Source of the DNA: Pomacea canaliculata
Taxonomy: Eukaryota; Mollusca; Gastropoda; Architaenioglossa; Ampullariidae
Assembly (NCBI RefSeq): GCF_003073045.1
Contig: NC_037590.1
Coordinates: 12,225,620-12,289,619, forward strand
Direction: 5' to 3'
Length of the DNA: 64,000 nt
The notes beneath the pieces are model-generated. The model was not told the DNA's origin. It saw only the letters and a list, made by a program, of their open reading frames with translations, and searched no databases. Position numbers and translations under genes: made by a program. Below are positions 1 to 64,000 of the stretch, piece by piece; the first letter of the stretch is position 1, and the number at the start of each line of letters is the position of its first letter.

Positions 1-135
1 TGCAATTCCCCATTTCCAAAACACCCGATGTCTGTACCAGCATCCTTTATCTTTTTATGAAAGCAAGATAATAAAAGTACGAGTGCAAAATGTAATATGC
101 AGTATCGTTCTTCATGTTTTTCTTGACGTTTCTAG

Positions 136-237
136 TGATTTCAACAGTCAGTGTTGCCGAAACTGCCAAGCTGCTCCAGCGGGAACCAAATGTAAAAGAG
201 ACCCCGACAAACAGTGTATAAAAAGTGCAACGTGCGA
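136..237 (+). CDS. ADAM17-like: Gene A-left module 1, disintegrin second-half exon (102 nt)
   Basis: The acceptor is TTTCTAG and the donor GTATCC; entry and exit are both phase 2. It encodes a disintegrin segment beginning SDFNSQCCRNCQ, with the CC-x-x-C pattern of ADAM disintegrin domains, and ends at a Cys codon split from the next exon. It is clearly more diverged than its paralogs at 5319-5420, 58878-58979 and 63347-63448, but has exactly their length. The matching first-half disintegrin exon is outside the window. Confidence 0.7.
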
Positions 238-3200
238 GTATCCTTTTTTAATTTTCTATTTTTAGGGGTTTTTTTGTTGCTTCATAAGTGAAGTAGGAGC
301 AATGTTTGATTATTAAGGCCAACTGAGTTTTATTTAACAAGTAAATCATGAAAATAATTTTATTATGAAGTATCAACATTTTGTGTGTGACAGTTTACTT
401 TTTTTCCCTTTATCGAGGTACACGTCAGTCTATTGGTAAGGTCTTGCAGTTCTCTGTGAGTACCTGTTAACAGATGTATGCAATGTGTAGGCCTTTCACC
501 AATGGAAATGGAAGTTTGATGGTAGTGGAGGGTGTTACGCAGGATGTTGTGCGAGAAGATATTGAACAGCACCGGTGGAAGCGAGATCCTTGACGCACGC
601 CTACTGTAGTGCAAAAGTGACCTAGTAAGTGCTGTTCAACGTCATCTTGAAGAACATTCTGCAAGAAACTCTCCATGACCCTTTTAACGGTTGTAGACCT
701 ACAAATAGATCTCATGGTAAGTAGTAACAATGACATTACCAACAGACTAACACCAAAGGCATGTTTGGTGGTGACCAGACAGCAAAAAGATATAAAGAAA
801 AAATATATAATTAGTATGAAGATTTCACAGAAACCTGTTGTCAATTATAAATCTCTCTCCATATATAGCATTATGACAAAGAGCTTGGGTAAACTACTTT
901 CTTCTTTTAAGACCTTAACCGCTGATCAGTGGCTCTGGACTTTTTTGTCCTTATTCTGTCCCTGTAGCCATTGGCTCCGTTTGCCCAGACAAGTATGTAT
1001 AACCTAGGCATTAGTTGTGTTATGTATATACATATAGACATACAAAACAGTTGGGGATTAGTATCAATTCCACCTGGTCTAGATCTCTTAAATCACCTTT
1101 ACCTCAACAAACAGACGTCCTTAAGAACAGGATTTGCGCAGCATGTGCGACGGAATTATGAAGAGCCGTGTAGACAGAGGTCAAGAGGCAAACAAATTGA
1201 AGAGAATGACAAATAATCAATAAACAATGTCACGTCAATGATTCTGTAATTACAACCTGTGGTGTGCAAAGCAGAATCCGTGGGCAGCGATTTCGACTGT
1301 TTCTCTCATAATTTGATTATTAAGGAGCTAAAACATATTAAGTAGCTAAAACAGGTCACATCTAAAGCTTTTATGACCTTAACCTCTTAACCTCTAGTAA
1401 GATTTTACTCATTTTTCTTTGTCAATGATTTCGTACAAAAATATTATATGAAGGCGTTAAAGAAGCTATATCTAAAGTTGTCCTGCTTTGTTCGAAACGA
1501 TTCAATCACTCGTTCACAAGTCACCTGAATTAATGCCTGTGGGTTTGTCATATGACAAGCTGTAGTACAGTGGGGAGGATGCTAGACAGGAGTACGGCGT
1601 GGCCTTCATACGCAACAAGGTCGCCAGAGACGTCATCAGCTGTACACCCGTATCCAACAGGCTGATCTTCATACGTGTCTCGGCTCAGCCCCACAATAAC
1701 ACAATGGTCTAAGTATACGCTCTAACTTCCACGCATGGAATTAACGAAGTGAAGGAGTTTTACCAACAACAACACAAGGTTGTGAAGGGAGTTCCGATAA
1801 AGGACATCCTCGTACTCGGTGACTGGAATGCACAGGTCCGCCCAGACGCCTACCAGCAATAGGCAGGAAGGTGGGCAAATTTAGCGAAACGGACGATAGC
1901 GGTACCAGAGTCCTTGAATTTGAGCAGAGACAGAGACTCACCTTCGCCAACACCTTACACCACGACAAGAAAGCGATCACGGCACTCACCAGATGGATAG
2001 GTTCATACTCAAATCGACTATTTCCTGCTGTCGAGACTATTCAAATCCAGTATCAACAAAGTTAGACAAGTACGTGTCCAGGCGCTGATATAGGTATCGA
2101 CCATGACCCTGTTCTAAGGAACCTGAAGGTAAGAGGGAAGCAACTCTCAAACAACCCATCACCCTCCACCCCTGTGTTCGCTTTAGTCTTGAGAAACTGC
2201 AAGACTCAAACGTTGCAGAAGTTTTCAAGACCACAGTTAAAGGAAAATTTGCCGCGCGAAAACCTGTAGAATGTGATGTCGACACCCTCACTGGAAACAT
2301 AAAAGAAAATAGTCCAGGAGCTTTTGAAGAGAGATAAGAAAAGCCAGATCGTACCATCTGCGGAGACCAATAATTACCCCCTATCAACAGCAAACAGTGC
2401 TAGAACTACATAAGTGCCAGAACCATAAGCCTTATCAGCTATCCAAGCAAAGTCATGCTGAATATTGTACAGAACAGAATCAGCACCACTACAGAGGAAC
2501 TGCTAGCTGTAGAACAGGCTGGCTTCAAATAGAAGCTTACTTTCGTACCACAGTAGGCGTACATCAAGGATGTACTCTATCACCAGAGCTGTTTAATATC
2601 TTTTCGGAGAATATCATGCTCGAAACCCTCCACGACCATCATAGTTCCATTCCCATATGGAATGTATGACATAGGCATATGGAATGGAGAATGAAAGGAG
2701 CGAATCTATGGTCAGTGGCTGCGGCAAAGCAGAAATCTTTATGTAACCCTGAAATCTGCAACATATTGAAGACAAAAGAAGTTTCAGATACTTGGGAGTC
2801 ACCCTGTCCAAAGATGGCAGCTAATTATCTGCATCGTGATCTCAACAGCACCAGCAGTAGTAGCTAAGCTAGATAGGACTGCTGACTATCGTCCACAGTA
2901 GAGTGGTAGGTCCTGTCAGCTACCGCGTCTATGCATGTGCTCCCCACACAACAGACACCGGTCAAAGGACGACTGACTGATGTTGTATCATGGAAAGGGA
3001 TAGTCAGCTTTATATCAGTGTGATATGAGACCTCATATCGAGTCAAGCACAAGAAGAAAAGTAACGAACAAGCAACAAATAATGACAGCGAGCAGCAAAC
3101 ACCGAGGATAGAGAGTAGAAGTAAGGATGATGCTGACGATAAAAATTAGGGTGACTTATTATCGAATTAATAAAATAGATGGTCATTGTGACCTTTTATG

Positions 3201-6200
3201 TAGATTGATTTATGTGCATATGAAACGGATTATCCCAGGAGTCAGCAACTTGATCATTTTGATTTTTTTCTTGTGTCAGTCGTGTGTGTTTTAGAGGCAA
3301 GTGTATTTCCCCATGTGAAGTGCTTGAAGAAATCAACAGGAGGACCTACGAACCATGCCAGTGCCAAGATGGTGAGGCTGTAAAATTGTGCAAACAAGTG
3401 TCTTTTGCCACTCACTGATGCATTAGTATTGCGATCTAAATTATACTACTGTTCTATTAAATGTGATTATTTAGTATTTAATTTACACTACTGTCCCATT
3501 AAAAATAGAATTGTTTAGTATTTAATTTGTAACAGAGTGGTAGCGGATACATGATGTGAGTAGTAAACGTGCTACCACACACTCAAGCAGATGTAGGAAG
3601 AAAGCTGGCAGATGTACTTTGCTGAAGTGGTCTGAACGAAATACCACAGCTGCACTCCTCTACAGTAGGTTACAGGGTGGAGTCGTGGGCGGAAGCTGTC
3701 TTTCCTTTGTTCTGTAGTGTCGCTACTGATCATGTCTCCAGCACGTCTCGTGTCAGCTCCGCCTTTATGTACACCTCGCAGGGCTAAACTTCTCGTGATT
3801 CTCATGTAGGTCCACTTTAGTCAGCACCTTTAATTGTAGTCAATCCTCACAGAGCACACTTGCTGGTGCTGCATTGCATCTTCTGCCTATAGTAACTATA
3901 ATTCACCGCAGGGTAATCGCCAACTACTCTTTACATTTTTCTTTGCGATGTTAGGAAGGAATGAGTTAGCTAGAAAATAGCAATTTTCAAATCAGTTTTA
4001 TAAGACTGCCTAAAGATTGCCAAGTGAATAGTCTGTCAGTATAGTACAGGTATATGAAAGCACGTTGTAAAAGTATTCCCAGGGGCTCTTGGAATGATAC
4101 TAAGATCTCCGATATTTACCAAATGGATTTAATGAATAATGACAGTTCACAATAAAACTGTATCAAACGAAAGTGACATAACGTAGCACGAATAACAGTA
4201 AAATATAAATCGTAACAACCCGCTAATAAATCCTTGAATATAAATCCTATGACGTTCTCCGATGATGGAATTTTACCCTGAAAGGGTTTTAATATTAGCA
4301 GATAACAATATTTTTTTATGGGCAAGTTGTTGATAGGAGTCAAGATTGTAATTTGGTAGGTCATAAGAATTTAATTGATACTAAGGCGACTGGTGCCGCA
4401 CTTCGCCAACAATTTTTTACTTATGTTGTCTGTCATTTCACACAGATATTAATGCCTGCAAATACTGCTGTAAGGAGGTCTTTGGCAACAAATGTATACC
4501 AACTGCAACGTCTCTTGGCTTTGGAGAACCCTGCTACAAAGGTTTATGCAATGAAGTGAGTGAAGGGTGTGAGGAGATTAAAATTCGTTTTACTTCTCTG
4601 GTGAAAAAGTGTACAATGTGTATAATGCTGAATGTTTGACCATGGATCAACATCGCAGAAGAAACAAATAGTATAGTGTTTAGTCTTACTCATGCTATCT
4701 AGACATCTGGATGTTCATCTAGGATACATAACTGAAAACTTGACTAAACTAGAGGTCGCGTGTAAAGGTCGCAACATATTGATAATTCTACTGGTGTAGT
4801 TTCCATTCTATCTGCAGCAAGGAGAGTGCGTGCCAAAGGAGGATGCTGCTTGCGGCAATGGTATCTTAGACAAAAACGAAGAATGCGACGTAGGAGAGAG
4901 CGTCGTGAAAAACCAAGATAAATGTTGTAGCAGAACTTGTCATCTCAGAGAATCTGCACAATGCAGGTAAACTAGTGTTTTGTGTCTCCACGTACTAACA
5001 TTTCGATCATATTAGATAATATTCCAGCTTACTTTAATTTCATTCCCATGCAAGCTGGTATTTCAGGAGTTTCTATAATTTTCATTGAGACCAGTACTTA
5101 AAACATCTACGCTGGTCACGCATCAGTTGCTGGTAGCACGTATCAATTAATGCGAAAGGTAAGAGAAGAAATGAGACGGTTGGGTTCAGTTATTCGCATA
5201 CCAGTGAACAGTGACATTAACCACTATGGCATGCAACCCTTGCGTCTTGTACCTTTTAAAAAAAGAACAATCAGTAACAGGGCATCTGAAGTACTCATTC
5301 TGTTCTGGGCGTTTACAGTGGTTTCAACAAACCGTGCTGTAAAGACTGCAAAATCGCACCAAAAGGAACTAATTGTGAATCTAACTTTGAACTTCCGTGT
5401 ATGGAAAGCGCAAAATGCGAGTATCCTTTTGTTGTTTAATCAACTATACATTTGATGATAACTAACGCCTCACCCTTCACCCTGTACCCGCAGATGTCTA
5501 TGTCATATTATAAGTCAAATATTAGTTTTCATGTATGATAATTTTTTATCTATTTGTCTGATTTCCTCTGCACATTGATTCTTACGACGAAGCAGTGGTG
5601 TGTTGTGAGCAAAACATATTTGCAGTTATTTCTGATCACATTTTCGTGTTTGACTTTTGCCTGCATACATTTCCTTGACGGTTGATGAGTGGTGTTTCCA
5701 CTGATTGTCCGTCTGCTGTGCCAAAAGAGAATGGAATAGCCTGTCGTGGAGAGTATGTCATGTCTTTTGTACCGCTTTTTGCATACATAATTCTTATTTT
5801 ATTATGAGGTTTTAAAAAATACATTAATATTTGTATTAAAGTTAATAGTGTGATTAGTGTTTAAAATTAACATTATAAATCTGAGAAATGTATAGAGATA
5901 GAAACCCACAGTACAGCATCATTGGCTTCAAAATGACATTTTATTGTCATAAAGGGATGACATGTCATGAGACTATTCAATAGAAGAGAGCTTGATACAA
6001 GTGACCGAGGTGCTATACGGTACCATGCTGTACACCAGAATAAAACTATTTTCAAAACTCTGCTGGCTTTGCTAAATCTGCCCTCTGTCGTTTGTACTGC
6101 TCAACTTTATCTTGGAGAACATTATGCAAGAAACCTTCCATGATTTTCTTTATTGGTTGTAGACATGTATCAAGTTAGTTTGCGCTTTGCAGTGCAACCG

Positions 6201-9200
6201 ATCTGGTGATAGTCACTAACAACAATCTTCTAGACCTCACTCACAGACTGACAAATGAGTTGCATTTTGGATGGAAATAGCAAGAACAAAGAGACATAAA
6301 CATTACACAATTGCACAGCAAATCAGACTTCTTTGTAGACTAAGAACAGTGGAGTTTGGTTGTATCACTTACTTGGGAGCTATGTCATCAAAGATGGCTG
6401 ATAAACTGCAAAAATCCAAATAGAATTGCAATAGTGACACCAGTAATGACCAGGCTTTGGCACATCATAAAGTTTCTTCGAAACATTGGCTATTCTATTC
6501 TGCCCCGTGTGTGCGAAACATTAGGCAGAGAAATAAGGATTCAAGCATTGAGATAGTGAGAAATGTCACTCGCGAGAGCCACTAAAATCTCTAAAATAGT
6601 AATATTTGTAACAAAACGTAAGCAATAATAAAAGAAAAGAAGAAGAAGATGAATGTAATACACCCAAAATTCGTTATTAGTGTTTTGTTTTTGTTATTTC
6701 AGAGGCCAGTGTATTAACGGCAGATGTATTACCACATACTGTAAGGAGCTGGGAGAAAAGGATAATCGGCACTACAGAGCCTGCATGTGTGATCATGACG
6801 GTGAGATCTTTATAGTGCCTAGAGAATTAATTTTATTAACACCAAGCTCGCCTACTGTACAAGAACATAAAGATACAATGATAATAATAGGCATCGGCAC
6901 ACACGCCGCTCTGCCGGTGGAATGTGGGCGATTGCACAAAAATCGCTTTGTTCAATTCAAAGTATTTCATGGACTATCAGGAAAAGAAATATTACTATTA
7001 AATCACAATAAATAGCAGATATTCGTCATGTGTTAAGAGTATGTCTTTGTTTTATGTTATTGGAATAATAATAGTATTTTGTGATGACAGTTGGTACTCG
7101 GCACGAAAATCGTCTAGCCGTGCGGTGGCAGTTGTCAGTGTGACGTGATCGCATTCGCAAACTTTCGCAATGTATATTGATGTGTACATATTGAAGTAAG
7201 TCAGCGAAGATTGGCGGAAATGCCTGTAAATTTTATTAATGAAATTCAACAGTTTTCAAGCACAATAAAAGGTGACGGAAAATATTTGTCAAGAAAATGA
7301 AAGTAAAAGTAGCACTCACTTTAATCAAAAGGGGTCGGGTTGACTGTATTTCACACACAAATTTTGCAGTTATTAACTTATTGTTTACTTGAGACTGAGC
7401 TTGTGTGTTTTATTTCTCTCATCACCATCAAGCAAAAGTTTGGGTTGACTAAGAAGTTTGAGTGTCCCCAGCAAGTATTAAATATTTACTCTTCATTTTT
7501 AACCACTACCTCCCACTCCTCTACAAGTAAACATAATAAACATAAAATTAACGTGTTTATATCAGTGTTTTGAATTTAAACCCACTCTTTCCAGTAGCTT
7601 AGAAATAACAGCTTTTGTAATTTTAATACCCCTAAATCATTTATTTTCCACCTAAAAAATTAATGATTTTGCAATATTTCAAGCTGCATATCTCACAAAA
7701 GTTACACTGCAAGTTTGTAGAAAAAATCAGAACTACAGTATATAGAACTTACTTTGAAAAAAGTGTAGCAGTGCAAAGTTAGACTGGAACAGAGAGGACT
7801 ATAGAAGTCGGAACGTTGTCATCATCAGGGAAGTGTCTGACAGCCAGCACCACCTGTCAAGGGTTATAGGTGTGGTAACATCGTCCTCGTCAGTCTAAGT
7901 GTCTGATTAGCCAGCACTCATTAGCCACTGGATCATCAAGTGGATAATACTGGCGGTACAAACAAAGGAGAGAATTCAAGGGGATGTATGTGTGTGTGTG
8001 TGGTCGGACACGAACTTGGCTTGAACGTAAGTGTGATCGTTTGCTATTCTGTTTGCGTTGGAACACAAGTCTGGGACGTTGTTATTACCAGTTGCGGTTC
8101 CCAATTGAGAGACTGTGGAATATGGAAGTTGAAACTTATGTGGAATAGTAGAATTAACTTTTATGTGTAGAGTTTGTATGACTTTAACGCGAGAGAAACT
8201 TAAGTAACTGATGTGTTATGCCATGACTATTGTTATTTATTAGCTGTTTCTGGTATGTTCTTAAAGTAAACTTTTTCTTGCCTCCACCTAACGATAATCA
8301 AAACTCCCGACAATATTGATTTGGGTTCATTTTTGTCACTAAGAGTTTCTCAACTTTTATGAATTTCACGTATCATGAAAAAAGTGACTTTGCATGTGGA
8401 TTTGACCATACTGCAGTAACAAGAAACATTTTGCCTCCAACTCAGGCAGAATTTTGGTTTGCGTGCGTAGACAACAGAGATAAGAGGCAATTTTTTAACT
8501 ACCAAGGGAACACTTTTTCAATACGTGGAAAGGCAGCGAACGAGGTAACCATGGATGGAAAGCTAAAATTATCAGTTTCCACAGATTTCAAAGACTGTAT
8601 GTAGAAGGACAAAAAGCACAGGGTATTGCTTTTATGGCTGAAGCTAGTTTAAAAGCACACGTCATAAAGAAAAAAATAAGAACGCGAACCACTATAAAGC
8701 TGAAACTTTCTTTATAAACTCTGATATAAAAATGGCTAATAAAATTGTGCCCCAGTTTCTTTCTTTCATTTATAAATATGTGATAATATTAGTGAAAAGG
8801 ACCTGTAGTTATAGCTGCATGCCATGAAAACGTCCTTAAATGATCCTCAGAAGGTACTTCCAGTGTGGTCAGTCCCGTGTGAGCCCTGCATATGAAATGG
8901 AGACTAGCATTGCAAAGAGTAAAGTAATACTCATTAACAATAGAAAAGCAGAGATCTTTATGAACGGGATACGTCAGGTACGGCTCGAAGAGGTAAGCAG
9001 TTTTAAGTACAGTGATACCTCGGTTCTCGAACATAATTCGTTCCGGGAGGACGGTCGAGAACCAAATTGTTCGAGAACCGAAGCAATGAAACTCATAGGA
9101 AATAATGGAAACTGGATTAATTCGTTCCAAGCCCCAGAAAATGCCTATTTACTGGCCTAGTTTGTATATAATATGTAGAAAAACATAAGTCTCAACAAGA

Positions 9201-11420
9201 AATAAGAAATAAAAGTGTATTTATTAAAACAAAAAAAAAAACCCAAAAAAAATGCACAGTACAGTACAGTAAATTGTGTTTCATTTACTGTACCTGTACC
9301 AAACTTTATGGCAGGAGGGAATGAATGTGGAGGGAGGAGGGAAGGGGGATGGTTATTGTTTTGAAGGGGAGACCTCTTCAATAAAAACAGAGGGTAACTA
9401 ACTGCTCTTCGGGTGTTTCTGTTCTCTGTATCTTTTGCTGAGGAGAATCAGAATCTTGCTCTGCAGTTGCTTGTCTGATTTCTTTACGGAAGAATTTGTC
9501 AATTGTTTGCTGTTTTTTTCTCCTTTGCAAAATTTTGCGGAAAGTGGACATAACATTGTCATTAAAAATGTTAACTGCTCTATTTGCTACCACTTTATCA
9601 GGGTGATGTTATTCAACAAAATTTGCGATTTCTGCCCATTTTTGCACACATTTCGTGACTCTCTCCACAAAAACGTGACTCTCTCTCTCTGCACTCACAC
9701 TGATGACGCAAGCAAGGCGCGCTGGGCCGAATGAACGCCATTCGGCTCAACTCGGCTCATCTCGGACGTTCGGATGTTCGAGTTCCAAATATTTGTTCGG
9801 ATTCCAAGACAAAATTTTCTCGAATTTCCTGGTCGAATACCGATTTGGTCGAAAGTCAAGGCGTTCGAGAACCGAGGTATCACTGTACTTGGGAGATACC
9901 TTCTCCAAAGACAGCAACCTGCCGAGAAGTATCTGCTTCATGATCGCGACAGTAGCAGAGGCGATGGCTAGGCTCGACAGGATCTGGCGAAGTCGTAATA
10001 TTAGGTTTACTACGAAGTATAGTCTATACAAAGCCCACGTAGAGCTGATACTGACTGACGGATATGAAAAGGAATCAATGATGCGAAAACGATAATCCAG
10101 GCATTCTTTAGGAGGCTGCTCCTGATCTCGTACAGAGAACATTTAAACCGATGACTTTATACGAAAGCCGTTTACCACACGCGTAGGACTTCAGGAATCC
10201 CTCCTTGCAACAGTGAAGCGAGGTAGGTTTGCCTGGTTTATCCACGGAGCTACATTATAAACCTCAGTGGGTTTGTCCATGTAGCTCGCAACGATACCTT
10301 GTCAGAGTCTGTCCTTTAATGTACAATGGAGGGTGTTTAGCGTGCGGTGGACAGGGCAAGAACGTGAACGAGGGGACTGGTCGTCCTGTGCAGGATCTGC
10401 TCGCTGTGGCCCAAAAGAGGAGGGCTTTGTCAGCTGCCGTGTATATCCAGACGCTCCCTCCAACGACTGGTACGAGTCAAGGGATGAAATACTGAGGACT
10501 GTAGGGAAAATGTTAGGAAACAATACAAAGCTCAGATGGCATTCCCCCATGTTACCTACATTAGTTAGTTAAGGTTAGTCTCGCGTATCGTGTTTCTCGG
10601 CCAGCTCATGCAGCACTCATTCTGTCTGTTACCAGCTTCTGCAGCCTGCAAGCGCTGCTGTCTGGAGGTCTTTGACAACAATACAAATGGTCCGTGTTTC
10701 CCTACAAACAAAACCCTTAGACCTGGACAACGCTGCTACAACGGTGAATGCAACGAAGTGAGTCGTGCAAAGTGATTTTGTGTTGATTAATGATATCAAT
10801 CTACGAAGATTGCCTTAAAAGACCGTGAGATCGGAATCATTTTTATGATTTTTTTGTCTGTTTTCAGGAAGGAGTGTGTATTCCATCGGAAGGCCTTTAT
10901 ACTGTCCGGCTTTTCAAGTTCTTCAACAATTTGGATTTTGACACTCTTGGTACACGCCAGATTTTCTTTTTCCAAAAAATGTGAAAAACCTTTTATTGAT
11001 ATTTTTTTGAAAATTACAGAAATTTTCTGTTCAGGTGTTAAATTCTAAGTTTACTGTAAGACTTATGAAAAGGAGTCATTAGACACTCAAATACTTATCC
11101 TGGTTACGACGCTTGTATGTTTTCTTTTTCTATAATTCTGTATGTAATTGTGAGCAATATTAATGTTTTTTTCGTGGTGTTTAAAAGTCTTAGCACATGG
11201 TTTATCCCATTTAATGTCACATTTATTTTCTGCACAATCATCTGTCCTTCGTGGCTTCAGTTTCTCCCTTGTTTGTATGTGGAGGGTGTAACTGGGCAGT
11301 GATCGATCTTATCGCCATTTTCTACGTGCCAGCCACGTGATTGATTCCACTGATGTTGTGATATTGTGTCAACGTCAGCTGACCTTATGCAGTGTACCAA
11401 ATGTCACTTATGTTGTAGTT

Positions 11421-11459
<39 letters not shown>

Positions 11460-13055
11460 TGCCCATGTGATTTACTAAATTGTGCTGTACTCTATTGTAA
11501 TTCCCACCTTTGCAATGGTTCCCTTCAAGTGTTTGCTGTATTCTGGATGCAGGCCAGTGAACTACTTGATGTTGTCTAAACATTTTGTTCCTTGGTCTGT
11601 TTAGTGTATCTATTTCTACTTTCTATCAGGGACTGATTGTTACACTTTGCCAGTCTAGTCCTGATATTTATTCGATCTGATAACATCGCCTCAATCTTCA
11701 TATTTTCTCTTAAGCCCGGAAGTCTTAGAACGGCTCAGTAACGTGGGTGTCCTGTTACAAACTTTTGCCATTAAAATATGATAACTGACATGGACCTGTA
11801 TTCTTTTCTGCAAGTTCGCAGACCGGTGTTTCTTAAAACCATACTGAAGTGTTCTTGTTTTTTTTTTAAACACAGATATGAATAGATACCTAAATAACAT
11901 ACTAACTCTGTAATTTGGAGCTCGTTACACACAGTCGTTGATGAGATATTTACCTGAAGAGTGCTCGTTTTACACCTGGAATCATTTACATGTGCCAAAT
12001 CTCACTCCTGCGCTGGACAGCGGTGTCACCTTAGTTTTTAGTTAAGCCACTCGATGTGGTTTTTGTTTGTGATACACTACAGAAGATTCAATCAGACCAA
12101 TTTCATTTTCATTCTCCAAAATAAAGCAATAGTTTTAGGGACACATATTTTCTAGAGCCTTTAATGCATTAAATTATAATTATAAAAGTATAAAATATTT
12201 TTAAATGTACTTTGAGACCCCAAAACATCTAAATTAAGCGACGAAGTGAAAATACTCTCTTTTGATTTTACTTCTGTTTCTGCGAGAGATGATTAGATGC
12301 TGGCAAAATGTTTAGGAGAGAGGCTGAAAAAATAAAAATAGAATTTTGTAAAACTCAAGCAGCTTTGAGTTGTCGATTGAGCAGTAGGAAAGAAGAAAAT
12401 GAAGAGTCAAAACAGGAAGAAAAAGCCTCTCCTGCCGCTGGCCACCAGTTGCTACGAACGTGTCAGACATTGTACACGTATATCTTTTTGTTGCTTTTTC
12501 TTTAACGAAAAAAAACTTTCCTTGCTATTATCGTCATAATGTTACCTTGGGACTAATTTAAATCAGTTTTATTTGTGAAGACGTAGACTGTATATTTTTA
12601 AATGATAGCTTACATAGCAGAACTTTAAGAAGCAAATATTTGTGTTGTCTTTTCAAAGTGGAGACCATGAAGACTAACCTCGTCATGACTGTCGTGTTTC
12701 TGACAGCACTGTTCTGGATCCCAATCAGCTGGTGCATTTCCTGCATGGTAAGTTCTGATCCTATAAACATTCCAGCTTGTCTCACATCCAACAAATATAA
12801 CAACATACTCGTATTTGCGTTTCTTAGGTTTAGTTTTTTCTTTCACTCTTTTTTTATACAGAAACCATCAGGCTTATTCTATTTTTCTTGACCTTTATAT
12901 ATAATTTTATTTTTATGCACATCACAACATTTTTTACATTATGGTGTGTTGTATGATCTTTTGCACAGGACAGGAAAAACAAGGCACGCAAAATACCACC
13001 CACTGAAAGAACTTCTTTGTCCGTGGAGCGCGAGTCTTATGAAATGGGAATGTGA
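136..13055 (+). CDS. ADAM17-like: Gene A-left: 3' part of an ADAM17-like gene with tandem disintegrin/cysteine-rich modules
   Basis: Eleven exons can be joined in phase: 136-237, 3295-3371, 4446-4555, 4818-4966, 5319-5420, 5690-5752, 6703-6800, 10645-10757, 10868-10949, 12659-12747, 12969-13055. They encode one partial and one full disintegrin plus cysteine-rich (membrane-proximal) module, a juxtamembrane helix, a transmembrane segment and a short tail. Order and cysteine spacing follow ADAM17 (TACE), a type I membrane sheddase, but canonical ADAM17 has one such module. Prodomain and protease exons would lie left of the window. All exons are open except the last, where a missing G and a TAG shorten the tail. 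No second start, transmembrane segment or protease exon separates the modules, which argues for one gene. Family assignment is by my reading of motifs, not by a search. Residue identity with ADAM17 is modest, so the copy is a diverged relative. Confidence 0.75.
363..720 (-). mobile_element. LINE reverse-transcriptase fragment in gene A intron
   Basis: Read on the minus strand, the segment encodes pieces resembling the RT core (TVGVRQG followed by a VLFNIF-type block and a downstream TNRELQDL-like stretch) in more than one frame. It is a degraded non-LTR retrotransposon fragment. The plus-strand fragment at 2530-2660 carries a related TTVGVHQGCTLSPELFNIF stretch, so the two belong to the same or a close family. 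Confidence 0.55.
1560..3060 (+). mobile_element. Degraded LINE (endonuclease plus reverse transcriptase pieces)
   Basis: In order on the plus strand: an endonuclease-like stretch (YGVAFIRNKVARDVISC, later ILVLGDWNAQV near 1815), a GADIGSDHD-like remnant near 2080, and an RT block (TTVGVHQGCTLSPELFNIF near 2550-2610). Many stops and frameshifts separate them, so it is inactive. It occupies the intron between the module 1 exons, where the 63-nt linker exon would be expected. Confidence 0.6.
3295..3371 (+). CDS. ADAM17-like: Gene A-left module 1, cysteine-rich exon a (77 nt)
   Basis: The acceptor is TTTTAG and the donor GGTGAGG; phases (2 in, 1 out) are those of the 98-nt paralogs. It encodes EGKCISPCEVLEEINRRTYE and then PCQCQDG, corresponding to the GKC...C...C-C part after the ADAM17 disintegrin domain. 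It is 21 nt shorter than the paralogs at 6703, 57777 and 61148. It joins in frame directly to exon 136-237, so the module is readable without the 63-nt linker exon, which I could not find here. Confidence 0.6.
4446..4555 (+). CDS. ADAM17-like: Gene A-left module 1, cysteine-rich exon b (110 nt)
   Basis: The acceptor is CACACAG and the donor GTGAGT. It encodes a segment starting DINACKYCCKEVFGNKC and ending GEPCYKGLCNE, the CC...C...C...C pattern of the ADAM17 membrane-proximal domain. It exits in phase 0, so it splices in frame either to the hybrid exon 262 nt downstream or, in principle, to the juxtamembrane exon at 10868. Confidence 0.7.
4818..4966 (+). CDS. ADAM17-like: Hybrid exon: cysteine-rich end fused to disintegrin start (149 nt)
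   Basis: The acceptor is ATCTGCAG and the donor GTAAAC. The first codons (QGECVPKED) match the head of the juxtamembrane exon at 10868 (EGVCIPSEG). The remainder (ACGNGILDKNEECDVGE, then CCSRTCHLRESAQC) is a textbook ADAM disintegrin start, CGNG-x-x-E-x-x-EECD. The exon therefore ends one cysteine-rich module and opens the next disintegrin domain. Its counterpart at 59333-59481 has the same length and phase. Confidence 0.8.
5319..5420 (+). CDS. ADAM17-like: Gene A-left module 2, disintegrin second-half exon (102 nt)
   Basis: The acceptor is GTTTACAG and the donor GTATCC. It completes a Ser codon with the preceding exon and encodes GFNKPCCKDCKIAPKGTNC followed by a PCMESAKC end. The CC-x-x-C spacing and the 102-nt length equal the other three copies in the window. 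Confidence 0.78.
5690..5752 (+). CDS. ADAM17-like: Gene A-left module 2, linker exon (63 nt)
   Basis: The exon lies between GATGAG and the donor GTATGT and encodes DGVSTDCPSAVPKENGIAC then RGE, which matches the stretch of ADAM17 with a C-P-P-x-G core after the disintegrin domain. Both ends are phase 2, so the exon can be skipped without loss of frame. The acceptor has a weak pyrimidine tract. Copies at 58543-58605 and 62817-62879 have identical length. Confidence 0.7.
6090..6580 (+). mobile_element. LINE RT fragment shared by both arms
   Basis: Fragments read LENIMQETFHDF and, further on, LVIVTNNNLLDLTHRLTNEL, the end of an RT block and the strand carrying the YADD-like site, with breaks between. 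The same fragment lies on the minus strand at about 62040-62470, next to the paralogous exons, so it was inserted before the module or arm duplication. Confidence 0.5.
6703..6800 (+). CDS. ADAM17-like: Gene A-left module 2, cysteine-rich exon a (98 nt)
   Basis: The acceptor is TTATTTCAG and the donor GTGAG. It encodes EGQCINGRCITTYCKELGEK and then a YRACMCDHD end, equivalent to the K-C-x-x-G-K-C...C...C-x-C stretch of ADAM17. Two other copies of exactly 98 nt occur at 57777-57874 and 61148-61245. Confidence 0.75.
9010..9885 (-). mobile_element. pogo/Tigger-like DNA transposon, internally deleted
   Basis: The element has perfect 23-bp terminal inverted repeats beginning CAGTGATACCTCGGTTCT and is flanked by TA dinucleotides (9008-9009 and 9886-9887), the target duplication of Tc1/mariner-pogo elements. 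At 876 bp it is too short for a full transposase; only a C-terminal remnant is left on the minus strand. It sits inside a LINE, splitting its KY-LG codons. Confidence 0.85.
9378..9593 (-). pseudogene. pogo transposase C-terminal remnant with a PIP-box-like motif
   Basis: The open stretch contains RKILQRRKKQQTIDKFFRKE. C-terminal tails of Tigger/pogo transposases often have a basic stretch followed by a Q-x-x-[ILM]-x-x-F-F peptide, and QQTIDKFF fits that PCNA-binding consensus. There is no DDE catalytic core in the element, so this is a relic. The start codon shown is only the first Met of the open stretch. Confidence 0.6.
10229..10495 (+). other. Unassigned conserved open stretch in the A gene intron
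   Basis: A cysteine-containing open frame (STELHYKPQWVCPCSSQRY, then a YNGGC-ACGGQ stretch) is kept in the right arm at 54740-55030 on the minus strand, where a length difference of 9 nt keeps the frame. It lies just upstream of the cysteine-rich exon b. A second frame reads GDWSSCAGSARCG, vaguely like a thrombospondin type 1 core, but that frame is stopped in the right arm. I do not know its function and it may be non-coding. Confidence 0.3.
10645..10757 (+). CDS. ADAM17-like: Gene A-left module 2, cysteine-rich exon b (113 nt)
   Basis: The acceptor is CTTCTGCAG and the donor GTGAGT. It encodes ACKRCCLEVFDNNTNGPCF and ends PGQRCYNGECNE, the ADAM17 membrane-proximal pattern in which CKVCC and the later PC...C pairs form the cystine core. 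The right-arm copy 54478-54590 has the same length and only a few replacements (for example a Leu for Arg and an Asp for Asn near the end). Confidence 0.8.
10868..10949 (+). CDS. ADAM17-like: Gene A-left juxtamembrane (CANDIS-like) exon (82 nt)
   Basis: The acceptor is TTTTCAG and the donor GTACAC. It encodes EGVCIPSEGLYTVRLFKFFN followed by NLDFDTL. This matches the ADAM17 stretch GKCEK...RFWDF...L...N-TFG, the membrane-proximal amphipathic segment known to take part in substrate and membrane contact. The last ectodomain cysteine precedes it. Confidence 0.75.
11424..11456. repeat. (GT)n microsatellite
   Basis: About 16 GT units in the intron before the transmembrane exon. The right arm has a shorter (CA)n tract at about 54011-54026 at the same position on the opposite strand. 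Confidence 0.9.
12659..12747 (+). CDS. ADAM17-like: Gene A-left transmembrane exon (89 nt)
   Basis: The acceptor is TTTCAAAG and the donor GTAAGT. It encodes VETMKTNLVMTVVFLTALFW then IPISWCISCM, one hydrophobic helix of about 21 residues. The V-F-x-x-x-x-FWIP core matches the ADAM17 transmembrane helix, which has FWIP at the equivalent place. Exit is phase 0 into the tail exon. Confidence 0.85.
12969..13055 (+). CDS. ADAM17-like: Gene A-left cytoplasmic tail exon, truncated by a frame break
   Basis: The acceptor is TTTTGCACAG. It encodes DRKNKARKIPPTERTSLSVE and reaches a TGA after MGM. The right copy has four Gs where this copy has three (near 13046); with the longer run the frame would continue into the 7-residue repeat seen in A-right, although a TAG near 13078 would still interrupt it. 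The tail is therefore either short by mutation or mis-assembled. Confidence 0.7.
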   Translation, partial: DRKNKARKIPPTERTSLSVERESYEMGM

Positions 13056-13180
13056 ATCCGGAAGAATCTTCAGTCGATTAGGCAGGATCTTCCACCGAGG
13101 CTGAAGGATTTCCAGTCGATCCGTACGCACAACCGTAAGGTCCAACGCCTTCCAAACGCCAATGAAGGGATGTGGACAAG

Positions 13181-13186
13181 AATAAA
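13181..13186 (+). promoter_or_regulatory. Putative polyadenylation signal of gene A-left
   Basis: AATAAA lies about 50 nt after the TAA (about 13133) that would end the longer tail frame. The right arm has the same hexamer on the minus strand near 52262-52267, downstream of its stop at 52310. Confidence 0.5.
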
Positions 13187-13389
13187 ATAAGTCCATCAGT
13201 ACTGTAAGAAACAGTATTAACACGAAATATTTCAAAGTCTGGCCTAACACAACAGACTAAATAATACCTTAAATATTTTTGTCTTATCGGATGAAGACTA
13301 TTACTTTTTAAAATATCACAAGTACACACCGAAGAATATAACATTTCTTAAATTACATATTTAAGACTTGTTTCTATAACTTAACACTG

Positions 13390-14345
13390 TCTTAAAGAAT
13401 CAAATTAAATCCAATGCTTTTAAACAAGCAGCTAGGAAACATGTACTGACAAGGCTGACAGTATACATCGAGTTTTATCTATAAAAAAAAATTTAGTTTT
13501 AAAGTTTAAAATTGTTTTTGTGCACAGCGTTTCTATGAAATGGATTATCTAAATAGATTTAATGCCTTTCTTTTTATTAGTATTAGCAAGTTTCAGTTTG
13601 ACTTGGTTCTTTGGACTGTATTTAAAAACAATTCTAGCTAGTGTTCGTACACATGGCGCTGGACACTGAACTATTTCAAAGTAAGAAGTATATCTATATC
13701 TATATATTCCCACAGACAGATAAGAAAACTACATTTTCAATGTAGCTCATTGTGATATATTTGAAATTCGTTATTCAGTAGTTAAGACGGATTTGAACAG
13801 TTTCTTTACTCAGACAAGGAAATAAAACATTTTAAAGGAAGCGTAAATATTCAGAAACTTTTTGTGGAAAGATTGTGTGCCTTCCAGTTGTTACGCAGAG
13901 TAAAGAATGATGGAAGAGATTGTTTTGACATCTTTTGACGTTGAAATTTTGTAAACTGTTTTAAAGAATTATATACAATGCTTTTAACAAGCTGGTAGGA
14001 AAAATGTCATGACGAGACTGAAAGTATAGCTTAAGCTTTCGCAAAAAACATTTGATTAAAAGTTATAAAATTGTTTTGCGCACAGTGTTTCTAGGAAACG
14101 GGAAATCTAAATAGGTTTAATGCCTTTCTTTAAGTGTCAGCTCGTTCCAGTTTTACTTGTTTCATTGAAATGTATTTAAAAACAATTACGGCTAGTGTTA
14201 GTACATGGCGCTATTCAGATAACAAAACTGCATTTTTCAATACAAATTAGTTTATTGTTAATATATTTTAAATTTGTTATTTAGTAGTTAAGACGTATTA
14301 AAAATGTTTCTTTATTCAGAAAAGGAAATAAAACATTTTTAAAGG
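13390..14345. repeat. Two diverged tandem copies of the gene A 3' flank
   Basis: The segment around 13395-13860 recurs at about 13970-14345: both contain a TTTAA-CAAGC start, a TGCAC/GCGCACAG-GTTTCTA block, an AATGCCTTTCTTT block and a TCAGA-AAGGAAATAAAACATTTT end. The unit is about 0.57 kb. In the right arm the two equivalents are far apart, at about 51560-52080 and 39950-40210, with the A2 gene remnant between them. Confidence 0.65.
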
Positions 14346-14935
14346 AAATGCAAATATTAAGATTTTTGTGTGTGGAAAAATGATCATCCTGCTAATAGTT
14401 AAGCGCAATAACGGACAATGAAAGATTTTTTGACATTTTCTGACGTTGAAATCTTGTAAAGTAAGTAAACTCAAACTGAGACATGAGCTAACGACACTCA
14501 TTACTGAAATGAGCAGTTAATGAAACACTGACGTTGAAATAAAACGTAGCTTGCAAAAGAATTCAGTAGCTTCCTGTTGGTTTTATGTCTGAGCAGACAG
14601 AGATAGGTGCCTCAGTAACATGTCCAAACCACCTTGCATGTATAGTCATGCATAAGGACCGACATTTGCAGTCATCAACCGTCCACGATAAGAAGAAACG
14701 AGTTTGTTTCCCGAAAGTCTACATTTAGTATTAGTACGAAACTAAAACTCACAGCTCTGATTTTTCTTCACTAGATGACGTCATCTTTAAGACGTTTCTA
14801 TCGAGCAGACGATGATGTATGTATATTTCCCCAGCCTGGAGATCATGAAATTTAAACTGTGTGTGGAATTAAGTTTCTAGCATCCTGATTTAATTAGTTG
14901 CCTGTAAATACAAGTTTTCTTTTTCTCTCTTACAG

Positions 14936-14995
14936 TGAATACGAATACTAAAATTATTGTGAACGACTCAACGACACGATTGCCGGTCAAAGATG
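14936..14995 (+). CDS. ADAM17-like: Gene B-left prodomain exon 1 (60 nt)
   Basis: The acceptor is CTCTTACAG and the donor GTTTGT. It encodes NTNTKIIVNDSTTRLPVKD after a split first codon, so an upstream exon with the start and signal peptide must exist; I did not find it between 13.1 and 14.9 kb. The right copy is 39274-39333, same length. Confidence 0.5.
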
Positions 14996-15541
14996 GTTTG
15001 TTCTTTGAACTTTTGATTTTACTTCAGTACGTCGTTCTACACAAAGTGATTGCGATGGAAAATAGAAAATTACAAGTAGAAGAAAGTAAGTTGTGTGATT
15101 TGAAATACACACTAGTTGTCAAGTTATAACTTCACTGACACAAACACAGTTATTATTACAATCTAAGTCATTTTAATTAATGCTTTGATTTAAAATCTCT
15201 GGCCTAGGGTTCATGTCGCTGACCTCACTATTTCGAATAAATACACGGTTCAGTTGAAACAGATCTAAGTTTTACATCTTATCGCTATTGTTTGGATATC
15301 GTTTGTTTGTCCATGTTAGAAAGACCAAAAATGTTATGTTTACTGGTCACTCAAGAAGTTGCATTAAAACGTTCAAAAGGAGAGTAAACAACTGTAAATA
15401 ATGAAGTGATGTTAAGTGTTATAAAGGGTAGGATGGAGCAGACAATTGTTTGATTCTATGCCTGCTCCTGTTACTACTCGCACACATAGAGGAGGGAATT
15501 TCAGTAAACTTCTGCTTTGATGAAATTGATTTTTAAAACAG

Positions 15542-15677
15542 ATAATGTACACAAAAAGCTGTTTCACTACGAGACCTTGAAGAAGTCGGATATTTCTCTG
15601 CACGTCCGCCACCATCGGGATGTTGACACTGGACACGTAACGGCCAGAACTTACGTCACGTTCTTCACACTAGGAAT
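15542..15677 (+). CDS. ADAM17-like: Gene B-left prodomain exon 2 (136 nt)
   Basis: The acceptor is AAAACAG and the donor GTGAGA. It encodes NVHKKLFHYETLKKSDISLH then RHHRDVD and RTYVTFFTLG. The YETLKKSDI / THV-LLTFSAL-like layout matches the ADAM17 prodomain start. It is intact and has the same length as 38586-38721. Confidence 0.7.
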
Positions 15678-15962
15678 GTGAGAGACAAGTTACAAACATA
15701 TATTTGTATTGGAAATATGTAACACATGCCAGGAAATTGTCACGCTGAGAAATATTATGATCAAAGGAGAAAATGTGTGAAGTAGTTTTTAATAGTTACA
15801 AAGCTCTATTTTGATGATGTAAATTAGCGTGTCTGTGAGTTATTAGCGACCTCTCTATGTGTGAACGAACAAAAGCAGTTTATCTTTAATTATTGGCTAA
15901 ATAAGAAAAAAATTAAGAAAATCTTTTAAGCCAAGAGATGAAAGCAATTCTGTTTTTCTCAG

Positions 15963-16093
15963 GAACTTCAGTATGGTTTTAAAGGCAGGCTCTCCTGTAG
16001 TGTCCTGGACTTCGAGCCTATACTGTAGACAGGAACGGCAAGTATGAGCCCCTTCATGTAGACTCAAACGATTTCCTCACAGACATTTACAAG
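15963..16093 (+). CDS. ADAM17-like: Gene B-left prodomain exon 3, with two small deletions
   Basis: The acceptor is TTTCTCAG. It encodes NFSMVLKAGSPVV, then loses frame where two bases are missing compared with the right arm (near 16004), and a further base is missing near 16081 (CACAGAC against CACAGGAC). The total change is -3, so the exon exits in the right phase. The intact copy is 38164-38297. Confidence 0.6.
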
Positions 16094-16551
16094 GTTTGAT
16101 ATTTTCGTTGTATTTGTAAAACTGCCTTGAATCGTCTCTGAAACTAGTAGAGTAAATATTGTTTAGCTACAGTATACCACTATTGCATTACAAAACTCAA
16201 ACACAGTAACTGTGTAAATATCTGAATCTCGTTGTTGGTTTGTGTGATATTTTTTCCAGTTTGTATTTACAAAGTGTTTACTGCATTTTTTAATGCCTCT
16301 TGTCCTTTCTTGCGATACTTTAGTTTCTTTGTTTTGATATATGCCTTGAACCTATGGCTATCCCTCTTCAGAGGTGAGATGGATATAACACTGAGTGGAG
16401 CATATGGAATAAAGGATAAAAAGTTGCCCATTGTTACAATGCGTGAGAGATTCATGATTCGTGGGATATAGGAAATTATCTTACAAACAGAAACAGGTCG
16501 CATGAAATTTTTTAAATACTGAAGAATGATTTTCCCATTTTTTTTCTTCAG

Positions 16552-16640
16552 AGAATGAATCTATGCACGTGTATGCTCATTATGAGGAGGACGTTCTCTG
16601 CACAACAGTTTATTTTCCCAAATGAAATTTACTTACTGAG
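16552..16640 (+). CDS. ADAM17-like: Gene B-left prodomain exon 4 (89 nt)
   Basis: The acceptor is TTCTTCAG and the donor GTACTA. It encodes ENESMHVYAHYEEDVLCTTV, homologous to the HIRDDDV strand region of the ADAM17 prodomain. An extra T near 16617 gives an in-frame TGA; a missing T shortly after restores the phase. The only prodomain cysteine is in this exon. Confidence 0.6.
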
Positions 16641-16841
16641 GTACTATTTGTAATAACTATTTGATGAAGAATGAAGTTTATAGTTGTAAATGACTAATCA
16701 TTTTGTTCTGTTGTTCATTTTGTTTTCTTGCATTTTCTTTCTAATGATACATGATACATTTTTAACCGAGAAATTCCCACAAATGATCAAAATCTTAAGT
16801 ATAAAATTACATTTATTTACTTGTTCATTTGTTTTCACCAG

Positions 16842-16950
16842 CCGTCGTGAGACACCTCCCTTCATCAAGTGGGTGGGATCTGATTAGCTACAGGCTTTCT
16901 GATGTCAACTGGAATCATACGGGTCCTTTTTCCGATCCACTAACATTATT
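16842..16950 (+). CDS. ADAM17-like: Gene B-left prodomain exon 5, one base short
   Basis: The acceptor is TTTCACCAG. One G is missing in CGTCGTGAGAC (right arm CGTCGTGGAGAC) at about 16849, which brings a stop at once. The equivalent right exon encodes PSWRHLPSSSGWDLISYRLS and then DVNWNHTGPF, aligned to the LWRF...L-V-Y-KSEDI stretch of ADAM17. The GTATGT donor at 16951 is preferred because it keeps the next exon open in both arms. Confidence 0.6.
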
Positions 16951-17659
16951 GTATGTAAGCTTTCTATAACATGATTAGCAGAGATGATTAACAATGATTT
17001 GCAATAATTTCACTTTGGTGGAAAGATTCATTCGTTTTGAATTAATTTTCATGTATTTTTTTAGAAGATTACAATTACGTTTCTTATTCATAATGTATAA
17101 GTAATTGTTTTAACAAATTTATAATTAATTTATTAATAATTAAAAGATTCAATAGAAATGCTCTAGTGCGGCTTCGATTTGGAATTTCAGGCATTGTGTC
17201 ACATACCTTAAGATAATCTGACGATAATCTGAGTAAGACACGCACTGTTGTGTCATATCAATGGAAAGAATGAATTACATTTCTATAATGCTGTTAACAT
17301 CTAATAGATCTCTAAAATACATTCATTCCAAAAACGTGTTACAATTAAATTAAAATTTAAACAATCGATGCTGATGTCACAGCAAATGAGATAAAATTGT
17401 GTAATATGCCAATCTTTTATATCTAAAGGCAAAGAGCAGAAATACTATCAAAGATTCCCACTAAAACATATTCTTCATCACTATTGTGTATTATATTTTC
17501 CCTGTAAAATGTTGTTAATTAGTCTTTCAGAATGGGCTTAAAGGCTTTACATCAGCTGTCCGTATTCGTATTAATGATAAACGGATGTAGAGAGCTACGA
17601 TTGAAGGTCCTGCATATATAATCTGTTAAACTTCTGACGAACTTCATCTTTGCTTACAG

Positions 17660-17712
17660 CCAACGACCGTTTTCAGACGAGTCAGTTTCAAGCGACGAGC
17701 AGCATCAGAGAT
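17660..17712 (+). CDS. ADAM17-like: Gene B-left prodomain exon 6 (53 nt)
   Basis: The acceptor is TGCTTACAG and the donor GTAAGT. In the frame open in both arms it encodes QRPFSDESVSSDEQHQR, an acidic Ser-rich linker before the furin site. The other frame reads a basic KRR stretch but contains TGA in the right arm, so I do not use it. Confidence 0.55.
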
Positions 17713-18032
17713 GTAAGTGATGACATCATAGTTTACTGGTAAACATTTTAGGCAGTAATTTCCATTTCTAAGCCAAATATTTCTCTACAAGAAGGAAAGA
17801 GAACTAGGTCTTACTGAATATGCACGATTTTTCCGAATGTAATTTATTATCGGTGTAATCATAGTAGGAATCGAAGATAGTTATAATATATGAAGATAAG
17901 TTGCTAACCTAACAAACACAAACCATTGTGAATTTATAACATTTTTTTAAGAATCAGGGCAATAGCAAAAAATACACCAGTTATTTACATAATCAAAACA
18001 ATTAAGAGAATTACATAATTAATTTTCTGCAG

Positions 18033-18160
18033 TCAGCAGAATCAGACAAAAACGACAGAATAATGGCTTCAAGAAAAGGTGTTCCTTACGACTGGTTGCC
18101 GACTATTCGTTTTATAGCCAGTATGCCAGGTCTAGTGCTTCTGAAGCTATAAAGATAATG
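18033..18160 (+). CDS. ADAM17-like: Gene B-left exon 7: furin site and first protease strand (128 nt)
   Basis: The acceptor is TTCTGCAG and the donor GTAAGT. It encodes SRIRQKRQNNGFKKRCSLRL then VADYSFYSQYARS. RQKR is a canonical furin-type site, and C-x-L-x-LVAD-x-x-FY is the first strand of the ADAM17 catalytic domain. It is intact in both arms at the same length. Confidence 0.8.
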
Positions 18161-18651
18161 GTAAGTAAATTGAACACTCTGGTTGTTGATTGCCGGATTA
18201 GGCTGATACAGATGGTGGTGATACTGTTGTAATGTGGTACGAACAATTTTAACTGTCCTTTTAATTCTGTCGTCGTTTCGTTCATGAAGCTTTTCTTTAA
18301 AACTTCTACTGAACAAGGTACTGTTCTAATACAACCATTCAGTTTAATACAAACCTTTCAAATTTCAGAGAAGGCACTTGAATGCATGATAAAAAAGAAA
18401 GTGAATAGCTAAACATTTAATCGAATTTTGTCTGGATTTATGGAAGAACAGAAGCACTAGTGTATATTTTGTCCGTAAAAGCCGCTTGAAAACGTATTTC
18501 ACGGTCCAAGTCATTATAATGCAGTGCAACACAGCTATAAGCTGGCAATCTACATAGGACTTAAAAGTGTAGTTTTAAATGATGTGTAGTTTTATGTGAA
18601 TGTAAGGAAATGCTCGCACATTGATATATAAAACATAAAATATTGTCGTAG

Positions 18652-18741
18652 GTGAGCTCTATTGAAGAGGTGAACCGAATATACACCCATACAGAGTGGA
18701 AAATAGCGGAAAGCCTTGGCTGGGGCTTTGTGATCAAACAG
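18652..18741 (+). CDS. ADAM17-like: Gene B-left exon 8: metalloprotease helix (90 nt)
   Basis: The acceptor is GTCGTAG and the donor GTTTAA; it is phase 0 at both ends. It encodes SSIEEVNRIYTHTEWKIAES followed by LGWGFVIKQ, matching the DRVDDIYRNT-W...YGIQIEQ element of ADAM17. It is intact here, whereas the right copy has two 1-nt insertions. Confidence 0.75.
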
Positions 18742-18851
18742 GTTTAAATGACATTATTTTCTGCACTTTCGTATCTATCAGCAGTTCCTTTATGGGTCTT
18801 TAAAATCCTCTGTTGTAGATGATGCCAAAGAGTTGTCTGGGGTCATATTTT

Positions 18852-19690
18852 TTTTTTTAGCAATAAACATTTATTCTCCATTAACACATTAAATGACAAA
18901 ATCATCCAAATCATATTCTTGAATATAACAAACATACATAACAATATCACAAACATTAAATAGTGCAGACATTTTTGTCCCGACAATTTATGAGTCATTT
19001 CAATATACTATTCCTCATATAATATTCTTCATTTACCCATTAATCATATAGCATATTCTATGTTTAAGCCATTCATTCCATTGCACTATACCATATATAA
19101 CAATATAAAGACATATATGTCAACATGTATAAAAGTCGTCACTGCTTAAGTTTGGTCAATAAGTTGAATAAAGGAAGCCAATGTTTTACAACTTTTTCTT
19201 CTTTCATTTCCAGAGGTGCATTAAAAATTTCAATTTTATATCTATGTTGCAGTATCTGAATGAATGGTTTCCAACTGAGGTGTGGTTTTTTTGAATCTGC
19301 AAGCGTATATGTATGATTTAGCAAGCAGTAAGATTAAATCCAGTACATCATCTGTCTTAAAGTTATTGCTGCAACCAAAATAAAACAGGTGTTCGCTTAA
19401 AATCATCCTTGTCATAATCCACATTTGTTTGACACATAATTTTGAAAGTTTTGCCAGAAATCTTGAACACATTAACATTTCCAAAAAATATGTTGAATGT
19501 TTTCTTTTTCACATCTACAATAGTCACAAAAATCATCCTTCTCTAGACCCATATTAAATAAGCTATTTTTGTCCCAGTATTCAGTGCAGGACTCTGATTT
19601 GGAGCCATTTTAATTTAATCTCTTTAATCTTGGCTACTTTCCTGAATATAATATGCCAATCAACATTTCTATTTAGTCTTGTGTCTCATT
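18852..19690 (-). mobile_element. 5'-truncated L1-like LINE with target-site duplication
   Basis: The insertion is absent from the right arm, where GGGGTCATATTTTGATC is continuous. Here TGGGGTCATATTTT occurs on both sides (about 18838-18851 and 19691-19704), a 14-bp target-site duplication, and the plus strand starts with a T run, so the element is inserted on the minus strand with its 3' A tail at 18852. The minus strand encodes FKTDDVLDLILLLAKSYIYA, resembling the C-terminal end of L1-type ORF2 proteins. Confidence 0.8.
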
Positions 19691-19903
19691 TGGGGTCATA
19701 TTTTGATCAGAAAGGTCAATAGAGATGGAATCAATCGACTAGCTCAGAAGTATTCATCCTTGTCTTCTTTGAGCAAAGCAAGGCATTTTATATGCTATCT
19801 AATCTTGTGCAACATATTTTCAATTGTTTTATAAGACTAAACACAGTTCTACACTCAGTCGTATCGGTCGCTAAACACTAATAAACACTGTATTATGTTT
19901 CAG

Positions 19904-20001
19904 GTTCTGGTTCACACGGAATACTCAACCGGGCCAAGCATGAGGGACCATTCAGCTATAATTATGAAGTGGATCATTGGAATACATCAGATAAACTTTA
20001 T
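19904..20001 (+). CDS. ADAM17-like: Gene B-left exon 9, two bases longer than the right copy
   Basis: The acceptor is TGTTTCAG and the donor GTAAGT. It starts VLVHTEYSTGP and then loses frame because of two extra bases near 19938. The right copy is open (96 nt) and continues with GGPFSYNYVVDHWNKSDK. The position corresponds to the segment between the QIEQIRIL strand and the helix before CLAHLF in ADAM17. Confidence 0.6.
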
Positions 20002-20648
20002 GTAAGTATATCTAACTATGTAACCTTTCAAGTACTTCTATCATTCGTGATTCGTTTCTGTGTGATTCGTTTTCTTTTATCTACCGAAATATTTGCGATT
20101 TCAGCAAATATGGAGCTGACAAACATCTGTTTGCAGTCTACATTTAGGTACAGAGATGTAGAAACTAGTAGGACAGATCTCTCTAATCCTAATTTTTCTT
20201 CTGCTTCTTTTACATGTATGATCTAGACCTATAAACAGGATGAGACAAAGACAAAAGCTGCCTTCTCAAATTTAGAAATTTACATTTTGATGAAAGGACG
20301 ATAAGACCTAAAGAAACTGGTAGAATGGCTGACTTTTGAAATAGTAAGGTCTGTATGTCTTAAGTATGCAGACTGGTATACGGTAGTGTGCTTAGCTGTT
20401 TGGAGGATGGAGTGAAAAGGGAACATCGGAGTAACAAGCAGAAAAATTGTGTCAGGTAGTTTATACATGTATGACTGATGGTGCAGTAGAATGATTCTAT
20501 GACAATTACTGGACATTTCTCAACTGGACGTATTTTAGTAACGCATCCTGACACTAACTGACAAGACACAACACACAGACTTTGTTTACGCTTTGAATGT
20601 GTTTCATGTGTGATTTTTTAACATCGTTTGTCTCCATATTTTTATCAG

Positions 20649-20785
20649 GCTTTCAGTCGTCACAGGGACATCATCCAGTTTGCTTAGCGCACTTGTTTAC
20701 ACACACTCTTTTCAAGGACAGTCGTGGGATGGTTGGCTTAGCATACCTAGGCAATCGGTTTGGGCTGGAGGAATATGTGCAATAC
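20649..20785 (+). CDS. ADAM17-like: Gene B-left exon 10: CLAHLFT strand of the protease, one base short
   Basis: The acceptor is TTTATCAG and the donor GTGAGT. It encodes AFSRHRDIIQF, then after a missing T at about 20680, CLAHLFTHTLFKDSRGMVGL and AYLGNRFGLEEYVQ. CLAHLFT followed by a G-LGLAY-like turn is diagnostic of the ADAM10/17 catalytic domain, where it precedes the zinc-binding helix by about 50 residues. Confidence 0.75.
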
Positions 20786-21494
20786 GTGAGTAACAGTGTG
20801 TATAACAGAGCAGTACGAGTGCCAGTGTGCGCCATTTGTGTGCATGTGATCACGTGCTTGCTTTCTGCGTAAACAGACGTAGTTTGAGTGGTTCTTGCAC
20901 CTGGACTTACATAAATGTTAATTTGCTGTTGTTGCTTAGCACATTAGTTTTATATTGCTTCCTTAGAAACAGTTCGCTAATTTGTTTTAGGACACTGTAA
21001 TAATTGTAAAGCTTAAAAGAAATCTGCAGTAAGCACGATGAGAGAAAACCGTTTGAAATTACATACTGTGCTTCTTTTTTGTTTTTCATTGTTTTAGTCT
21101 TCTTTTCATTACTACTTAAACGGACTCGCTTAATAATTGCTAATACAGTTGTTATGTTAAAGAGTTATTTCTGTTAACACAAAGAGTGACACGGAAGCGT
21201 TTAACACAAGTAAATTAAAAGCTGTTTATTTGTTATTTACAGCAATGATGACATGTATACTTTTTTTTAGAACGGGCTGGGACGACTTCTGGTACGGTGA
21301 CAATTTACTATTGTTGGGATACTTCATAAGTTGATCCGTTTCCACGGTATGCTACTGTCGTAGATAATACTTCTAGTGAAAGACAATATGTGGGTGTCAA
21401 GTGTCAAGTTAGACGACTAAATTACTTAAGGAAAATAATGACATCGACAATCTCGCACTCCCTTCTACCTATCTATTACTTATATTTACAGGTA

Positions 21495-22019
21495 CAGGTA
21501 TCCTCGGTTACGACGGTCTCGAGTTACGTCGTTTCGTGGTTACGACGCTGTAAATTGAAGCTCATCGAGTTGCGAGGTTTAGCGGCGTAAGTCGAACTGT
21601 TACGCGGCGGAAGTCATAGAGTCCAGTACAGTACTGTGAAAGTGGAAGTCTTAAGGCAATCTGAGAAGGGGAAACACAGCAACAGAAATTTGCAGGTCTT
21701 TTGGACTTAGCGAGTCGTTCGACTTGTCGCTACGATATCAAGGATAAGATCGCATCCTTGAACACGTGACAGGATCTGCTCTATGAAAGCGACAGTGATA
21801 ACAAAGCGTACTGTCTGCCACAAATTACTGTACTTATGTTTATTGATAATTATGTGGCACTGTGTTAGGATAGGTGTATGGATATAATTAGTGTTTGCAG
21901 TACTGTACTGTTTATTATGGTAACAGTACTGTGATGAACGTATGATCCGACTTGCGTCGAAAATTCGGTTTACGACGCCGCGTTTAAAAACGGATCCCCG
22001 TCGTAGTCGAGACTACCTG
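21495..22019. mobile_element. pogo-like MITE
   Basis: The ends are imperfect inverted repeats: CAGGTATCCTCGGTTACGAC at the left and a right end whose complement starts CAGGTAGTCTCGACTACGAC. The right arm is continuous (TACAGGTATATAAATACACG) at this place, so it is a clean 525-bp insertion at a TA-rich target. The internal sequence repeats TTACGACG motifs and shows no transposase. Confidence 0.75.
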
Positions 22020-22169
22020 TTATAGAATACACGAATACTGTGATAAAGTACAACACGTTGTACACTTGTATGACAACATGATAGAGATTGCAGTGCGAGT
22101 CGTTTTGGTAGACTATAGTGTACTGTCACTTATAGTCAGATCTGTGACAGAACAGAAAATGAAATATCT

Positions 22170-24300
22170 AAAATCAAATCAATCAATCAGACTTTATTGT
22201 CCCAAAGACAGAATTTTTCTTTTGCTCCCATGGCCAGGATACATACTCATACCGATATTTACACACACAGTTAGGAGTAAAGATTACATCATCATGGTAG
22301 TTTTGTCTCCGTCAAATGTCAATTTTAAAATTTCAAGGCTTTATATTTCTCATTGTTTCTTAAAGAAAATGCGTTGGCATTGCAGATTGCAACGAAATGT
22401 CTGAAACAATCTTTTCTTCATCCTCCTGTTACTTTGTCAGCTGATACTACTATCTGTTCTTCCCTGTAGGCAGAACAACATTACAATTGTCATCTATGTC
22501 TCTATTGGCCCTTTGACAGAAATCCCTGCATTTCATTAATTATTTTAGATTGAGCGCAGAGAGCTCGTCTTGTTTGGTTTGGAAGGGAGCGCACATTCAA
22601 CAGTCTAGTGTGTGTTTCCTCCTGAGTCCTCTGTGCTTTATTTTGGATGGTGATGGCTGCCGGCACGAAGTACCTCTCGGTAGGCAGTTTTCGTACTCGT
22701 GGTATTTTATAGCGCTTGCCTGAGGGCAACAGCTGGAAGTTGGGATGGAGAGGGTGCGTTAGGTCTGAAATGATGTTATATGCCCATCTTTCTGACTGCA
22801 TGAAGTACTCTGCCGGCGGTACAAGTCAGTGCAAGTGGCAGCTGTGATTACAAATTTTTATTTGCCTGGTGGATGACTGGCCAGCCTAGCCTTCTCTTGA
22901 CGAGGAGGTGACCATACCAGTCAGCGATGTTAAATGAGAGGATGCTTTAATATGACCTCAGTCTCAGCACTCAGAGCTGACATCTGAAGCTGCGAGGTCT
23001 CCTCGAAGTACAACCGTTGCTGGGCTCTTTTTGTACACTTGGTTCACGTGATCACTAAAGCCAGAGCCTCCGTCGATCACCTGTTACCGTAAGGGGTTAC
23101 GCTCCTCGAACACACAGCAGTCCTCTCACTGCGGCATTCCTTGATTTTCGGATGTTGGAGAGAGGGGTTGTGCATCTCTTTCTTAGTATGCTGCTTCCAA
23201 AGGCCATCTCCTCCTTTTTTCAGAATCGTTCAGCTCCAGAAACTTACTCTGTTTTTTCCCGGGCCGGTGTGACAGGGCATACTCGTCTTTCAGGCCCCGG
23301 TACAAGGCATATTTCATCAAGTTTGAGAATAGCACTGTTAATAGTAATCTCATTTTATATACAGAGAACATGGGGGAAGCACACATCCTGAGGTTTTGGT
23401 ACCGTGTTGAGATTGCTCATCTGACAGATCATTCCACCACTGACAGGTATTATACTCCTTCAGACGAGCTGCGTGGAACTACATACTGCGGTGGAACTCT
23501 GAGACCACCCTTTTTCTGTGGTCGATCCTTCAGGAATGATCCGATCCATAAACTAGGCCGGTGTTTTACATCGAGGGTCTAGTGTACGGCGGTATACTAG
23601 AAGGTGTGGCTGTGGACTGTGTTGATAGGGCGCTGTAAAAATCCATGAACAGGACCCAAACCCTAGGAGCCAGATGTTCAAGTGTTGTAGGATAGCATTT
23701 AAAAAGGCGTGAAAGTTGTATCAGACACCCCCTACGTGGCTTGTAGGCAACTGCAAAGGATCCAGGCGATCAGTCATGGTGGGTCTATAAATCTTTCCAA
23801 AGCTTGGCCACAACAGATGTGAGAGCCACAGGTCGAAAGTCTTTTCAAGTTTGTAGCATGAGGCTTCTTTGGCACTGTAACGGGGGACACTATGAGAGTC
23901 AAGGGGAGCTCGAAAAGTCTGGTAAAAACACCACTTAGCTGACTAGCACTTCTTTGAGTAACCTTGCCTCTCAATTGTTCAGGTCAGGGCCTTTACGCGG
24001 GTTCACATAAGAGAGAATTCTGACAACATCTCCGCTCACAGATTGTGACAGTGGCTGTCGACGAGTGAAGAAACAGATATTGCTGCTTCATTGCTGAAGT
24101 CTTCTTTTCATTGCGAGAAAGTGTTTCAGTTCTTTACACAGCCATGGTTTGTTATCTCGGATAGCTGCCGATCTGCCTTGGTAAGGATGAACAGACTCTT
24201 CACAGAAGGTGATGTAAGAGGTGATTGTGTCTGCCAGACAGTCCAGGCATGGCTCCAGCAGCTAGTGAAGTTCACAATCCCAGTTCAGTGCCCTCGAGGC
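22170..24300 (-). mobile_element. Degraded LINE, minus strand
   Basis: Homology with the right arm ends near 22165 and resumes near 25550. In between, the minus strand encodes LINE pieces in the order expected: VPKKPHATNLKRLSTCGS and CCGQALERF (RT fingers, about 23880-23790) and further on HPLHPNFQLLPSGKRYKIPR (about 22740), a C-terminal stretch of CR1/L2-like elements, then a 3' end with the complement of TTTATTGTCCC near 22195. All are broken by stops. Confidence 0.6.
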
Positions 24301-24349
24301 AGTCTCTGAGCAGCTTCAGTTGCCTTCAAATGTCCTAGGTCCTAATACA

Positions 24350-25540
24350 GAGGTTCGTAACCAGGTTCGATTGAACCCTAGGGTTCGGCGAGTCGTTCTC
24401 AGGGATTTCGGCGGAGCCTCCGTGGTGGGATCGAGTCAAGGACACACCCGCCAATTCGTGATGACACTAAGAAGGGTCGTGAATGTGCATATGGAAACTT
24501 GTGGTTCGGTACCTCAACAAGGTAAGAACCACTGTCATAAGTATGAGTAGTGCTGGTGGCTTTTCACGTTTAAGGAGTTGTCTGTATGTGGTGGAGATGA
24601 ACAATGTTGTGGTCCGATCTGCCCAGTGGCAGCCGGCACTTTGAAACATAAGCGGCCGGCCACATTAGCGAAACACCTGTCTAGAGTTCTGTTCGGGCGG
24701 GCTGGACACGTGGACGTATTGATGGAGACAGGGAGCAGCTTACTGACATCACATGCGGTTAAAGTCACGAGCGTAAAATAAGGGCTGATCAACTGATCTT
24801 GTTGTCACTCGATATATGTGTCTGCAATGTGCTCGCTGCGCAGGTTGAGTCAGGGCGGCACGTAGACGAGGACCACAGTGATTTGGCCGAATTCACGAGG
24901 TAAATAATGCGGCCTGCTAGTCAGTGACACTTCAGTATCTCACATACTAGTCTGTTCTGAGAGTGTAGTTCTGTGTGTAGTTCTGGTGTGTTTTCTGTGT
25001 GTAGTTTGTGTGTAGTTGATGGCCCAGTTTCTCTTTACAAGCAACCAGCAACCCCTCCACCGTACATGCGTATTGTCGCTTGTGCATTCCTGTCATATCG
25101 AATCGTTGTGTCTGCTTCTAGTCCGTGTTCCTCATCTGTTAACCATGTTCTCAGTGAAGCAGAGAAGTAAGGCGTCGGTGTCCCCATATTTTAATGAGCC
25201 AGTTCTTCTTGATTTGTTGTTTCAGGAGCGAACATCACAGGAAGGTGGTAGGTGATGGTTGGCATGCGATGTCGGCACCTCGTCGCTTCAGATCTGTGTT
25301 TTGATTCTCTCTACGATCCTCTCTGTTTCTTGTTTCTGTTCCCGCCTTATGTCGGATGTCCTTTGAAATTCAATCAGGGCCTGTTGTGGTCGTTCTGCCG
25401 GCGATAGCAGAATTTTTCGATTGTAAATCAGGCATGACTAATCAGCCATGCTAAGCCGATCGAAGTTTGGAAAACACTTATTATTCGGATCTGTGGGAGA
25501 ATGAAAAAATGCAAAAAAACAAACTTCAGATTGAATGATA
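24350..25540. repeat. Probable hAT-related repeat, boundaries unclear
   Basis: The stretch from 24350 (CAGAGGTTCGTAACCAGG and a CCCTAGGGTTCGGCGAGTC core) looks like the end of a hAT-type element (ZBED-like families end this way), and a short open frame FSVKQRSKASVSPYFN lies near 25145. It belongs to left-arm-only DNA. I cannot find a matching opposite end, so this is a weak assignment. Confidence 0.35.
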
Positions 25541-25549
25541 AATTGATTA

Positions 25550-26330
25550 GTATTATGGACTGACCACTCGTGCAATGTGTTTACCTAGTAAGCTTAAAAT
25601 CTGTGAGTGTCCCACTTTTTTAGGCGATACAGCCATACTCGATATTACTACTGGCTATCAGGATTATGGAGATGTCTACGCCAAGGCTGGTCACTGCATG
25701 AGGTTTCTGATGCACTGTCAAAGAAAAGACACACTTTCATTTGATCTTGAGTTATACGCAAATCAGAGAACTTAGAAACGTGATAAATTTCAATGTAACA
25801 TTCAGTTGAAGACAGGCTACAATTATGGAAGAGACAGGATATAACCTTATTGTACAAGCAAACTAAATAACTCATAAACTCCTAAATTTATTTTTAAAGA
25901 TTGTTAGAAGCTCAGGAAAGTTATGAGGCATGAGAGTGTATTTATGAGAAGGTTTGATGGAGCTGTTACGGAACAATGTGGTGGTTGGTTGTTCCGTATT
26001 GAAATCGAGCGACAAAGCTAGTCGGCCTATGTCTTGCAATGGCTCTTTCGGGTGCTAAATACTGGTCCAACCTCTTTCGACTGTGTTCTATTGCGTCGAA
26101 ATATTCCCAAACTTATATTTACAGTTTGATTCACAATGTCACGTTATTATCCACTCTGAGGGGAGTCCCGCACTCGGATACCAACTCAGCGACAACGCTG
26201 AGACTAGTAGCGACTCCTCGACTTCTTCTCTCTTCAGCGACACACACCTGACACAACATGAAGTTATCACGCACGCGCCCGCATGTTTTGCAACTCTCTA
26301 CTGACTACGATACGGATGCGAACTCCCTAC
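25550..26330. repeat. Inner end of the left arm, mirrored at 32240-32960
   Basis: Blocks such as GAAGACAGGCT, GAGACAGGATATAA, ATCGAGCGACAAAGC, CTGAGACTAGTAGCGACTCC and CGACACACACCTGACACAAC recur in reverse complement at 32240-32960. They show that the inverted homology reaches to within about 260 bases of the gap. The part from about 25980 to 26330 may itself be a retroelement end (it starts TGTTACGG), but no coding region is attached. Confidence 0.6.
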
Positions 26331-26591
26331 TTTAACACCACTCTACCTTATATACATGTACACTAATTATTAGACACATCCGCAATCTATCGCTTTGCAG
26401 CATGCGTCTCTTGCACCGGGACATTCAGATCTTCAAGGAATTGGACATTCCAAGGCTGACGTCGCCTCGCCTCAAGCTGCTGACAACGTGTGCGACACTC
26501 GCAATCAGCTACCCATTTATTCATAAATCTGTTTCAAAAGAGTTGTGTGTTCTGATACAGTTTTAAGCTGTCCCATCTCTCTTCTGTGTGT

Positions 26592-26691
26592 NNNNNNNNN
26601 NNNNNNNNNNNNNNNNNNNNNNNNNNNNNNNNNNNNNNNNNNNNNNNNNNNNNNNNNNNNNNNNNNNNNNNNNNNNNNNNNNNNNNNNNNN
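26592..26691. other. Assembly gap of 100 N
   Basis: Exactly 100 unspecified bases separate two contigs. The left arm is in one contig and the right arm in the other, so the orientation of one arm relative to the other and the size of the spacer are not given by continuous sequence. Confidence 1.
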
Positions 26692-27629
26692 AAAAAAGAG
26701 ATGGGGTGAGAGGATAAAAGTAACAGTATTATGGATTAACTATGACAGACATTGTTACCATTACCATTGTCTTAGCCACAATTTCATTGTAATCTGTCAT
26801 GTTTTAAGCGATCATGTTTTAATGACCATGTGTCTGGCTTACAATGTATGTGTGCTGATTGTCTTTTCTGCTGGTATGTTGGATATATTGCTCAGCTTGC
26901 TCGATGCATACTGTTATAACTTTTATATGCTCACCTTGCGGGCAAAAATTGTTGTTTAGACGAACAATTGGACATTGTAATTATTGTTATGTGATTGAGA
27001 TCCTGGCTGCCTGTTATCTTTTGATGATATTTCTGTCTGATTGTTAGGCGCAATAAAGATGGCTCCTGTCTAATATCTCCTACAATCCTGCGGTATGTGC
27101 ATCTGTACAAAAGGTTTAATAATATTCTGATTTATGCACAGCCACATTTGTCCACAGGCGTTTGCTACTGTGAAGGTACTCCATGTGTATGGCATCTTAC
27201 AGGTAAGGCTTGATTAGTGATTTCTTACGCCACTCTGTCGCTCGCATCATTTGTCATTACAATGGTTACCTACCAACGTCAGTATTTCCATGACAATTTT
27301 CGTCATCCAATGGAGAAATTTGCCAAGCTTGCAGATCAGTTAACTCAGAGTGAAACCTGTGGTTGCGATCACTTCGAACGTGAATCAAGGATTTCAAGGA
27401 ACAGTGGACACGTGTGCTTCATCGCCTGAAAGAAACTCAAGCAGGCCGGTGAGCGTTGCCAAGGTGACGCTTGTGTTTGTTGTGATTGTGAAGGGTAAAC
27501 AGCGATAATATCTATATCCAGATGTACGACATCGAATGAGGAGCAAGAGATCGAAAAACTCAAACATTCCAAGTAGCAAATCGCATGGTCCATCAATTTA
27601 AATCACTAAAAAGCAGCATGGTTTACATC

Positions 27630-28060
27630 AGGGTGGGACATACGGCCCCCGCGGCCGGATCCGGCCCGCGACGGGATTTTGGAATGTGCCCCCGCAGAAC
27701 TGGTTCTGTCGTACATGATAATGTGGGCCGTGGCCCTACATTCTGCCGCAATCTCCCACTGACGTATTATCTTTACTGTACTGCGTCGAAGATTAATAGT
27801 GACTGTTAGTTATTTTGAGTTCTCTTGTTTTCGTTTGAATTAGATTTACGGAAAGTCGACAAGAAAGCATATGTTTGTTGTGCAGTGAAAGTGTTTTGCC
27901 TGTTATGCGACGAAACATGGCAGGGCCATGGCAGTGCTGATGGCGAAGCTTACTGGCAGGCTATGGCAATGCTATGCAGGCTATGGCAGGACTTTATCAA
28001 GCATGCGGGATACGGCAAACAAGGCAACCAGAACTGGACGGAATAACTTGTAAAGCAGGC
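27630..28060 (+). mobile_element. hAT-like element end and degraded transposase start
   Basis: The block CAGGGTGGGACATACGGCCC followed by GCGGCCGGATCCGGCCCG near 27631 resembles the inverted-repeat end of hAT (Charlie/GTF2IRD2-like) transposons. A frame starting near 27843 reads LRKVDKKAYVCC and VFCLLCDE, similar to the BED-type zinc-finger start of these transposases. The opposite end is not found and the coding part soon degenerates. Confidence 0.45.
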
Positions 28061-28399
28061 GAATGTATTCGTAAAACACAAAGTAGCCCAGAAAGCTTGC
28101 TACTCATGCCACTTGTTAGTGGTCGCATACCAGAAACATTGCAAGCACAGCAAATTCGTTCAGTAGATGGTGTAATTTGTCAAAAAGTGCATGAATCGAT
28201 GTCGCGTGATTCCAGTCTGTTCCAGAATAAAGAAAGAAGTTTGAAGAAGTTCAGTTTTGTCGAGAAGAACTGTGGGTTCGCCGTCATTGAAGCAATTGGT
28301 GAAGCCGACATCAAACTGAAAAGTCGTTGTACCTCATTTCCAGCTGTTTTTCCTTGGTGATTGGATGGAAGCATGACATTTCGATTGACACGCACAGTT

Positions 28400-31300
28400 G
28401 CTCATTGTTTCTTATAACGAGCATTTTCAGAAAAATCTTTGAAATCACAACGAAGAATTTGCTGTCAAGGAATTATGAGACCTACTACCTGTGGGGAAGA
28501 TATTGTTTTGAATGTGCTGAAAAATGCCCAATGCATACAATCAATTACATGGCAGGGAAATGCCAGTAGTACTTTCCTTGCAAGTAGTGTATGATAAATA
28601 CGCATCTGAGTTGTGATCCAGTAATCTTTGGAACCCGCCAAGCGACTTCATTTCCCCATAATTCCGGTCCCTGCCAACCGGGAGAAGTTTGCTCCATCTC
28701 TGGTTTACAATTGGTTACAAGTCCAATAATAGTTAGTGTCAATAAAGAAGTTGTTATTATCCTTTTAGTTCAAAAACCTAAAACAAGATGGGAGCGAGAA
28801 CAGTACACGAATGCCGGTTAGTGATGAAAAATATTGATTGGATGAAACGACGCAGCACAAGCAATGAAGGAACAATTCCAGAACAAAATAGAACGACACA
28901 ACAAATATCACAATAGGTTATAATACGTTTAAAAAGCGACACAAGATCCAGATGGACAAAAAAAAAAAAAAAAACGGTAAAGAGCTAGTCACTCTCTATA
29001 CAGTTAGGCGGAAGGGTCATCAATCCTATTGCACCCTCATTTTTATTGATTGGTTTTATGGCCATTCTTCCTCACTAGTTGTGAAATAGTTATGTTTTCG
29101 GAAGGTTGACTTAAATGGTTTTGGTTCTGTTTTGTTCAGCAACTTAGCAAATTATCAGCCTCTTCATTCCCCTGTTAATTTCTATATGGTATGGAACCCA
29201 GAGTGTGGTGAGAAGAAACGACGTTTCAGCCTTTAGGTCCCTTAAAATATAAGTCGCCAAAATTTCTCATTTATATACAACCGTCGTTTAAAATCTCACT
29301 GGTGAACTGCCAATATATAATAATAGTTACAAATCAAAAACAGACATAAACAAACCTATTATACGGTACAAAGGTTATTGGGCCGTAGGGTTTAGTCCTT
29401 GAATGACGGGTACATGAGGTAGACGACCACCTTTGTTGGATCGTTAGGACATTTCGCCCTGGTGGATCGTGTGGAGCACCCCAGTTCGTGCCCTGTGTCA
29501 GCCAGTCAAGTAGAATGTCCACTGACTCGTATTGTTGTAGGACTGTACTCACTCAGAGCACTCATACCTTACTTAAATACTACGGTAAAACCAAAATCAA
29601 GTCATCAACTGGCAATGTTCTTCAAAGGAGGAAACTCAACCTGTCTACTTTCATTCCACGAACCTGACTTCAAAACCTACGAAATTGACAATTCATTGAT
29701 TAATTTGTTGGAAAAAATAAATGTGAATCCTTATCATAATGATTTTCTTTGGATATTTCGACCATCTTGTTATGTGTGAAGATTTGTAGGGCATTCAACT
29801 TTCCAGAAATAGCACTCCATCCATACGTGTTAACTGGTAGAGCACGATTGCTCTTTTTCAAATACATTATTTATACTCTTTAGCCGTGGCTTTAGCAACA
29901 CAGAAAGTTGCAACAGTTACAAACATCCTTCTCAGAATCAATATTTTTACAAGAACGCTAATTTTTTGCAAATAAGGCATTAATTTAAGCAAAAATAAAA
30001 GGGGGGGGTATTTTTTTGTTAATCTGCGAAAAACGAAGAGAAACTCAGAAGAACAGTCAGGTCCCACAACCCATCTCGCCGCAGTCATATTCGACCTCCT
30101 GCCACCAACCCAGCCATGATATATCGTCCCTCCGTAAAACGACAATGTCCCAAAACATGATCGACAGCGATTCAGCTTTTATATATTAAGCGCTGAAGTT
30201 TTCAAAAGAACTTTTAAGACGACGGTTACTCTTCAAAGGTCAATATGAACCTCGCCAAAAAAGAAAGTTCATAATTTTATGTCGGTGTCAAATGTAATTC
30301 ACGCTCTACGAGATCATGCTGTCTACCAACTCAAGAATTAACAAAACACGTATACCACATAATGTTTTAGCATAAGACTATAATTTTCGCTATCACATCA
30401 TTCCAGTTTGTTTGTGTCAATGCATCATATTGCTCACCAAGCTCTTGAAGAAGTCGCAAATCCAGTAGAAGGGTAGAAGAAGGCGTCAGCATGAACAGAG
30501 AAAATATTCATGAGGTTACACCTTTATCACAAATTGTAATGTGGTCTTAATAACAGAAAGGAGGATCGACCACATAAAAACCTGTAACGAAAGTTTAAAT
30601 TTATAAGAGAATAAAACATTTTTTATTTAATAAAACACATAGACAATGTAATGAAATGGCAATATGGACTGAAAGATGGACTGTCAATAAGTTAATAAAC
30701 TTCTTTGAGTTAGAATAATAGTGGTCTCCTTTAGAGCTCGTTTTGACTAACTGTTCTCGTGACTATTTGCTGAAACTCTATAAGCTAAACATCAATGTTT
30801 GTAAGTGTGCGAGCAGTTTGTATAGAGTGAAATAATATTGTTTATTGTCCCAGTTTTGCTCGCCCCAGATAAATGGGGTTACACATTGTGAATTAATAAT
30901 TATAGCAGCAATCTCCTGTATAACTCTCTTACTGTATTTATAGTACAGCTTCTGTGACAGCATTCTCGTACGTTAATAAACAAGAGATGTTTGCAAGTGC
31001 TTTCTAGGTAACGATTTAGGGAGCTGCACTATTTGTGCCCAGTCGCTAATTCATTTTGTTTAAGGGTATATATACATAGAGAGAGAGAGGATACCGTCTA
31101 CACTCGTCAGTAACCAGGGCATTTGCATGCGGTTCGTGGGGGTGACACCTAGCAATCACTTCATTAAGTGTCCACAATGCCCTAGCTTTCTTTTCCCAAA
31201 ACCACTCTTCATATTTTGAAAAAAAAAAACCCCTATAGATCACTATAATTCTATAGAGCACTATATTCAATTTATCAAATTGTACCCTCAAGTTCCAATA

Positions 31301-32200
31301 TTTGAATTTGCTGTTCAGAATATTAAGTGGTTTTGTAAACCTACCAGCGTGTCAGAAAACAAGGTAACAGCACTAGCGAAAAGTAAAATATATAGTTGCA
31401 TAAGATCGGGCACCGAATTAAGTTGAATACTACTGTGCTGTCCTTATTCCTGATGTTACTTTCAGCTCATTTATAAATATTGAAAATAGTATTGGCTGCA
31501 GCATCGGATTGTTATTTCACCACCGAGGTACTCAAGACACATTGTTAAAGTCAGTTCCTACTTCGAAGAAGCGCCTACAAGTTTCCTGTTTATACCTTTT
31601 TATATACAATGTCAAACTAATTCCTACTTACGAAAATCTATGAAGCTGCATATAGTTTTTTTATGTCGAGTAAGGTTTGTTTTTTATTTATTTTTTTTAT
31701 CAGAGACACTGTTGTCCTGTAAGCTGTCAAGGAAGAGTGTTATTCCCTTAGTCATGTAGCTTGCGAGTGTGTCTGAACGTGTAACCGTCCTGTCTAAAGT
31801 GAAATCCCCCGTGCAACTAATTTGCGAAAAAAAGTAGTGACGAGAGTTCACCTCACGCTCTGGCTGGGTGAACGGGTAGTTTAGCATTCCAAAGAAACCG
31901 TCCGAGACGGATGGTCTTGCGTACTAGTTGTGGTTACAGGGACCAGTATGAATTGACCGTGTGTCAGGCGGTGACGTCAGTGTGTGACGTAGTCGTGACA
32001 AAGCCTTCTGAATCCAGTGCTCTTCCCAACAGAATTATTTAATTCCATCCACCTATTGATCCTTTTATTTAGAATAGAACTATAGACTTTACTATGCGGA
32101 TTCCTCTATAGTTGTCTGGTAGTTTGGTATCGTCTTTAATGTAGTGAGTAAATAATATAGCTTCTGTTTATTCACTTTGAAAAGACTATAGTGAAACAAG
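28400..32200. other. Central spacer without recognised genes
   Basis: Only short stop-bounded frames without recognisable motifs or conserved splice patterns are found. An A run lies near 28960-28975, suggesting a retroposon end. I searched both strands for the HExxHxxGxxH zinc site that should follow the gene B exons and did not see it. Confidence 0.5.
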
Positions 32201-32239
32201 TCATTCAAGTAGGCAACTAAAAAGTAATTATCTTATTTA

Positions 32240-32960
32240 AATGCTTCATAACTTCATTGTTGTGTCAGGTGTGTGTCGCTGTGATGAGACTGATGAGGAG
32301 CAGGAGTCGCTACTAGTCTCAGCGTGTGTCGCTGATTGTGTATCCGGAGTGTCGCTGACTACCCAGATGTGTATATTACGTGGACATTGTTGTAGAAACT
32401 GTAAATAAAGTTCTTGGAATATCTTCGACTGCAAAGACTCAATTTCTGGAAGAGGTTGGACCAGTAAGTTTAGCACCCGAAACGAGCCATTGACAACGAC
32501 ATAGGCGCCTGGGACTTATGCTTTGTCGCTCGATTTAAATACGGGACAACCAACCATCCTACTTTTTCCCGTAACAGCTTCCATTTCAACATTTCTTATA
32601 AATACACTTCACATTGCCTCAGTAACTTTCCTGATCTTCTAGACTATCTTTTAATAACTTTAGGAGTTTTATGAGTTATTTTTAGTTGCTGTACAATAAA
32701 GTTTTATATTCCTGTCTCTTCCATATTAGCTCAGCCTGTCTTCAACTGAATTGTTTACATTGAATTATTCAGCTGTTTTCTAAGTATTCTTTCTGATTTC
32801 CTTATACACTCAAGATCAAATGAAATTGTGTCTTTTTTGCTTTGACAGTGATCAGAAACTCTTCATGCAGTTACCAGCTTGGCGTACACCATCCTTAAAT
32901 CCTGATAGCGCAGTAGTAATATCCCTGAGTATGGCTGTGTATCGACTTAAAAAATGTCGT
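32240..32960. repeat. Inner end of the right arm, mirror of 25550-26330
   Basis: This is the reverse-complement partner of the left-arm inner end, with numerous substitutions and small indels. It includes the GTTACGGGAAAAAG start of a possible retroelement end near 32573-32580 on the minus strand. Confidence 0.6.
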
Positions 32961-33545
32961 GACCTCATCAGATTTTAAGTTACTGGTATACACATTAACA
33001 TGTTGGTCATTCCAATATATTAATCAAATTGATTTTCTCTTATTCTAATCTAAAACGGTGTTTATTCGTTTCTTTCACGGATCGGACTATAACGAAAGGT
33101 GTTTTTCTTATTTCACTAGAGAAAATAAAGTAATCTATAACACTACAGCCTGATGATGATATGTAGAAATAGCCAATAGAAGTCATCCATCATGCATACT
33201 ATAACATAAAAATTGAGTGAGTGTTAGCAATGTTTTCTTGTGGGTAACTTAAGATATTTCATTTTCTGTGTTGTGTTCTGTCACAGATTGACTATAAGTG
33301 GACAGTACATAGTCTACCCAAAAACGACTCGACTGCAATCTCTATCATGTTGTCATACAAGTGTACAACAGTGTATTTATCACAGTATTCGTGTATTTAT
33401 ATACCTGTAAATATTAGTCTAGATGGGTAGAAAGGAGTGAGTGTGATTGTCGATGTCCGTATTTTCCTTTGGTAATTTATTTCGTCTACTGACACCACAT
33501 TATTGTCTTTCACTAGAAGTATTATCTACGGACAGTTAGCATTAC

Positions 33546-33647
33546 GTGAGCTGTGGTTCTTGTGATGCATTGCCACATGAGGCAGTCAATCCGCCTAAAT
33601 ACAGAGAAGTCGTCCAGGCGGTTCTGGGATACAGCCCGTCTTCCTTT
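33546..33647 (-). other. Candidate further exon of gene B-right, unconfirmed
   Basis: A 102-nt stretch lies between TTTACAG and the donor GTAATG and is open in phase 0, as the preceding exon requires. Neither its phase-0 translation nor the alternative frame (TSLYLGGLTASC, loosely like the IYLNSGLTS strand of ADAM17) gives a convincing match, and the left arm is poorly conserved here. It could equally be intron. Confidence 0.25.
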
Positions 33648-34077
33648 CTGTAAATAACAAATAAATAGCTGTGAAATTTAATACACGTATTAAACATTTG
33701 TGAGTCATTCTTTGAGTAAACAGAAATAACTCTTAACATAAACAATTAAAGTGCTCCACTTCAGAAGTAATGAAAGAAGTCTAAAACAATGAAAACAAAA
33801 AAGAAGCACAGTATTGTAATTTCAAAACGGTTTTTCTCTCATCGGCTTACTGCAGATTTCTTTAAGCTTTACAATTATTACAGTGTCCTAAAACAAGCGA
33901 ACTGTTTCGAGGGAAGCAACATAAACTAATGTGGATTATCATTAGCTAAGCAACAACAGCATTAACATTTATGTAAGTCCAGTGGCAGAACCACTCAACA
34001 CTACGTCTGATAACATGCACAACAAATGGCGCACATTGGCACTCGGTAACAGCTCTGTTATACACACTGTTACTCAC

Positions 34078-34220
34078 GTCTTGAACAAATTCCTCCAGTC
34101 CCATATAGAGACTGCCTAAGAATGCTGTGCCTAAAATGCTATTAGTGTCCATGAAAAGAAGTGCTTGTAAACAAGTGCGCTAAGCAGAACTGCATGATGT
34201 CGCTGTGAACGACTGAAAGC
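34078..34220 (-). CDS. ADAM17-like: Gene B-right exon 10: CLAHLFT strand, with two small insertions
   Basis: The acceptor is ATCAG and the donor GTGAGT. It encodes CLAHLFTSTSF and, after one surplus base in a run of four (34154-34157), MDTNSILGTAFLGSLYMGLE then EFVQD. Another surplus base at about 34208 separates the start of the exon from the CLAHLF frame. The ADAM17 core CLAHLFT is identical in both arms. Confidence 0.7.
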
Positions 34221-37200
34221 CTGATAGAAATATGGAAACAAAAGATGTTATAAAATCACACATGAAAGAACATTTCAAAGCGTAAACAATAGTCTGTGTG
34301 TGTGTCTGTCAGTTAGTGTCAGGATGCGTTACTTAAAACACGTGAAAGTTGAGAATGTCTGTCATGTCAATAGAATCTATTCTACTGCCACCATCAGTCA
34401 TACATGTATAAAACTACCTGACATTTTCCACAGTTTTTCTGCTTTGGTTACTTCCGATGTTCCCTTTTCACTCCATCCTCCAAACAGCTAATCACACTTC
34501 CATATACCATGTACCAGTCTGTCTGCATACTTAAGACATACAGACCTCGCTATCGCAAAAGTCAGACATTCTACCCAGTTTCTTACGGTCTTATTGTCCT
34601 TTCATCAAAATGTAAATTTCCAACTTTCAGAAGGCATTTGTCTCATCCTGTTTATACTGGGAAGATTATAGATGTAAAACAAGAAAAAGAAAAATTAAGA
34701 TTAGAGAGATCTGTCCTACCAGTTTCTACATCTCTGTACCTAACTGTAGACTGCAACAGATGTTTGTCAGCTCCATATTACTAAATTCGCATATTTCGGT
34801 AGACAAAAGAAAACGAATCACACAGAAGAAAATCAAATGATAGAATTACTTGATAGTTTACGTAGTTCAGATATACTTACGAAAATTTTATCTGATTTAT
34901 TCCAATGATCCACTACATAATTATAGCTGAATGGTCCTCCGATTGGCCCGGTTGAGTATTCCGTGTGAACCAGAATCTGAAACATAATACAGGCGTTAGT
35001 AGACCGATACGAGAAAGTGCAGAACTGTGTCTAGTCTTATAAAACAGGTGAAAATATGTTGGCACAAGATTAGATAGCATATAAATGAGCTTTACTCAAA
35101 AGAAGACATGGATGAATACTTCTGAGCTAGTCGATTGATTCCATCTCTATTTGACCTTTCAGATCAAAATATGACCCCAGACAACTCTTTCGCATCATCT
35201 ACAACAGAGGATTTTAAAGACCCATAAAGGAACTGCTGATGTGAAAGGTTGCCATAATTTACGGCTTTTATCTTAAATTGTTCATAGATACAACAACGTG
35301 TAGAAAATTATGTCATTTAAACCTGTTTTGATCACAAAGCCAGCAAGGCTATCCGTTAAGTTCCACTCTGTGTGTTCGAAATATTCGGTTCGCCTCTTCA
35401 ATAGAGCTCACCTGCGACAATATTTATGTTTTTATATATCAAATGTGCGAGCATCTCCTTACATTCACATAAAAATACACATCCAACATGCAGAAAGCGT
35501 TGATCCAAAACTGGAAAAGCCTAAAGTGGTTAAACTTTTAGCTTCTTCTAGGGTGATTTATTTCAATGTCATTGGTACAGGTGGAAAACATTCACGTCCT
35601 ATGTAGATTTCTACTTGTAGCTGTGTTGACTGCCGTATATGTAATACCTTGGACTTTATATGTGTTTTTCAAGCGGCTTTTACGAGACAAAACATACATT
35701 AGTGCTTCTGTTTTTTCATGTGTCGAGACAAAATTCGATTACAATGTTTTAGTGCCTTCTCTGAAATTGGAAGGTTCGTATTAAGAACAGTACCTTCTTT
35801 AATAGAAGTTTTAAAGAAAAGCTTCATGAACAAAACGACGACAGAATTAAAAGGACAGTTTAAATTGTTCGTACACATTTACAACAGTATCACCACCATC
35901 TGTATCAGCCTAATCCGTGCAATCAACAACCAGAGTGTTCAATTTACTTACCATTGTCCTTATAGCTCCAGAAGCACTAGACCTGGCATGCTTGCTATAA
36001 AACGAATAGTCGGCAACCAGTCGTAAGGAACACTTTTTATTCAAGACACTATTGTCTCGTTTTTGTCTTATGTTGCTGACTGCACAAAATTAATTATGTA
36101 ATTTTCTTAATTGTTTTAATTATGTAAATAAGTCGTGCATTTCTTGCTACTGCCCTGATTATTTTTAAAGGTGTTATAGATATCACAATGGTTTGTGTTT
36201 GCTAGATTAGCAACATATCTTACTTAAAATATTAAAACTAGCTTCGATTCCTATCATGGTTACATCGATAATAGATTACATTCAGAAGAATCGTGCATAT
36301 TCAGTAAGAACTAGTTCTCTTATCATTGTTGTAGATAAACATTTTGTCTTAAAAATGGTAATTACTGCCTAAAATGTTTACGAGTAAACTATGATGTCAT
36401 CACTTACATCTCTGATGCTGCTCATCGCTTGAAACTGACTCGTCTGAAGACGGTTGTTGGCTGTAAGCAAAGATGAAGCAATGGTTTGTCAGAAGTTTAA
36501 CAAATTTTATCTGCAGGACCTCCAATCGTAGCTCTCTACTATCTGTTTATTATTAATACGAATACGGACAGCTGATTTGTAAGGCCTTTAAGCCCATTCC
36601 GAAAGACTAATTAACAACATATTACAGGGAAAATATATAATACACAATAGTGGATGAAGAATATGTTTTAGTGTCTAATCTTTGATAGTATTTCTTCTCT
36701 TTGCCTTTAGATATAAAAACATTGGTATATTACACAATGTTATCTCATTTGCTGTTGATATCAGCATCAATTGTTTAAATGATTACATCTATTGTAACAC
36801 GATTTTGGGATGAATGTTTTTTTTAAGACGTGAACAGCATTATAGAAAAGAAATTCATCCTTTCCATTGATATGACACAATAGTGCGTGTCTTACTCTTA
36901 TTATCGTCAGATTATCTTAAGATTATCGTATGTGACACAATGCCTGAAATTCCAAATCGAAGCCGCACTAGAGCATTTCTATTAAATCTATTCATCAGTA
37001 ATAAATTAATCATAAATTTGTTAATACAATTATTAATACACCATAAATATATAAATGTATAATAAATAAATAAAAAACAGATGTAATCTTACCAAAACAT
37101 ACATAAACATTAATTCAGAACGGATAATGTGAATCTTTCCACCAAAGTTAAATTATGGCAAATCATTGTTAATCATCTCTGTTAATCATTGTTATAGAAA

Positions 37201-39333
37201 GCTACATACAGTAATGTTAGTGGATCGGAAAAAGGACCCGTATGATTCCAGTTGACATCAGAAAGCCTGTAACTAATCAGATCCCACCCACTTGATGAAG
37301 GAAGGTGTCTCCACGACGGCTGGTGAAAACAAATGAACAAGTAAATAAATGTAATTTTATACTTTACATTTTGGTCATATTTGTGTGAATGTTTCTCGGT
37401 TAAAAATGTGTCACTAAAAAGCAAATTTAAGAAAATAAAATGAACAACAGAACACATGATTAGTCATTGACAGCTGTACACTTCATTCTTCATCAAACAG
37501 TTATTACAAACAGTACCTCAGTAAAGTAAGTTTCATTTGGGAAATAAACTGTTGTGCAGAGAACGTCCTCCTCATAATGAGCAGACACATGTATAGATTC
37601 ATTCTCTGAAGAAAAAAATGGGAAAAAAATTATTGTTCATTGGTTAAAAAATTTCATGTGACCTGTTTCTGTTTGTAAGATAATTTCCTATATCCCACGA
37701 CTCATGAATCTCTCACGCTTTGTAGCACTGAGCAACATTTTTATTCTTTATTTCTACATGCTCCACTCATACATAATCCAGAAGGTTTTTTTCAAACTTA
37801 CCATGCAATATTGTAGTGACACAATTCGTGTTATAAATCAAATCTCTGACAAAGTGTTTATATCCATAGTTGCTCTAAAGAGGGATAGCCATATGGTTCT
37901 AAGCATACATCACAAAAAAAGAAACTAAAGTGTTGCAAGAAACGACGAGAGGGCAGTAAAAAAACGAAGAAAACATTTTGTAAAAGCAAAGTGGCTGGAA
38001 AAAATATAACACAAAACCAACAGACAAAATATATATATATAACACACTTACTGTGTTTGAGTTTTGTACTACAGAAGTAGTATACTGTTAACAAACAATA
38101 TTTACTCTACTACTTTCAGAGACGATTCAAGGCAGTTTTACAAATACAACGAAAAAAGCAAACCTTGTAAATGTCCTGTGAGGAAATCGTTGGAGTCTAC
38201 ATGAAGGGGCTCATACTTGCCGTTCCTGTCTACAGTATAGGCTCTAAGTCCAGGTGCCACTACAGGAGAGCCTGCCTTTAAAACCATACTGAAGTTCCTG
38301 AGAAAAACAGAATTGCTTTCATCTATCTTCTTGAAAGATTTTCTTAATTTTTGCCTTATTTAGCCAATAATTATAGATAAACTGCTTTTGTTCGTGCACA
38401 CATAGAGAGGTCGCTAATAACTCACAGACACGCTAATTTACATCATCAAAATAGAGCTTTGTAACTATTAAAAATTACATCACACATTTTCTTCATTTGA
38501 TCATAATATTTCTCAGCTTGACAATTTCCTGGCATGTGTTACATATTTTCCAAATACAAATATATGTTTGTAACTTGTCTCTCACATTCCTAGTGTGAAG
38601 AACGTGACGTAAGTTCTGGCCGTTACGTGTCTAGTGTCAACATCCCGATGGTGGCGGACGTGCAGAGAAATATCCGACTTCTTCAAGGTCTCGTAGTGAA
38701 ACAGCTGTTTGTGTAGATTATCTGTTTTACAAATCAATTTCATCAAAGTAGAAGTTTACTCCTATTCCCTCCTCTATGTGTGCGAGTAGTAACAGGAGCA
38801 GGCATAGAATCAAACAAGAATTGTCTGCTCCTATCCTACCCCTTATAACACTTAACATCACTTCATTATTTACAGTTGTTTACTCTCCTTTTGAACGTTT
38901 TAATGCAACTGCTTGAGTGACAAGTAAACATAACACTTTTGGTCTTTCTAACATGGACGAAACAAACGATATCCAAACAATAGCTATAAAATGTAAAACT
39001 TAGATCTGTTTCAACTGAACCGTGTATTTATTCGAAATAGTGAGGTCAGCGACATGAACCCTAGGCCAGAGATTTTAAATCAAAGCATTAATTAAAATGA
39101 CTTAGATTGTAATAATAACTGTGTTTGTGTCAGTGAAGTTATAACTTGACAACTAGTGTGTATTTCAAATCACACAACTTACTTTCTTCTATTTGTAATT
39201 TTCTATTTTCCATCGCAATCACTTTGTGTAGAACGACGGACTGAAGTAAAATCAAAAGTTTCAAAGAACAAACCATCTTTGACCGGCAATCGTGTCGTTG
39301 AGTCGTTCACAATAATTTTAGTATCTGTATTCA
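34078..39333 (-). CDS. ADAM17-like: Gene B-right: 5' part of an ADAM17-like metalloprotease gene
   Basis: Ten exons on the minus strand (39333-39274, 38721-38586, 38297-38164, 37605-37517, 37319-37210, 36460-36408, 36079-35952, 35411-35323, 34976-34881, 34220-34078) mirror gene B-left with the same phases. They encode a prodomain, an RQKR processing site and the first part of a zinc metalloprotease domain of the ADAM10/17 type, predicted to act at the cell surface or in secretion. Eight exons are fully open. Exon 8 has two 1-nt insertions and exon 10 has two, all within short T or A runs. The prodomain lacks a cysteine at the place of the ADAM17 cysteine switch. The zinc-site exon and everything after it are not visible before the arm ends. 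Confidence 0.7.
34881..34976 (-). CDS. ADAM17-like: Gene B-right exon 9 (96 nt)
   Basis: The acceptor is TTTCAG and the donor GTAAGT. It is open in phase 0 and encodes ILVHTEYSTGPIGGPFSYNY followed by VVDHWNKSDKIF. It is the intact version of the left exon with the 2-nt insertion. Confidence 0.7.
35323..35411 (-). CDS. ADAM17-like: Gene B-right exon 8, frame broken
   Basis: The acceptor is GCAG and the donor GTTTAA. It encodes SSIEEANRIF and then, one base out of frame after a TTT run, EHTEWNLTDSLAGFVIK. It is 3 nt shorter than the left copy by a codon loss and carries one surplus T and one surplus A. Confidence 0.6.
35952..36079 (-). CDS. ADAM17-like: Gene B-right exon 7: furin site and first protease strand (128 nt)
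   Basis: It encodes SNIRQKRDNSVLNKKC and then SLRLVADYSFYSKHARSSA. The RQKR site and the C-x-L-x-LVADYSFY strand are as in the left arm. Conservation of both, with changes between them, suggests they were selected. Confidence 0.8.
36408..36460 (-). CDS. ADAM17-like: Gene B-right exon 6 (53 nt)
   Basis: It encodes QQPSSDESVSSDEQHQR. The frame is chosen by the phase of the GTATGT donor of exon 5 and by the TGA present in the competing frame. Confidence 0.55.
37210..37319 (-). CDS. ADAM17-like: Gene B-right exon 5 (110 nt)
   Basis: The acceptor is TTTTCACCAG and the donor GTATGT. It encodes PSWRHLPSSSGWDLISYRLS, then DVNWNHTGPFSDPLTLL. The end aligns to the ADAM17 stretch that carries the inhibitory cysteine (PKVCGYLKV), but DPLTLL has none. 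Confidence 0.7.
37517..37605 (-). CDS. ADAM17-like: Gene B-right exon 4 (89 nt)
   Basis: The acceptor is TTCAG and the donor GTACTG. It encodes ENESIHVSAHYEEDVLCTTV and YFPNETYFTE without a break. It joins in phase directly to exon 3, so the open stretch at 37794-37880 between them is not an exon. Confidence 0.7.
38164..38297 (-). CDS. ADAM17-like: Gene B-right exon 3 (134 nt)
   Basis: It encodes NFSMVLKAGSPVVAPGLRAY, TVDRNGKYEPLHVDSNDF and LTGHLQ. This follows the ADAM17 prodomain F-L-L...F-VVVVDGKN...W-DFFTGHV closely, including the final FxTGH. Confidence 0.75.
38586..38721 (-). CDS. ADAM17-like: Gene B-right exon 2 (136 nt)
   Basis: It encodes LFHYETLKKSDISLHVRHHR, DVDTRHVTARTYVTFFTLG. 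It differs from the left copy by a few replacements only. Confidence 0.7.
39274..39333 (-). CDS. ADAM17-like: Gene B-right exon 1 (60 nt)
   Basis: The acceptor is CTTGCAG and the donor GTTTGT. It encodes NTDTKIIVNDSTTRLPVKD. As in the left arm, the start codon must lie in an upstream exon I cannot identify. Confidence 0.5.
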
Positions 39334-40632
39334 CTGCAAGAGAGAAAAAGAAAACTAGTATTTACAGGCAACTAATTAAATGAGGATGCTAGAAACTTAA
39401 TTCCACACAGTTTAAATTCCATGATCTCCGAGGTGGGGAAATATACATACACCATCGTCTGCTCGATAGAAACGTCTCAAAGATGACGTCATCTAGTGAA
39501 GGAACATCAGAGCTGTGAGTTTTAGTTTCGTACTAATACTAAATGTAGACTTTGGGGAAACAAACTCGTTTCTTCTTATCGTGGACGGTTGATGACTGCA
39601 AATGTCGGTCCTTATGCATGACTATACATGCAAGGTGGTTTGGACATGTTACTGAGGCACCTATCTCTGTCTGCTCAGACATAAAACCAACAGGAAGCTA
39701 CTGAATTCTTTTGCAAGCTATATTTTATTTCAACGTCAGTGTTTCATTAACTGCTCATTTCAGTAATGAGTGTCGTCAGCTCATGTCTCAGTTTGAGTTT
39801 ACTTACTTTACAAGATGCCAACGTCAGAAAATGTCAAAAAATCTTCCATTGTCCGTTATTGCGCTTAACTATTAGCAGGATGATCATTTTTCCACACACA
39901 AAAATCTTAATATTTGCGTTTCCTTTAAAATATGTTTTATATCCTTTTCTGAGTAAAGAAAGTTTTCAATTCCATCTTAACTACTAAATAACAAATTTAA
40001 CATATGTTGTCAATAAACTACTTTGTATTGAAAAATGTAGTTTTGTTATCTGTTATTTTTGTTATACATAGATGTACCTCAAATTTTGAAATAGTTCAGT
40101 GTCTAGCGTCTGTGTACGAACACTTGCCATAATTAATACTGTTTCTTCAAAGAACAAAATATAAGCAAGCTAATACAAGCGTCAGAAGACGAATACGTTT
40201 AAAGAAAAGCAAGTGATAATCATTAAAAGCTGGAGGATAAAATGGTCTCTAATTTTATTAATATACAGCGAAAGATACGAAGATAGAGTCTTATGCAATG
40301 TTCCTGATTATTGTCGTCAGAGAAGAAGGATTGGTGTTTTATGCCGAGGCAGCAACTAAGGGTATATCACGGCAAGGCAGTCAGCTCTGTAAATACATGT
40401 ACATGCCATTTGCAGAGAAAGAACAAAGTGCTCAAAATGAGAGCTGAACCCAGGACAGCCAACCTCAACTGTATTTGAGACAGACATTAACCTTTACTCC
40501 ACCGGACAGTCCATTGTGGTTAGGGAGTCTTTAGTAATATTCCTTTTATTCATTGCAGAGACCACCCCAAAATAATAGGAAACTAGCTCTTCGTGGAATT
40601 TTAAGAAAATTCTCACGTGGCGGACCTCCACT

Positions 40633-41616
40633 ATGAGGTATAGCCGTGAGTACCTTCTCGCACTCTCTCTTACTTCAACGACCCTTCCTTATGATGCTTC
40701 CACCTTTCCAACTAATATCCTACCTCAAGACTCGACCGTACATCAGAAAAAAAAGCGAAAGAGAGGTAGGAGAGGAGGAGTTCAGTACCGGCTGAGGAAA
40801 TACGGTCTAAACGACAAATGTAAATCTCCACCACTACTACACCTAAGCACCAAACGAGGTACAAATGGTGGGAAAAAGAAAGGTGACCTAAATTTGAATG
40901 AGAATTTTCCTTTGAGCGGACGACTTTCAATGGAAACGAAAAACGTGACAAGTCTATGTGTTGGTCACTTAAAGGCGCAGTCAGTCTGCAACAAGGCTGT
41001 GGACATTCATGATTTAGTGTTTGATAATGACTTTGGTGTATTTTTCTTGTCAGAGACATGGTTAAAAGAGATAGGTGATGAATCAGTAATCAAAGATCTT
41101 ACGCCACAGGGTTATACATTTGCACATAGTCCCAGGAGTGGTAGGAGTGGAGGTAGAGTTGGAGTTTTATTTAAAGTACATTTGAAATTTACAGTGCTGA
41201 AGAGACAAACACAGTACAGGTCCTTTGAATACATAACAGCAAGACTGACATTAGCCAAGCAGACATTAGAGATCATTTGTTTGTATAGACCTCCTCCATC
41301 TAAAAAGAATCAGCTGTCCAATTCTCTGTTTCATGAGGAATTTACTATGCTGCTGGACAGTTTACTCACAAAGGAGAAGATTCTTATTTTGGGGGATGTA
41401 AATTTTCACTTTGATAGACCTCAAGATAGTGATGTGAAGCGGTTGATTGAGGCTTTGGATAGCCGTGGTCCTTGTCAGCTGATTGAGAAACCAACTCATA
41501 GACTTGGACACATTCTTGACTGGGCTATCACTCGTGCGCCATCAGAGTCACTGGTCAAGTCCGCTGTTGTCGAGGATTTTTTTTTATTTCAGACCATTTT
41601 GTGCAGTCCTTGGTGA
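40633..41616 (+). CDS. LINE endonuclease domain, first part of the ORF
   Basis: The domain carries the SETWLK motif, a SGGRVGVLFK stretch, a CLYRPPPS motif and LILGDVNFHFDRPQD with the catalytic D and N of the exonuclease-endonuclease-phosphatase fold; HILDWAITR near the end corresponds to the HxLD motif. The expected SDHF motif that closes the domain is read only in the next frame after a run of nine T at 41577-41585. The protein would nick target DNA for retrotransposition. Confidence 0.75.
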   Translation: MRYSREYLLALSLTSTTLPYDASTFPTNILPQDSTVHQKKKRKRGRRGGVQYRLRKYGLNDKCKSPPLLHLSTKRGTNGGKKKGDLNLNENFPLSGRLSMETKNVTSLCVGHLKAQSVCNKAVDIHDLVFDNDFGVFFLSETWLKEIGDESVIKDLTPQGYTFAHSPRSGRSGGRVGVLFKVHLKFTVLKRQTQYRSFEYITARLTLAKQTLEIICLYRPPPSKKNQLSNSLFHEEFTMLLDSLLTKEKILILGDVNFHFDRPQDSDVKRLIEALDSRGPCQLIEKPTHRLGHILDWAITRAPSESLVKSAVVEDFFLFQTILCSPW

Positions 41617-42470
41617 CTGATCTTTCCCGACCAAGGCGTAGAAAGACATCTGTTTTGTGTAGAAATTTGAAGAAGGTTGACCTGAACGCTTTCAGAGAAG
41701 ACCTGCTTCAGTCAAAGTTGTTATTAGATCCTCCCACAGATGTTGATGAGTTAGCAGAGTTATATAATCAGACTTTATTAGAGCTGCTTGATACGCATGC
41801 GCCTGCAGTCAGCAAAATTGTTGTAGATAGACCAGATTGTGCGTGGTTTTGTGAGGGGGTGAGTGAAGCCAAGAAACAAAGACGGCTGACAGAGAAAAAG
41901 AGGAGGAAGACTAAACTTGAGATTGACAGACAGCTGTATAAGTTAGCCAGAAATAAATATGTTTGTGCTGTAAAAAAGGCTAAATCGCCATTCGTGCAGG
42001 AGCTGCTAGAGGCTGCGAGTGGAAATCCCAGAAAGACTTTTGACATTGTGAACAGCTTGTTGGGTAAGAACGGCACTAGTCCGGTTCTTCCTGAGGTGGA
42101 CGTCAAGTCAGCTGCTGATCAGCTGTCTTCCTTCTTTGTTAATAAGATACAGGAAATTAGTGCTGGACTTGAGAGTGCAGCTTGTGAGTTGCCAGAGTGT
42201 GAGGCAGATTATTCTGTGCCATTTGCTGGTGTTCCGCTGACTTCTTTTACGTGTATTGATGAGAGTTACTTGAGGAAACGTGTAGCGAGATCAACTAAAA
42301 CTTCATGTGCCGTGGATCCTGTACCAACTAAATTTATTATTCAACTTCTGGACATTCTATTTCCTGTCATCTTGGACATTATTAATGCCAGTTTGAGAGC
42401 AGGATGTGTTCCATGGTGTTTTAAACAGGCTGTTTTGAAGCCCTTGTTGAAAAAAACCGGATCCCTCTGA
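41601..42470 (+). CDS. LINE ORF, endonuclease-RT linker and RT N-terminus
   Basis: It continues the preceding frame from SDHFVQSLVTDLS on and encodes a Lys/Arg-rich linker (KKQRRLTEKKRRKTKLEID near 41870-41930), DPVPTKFI and the start of the RT fingers (CFKQAVLKPLLKK). The frame ends in an A run at 42450-42456, where one A too many puts the following PVSNLSYISKLLERV out of frame. The Met given is not a real start. Confidence 0.7.
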   Translation: MQSLVTDLSRPRRRKTSVLCRNLKKVDLNAFREDLLQSKLLLDPPTDVDELAELYNQTLLELLDTHAPAVSKIVVDRPDCAWFCEGVSEAKKQRRLTEKKRRKTKLEIDRQLYKLARNKYVCAVKKAKSPFVQELLEAASGNPRKTFDIVNSLLGKNGTSPVLPEVDVKSAADQLSSFFVNKIQEISAGLESAACELPECEADYSVPFAGVPLTSFTCIDESYLRKRVARSTKTSCAVDPVPTKFIIQLLDILFPVILDIINASLRAGCVPWCFKQAVLKPLLKKTGSL

Positions 42471-42489
42471 CTGTCAAAATTATCATCCA

Positions 42490-43023
42490 GTGTCAAATTT
42501 ATCATATATTTCCAAGCTACTGGAGAGGGTGGTTGCAGAGCAGCTTATGACCCATTTTATTAATTATGGCTGCCTAGATAAATTTCAGTCAGCGTATCGT
42601 CCTGGCTTCAACACAGAAACTGCTCTTCTTCGTGTGACCAATGACATTCTTTGTAGTGTCAACTCTGGCAACTTAGTGCTGTTAGTATTACTCGACCTGA
42701 GTAGTGCGTTTGACACCATCAACCACCGCCTGCTGCTACAGAGACTGTTGTCAGAGGCTGGTATCCAGGGCGCTGCACTGCAGTGGATTGCCTCCTATCT
42801 TGCCGAGAGATCTCAGAGAATGGTTGTCGGCTCTGCCATCTCTGAGGCAGTTCCTCTGGTGTGTGGCGTATCGCAGGGCTCCGTTCTGGGTCCATTATTA
42901 TTTTCGGTATATGTTTCACAGCTTGGACGGGTAATTGAGCGCTTTCAGATGGGACGTCAGTTCTTTGCGGACGATACACAAATTCTAAACAGTTTTCCCC
43001 CAGACCCAGCTGTGTTTCGGTGA
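42490..43023 (+). CDS. LINE reverse-transcriptase core
   Basis: It contains SNLSYISKLLERVVAEQL, DLSSAFDTINH (first catalytic Asp), GVSQGSVLGPLLF and QFFADDTQI (catalytic FADD), in the order of RT motifs 2 to 5. It breaks in a TTTTCCCCC run at 42993-43001 and resumes as VKAWMTRNRLKLNDDKTE from about 43018. Confidence 0.8.
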   Translation: MSNLSYISKLLERVVAEQLMTHFINYGCLDKFQSAYRPGFNTETALLRVTNDILCSVNSGNLVLLVLLDLSSAFDTINHRLLLQRLLSEAGIQGAALQWIASYLAERSQRMVVGSAISEAVPLVCGVSQGSVLGPLLFSVYVSQLGRVIERFQMGRQFFADDTQILNSFPPDPAVFR

Positions 43024-43770
43024 AGGCGTGGATGACCAGGAATCGTCTTAAACTCAACGACGACAAGACAGAAGCGTTACTGTGTGACCCCAGGGCCAGA
43101 AGGGAGCAGATTGGCATTAGTGCCGTGCAGGTCGGTGATGCCTCCATAGCCTTTGCTGACTGTGTACGGGATCTAGGGCTGTTTATTGATGCAGAGCTCT
43201 CCATGTGCAACCATATTAGTTCTGTTGTTGCAAAGTCCTACTACTCCTTTGAGGACTTTAAGTAGACTACGGCCCATGCTGACTCAAGCTGCTGTAAACT
43301 CACTTGCTGTGGCTACCATCACATCACGATTGGACTACTGTAACAGTCCATTGTGGGGTATACCTGCTACTCAGTTGGATCGACTCCAAAGAGTTCAAAA
43401 CGCAGCCGCCAGGATTGTCACCCGTGCAAAGTCGTCGACTGAGCACATCACCCCTAACCTACAGAGCCTTCATTGGCTCCCAATGAACAAGTGTACTGAC
43501 CATAAAGTACTTTCTATTGCCCAGTCCTGCATGTCTAAAACTGCTCCTGACTATTTGCAAGTTCCTCCGTACCAGCCGTCACGTAGCCTGCGCTCAGGCT
43601 CCCAGTCACGCTTCTGTCTCCCTGCAGTGGAAGACACCAACAAGAAGCGCACTGGAGCCAGGGCCTTCAAACACGCGGCACCTAAGCTGTGGAATGCTCT
43701 GCCATCGTCACTCTCCACCATCACCTTACCAACCACGTTTCGCAAAAAACTGAAAAACCCATCTGTTTCT
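43020..43770 (+). CDS. LINE RT thumb and C-terminal region
   Basis: The frame starts AWMTRNRLKLNDDKTEALLC. A further break in a TTT run at 43248-43250 moves the reading to the frame with LSRLRPMLTQAAVNSL, RLDYCNSPLWGIPATQLDRL and RVQNAAARIVTR, then RAFKHAAPKLWNALPSS. These are the usual C-terminal blocks of CR1/L2 polyproteins. Confidence 0.7.
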
Positions 43771-44994
43771 TTCAAACCAGTTTTAAACTACCAAGAAACA
43801 CTTCTATCTATATTTTTTACTTTTCCTGGTGTTTTATATATTTGTTCACTTCATTTTTTCTTCTTTTGTTTTTTCTGTGCAATGAGCATTCTTCTGAATG
43901 GATACCTGCGCATTACAAATCGACATCATCATCATCATTCGGACTTACCATTGGTTTCTTAGGTGCGGGTTTTCTGTTTTTCCTGTCCTGTACGAAAGAT
44001 TAAGGAGTCCACGTTGATAAGATGAAGAATAACTTGAACATGTTAAAATACTCACTTCAAAGTACGCCATTTTATGGTCTGGCTGTTAACAAATTGTATG
44101 CGATTGTCGAGAGAATTTAAAGGATATGTTCAATCTCAGTAAGAGGCAGAGGGACATAAACGTGAGAGTAAGAGTGCATCGCGTGGTCTGCGGTGAGAGG
44201 TAACTGTAATATCTGATAATAAACTGCCACATGCGAAGATAACAAAGAAAATAATTCTACAGAAAAATGACATAAGAAGGGCGAGAAAATAGAATAAGGC
44301 TGTCGATGGTTTCTGTATATTAAAAGAGACTGAAAGGATAATGCCTTAAGTATATCATGTATGTATTTCTGAGATTTTACTCTACCCAGAGTGTATGCTT
44401 GTTTGCTCTCTGAGTGTGCGTGTGTTTGCTTTTGAAGATTAAATGTTTTGCTGTTTCCCCTACTGTGAAGCTATCTGAGGATATTTTGTGGGGAAAAGTG
44501 CTTCATTTATTTGTTTTATATATGTATACACACACAAAGGTATTGTAGAATATTAGAAACTCATAATAGAAAGTGTTATTGCAGAAAATGTCCGATGTTA
44601 AAAACGTAAGTGCATGAAACATTTTTGTGCTCTTACTGAATGCAGTGGTCTCAGATTTGACTATTTCTAACTATTGCCTATATTTTGTAAGCGGTTGCAA
44701 ACTGTTCCAAACCCAGTTACGTGCGACCGGCAAATGCATTCTAGTATTAGGTGCCGTAAAAAATGAATAGAAAAGAAAATACAAAGGTTTTTGAGTAAAA
44801 CTCGTCACGTTCATGCCAACTGGTGGCCAAAGAGAGGGGAAGCTTTTTGTTTCTGTTCTAACCTTTTTTTCTTCCCAACTGCCCAGTCGACAATTCAAAA
44901 GTACCTGAAAGGAAGTCTAGAAAAAAAATGCCCCCTCTTTTTTTTCAGCCCCTCTTCTAAGCTTTTTGAATGTTCGAGGGGTCTGAAGCAAGGT

Positions 44995-45470
44995 TAAAGT
45001 GAAGTCTTCAATTATTCTCACTCTTTATTAATAAGCTTACAAACGAAATCCGCGCAAAGGACCTACATGGTATTCAGCTTAGCCCAGTGTCAATTCAGTT
45101 ATTTTGTTTTTTCCAGACGACATTACTCTATTGTCTGATACAGTGATTGGATTACAAAGCCAGTTAAATATTCTATATAAAACAGCAAAACACTTAGAAG
45201 TAGTTGTAACTATGAAGAAATCTAATGTGGTTATATTCATGAACGTGGGTCATAAATTATTGTTAGAAAAGAAGAATGGTATTACGATGGTGCAAAACTA
45301 GAAACAGTTAATAGTTATAAATATCTAAGAATAATTCTGTCAACATGTTGTGTGTATTCACATGCCTTAAATGACTTAGCAAAAAAAGGCACGCAGAGGA
45401 GTAATTGCAAATCTGAAAATTCTCTCGCGCCTTGTGCAGAAAATAAATATGACCATCAATGGGATCAACT
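44995..45470 (+). mobile_element. LINE RT fragment
   Basis: The fragment encodes KLTNEIRAKDLHGIQLSP, DDITLLSDTVIGLQSQLNIL (FADD-type catalytic region, with its first residues in another frame) and SYKYLRIILST. These are RT motifs 4 to 6 of a non-LTR element. It is truncated on both sides, the right by the Harbinger element. Confidence 0.6.
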
Positions 45471-45651
45471 CATGTACTAAAGGCGGCGCCACACGGGGTT
45501 TCGCAAAAACTGTTTTATTGAAACCTCAGTTTCCCGAAACCAAGGAAACTGGGTTCATGGAAACTGTTTCCCCGCTTGCGATGCCACACGGGCAGACTTG
45601 TTTCCGAAAACGTTACAAAGTGCGCGACAGTAGCGTCCCTTGATTTCTGCA

Positions 45652-45972
45652 ATGGCGGACTCAGCAGACGACGAGATGCTGATGCTTACAGCAGCACTTC
45701 ATGTTTTAACAGAAAAAGAAGACAAAGCGAAGGTGGTGGGTAAGACTATCGCTTAAAAGAAGAGCCAAGCAGGGGCGCCTACAATTGTCTGATGCGGGAA
45801 CTGAGTGCTGAGGATTCAGACTCTTACAGCAACTTTGTGAGAAAGGACCCTCAGCACTTTCAGATGCTACTCGCACGTAGAGAGTCTTACATCGCAAAGC
45901 AGACAACAAATATGTGCGAGTGTATCTCACCTAGCGAAAGGCTTGCTGTGACGCTGAGATTTCTAGCTGCAG
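45652..45972 (+). pseudogene. Harbinger transposase exon 1, two frame breaks
   Basis: The exon starts MADSADDEMLMLTAALHVLT. The RWWVR-type motif near 45731 and GAYNCLMRELSAEDSDSYSN near 45777 are each in a different frame. It then encodes DPQHFQMLLARRESYIAKQT and SERLAVTLRFLAAG, the N-terminal domain of HARBI1-like transposases. The donor is GTGAGA. Confidence 0.7.
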
Positions 45973-46384
45973 GTGAGATTTTGTTTTGTTTTTTTTAATC
46001 AATCAGTTTTTAAAAAAGTGTATAAGGACTACAAGCACTACTACAATTGGCTAAAATTAAGTCTTCTATTACAAAGAAACCAAGATTCTGTTATAATAAT
46101 TTTTTAGCTGCATGCAGTATGCGCAAGTCACCCTGCGGAGCCTTTTCAATGTTTCTCACATTTGTGAATAACGACTTGTTTGGGCAGAATCCTTTGTCCT
46201 TGATATTTGAATTTAAAGGGTCAGTGTCCTATTACATTCAATATTTTTTGTAATTTCAATGGCATCTTTTCAAATAACAGATTGCTAATGGTTATATTGT
46301 ACAGATAAGTACTACAATATATAATAATATTTTTTGGGAAGAAAGAAAAGGAATCACATCACATGTCAAAACAATTTGTTTCAG

Positions 46385-46500
46385 GAGACAGTTACCAGTC
46401 CTTGGTTTTTCTTTATTGTCTGGGGAAAAGTACCATTGGTGAAATCATTCCAGACACATGTAGAGCAATTACTGTTGCTCTGAAAGATCAGTATTTGAAG
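46385..46500 (+). CDS. Harbinger transposase exon 2 (116 nt)
   Basis: The acceptor is TTTGTTTCAG and the donor GTAGGT. It encodes DSYQSLVFLYCLGKSTIGEI followed by IPDTCRAITVALKDQYLK, the helix-turn-helix-like region (GxSYQSL...GKSTI) that precedes the catalytic core. Phases match exons 1 and 3. Confidence 0.8.
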
Positions 46501-46921
46501 GTAGGTGATGGCTTTGCTTGTTTAGAAGTTGAAACTTACTTCTTTATTAAATTTAAAGTTAGTTTTCCCAGTAGTTCCATCCATGGAACTAATATGTACT
46601 TAATTTTAAATAAAATATAAGAATAACTTCATTAATCAATGAAAGTTTGGTGTGTTTGTGTGCATATTCATTTCATCTTATATGTGTGTTTGTAGGATGT
46701 CAGTTTCTCTGGCTTGTTTTTTTTGGGGCGGGGGTCTGTTTTGTTTTGAACCATTCTCAATATACTACACTAGCACAGCAGTGACACATTCAATCAGACA
46801 CAATGAGAAAATTGTGACTCACATACAATTTGCATACAATGCAAATGTTTTTATTTCAGTCAAGGTCATAGACGCATAAGCACCTAGAGAAAAAAAATTA
46901 ATTCCTTTAAGTGTAGAGGTC

Positions 46922-47279
46922 CTAGTCATTCTTTGCTAGGTCGTCAATATCTAGTTTTATAAGCTTCCTTTGTGTAATATCTGGTAATTCTGAAATTTTT
47001 TTAGTAAGATTTTTTGCCCACATGAGTTCAGGGCCCTCTTTTGGTCTATGTTTATTTCTGTAATGATCTTTGATGCACTTAGTAAGATCATCCCCCTGAT
47101 CTTTTTTCTTGCCTTTTGCCTGCATCTGAGTAGTCACTTCTTGACCCGCAAGGGCTTGAAGTGAGTGAAAGTGCTGGGTCATCCTCTTTCACCCCTTCAG
47201 ACTGAGTTTCAGTGAATTCCTTTTCTGTCTGGCACTGGTAGAAATAATCATCTTCACCTTGCTGTTGGTGATTCACCAC
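46922..47279 (-). pseudogene. Possible MADF/Myb-like accessory ORF of the Harbinger element
   Basis: In the intron between transposase exons 2 and 3, the opposite strand has a Lys-rich frame ending ELPDITQRKLIKLDIDDL and AKND, similar in layout to the C-terminal part of MADF/BESS or Myb-type proteins that accompany Harbinger transposases. The upstream half (47279-47088) is in another frame. The similarity is by eye only. Confidence 0.35.
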
Positions 47280-47402
47280 TTGTGTTTCCTACAATGCAAT
47301 AACAAATAATTTGTTATAATGGTTGTGTAAAAGGTACTTTCCTGTTCTTAAATGCATTAGTTTAATTCATACTGTTTAACTTCTGATCTCTTATGTTTAC
47401 AG

Positions 47403-48175
47403 GTTCCCAATACAACACAAGAATGGGAAGCCATTGCAAGAGCCTTTGAAGAAAAATGGAATTTTCCACACTGTATTGGGGTTAAAGATGGAAAAAATAT
47501 TGCTATGAAGGCCCCACTGAAAAGTGGTTCTATGTACTTTAATTATAAAGACTTTCATTCAGTTGTTTTGCTAGCCGTGGTAGATGCATTTTATCGGTTT
47601 ATTTGGTATGATGTAGGGGAAAATGGACGAAACAATGGTGCCGGAATATTTGCCTGCACTACACTTTCCAAGGCAGTTGAAAGTAAGACCCTTCAAGTTC
47701 CTGCACCAAGGGAACTTGCTCATTCACATGTTAAGATGCCTTTTGTCCTTGTGGGAGATGAGGCATTCCCATTGAAAGAACACCTTATGAAGCCATATCC
47801 CCGAGGACTAGGTGATCATGACAACATTTTCAATTATCGTTTAAATAGAGTGAGGCGTGTCTCTGAAAATGCCTTTGGCATATTGGTCAACCGATTCAGA
47901 CTACTGTTAAATACATTAAATCTATCTCCTGATGTGGTTGCTTGTGTAACATAAAAGCTGTGTAGCTCTACACAACTTTCTTAGGACATAGAGGGATGTG
48001 GCATATGGACATAAATATAAAAAAAGAAATGGAGCACGGGTTAGGGATAGCTCTGAAGAAAGAAAATTTTTTCACAGGTAATCATTCTACTCTTTCTGCA
48101 AGAGAAGTGAGAGACAAATTTCGTGGCTACTTCTGGGCTCATGGTGAGGTTCACTGGCAGTGGGATCAAATATAA
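47403..48175 (+). CDS. Harbinger transposase exon 3: DDE catalytic core
   Basis: The acceptor is TTTACAG. It encodes EEKWNFPHCIGVKDGKNIAM (first Asp in the GxxDGK motif), NYKDFHSVVLLAVVDAFYRF (second Asp), LVGDEAFPLKEHLMKPYP and RVSENAFGILVNRFRLL (Glu in the SENAFG motif). A stop occurs at 47952; past it the expected LHNFLR-like segment and the C-terminal AREVRDKFRGYFWAHGEVHW are still readable in shifted frames to 48175. The catalytic residues are present, but the protein is broken at its end. Confidence 0.8.
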
Positions 48176-50589
48176 AGCTATTTGTTGAAATGGCTAAGAG
48201 TCCATGATCTTTAAGAATCAGGTTTTTTTTCCTAAAATAAACTTGCTGAGAAGGTCAGAAACATTTCATTTTTTAAATTTATTGCCTGTTTAAAATAGTT
48301 ACAATTTATGTATATTTTGTAGCGCTTTTATATATCTGATTTTGATAGCGATTTGAGCAATTATTTACAATTCAACTCTTTGTGTGTAGTGACATACAGC
48401 CATCTCACAGATTGTCATTTAAATCTGTATATTGATGAATTTTTTTATTTATTTTTTCAATAAATGTATTTTGCAAATTACAGTGTATGCTCAGAGATCT
48501 GTTTGTGATATACAATTTATTATCTGGTCTGTGAATATTTCATGACAATTAGATTGTAGACAAGTTGAGTGGGAGGAGGGTGGAATGCTCAGTATTGTTG
48601 ACAACAAAATTTTTATCAAACTGTTAACAGTAGGATATTTTGAGCCACCTTAAACAACCTTTGTGAGAAGATGTAATAAATGTATTATATGTTACTATAT
48701 ATATATAAATCAATCTGTTTACCAAGTTTGAAGATGTTGGTGCCACTAGAGACATTACTGGCAACAGGAATTTCAACTGCTGGGTAAAAAGGCCCATGAA
48801 CTGTTGTAGACATCACATATGCTCCAGCCCCACTTTGGTTTTATTTATTTATTTTACACATTTCCCTTGAAAATGTGTTTTGGAGGCTGGCTACCTTTGC
48901 TTGAATATTGTCAACTGCAACATAGTAGTAGAATCTTATTAAATAAATAACCAGCTGCCCAAATTAACATTGTGTTTCTTATTTGTGATGGCTGTTGTAT
49001 ACATGGCTCTGCATTTGATGTTTTAAAAGTTATGCTTTGTGATGTACCATTAATTTTTTTTGGAAAACAATTTGATAAATTTAGCAGTTTTCCACTTACT
49101 GTCAAAATCTGTTCATGTTCAGCAGACTGTAATTTTGGTGGCTGATTTGTATTTGTATTCGTTTTACTAACAGCAACCAAAACAATAATAATTGTCACAT
49201 TGTGTGTTCTCAATCAACAGTTATACAGAACTAGCATGCTGAACAACTTGGATTTTAATGATACAATAAAGCGATCATCATTTAAAATTAAAATTGGAGC
49301 ATATACCTGTGCAACCAAAACAATAATAATAGTCACATTGTGCGCTAGTCGCTAGTGGGCCGTATCAGCTGATTCTTAATTCCTTCAGTTGATGCTCGTT
49401 TCATAATAAACAGTTATAAAGAACTAATATGTACTTGATTCTAAAAAATTAAAAATAAAATATGGAATAACTTCATTAATCAATGGATTTTAATAATGCG
49501 ATAAGCGATCATCATTTAAAAATTAAAAAAAAAAAAAAAATTGGAGCATACCTGTGCAGTCGATCCCTGTCATTTTCGAGAACGGAAACCTGTAAAGAAA
49601 GCCACAGACCCGTTTTCAATGGTCTGTTACGGTATTTTTCTTTCCTAGGGTCCCACAATTCCTGGTGGCTTTGAAAAAGCTCAATCAAATATAAGCCTTT
49701 ACAGAAGCCACAAAAACCTCTATACTGTTCACAATTACAGACAGAATTCTACACGTCTGGAAAAGAAGACATGCAATCACCATAACCATGATAAGTATTT
49801 GAGTGTCTAATGACCCCATTTTCATAAGTCTTACAGGAAACGTAAACTAGAACATCTGATTAGAAAGTTTCTATCAGAACAGAACACACGTAGCTTCCGG
49901 GCCCGAGAGAAAATATGAAGATTAAACTGATATGATCACATCTCATAAATATCAGGACTGGACTGGACTGGCAAAGTGCAAAAGTCAATTCCTGATGGAA
50001 CAGTACAAATAGATGAATTAGGCAGACAGAGAAACAAAATGGTTAAATAACTTTAAATAGTTAACTGGCCTGCATCCACAAGACAGAAAACACTGGAAGG
50101 AAAGCACGAAGACAGATGAGAATTACAATAGAGTACAATCCAATTTATCACATGTCAATTACTGGCAAGATTCGCAAATGCTCATGTATTACATTACACA
50201 GCTGAGTTTACACTCTGACGAAGGTGAATAAAGTTCTTCATATAGCTATAGATATATGCACACAAAGCAAGGTCTACAAAAGAAGTGACATTTGGTACAC
50301 TGCATTAGGTCAGCTCACGTTGACACAACATCAGTGGAATCATCAAGTGTCTGGCACGTAGAAATGGCGATAAGATCGATCTCTGCCCAGTTACAAGCAA
50401 GCTACTTTTTTAAATGTCAGTGTACATACAAAATCTGAAAACAACAGACTGCTTTTTATAATTTCCTATCTCTGGATCTACGTGGACTTTGGTTTCTCCT
50501 GTTGCCTTGTGCTTTTTGTTGCTCTGCATGCAGTTCTTGTTGCCTTTTTCCCTGAGTAGCACATCCTTCATTTACGGTCTCTTCAGACT

Positions 50590-50990
50590 TTCGCTATTGT
50601 AGGCCATCTTGTTCCGGATTGTTTCTGCTTTATGACATTACTGGTCACTATTTCTCTAAAATTAGAACTACTTGTTTCTGCCCTAAGGACCATGTATTTG
50701 TCATACTTTTTATCTACGAATCATGCTTGGTCACTATATATTTCTCCAACGTGTTTAGAATTGAGAAACTGCTTGTACACGACGTCGACTGCATCCTCAA
50801 TGAGAAAAGTTTTGGTTCTTCCTCTTGCTCAATGGACGTTCTGGAAATACTTCGTGATGACGAATTCTTCTTCGATTACAAAACTGAACTTAATAAACTT
50901 AATAATCCCTTAGCGGTTATTATTATTATTGTGTCTTTATGTTTTTGTAAAGCACTTTTAGCCGGTGGATGGTTGGGAAAGGCAGTAGAT
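50590..50990 (+). repeat. Interspersed repeat copy 1, ending at a GAT array
   Basis: The segment matches 60340-60645, sharing the blocks ACGACGTCGACTGCA or GGACGTCGACTGCA, TGCTCAATGGA or TGGTCAATGGA, ATACTTCGT, TTCT-GATTACAAAACTG and TTTTTGTAAAGCAC or TTTTTGTAATGCAC. Both copies run into GAT-rich repeats. It looks like the 3' end of a retroelement; the parent is unknown. Confidence 0.65.
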
Positions 50991-51446
50991 AATGATGATG
51001 ATTGATGATGATTGATGATTTATGATAGATGGTGGATGATGAATGGTGCATGATGGATGATGATTGCTGCTGAATGATTGCTGTTTGATGATCGATGGTG
51101 GATGCTGGATGAAGGATACTGGATGATGTATGACGGATACTGGATGATGGATGATGATGATGATGATGATGATGGATGATGATGATGGAGATGATGATGG
51201 AGATGATGATGATGCTGGAGATGGAGATGATGATGATGGATGGTGGTGATGATGATGATGGAGGAGGATGGATGATGATGATGGATGGATGGATGGATGA
51301 TGATGATGATGATGATGATGGATGGATGATGATGATGGATGGATGATGGATGATGGATGATGTATGATGGATGATGATGGATGGATGATGGATGGATGGA
51401 TGATGATGATGATGATGATGGAGATGATGATGATGATGATTGATGA
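50989..51446. repeat. GAT/GGAT-rich microsatellite array
   Basis: About 450 bp of GATGAT, GGATGGAT and GATTGATG units. It follows directly on repeat copy 1 and precedes the 3' flank of gene A-right. The His/Ser/Ile frame on the opposite strand is a product of the repeat, not a gene. Confidence 0.9.
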
Positions 51447-52309
51447 CATTATTAATTTTCTTCTTTAGTTATAAAAAGTGAGTTTGTAGCAGGAAGTTAC
51501 TGAATTCCTATTCGATCTTCACTTTATCTTAACCTCAGTATACTCCGCATAACAATTGAAAGACACAATCTTTTCACAAAAAGTTTCTGAATAATTACGT
51601 TTCCTTTAAAAATGTTTTATTTCCTTGTCTGAGTAAAGAAACTTTTCAACTCCGTCTTAACTACTAAATAACGAATTTCAAATATATTGTCAATGAGCTA
51701 ATTGTTCATATTGAAAATGTAGTTTTGTTATCAGTCTGTGGCAATGTATATATATATTTTTTTTTCTTACTTTGAAACAGTTCAGTGTCCAGCGTCATGT
51801 GTACCAACATTAGCCAGAATTGTTTTTAAATACAGTCCAACGAAACAAGTCAAACTGAAACGAGCTAATACTTAAAGAAAGGCATTAAACCTATTTAAAT
51901 AATCCATTTCATAGAAACGCTGTGCACAAAAACAATTTTAAACTTTTTATCTAATTTTTTTTTTGCTGAGATAAAACTCGATGTATACTTTCAGCATCGT
52001 CAGGACATGTTTCTTAGCGGCTTGTAAGCATTGGATTTCATTTGCTTCTTTAAGACAGTGTTAAGTTATAGAAACAAGTCTTAAATATGTAATTTAAGAA
52101 ATGTTATATTCTTTGGTGTGTGCTTGTGACATTTTATAAAGTAACAGTCTTTGATCAGAAGAGACAAAATATATTTAAGGTATTATTTAGTCTGTTGGTG
52201 TTAGGCCAGACTTTGAAATATTTCGTGTTAATACTGTTTCTTACAGTACTGATGGACTTATTTTATTCTTGTCCACATCCCTTCATTGGCGTTTGGCAGG
52301 CGTTGGACC

Positions 52310-52522
52310 TTACGGTTGTGCGTACGGATCGACTGGAAATCCTGCAGGGTCGATTGAAGATTCTTCAGGCTCGATGGAAGATTCTGCTAAAGCGTCTGAA
52401 GATCCTGCCGGATTCACATAAGATTCTGCCGGATTCACATTCCCCATTTCATAAGACTCGCGCTCCATGGATGAAGAAGTTCTTTCAGTGGGTGGTATTT
52501 TGCGTGCCTTGTTTTTCCTGTC
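52310..52522 (-). CDS. ADAM17-like: Gene A-right cytoplasmic tail exon with 7-residue repeats (213 nt)
   Basis: It starts DRKNKARKIPPTERTSSSME and then has five degenerate 7-residue units: ESYVNPA, GSSDALA, ESSIEPE, ESSIDPA and GFPVDPY, before AQP and TAA. At the DNA level these are 21-nt units. The left arm has only three equivalents. The tail is acidic and Ser/Pro-rich and unlike the Thr735-type region of mammalian ADAM17. Confidence 0.75.
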   Translation of the reverse strand, partial: DRKNKARKIPPTERTSSSMERESYEMGNVNPAESYVNPAGSSDALAESSIEPEESSIDPAGFPVDPYAQP

Positions 52523-55500
52523 CTGTGCAAAAGATCATACAACACAATGAGTCCAAATTGACAAGATATAGAATAACGTGAGCGTATTAAAATACACACC
52601 ATAATGTCAGAAATGTTCTGGTGTGCATAAAAATAAATATATATATATATACGTCGAGAAAAATAGAATAAGGCTGAAGGTTTCTGTATAAAAAAGACAG
52701 TGAAAGAAAAACTAAGCCTAAGAAACTCAACTACGAGTATGTCGTTATATTTGTTGGATGTGAGACAAGCTGGAATGTTTATAGGATCAGAACTTACTAT
52801 GCAGGAAATGCAGCAGCTGATTGGGATCCAGAACAGTGCTGTCAGAAACACGACAGTCATGACGAGGTTAGTCTTCATGGTCTCCGCTTTGAAAAAACAA
52901 CAAAATTATTTGCTTCTTAAAGTTTCAATCCACGATTAATTTTAAATTAAAAAGTTCTGCTATGTTTTTTTTTTTTTGTTAAAAAAAAGCAATAAAAAGA
53001 TATGCGTGTACAATGCCTGACACGTTCATAGCAACTGGTGGCCAGCGACAGGAGAGGCTTTTTGTTCCTGTTTTGACTCTTCATTTCTTCTTTCCTACTG
53101 CTCAATGGACAACTCAAAGCTACCTGAGTTTTAAAAAATTCTCTTTTTATTTTTTCAGCCTCTCTCCTAAACATTTTGTCAGGCATCTAATCGTCTTTCG
53201 CAAAAACAAAGGTAAAATAAAAGGCGAGTATTTTCACTTCGTCGCATAATTTAGATGTTTTGGGGTCTCAAGGTCCATTTAAAAATATTTTATACTTTTA
53301 AAACTATAATTTAATGCATTAAAGGCTATACAAAAACCTCCGTTGCTCGAAAACTTTTGCTTTATTGTGGAGAATAAAAATGAAATTGAATCTTCTTCAC
53401 AAACAAAAACCACATCGAGTGACTTAACTAAAAACTAACGTGACACCGCTGTCCAGCGCTGGAGTGAGATTTGGAACCTGGAAACGATTCCAGATGTAAA
53501 ACGAGCACTCTTCAGATAAATATCTCATCAACGGCTGTGTGTAAGGAGCTCCAAATTACAGAGTTCGTATGTTATTTGGGTATCTATTCATATCTGTTTT
53601 TTTTTAAAACAGGAACACTTCAGTATGGTCTTTAAGACACACCTGTCTGCGAACAAGCAGAAAAGAATACAGGTCCATGTCAGTTATCATATTTTAATGG
53701 CAAAAGTTTGTAACAGGACACCCACGTTACTGAGCCGTTCTAAGACTTCTGGGCTTAAGAGAAAATATGAAGATTGAGGCGATGTTATCAGATGTAATAA
53801 ATATCAGGACTAGACTTGCAAAGTGTAACATTCAGTCCCTGATAGAAAGTAGAAATAGATACACTAAACAGACAGAGGAACAAAATGTTCAGACAACATC
53901 AAGTAGTTCACTAGCCCGCATCCAGAATACAGCAAACACTTGAAGGGAACCATTGCAAAGGTGAGAATTACAATAGAGTACAGCACAATTTAGTAAATCG
54001 CAAGGGCAATTCACACACACACACACACTCAAGAACTACAAGATAAGTGACATTTGGTACACTGCATAAGGTCAGCAACATCAGTGGAATCAATCACGTG
54101 TCTGGCACGTAGAAATGGCGAGGATATCGATCACACTGATCAGTTACACTCTCCACACTCAAACAAGGGAGAATCTGAAGCCACGAAGGACAGAGGATTG
54201 TGCAGAAAATAAATGAGACATTAAATGGGATCAACCCATGTGCTAAGAAAATCTGGCCTGTACCAAGAGTGTCAAAATCCAAATTGTTGAAGAACTTGAA
54301 AAGCCGGACAGTAAAAAGGCCTTCCGATGGAATACACAGTCCTTCCTGAAAACAAACGAAAAATCATAAAAATGATTCCGATATCAAGCTCTTTTAAGAC
54401 AATGTTCGTAGATTGAAATAATTAATCAACACAAAATCACTTGACACTTTAACATATAGTCTTTTTTCACGACTCACTTCATCGCATTCACCGTTGTAGC
54501 AAAGTTGTCCAGGTCTAAGTGTTTTGTTTGTAGGGAAACACGGACCATTTGTATCGTTGTCAAAGACCTCCAGACAGCAGCGCTTGCAGGCTGCAGAAGC
54601 TGGTAACAGACAGAATGAGTGCTGCATGAGCTGGCCGAGAAACACGATACGCGAGACTAACCTTAGCTAACTAATGGAGGTAACATGGGGGAATGCCATC
54701 TGTGCTTTGCATTGTTTCCTAACATTTTCCCTACAGTCCTCAGTCTTTCATCCCTTGACTCGTACCAGTCGTAGGAGGAAGCGTCTGGATATACACGGCA
54801 GCTGACAAAGCCCTCCACTTACGCGTATTTTGGGCCACAGCGAGCAGATCCTGCACAGGACGACCAGTCCCCTCGTTCACGTTCTTGCCCTGGCCACCGC
54901 ACGCTGAACACCCTCCATTGTACATTAAAGGACAGACTCTGACAAGGTATCGTTGCGAGCTACATGGACAAACCCACTGAGGTTTATAATGTAGCTCCGT
55001 GGATAACCAGACCAGCCTACCTCGCTTCACTGTTCAAGCCAAGTTCTTGTCCGACCACACACACATAAACATCCCCTTGAATTCTCTCCTTTGTTTGTAC
55101 CGCCAGGATTATCCACTTGAAGATCCAGTGGCTAATCAGTGCTGGATAATCAGACACTTCAGACTGATGAGAACGATGTTACAACACCTATAACCCTTGA
55201 CAGGTGGGGCTCACTGTGCAGACACTTCCCTGATGATGACAAGGTTACGACTTCTAATGTCCTCGCTGTTCCACTCTTGCTTTCCCCTCCTACACTTTTT
55301 TCAAAGTAAGTTCTATATACTGTTGTTCTAATGTTTTCTACAAACTTGCAGTGTAACTTTTGTGTGACATGCAGCTTGAAATATTGAAAAATCATAATTT
55401 TTTTTTAGGTGGAAAAATGAAAAAGATTTAGGGGTATTAAACTTACAAAAGCTGGAATTTGTAATCTACTGGACACTGATATAAAACACGTGTATCTGTT

Positions 55501-58500
55501 AATTTTATGTTAATTATGTTTACTTGTAGTGGAGGGGGAGGCAGTGGTTAAAAATGAAGAATAAATATTTAATACTTGCTGGGGACACTCAAACTTCTTA
55601 GTCAACCCAAGCATTTGCTTGATGGTGATGAGAGAAATAAAACACACAAGCTCAGTCTCAAGTAAAAAATAAGTTAATAACCCAAAATTTGTGTGTGAAA
55701 TACAGTCAACCCGACCCCTTTTGATTAAAGTGAGTGCTACTTTTACTTTCATTATCTCAATAAATTTTGGAAAAATGTAAATGTACAAAACAAAAAAATG
55801 CCCATAGCTTAGGTACCACATATAAAAACTGTTAACTATGTGACCCTTCAGGTTTTATAAATGGACACTGGGGATCTGATCCTGATCCATGACTGGCAGA
55901 AATGTACCAAAATGTACCAAAATAAATCATTTTTGAAATAAGTATTCGTCAAATTAGTGTTAAAATATTTACACATAAATATACATTGGTCAACCGCCAG
56001 CTAGACGATTTTCGTGCTGAGTACCAATCATCCTCACAAAATACGTATTATTATTCCATTAACAAAAACACTACAGCAAGCAGGATTTCGTCCTGGACGA
56101 TCCTACTCCGAACACATCTTCATTCTGCGACAGATTCTGGAGCAGAGCAACGAGTGGAACACACCGCTGTACATCAATTTCATTGACCTGGAGAAGGCTT
56201 TTGACAGCACTCACCGAGAGTCTTTATGGAAGATCCTGAGGCATTATGGATTCCCTGCAAAACTTGTTCAGGTCATTGCAATGCTGTACAGAAATTTCAA
56301 ATCCCAGGTTGTCTGTGACACGGAGCTCACAGACCCTTTCAGCGTCAGTACTGGGGTGAAGCAGGGCTGCATTCTGTTGCCGTTCCTCTTCATCCTGACT
56401 GACCATGGACTGGATCATGAAGACTCCCACCGACAGTGAGAAGAGAGGGATCAGATGGACCATGACTATGACAGCAACAACAACGGTAGAAGACTTGGAC
56501 TTTGCTGATGACATTGCCCTGTTGTCGCATCGCCACCCAGACATGCAAGAAAAAACAAAGGCCTTCTCAGAAACAGCTGGAAACCTTGGCTTGAAGGTCA
56601 GTGCAAGGAAAACGAAAAGTATGAGAGTGAACGACAGAGTCCAAGACAGCATCAAACTAAATGGAGAAGAGATTGAGGAAGTTGACAGTTTCACCTATCT
56701 TGGGTCCAAAATGTCAAACACCGGGGATGCGGAGGTGGAGATTCGAGCCCGACTGGCGAAAGCCAGCCAGGCCTTCGCCTCACTCAGGAGCACATGGAAG
56801 GCAACAAACATCAGTAAGAAGATCAAGCTGAGAATCTTGCAGTCAACTGTGATCAGCACCCTCCTTTACGGATCCGAATCATGGAAGATGACCAAATCCC
56901 TCTGTAAGAGACTTGACGTCTTCCAAAACAGATGCCCCAGGCGCCTACTTAGCATCTTTTGGCCAAATAAGATCACCAACGAAGAACTCCACCGAAGAGC
57001 TGAAACCGAGTTCATCACCACGCAGTTTCAACGAAGGCGTTGGCGATGGATTGGACATGTGCTCCGCCAGCAGACAGCAGACCTCTTCAGAGTCGCCCTA
57101 CGATGGACTCCAGACGGCCGAAGAAAACGAGGCCACCCAAAGGAAACTTGGAGAAGAACAGTGGAAAGGGAGATGAAAGGGCTGGACATGGGTCATCTGG
57201 AGTGGGTTTCAGCCGATCGACATCAGTAGCGGACTATGGTCGAGGCCTTATGTGCAACCTGATGCACGAAGAGGACAAGAACATAAAACAAAGACATACT
57301 CTTAACACATGACGAAACTCTGCTATTTCTTGTGATTTAATAGTAATATTTCTTTTCCTGATAGTCCATGAAATACTTTGAATTAAAAAAAAACGATTTT
57401 TGTGCAATCGCCCACATTCCACCGGGAGAACGCGTCCATGATGATGATGATTGATGATTGATGATTGATGATGACAATGATTGATTGATGATTTATGATT
57501 GATGATTCATTTATGATTGATTTATAGATTGATTTAAGATTGATGATTGATGATGATGATGGATGGATGGACGGACGGACGGATGGATTGATGACGGACG
57601 GACGGACGGACGGACGGATTGATGATGAACGGATGGACGGATGGATTGATGATGATGATTGATGATGATGATGATGATTCTTGTAGAGTACATTTCCAGG
57701 CCATTATGGATCAGGTGATGCCAAGACACGAGCTTGGTGTAATAAATTAATTCTCTAGACACTTCAAAGATCTCACCGTCATGATCACACATGCAGGCTC
57801 TGTAGCGCCGATTATCCTTCTCTCCCAGCTCCTTACAGTATGTGGTAATACATCTGCCGTTAATACACTGGCCTCTGAAATAACAAAAACCAAACACTTT
57901 TCCTAATAACGAATTCTGTGTGTATTTACATTTCATCTTCTCTTCTTTACTGTTATTTATGCTTAGGTTTTATTACAAATATTACTATTTTTGTTTGTAG
58001 TTTGCTTGTTTCTTATTTTATCCCACTGGAGTTTCAGTGGCTCTCGAAAGTTACATTTCTCACCATCTCAAGGAATCCTTATTTCTCTGCCTGATGTGTT
58101 GCACTCACGGTGCACAATGGAATAGCCATTACTGGTGTCACTATTACAATTCTACAAAAAATTTTGCAGTTTATCTGCCATCTTTGATGACAGTACAAAC
58201 GACAGAGGGCTTCTTTAGCAAAGCCAACAGAGTTTTGAAAAGAGGTTTACTGTGGTGTACTGCATGGTGCTGCATAGCACCTCGGTCACTTGTATCAAGC
58301 CCTCTTCTATTAAATAGTCTCATGACATGTCATCCCTTTATGACAATAAAATGTCATTTTGAAGCCAATGACGCTGTACTTTCGGTTTCTATCTCTATAC
58401 ATTTCACATATTTATAATCTTAATTTCAAACACTATCACATTTTTATGAAATATAATACAAAGATTAATGTATTTTTTTAAAAAAGCTCATAATAAAATA

Positions 58501-60911
58501 AGAATTATGTATGCAAAAAGCGGTACAAAAGACATGACATACTCTCCATGGCAGGTTATTCCATTCTCTTTTGGCACAGCAGACGGACAGTCAGTGGAAA
58601 CACCACTCATCAACCGTCAAGGAACAACATGCAGGCAAAAATCAAACACAGACGAAAATGCAATCAGAAATAACTGCAAATATGTTTTGCTCACAACACA
58701 CCACTGCTTCCTCGTAAGGATCAATGTGCAGAGGAAATCAGACAAATAAATAAAAATTATCACACATGAAAACTAATATTTGACTTATAATATGACATAG
58801 ACATTTGCGTGTACAGGGTGAAGGGAGAGGCGTTAGTTATCATCAAATGTTTAGTTGATTAAACAACAAAAGGATACTCGCATCTTGCGATTTCCATACA
58901 CGGTTGGTCAAAGTTATATTCACAAACAGTTCCTTGTGGCACGATTTTGCAGTCTTTACAGCACGGTTTGTTGAAATCACTGTAATCGCCCAGAAGAGAA
59001 TGATTACTTCAGATGCCCTGTTACTGATTGTTCTTTTTTTAAAAGGTACAAGACGCAAGGGTTGCATGTAACAGTGGTTCACGTCACTGTTCACCCGCAT
59101 TACAATAACTGAACCCAACCGTCTCATTTCTTATATTACCTTTCATATTAATTGGTACGTGCTACCAGCAACTGATGTGTGACCAGCGTAGTTTTTTCAT
59201 TACTGGTCGAAATGAGATAGCATCTCCTGAAATTCCAGCATGGATGGGAATGAAATTAAAGTAAGCTGGAATAATATCTAAAAATTATGATCGAAATGTT
59301 AGCACGTGGAGATACTTAAAACACTAGTTTACCTGCATTGTGCAGATTCTCTGAGATGACAAGTACTGTTACAGCATTTATCTTGGTTTTTTAAGCTTTC
59401 CTCTGCAGCGTCGCATTCCTCGTTTTCGTCTAAGACGCCATTGCCGCAAGGAACATCCTCCTCTGGCACGCACTTTTCTTCCTGCAGATAGAATGGAAAC
59501 TACACCAGTAGAATCGCGAATATGTTGCGGCCTTTACACGCGACCTTAAGTTTAGAAAAGTTTTCAGGCTTACGTAGCCTTGATTGACATGCAGAATTAT
59601 ATATAAATATGTCATCAGTCCGTCTAAAAATATAAAAAAGTTACATAATTTGTTTTTACCATTAAATCTTAACACTGTCTTAACCAGTGACTCACTTCAT
59701 TGCATACACCTTTGTAGCAGCGTTCTCGAAAGCCAAGAGGCGTTTTTCTTGGCAAACATTCGCCGTAAGTCTTGTTGCCAAATTCCTCCTGACAGCAGCG
59801 TTTGCAGGCATCGATCACTGTAATAAACAACATAATCAGTTCTGAGTAAAGTTACAGCCAGCACAAGGAGGGAAAAATTGTTGGCGAAGACTGAAAGTGC
59901 GACACCTGTCGCCTTAGTATCAATTAAATTCTGATGTCCTACTGAATTACAATCTTGACTCATATCGAAAACTTGCCCACAAAAAATATTATTATCTGCT
60001 AATATTAAAACCCTTTAAGTATAAAAATTTTGTCAGCTGAGCACGTCATTGTATGTATATTCAAGGATTTATTAGTGGGTTGTTACGATAGCAAAATTTT
60101 ACTTCTACTCGTGCCAGGCTATGTCACTTTTGTTTGATATAGTTTGATTGTGAACTGTCATTATTCATATAATCCGCTTGGTATATATCAGAGATTCTAT
60201 TATCATTCCAAGAGCTCCTGGGAATATTTATACAACATGCTTTTATATATCTGTACCATATTGACAGACTATTCACTGAACAGACATCAGACGTCTATGA
60301 TATTTTGTCTCTTCTGCGACTTGTATCCATGGTCCTAACATTGAGCCTTATGCACATTACACACTTTTTCATCTACCAATCGTGCTTAGTCACTGTATTT
60401 TCTGCTACATGTTCAGACTCAAAGAACAGTGCGTGTACAGGACGTCGACTGCACTCTCAATGAAAATAGTATTTGTTCTACCTGTTGGTCAATGGATTTT
60501 CTCAAATACTTCGTAATAACGCATACTTCTTCTGTTACAAAACTGCAGATTTTAAACCCTTAGTGGTTGTTATCATTATTGTATTTTTCTGTTTTTGTAA
60601 TGCACTGGGAGACTCTCTTGATGGTTGGGAGAGGCAATTGATCATGATGATGATGATGATGATGATGATGATTGCGATGACGATGACGACGACGATGACG
60701 ACGACGATTGACGTTGACGATTGATGTTAGTGATGGTGATGATGGTGATGACGATTGCGATGACGACGACGACGATTGACGACGATTGACGTTGTTGATG
60801 ATGATGATGATTGATGATGATGATTTATGGTGATTGATTGATGATGACGATTGATGATGATGATGGTGGTGATGATGGTGATGATGGTGATGATCGAGAT
60901 GGTGATGATGA

Positions 60912-60950
<39 letters not shown>

Positions 60951-63448
60951 ATGATGAGGAGGAGGATGGACATGATGATGGAGATGATTGATAATGATGA
61001 TTGATGATTGAAGATTTTTCATGATTAATGATTGATGATGATTATTATTATTATTGAGGAGTACATTTCTAAGTGTAGGCAAGGCGATGCCAAGACACGA
61101 GCTAGGTGTTAATAAAATTAATTCTCAGGGCAGTTTAAAGATCTTACCATTACGATCACATATGCAGGCCCTGTAGAGCTTCTTTTCCTTTTTTCCCAGC
61201 TCGTTACAGTCCTTGGTAATACATGTGCCGCTAATACACTGGCCTCTGAAATAAAAGAAAAAAATAAACATTTTTCCTCACTCACAAATAATATGGTGTA
61301 CAGGGCTTCTGCTTACGCAAAAAATTGCGTACAGTACGCATTAAAAGTTCGGAGGACCCCTTCAATTTTCATCAATGGGGTCCCAGGGGACCCCTTCAAA
61401 TTTGGGAGAAGAACAGATACAAAATTGGGTAACTGACCTGTAGTGTCTGACATCGTAGCCCAACCTATTGTTGTCGTCTGCTATAAGGGGAGAGTTACTT
61501 CCCTTGCACCGAGTTTTTTCCCCTTACCGGGAAGAGTTCCGTTAACCTATTTCCAAGATGTCGTTGACAGCGTGGTTAGAATCATCGTCTCAGAAACGGA
61601 AAGAAAGTGAGCAACCCAAGTACAGTGAGCATAAGCTCATCACAGATGCTTGCACACTCTTCGTGGCACAGAAATCTCGCCGTTTCTGACTAGACATTAC
61701 AGTGCTTTGTGTGCCTTAAAGACAGTTGAACAAAGTAGTTGATGTGTTGGTTTTTTTTTTTCAACTTTGTAAAGGGACCCCTTAGAGTTAGCCTGGGACC
61801 CCTTAGAAATCTGAAGAAGGGGTCCTTGGGACCCCAAAGAATTTAGCCTTAACAGAAGCCCTGCAGTGTATATTTGAATTTTATCTTCTCTTCTGTTGTA
61901 ATATTTTTGTTTACGTTTTATTGCGAACAGATATATAAGTTTTGTTTATTTTGGTTTTAGTTACAATGGAGTTATTAGCTCGCAGGACGGACATTTTTTT
62001 GTAATCTCAAGGCTATGTCATTCTTTTCTTTGCCTAATGTTTCGCGCTTACAGGGCAGAATGAACGAGTCAATGTTTCGAAGAAACTTTATTATGTGCCA
62101 TTACTGTCATTACAGTCATTACTGATGTCACTATTGCAATTCTATTTGGATTTTTGCAGTTTTCAGCCATCTTTGATGACATAGCTCCCAAGTAAGTGAT
62201 ACAACTAAACTCCACTGCTCTTAGTCTACAAGGAAGTCTGATTTGCTGTGCAATTGTGTACTGATTGTCTCTTTGTTCTTGCTATTTCCATACAAACATG
62301 CAACTCATTTGTCAGTCTGTGAGTGAGGTCTAGAAGATTGTTGTTAGTGTCTACCATGAGATCGGTTGCACTGCAAAGCGCAGACTGACTTGATACATGT
62401 CTACAACCAATAAAGAAAATCATGGAAGGTTTCTTGCATAATGTTCTCCAAGATAAAGTTAAGAAGTACAAACGACAGAGGGCAGCTTTAGCACCTCCAG
62501 CAGCTGTTAGAAAAGATGTTTACTGTGGTGTACAGCATGGTGCTGTATAGCACCTCGGTCACTTGTATCAAGCCCTCTTCTATTGAATAGTCTCATGACA
62601 TGTCATCCTTTTATGACAATAAAATGTCATTTTGAAGCTAATGACTCTGTACTGTCAGTTTCTATCTCTATACATTTCACATATTTATAATCTTAATTTC
62701 AAACACTAATTACACATGTATTAAATTTAATACAAATATAAATGAATTTTTTTTACAAAGCTCATAATAAAGTAAGAATTATGTATGAATAAAGCGGTAC
62801 CAATGACATAACATACTCTCCAATGCAGACTGATCCATTCTCTTTTGGCACAGCAGACGGACAATCAGCGGAAACACCACTCATCAACCGTCAAGGAAAT
62901 ATATGAAGGCAAAAATCAAACAGACAAAAATGCAATCAGAAATAACTGCAAATATGTTTTGCTCACAACACACCACTGCTTCGTCGTAAGGATCAATGTG
63001 CAGAGGAAATCAGACAAACAAATAAAAATTATCACACATGAATACTTTAGTATTTGACTTATAATATGACATAGACATTTGCGAGTACAGGATGAAGGGA
63101 GAGGCGTTAGGTTTAATTACGAACGTGTTTAGGTGGATTGCTGTCTGCCGAGACCAACGCTTAGCTTCTTGCCAAGTTCGCTGCTAGTCTCGGCGAGCCT
63201 AAACAATGAATGGGACTAAACCACAAGCTTTGTAAACACCTACCTCGTTTTAGCAGTTAACTGGAAATAACTCTTCTGCCAGCAGTCCACTAATACAGGT
63301 CTGTGGCATTATCAACTGTCCATTTCATTAAACAACAAAAGGATACTCGCACTTTGCGCTCTCCATACACAGAAGTTTAAAGTTATCCTCACAAACAGTT
63401 CCTTTTGGCGCGATTTTGCAGTCTTTACAGCACGGTTTGTTGAAATCA
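52310..63448 (-). CDS. ADAM17-like: Gene A-right: 3' part of an ADAM17-like gene with two disintegrin/cysteine-rich modules
   Basis: Twelve exons, all open and in phase: 63448-63347, 62879-62817, 61245-61148, 59817-59696, 59481-59333, 58979-58878, 58605-58543, 57874-57777, 54590-54478, 54345-54264, 52886-52798, 52522-52310. They sum to 1294 nt without one frame break. The product is disintegrin/cysteine-rich module 1, hybrid exon, module 2, juxtamembrane helix, transmembrane helix and a 70-residue tail. By family it would be a type I membrane protein in which the modules sit between protease and membrane, where ADAM17 uses its single module for substrate and cofactor contact. Upstream exons are beyond the window. 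A repeated module of about 175 residues is unusual for the family. Confidence 0.8.
52798..52886 (-). CDS. ADAM17-like: Gene A-right transmembrane exon (89 nt)
   Basis: It encodes AETMKTNLVMTVVFLTALFW then IPISCCISCI, identical to the left copy except at three places. The FWIP core is kept. Confidence 0.85.
54264..54345 (-). CDS. ADAM17-like: Gene A-right juxtamembrane exon (82 nt)
   Basis: It encodes EGLCIPSEGLFTVRLFKFFN and NLDFDTL, the same amphipathic pattern as the left copy. The exon joins in phase to the transmembrane exon. Confidence 0.75.
54478..54590 (-). CDS. ADAM17-like: Gene A-right module 2, cysteine-rich exon b (113 nt)
   Basis: It encodes ACKRCCLEVFDNDTNGPCFP and ends PGQLCYNGECDE. 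All cysteines of the left copy are kept. Confidence 0.8.
54740..55030 (-). other. Right-arm copy of the unassigned open stretch
   Basis: This is the counterpart of 10229-10495, with the same frame open over 96 codons and a 9-nt, in-frame length difference (AQNTRKWRALS against AQKRRALS). No acceptor and donor pair at its ends fits the neighbouring exon phases, so it is not included in the gene model. Confidence 0.3.
56058..57283 (+). mobile_element. LINE 3' part (RT and C-terminal region), right arm only
   Basis: It is inserted between sequences that are contiguous in the left arm near 7060 (TTTATGTT and ATTGGAATAATAAT). It encodes QAGFRPGRSYSEHIFILRQI, FIDLEKAFDSTHRESLWKIL, GVKQGCILLPFLFIL, then after one frame break DLDFADDIALLSHRHPDMQE, DSFTYLGSKMSNTGDAEVE and the RRRWRWIGHVLRQQ / GRRKRGHPKETWRR C-terminus. 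The FADD and AFD catalytic motifs are intact and only one break is seen, so it is young. No A tail is visible. Confidence 0.8.
57437..57680. repeat. GAT/GGAC-rich microsatellite array downstream of module 2 exon a
   Basis: GATGATT, GACG and GATGGATGG units over about 240 bp, about 100 bp on the 3' side of exon 57777-57874. The left arm has only a trace (GATACAATGATAATAATAGG near 6871). Confidence 0.9.
57777..57874 (-). CDS. ADAM17-like: Gene A-right module 2, cysteine-rich exon a (98 nt)
   Basis: It encodes EGQCINGRCITTYCKELGEK then DNRRYRACMCDHD, one residue different from the left copy in the part read. Confidence 0.78.
58543..58605 (-). CDS. ADAM17-like: Gene A-right module 2, linker exon (63 nt)
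   Basis: It encodes DGVSTDCPSAVPKENGITCH then GE. Both ends are phase 2, as in the other copies. Confidence 0.7.
58878..58979 (-). CDS. ADAM17-like: Gene A-right module 2, disintegrin second-half exon (102 nt)
   Basis: It encodes SDFNKPCCKDCKIVPQGTVC and YNFDQPCMEIARC. Cysteine positions equal those of 5319-5420. Confidence 0.78.
59333..59481 (-). CDS. ADAM17-like: Gene A-right hybrid exon: module 1 end plus disintegrin start of module 2 (149 nt)
   Basis: It encodes EEKCVPEEDVPCGNGVLDEN, EECDAAEESLKNQDKCC and NSTCHLRESAQC. As in the left arm, it is a juxtamembrane-exon head fused to a CGNG...EECD disintegrin start. It lies 214 bp after exon 59817-59696, and the splice is phase 0. Confidence 0.8.
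59696..59817 (-). CDS. ADAM17-like: Gene A-right module 1, cysteine-rich exon b (122 nt)
   Basis: It encodes VIDACKRCCQEEFGNKTYGE, CLPRKTPLGFRE and RCYKGVCNE. It is 12 nt longer than the left counterpart 4446-4555 by four extra codons between CC and the next Cys. Confidence 0.75.
60340..60645 (+). repeat. Interspersed repeat copy 2, ending at a GAT array
   Basis: This is the partner of 50590-50990, in the same orientation. It ends in the same way, a TTTTTGTAA-GCAC block and about 40 bases before GATGATGAT units. Confidence 0.65.
60643..61051. repeat. GAT/GAC-rich microsatellite array downstream of module 1 exon a
   Basis: GATGATGAT, GACGACGAC, GATGGTGAT and a final TTATTATTATTA tract, about 100 bp on the 3' side of exon 61148-61245, the paralogous place to the array at 57437. 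Confidence 0.9.
61148..61245 (-). CDS. ADAM17-like: Gene A-right module 1, cysteine-rich exon a (98 nt)
   Basis: It encodes EGQCISGTCITKDCNELGKK then EKKLYRACICDRN. It is close to the module 2 copy and unlike the left module 1 exon at 3295. Confidence 0.75.
61301..61863. mobile_element. hAT-like MITE with a transposase N-terminal remnant
   Basis: The ends are CAGGGCTTCTG and its complement, continuing as imperfect inverted repeats (CTTACGC against TTAAGGC). The flanks GGTGTA and AGTGTA are an approximate target duplication. Inside, GGACCCCTT blocks occur on both sides, and 61558-61689 is open for 43 codons, MSLTAWLESSSQKRKESEQP, resembling the start of a hAT transposase. The left arm lacks the element. 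Confidence 0.65.
62040..62470 (-). mobile_element. LINE RT fragment, right-arm counterpart of 6090-6580
   Basis: The minus strand reads NNNLLDLTHRLTNELHVC with the same flanks as the left-arm fragment. It shows the insertion preceded the duplication. Confidence 0.5.
62817..62879 (-). CDS. ADAM17-like: Gene A-right module 1, linker exon (63 nt)
   Basis: It encodes DGVSADCPSAVPKENGSVC then IGE. This exon is present here but not found in the left module 1. Confidence 0.7.
63347..63448 (-). CDS. ADAM17-like: Gene A-right module 1, disintegrin second-half exon (102 nt)
   Basis: It encodes SDFNKPCCKDCKIAPKGTVC and DNFKLLCMESAKC. It is the most upstream exon visible on this strand; similarity to the module 2 intron stops near 63555, and the partner exon with the disintegrin start is not seen to 64000. 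Confidence 0.75.
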
Positions 63449-63555
63449 CTGTAAACGCCCAGAACAGAATGAGTACTTCAGATGCCCTGTTACTGATTGT
63501 TCTCTTTTCAAAAGGTACAAGACGCAAGGGTTGCATGCCATAGTGGTTAACGTCT

Positions 63556-64000
63556 GTCACGACCAACAGTCTGACATGAGCATTCTTTCCAATAACAAAA
63601 CATGAGATCACTTCAGGCTGAGACGTCCAAATAATTATTATACACGAAAACTTTAAAAATAAATAGCAATACATGAAATTTCAAAATAGAGCAGTTTAAA
63701 CCATACACTTCCCCTAATACACAACGATATCAGAGTTACAATAGCATACACCAAATATTATAAAACACAGATACTAACACCGCACGCAGTCAGGTCTTCA
63801 GCAGTTTCCAAAACTGCGAACTTAAATCCACAAAGACTAGCAACACATGTCGATTTCAAGGCATTCGCAATGATAAGTCTCGTAGAGTAATTTTCTAAGC
63901 CACAAGAAAAGTCCACGTGCTCATAAATATTTAGCAACACACACAAAATCCTAAAATTCCGAATCAACAGTCTTACTCTCCCTCTATCGATGACGGTGGA
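63556..64000. other. Right edge, nothing recognised
   Basis: Intronic or intergenic AT-rich DNA with a 69-codon open stretch at 63758-63967 (minus) that shows no family resemblance or splice match. Confidence 0.4.

Follow-up and report, generated by a model that had tools for sequence, protein, structure and literature searches.

ADAM17 occupies a central place among sheddases; substrate access and membrane distance are thought to be set by its non-catalytic domains, and the CxxC motif of its MPD is a disulfide switch. ADAM17/TACE proteins (human 8snl, 8snm and 9o58; Patella P0014; insect and mite sequences) carry one disintegrin-MPD module, whereas the snail genes considered here, in a 64-kb stretch of Pomacea canaliculata DNA (the window) and in its relatives, are read as carrying two to four, with a link exon not matched in any of the 145 other proteins examined. 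Both groups have the disintegrin domain, the CxxCC MPD, the stalk helix, the FWIPxS transmembrane segment and the same number of cysteines per module, and the prodomain and protease folds of ADAM17/TACE are like those of the P. canaliculata protein P0039. We consider it likely, judging from sequence, that two paralogous Pomacea ADAM17-like genes, a lineage-restricted variant with a multi-module ectodomain, lie in the window with their 3' parts.

In the open-access literature we found no account of a tandem-module ADAM17, no paper pairing Pomacea with ADAM17 and, among the matches listed, no use of the phrase 'two disintegrin domains'. The searched parts of PMC6129957 and PMC13336756 do not contain 'disintegrin', and those of PMC11417965 and PMC13336756 do not contain 'ADAM'.

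Exon structure of two ADAM17-like genes

The window comprises two inverted arms (~4.0-26.3 kb and ~32.2-60.3 kb) on either side of an assembly gap, with their genes tail to tail. Pfam domains and matches to human ADAM17 in the PDB support the assignment of both genes as ADAM17-like: Disintegrin (PF00200) scores 50.5 and 41.7 bits in the two arms (cut-off 35.1; the left arm as its uncorrected exon model), ADAM17_MPD (PF16698) scores 28.9 and 36.7 bits (cut-off 26.2) with two stretches per arm, and the best PDB matches are human ADAM17 chains, including stalk and transmembrane segment. The right-arm protein aligns to 8snm_B through residue 364, covering the stalk helix and transmembrane segment, and the MPD CxxC motif appears as ACKRCC or ACKYCC in all four window modules. 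The protease exons of both genes lie outside the window, and HExxHxxGxxH, a motif that an intron could split, is absent from its every frame. A Toxin_29 match (17.7 and 17.4 bits against a cut-off of 25) fell below threshold and was rejected as a chance cysteine pattern.

Read inward, either arm has the exon order dis2-small-mpd1-mpd2-[link]-dis2-small-mpd1-mpd2-end-TM-tail (Table 1), which departs from the usual ADAM17 layout of a single disintegrin-MPD unit. All 24 modelled exons are preceded by an AG acceptor, all 22 internal donors are GT, exon phases agree in both arms (2-2, 2-2, 2-1, 1-0, 0-2 and onward), and the joined frame is free of stops over 382 residues on the left and 430 on the right, each followed by a stop codon, in agreement with a preliminary description of this DNA that had called the junctions in phase. 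That description also had the modules follow each other with no intervening protease, transmembrane or terminal exon, and neither the HMM scan nor the splice model finds one in either arm; stalk, transmembrane and tail exons form one set per arm, 3' of the final module. The second, complete set of exons that it described in each arm holds, but the first module is cut by the window edge, with its first disintegrin half exon outside. Judged by sequence, the part of the ectodomain from protease to membrane consists of consecutive disintegrin-MPD modules of ~175 residues each, and the proposal of at least two such modules in one gene stands, the link exon joining them.

The initial left-arm exon model was dropped when the relative P0039 revealed a missing exon and an upstream acceptor: the acceptor of the MPD exon in module 1, first placed at 3295, was corrected to 3280, and the small exon at 930-992, lacking from the earlier exon list, was recovered, being detected only with P0039 and not by the HMM. 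The alternative start of the second-module MPD exon 2, 9 nt upstream, matches P. canaliculata models reading HDAS(A/V)ACKRCC. The tail exon measures 87 nt on the left versus 213 nt on the right.

Table 1. Exons modelled in the two genes, with the assembly gap between the arms (window coordinates)
Feature	Position	Strand	Basis
Left gene, module 1: second disintegrin half exon	136..237	+	69% to P0039 500-534
Left gene, module 1: small exon	930..992	+	52% over 23 residues (weak); AG/GT and phase fit
Left gene, module 1: MPD exon 1	3280..3371	+	relative P0039, splice signals
Left gene, module 1: MPD exon 2	4446..4555	+	HMM scan, splice signals
Left gene: link exon (MPD end of module 1, first disintegrin half of module 2)	4818..4966	+	HMM scan, splice signals
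Left gene, module 2: second disintegrin half exon	5319..5420	+	HMM scan, splice signals
Left gene, module 2: small exon	5690..5752	+	HMM scan, splice signals
Left gene, module 2: MPD exon 1	6703..6800	+	HMM scan, splice signals
Left gene, module 2: MPD exon 2 (start maybe 9 nt earlier)	10645..10757	+	HMM scan, splice signals
Left gene: end of last MPD, CANDIS-like stalk	10868..10949	+	right-arm copy aligns with human ADAM17 stalk
Left gene: transmembrane exon	12659..12747	+	splice signals
Left gene: cytoplasmic tail exon to stop	12969..13055	+	open frame
Assembly gap (100 N) between inverted arms	26592..26691	.	sequence
Right gene, middle-type module: second disintegrin half exon	63347..63448	-	HMM scan, splice signals
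Right gene, middle-type module: small exon	62817..62879	-	HMM scan, splice signals
Right gene, middle-type module: MPD exon 1	61148..61245	-	HMM scan, splice signals
Right gene, middle-type module: MPD exon 2	59696..59817	-	HMM scan, splice signals
Right gene: link exon	59333..59481	-	HMM scan, splice signals
Right gene, last module: second disintegrin half exon	58878..58979	-	HMM scan, splice signals
Right gene, last module: small exon	58543..58605	-	HMM scan, splice signals
Right gene, last module: MPD exon 1	57777..57874	-	HMM scan, splice signals
Right gene, last module: MPD exon 2 (start maybe 9 nt earlier)	54478..54590	-	HMM scan, splice signals
Right gene: end of last MPD, stalk	54264..54345	-	aligns with human ADAM17
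Right gene: transmembrane exon	52798..52886	-	aligns with human ADAM17
Right gene: cytoplasmic tail exon to stop	52310..52522	-	open frame

A six-frame scan of the 64 kb with a module HMM detected 17 module exons in strict order, 8 on the forward strand (131 to 10757) and 9 on the reverse (63453 to 54478); the rest of the window gave no hit, ruling out further modules there. As controls, 20 Markov shuffles gave 1 hit in total and the reversed window gave none. Ten module sequences went into the HMM, including two from this window; to those two the scan is therefore not blind, and its independent part consists of the remaining window module exons and the relatives.

The link exon (149 nt in both arms) spans the module boundary, coding for the final part of one MPD and the opening of the following disintegrin domain; its motif, Q/E-x-x-C-V-P...CGNG...EECD, comprises the last MPD cysteine motif, 6-7 residues and the first disintegrin half. 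A reading in which the first module closes one gene and the second opens another would suit the general fact that ADAM17-like genes are clustered in tandem here. That reading is nevertheless very unlikely, to the point that we give it almost no weight, because the boundary falls inside a single exon with AG/GT ends and an open frame; nor does any transmembrane, tail, signal or protease exon lie between the modules. The junction occurs in 7 of the 38 proteins of our first search, all 7 from Pomacea (P0001-P0005, P0007, P0030), and also in P0039, and link sequences differ between loci.

The terminal exon, which opens with EGxCIPSEG, starts at the same phase-0 boundary as the link exon, with which it shares 16-17 of its first 27 bases. 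An internal module is a five-exon cassette, running from the link to MPD exon 2 (149+102+63+98+113 nt = 525 nt for the second module on the left) with phase 0 at both ends, so that its gain, loss or skipping keeps the frame. The usual mRNA might then skip the cassette and encode an ordinary one-module ADAM17, the extra module belonging to a minor isoform: the end of the first-module MPD exon 2 and the start of the terminal exon are both in phase 0, and P. canaliculata models vary in the inner exons they include. We regard this as quite improbable, since no model among the matches listed joins a first-type MPD straight to the terminal exon, and P0001 and P0002 retain the link.

Relatives in Pomacea and the number of modules

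Three protein searches yielded 156 distinct proteins, the third comprising the best 120 of 430 matches. The nearest relatives of the window are P. canaliculata proteins, the best match of the right arm being P0001 (83% over 93%). Eight of the ten entries named P. canaliculata (P0001-P0008, P0030, P0039) hold pieces of more than one module; P0006 and P0008 do not, their models skipping exons or running adjacent genes together. The Pomacea entries all derive from one assembly and several represent the same locus, so they are not independent copies; identical residues are shared by P0001 and P0003 (128), P0002 and P0005 (112), and P0002 and P0039 (98). Nine of the ten carry or overlap the consecutive models C0Q70_00618 to C0Q70_00627, one cluster, and in P0003, P0004 and P0008 the 3' end of a gene is run into the 5' end of its neighbour, making the database annotation of this cluster unreliable.

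Counting as a module at least 60 model columns, 145 of the 146 non-Pomacea proteins among the matches listed have one module, including those of nine named molluscs (Patella, Lottia, Gigantopelta, Haliotis, Biomphalaria, Physella, Mya, Mizuhopecten and Mactra). Apart from Pomacea, the matches listed include no caenogastropod by name. The earlier statement that ADAM17 orthologs carry one unit is thus borne out by all 145 other ADAM-type proteins among these matches. P0049 stands apart: this laminin-G protein carries a run of several short CGNG repeats that resemble disintegrin, of ~40 model columns each and without MPD or protease, a layout unrelated to that of the snail genes. The multi-module ADAM17 layout is apparently restricted to Pomacea in this sample, and a canonical one-module P. 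canaliculata ADAM17 does not occur among the best 120 of 430 matches.

Five of the Pomacea entries (P0001, P0002, P0003, P0004, P0039) have the link junction, module types, and stalk and transmembrane exons of the window genes; they differ in being other copies or from a related species, and in being fragmentary, with ends inside modules. P0039 has a signal-like N terminus, a prodomain, a protease with HELGHNWGSPHD, disintegrin 1, MPD 1, a link and disintegrin 2, and loses frame inside MPD 2 of its second module. P0002 continues from a partial MPD 1 through link, disintegrin 2, MPD 2 and stalk to the transmembrane segment, and P0001 has a partial MPD, link, module, link, module, stalk and transmembrane segment, both beginning inside an MPD exon. 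Combined, these models imply the layout protease-[module]n-stalk-TM, a composite of several models; none of them runs unbroken from protease via two complete modules to the membrane. Residues 1-128 of P0001 are identical to residues 146-273 of P0003, an overlap that gives three successive links and therefore four modules at one P. canaliculata locus.

The AlphaFold model of P0001 is of low quality as a whole (pLDDT 59.4, pTM 0.29) but has module segments of 70-86 in blocks; that of P0039 is better, with a mean pLDDT of 76.5 and a pTM of 0.61. Human ADAM17 complexes take the top Foldseek ranks for both. In the structure prediction that the preliminary description had suggested for joined modules, those of P0001 are not placed confidently relative to each other, and module packing in that model was discarded as too uncertain.

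Protein trees of the shared part resolve three module types, each one side of a branch, with strong support only for the protease-proximal type (the left first module and module 1 of P0039; support 96/95); the middle type (the right first module and module 1 of P0001) received 78/91 and the last type 57/91. The left first module resembles residues 461-626 of P0039, and the right first module is 90% identical to the middle module of P0001. On this typing the left gene, whose first module is protease-proximal, probably has two modules, and the right gene, whose first module belongs to the middle type, probably has at least three. The earlier suggestion of more modules outside the window would accordingly hold for the right gene only. 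In the right arm a disintegrin/small-exon stretch is repeated (58192-59085 and 62465-63554; 89-91% DNA identity, introns included) and the MPD exons of the two modules diverge more; we read the repeat as a putative recent duplication or gene conversion of part of a module.

Such arrays could have originated when a deletion or an unequal exchange, whether among ADAM17-like genes in tandem or inside a single gene, joined one unit's last-MPD exon to the first disintegrin exon of its neighbour, with middle modules gained by later duplications. The phase-0 boundary and the xGxCxP start common to the link and terminal exons are compatible with a fusion of this kind. The stalk anchor (cf. the parts of PMC10148629 consulted) is present once, after the last module, so that extra modules separate the catalytic head from the anchor. 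The product would be a membrane sheddase whose catalytic head is held further from the membrane, whose single stalk helix keeps membrane contact, and whose extra disintegrin and MPD surfaces might select or hold substrates or partners. Longer reach together with additional contact surfaces would be the most likely consequence of the extra modules, and the longer stalk or several binding surfaces predicted from the sequence earlier remain plausible. A natural series of two, three and four modules with one catalytic head and one stalk would make reach versus exosite number testable in shedding, and the locus offers a clear case of exon-cassette duplication within a membrane protease.

Divergence, decay and the inverted arms

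All six complete snail modules contain 25 cysteines, as do those of Patella, Ceratitis and Tropilaelaps, and none of eight module pairs, which are not independent, differs at a cysteine (chance 2e-8 to 0.11, below 0.03 in seven). The dN/dS ratios, rough values without intervals, are 0.83 between the arms for module 2 plus stalk and transmembrane exons, 0.70 for module 2 alone, and 0.71 between the first and second right-arm modules; comparisons involving the left first module used the uncorrected exon model. With 65% of the left stretch alignable, the arms differ at 52 of 782 exon sites (6.65%) versus 421 of 5526 other aligned sites (7.62%). Exon divergence near the outside level and dN/dS of 0.70-0.83 point to little constraint. 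Kept cysteines combined with high dN/dS suggest that the fold is held while surfaces drift or diversify, a pattern that fits relaxed or positive selection alike. A broader and tentative reading, which we think unlikely as a whole, would make apple snail ADAM17 a copy-number-variable modular receptor-protease, with paralogs of two, three and four modules, fast evolution outside a fixed cysteine frame, and an array that, perhaps in defence or fertilisation, tunes reach or the choice of substrate.

The same ratios, and the nearly equal divergence of exon and non-exon sites, would also fit a heap of decaying ADAM17-like fragments, with tandem modules made by recombination and most copies yielding no working protein. 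This agrees with the damage seen, in both arms, in 5' pieces of the next gene, with the missing HExxHxxGxxH motif (subject to the intron caveat above), with the shorter left tail and with the lost frame in module 2 of P0039. It must be weighed against 24 of 24 open exons with intact splice signals, the unchanged cysteines, a junction kept in several different P. canaliculata copies, and an open signal exon in the right-arm copy of the next gene. Wholesale decay seems to us unlikely, if not negligibly so, and we prefer genes that encode a multi-module ectodomain; given the damaged neighbouring pieces and high exon divergence, some copies may be decaying.

The gap between the arms makes their adjacency uncertain, and they could be inverted paralogs or a mis-joined haplotype. 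Inverted homology near the centre is 81-82% (19691-21494 with 33402-35179; 25543-26273 with 32242-33027) and asymmetric about the gap, stopping near 26273 on the left and at 32242 on the right, which rules out a foldback read artefact. A heterozygosity of 1-2% is reported for P. canaliculata in the part of PMC6129957 consulted, and the divergence of the arms above this level favours paralogs rather than alleles. An assembly artefact, in which uncollapsed haplotypes were set head to head at the gap and the module repeats arose by misassembly, would account for a run of 100 Ns near the middle of inverted arms, but faces the 7.6% divergence of non-exon sites; this argument is tempered by a population diversity range reaching 0.058, quoted in the part of PMC11417965 consulted. 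Misassembly could not create the protein differences between modules within an arm (65% Ra/Rb, 44% La/Lb), links differ between loci, and we hold such an artefact to be highly improbable. Whether the arms are alleles or paralogs, the tandem modules within each stand.

Each arm also contains the 5' part of a further ADAM17-like gene (15007-20755 on the forward strand, 39276-34082 on the reverse), with signal, prodomain and early protease exons. The left copy, several of whose prodomain exons are identical to P0008, lacks an in-frame start in its signal exon, and the frame of one of its prodomain exons is broken; the right copy has an open signal exon and stops in a protease exon. A remnant of the protease motif, GTNWGAPHDPPG, lies at 29492 on the reverse strand. 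Long, impure GAT/GATG microsatellites occur in the right arm only (50988-51446, 57438-57678, 60639-61052). Reverse-transcriptase/endonuclease-like mobile-element remnants were recognised by eye from translations at 1600-2700 (forward) and 56000-57270 (reverse), the latter without a counterpart in the left-arm alignment.
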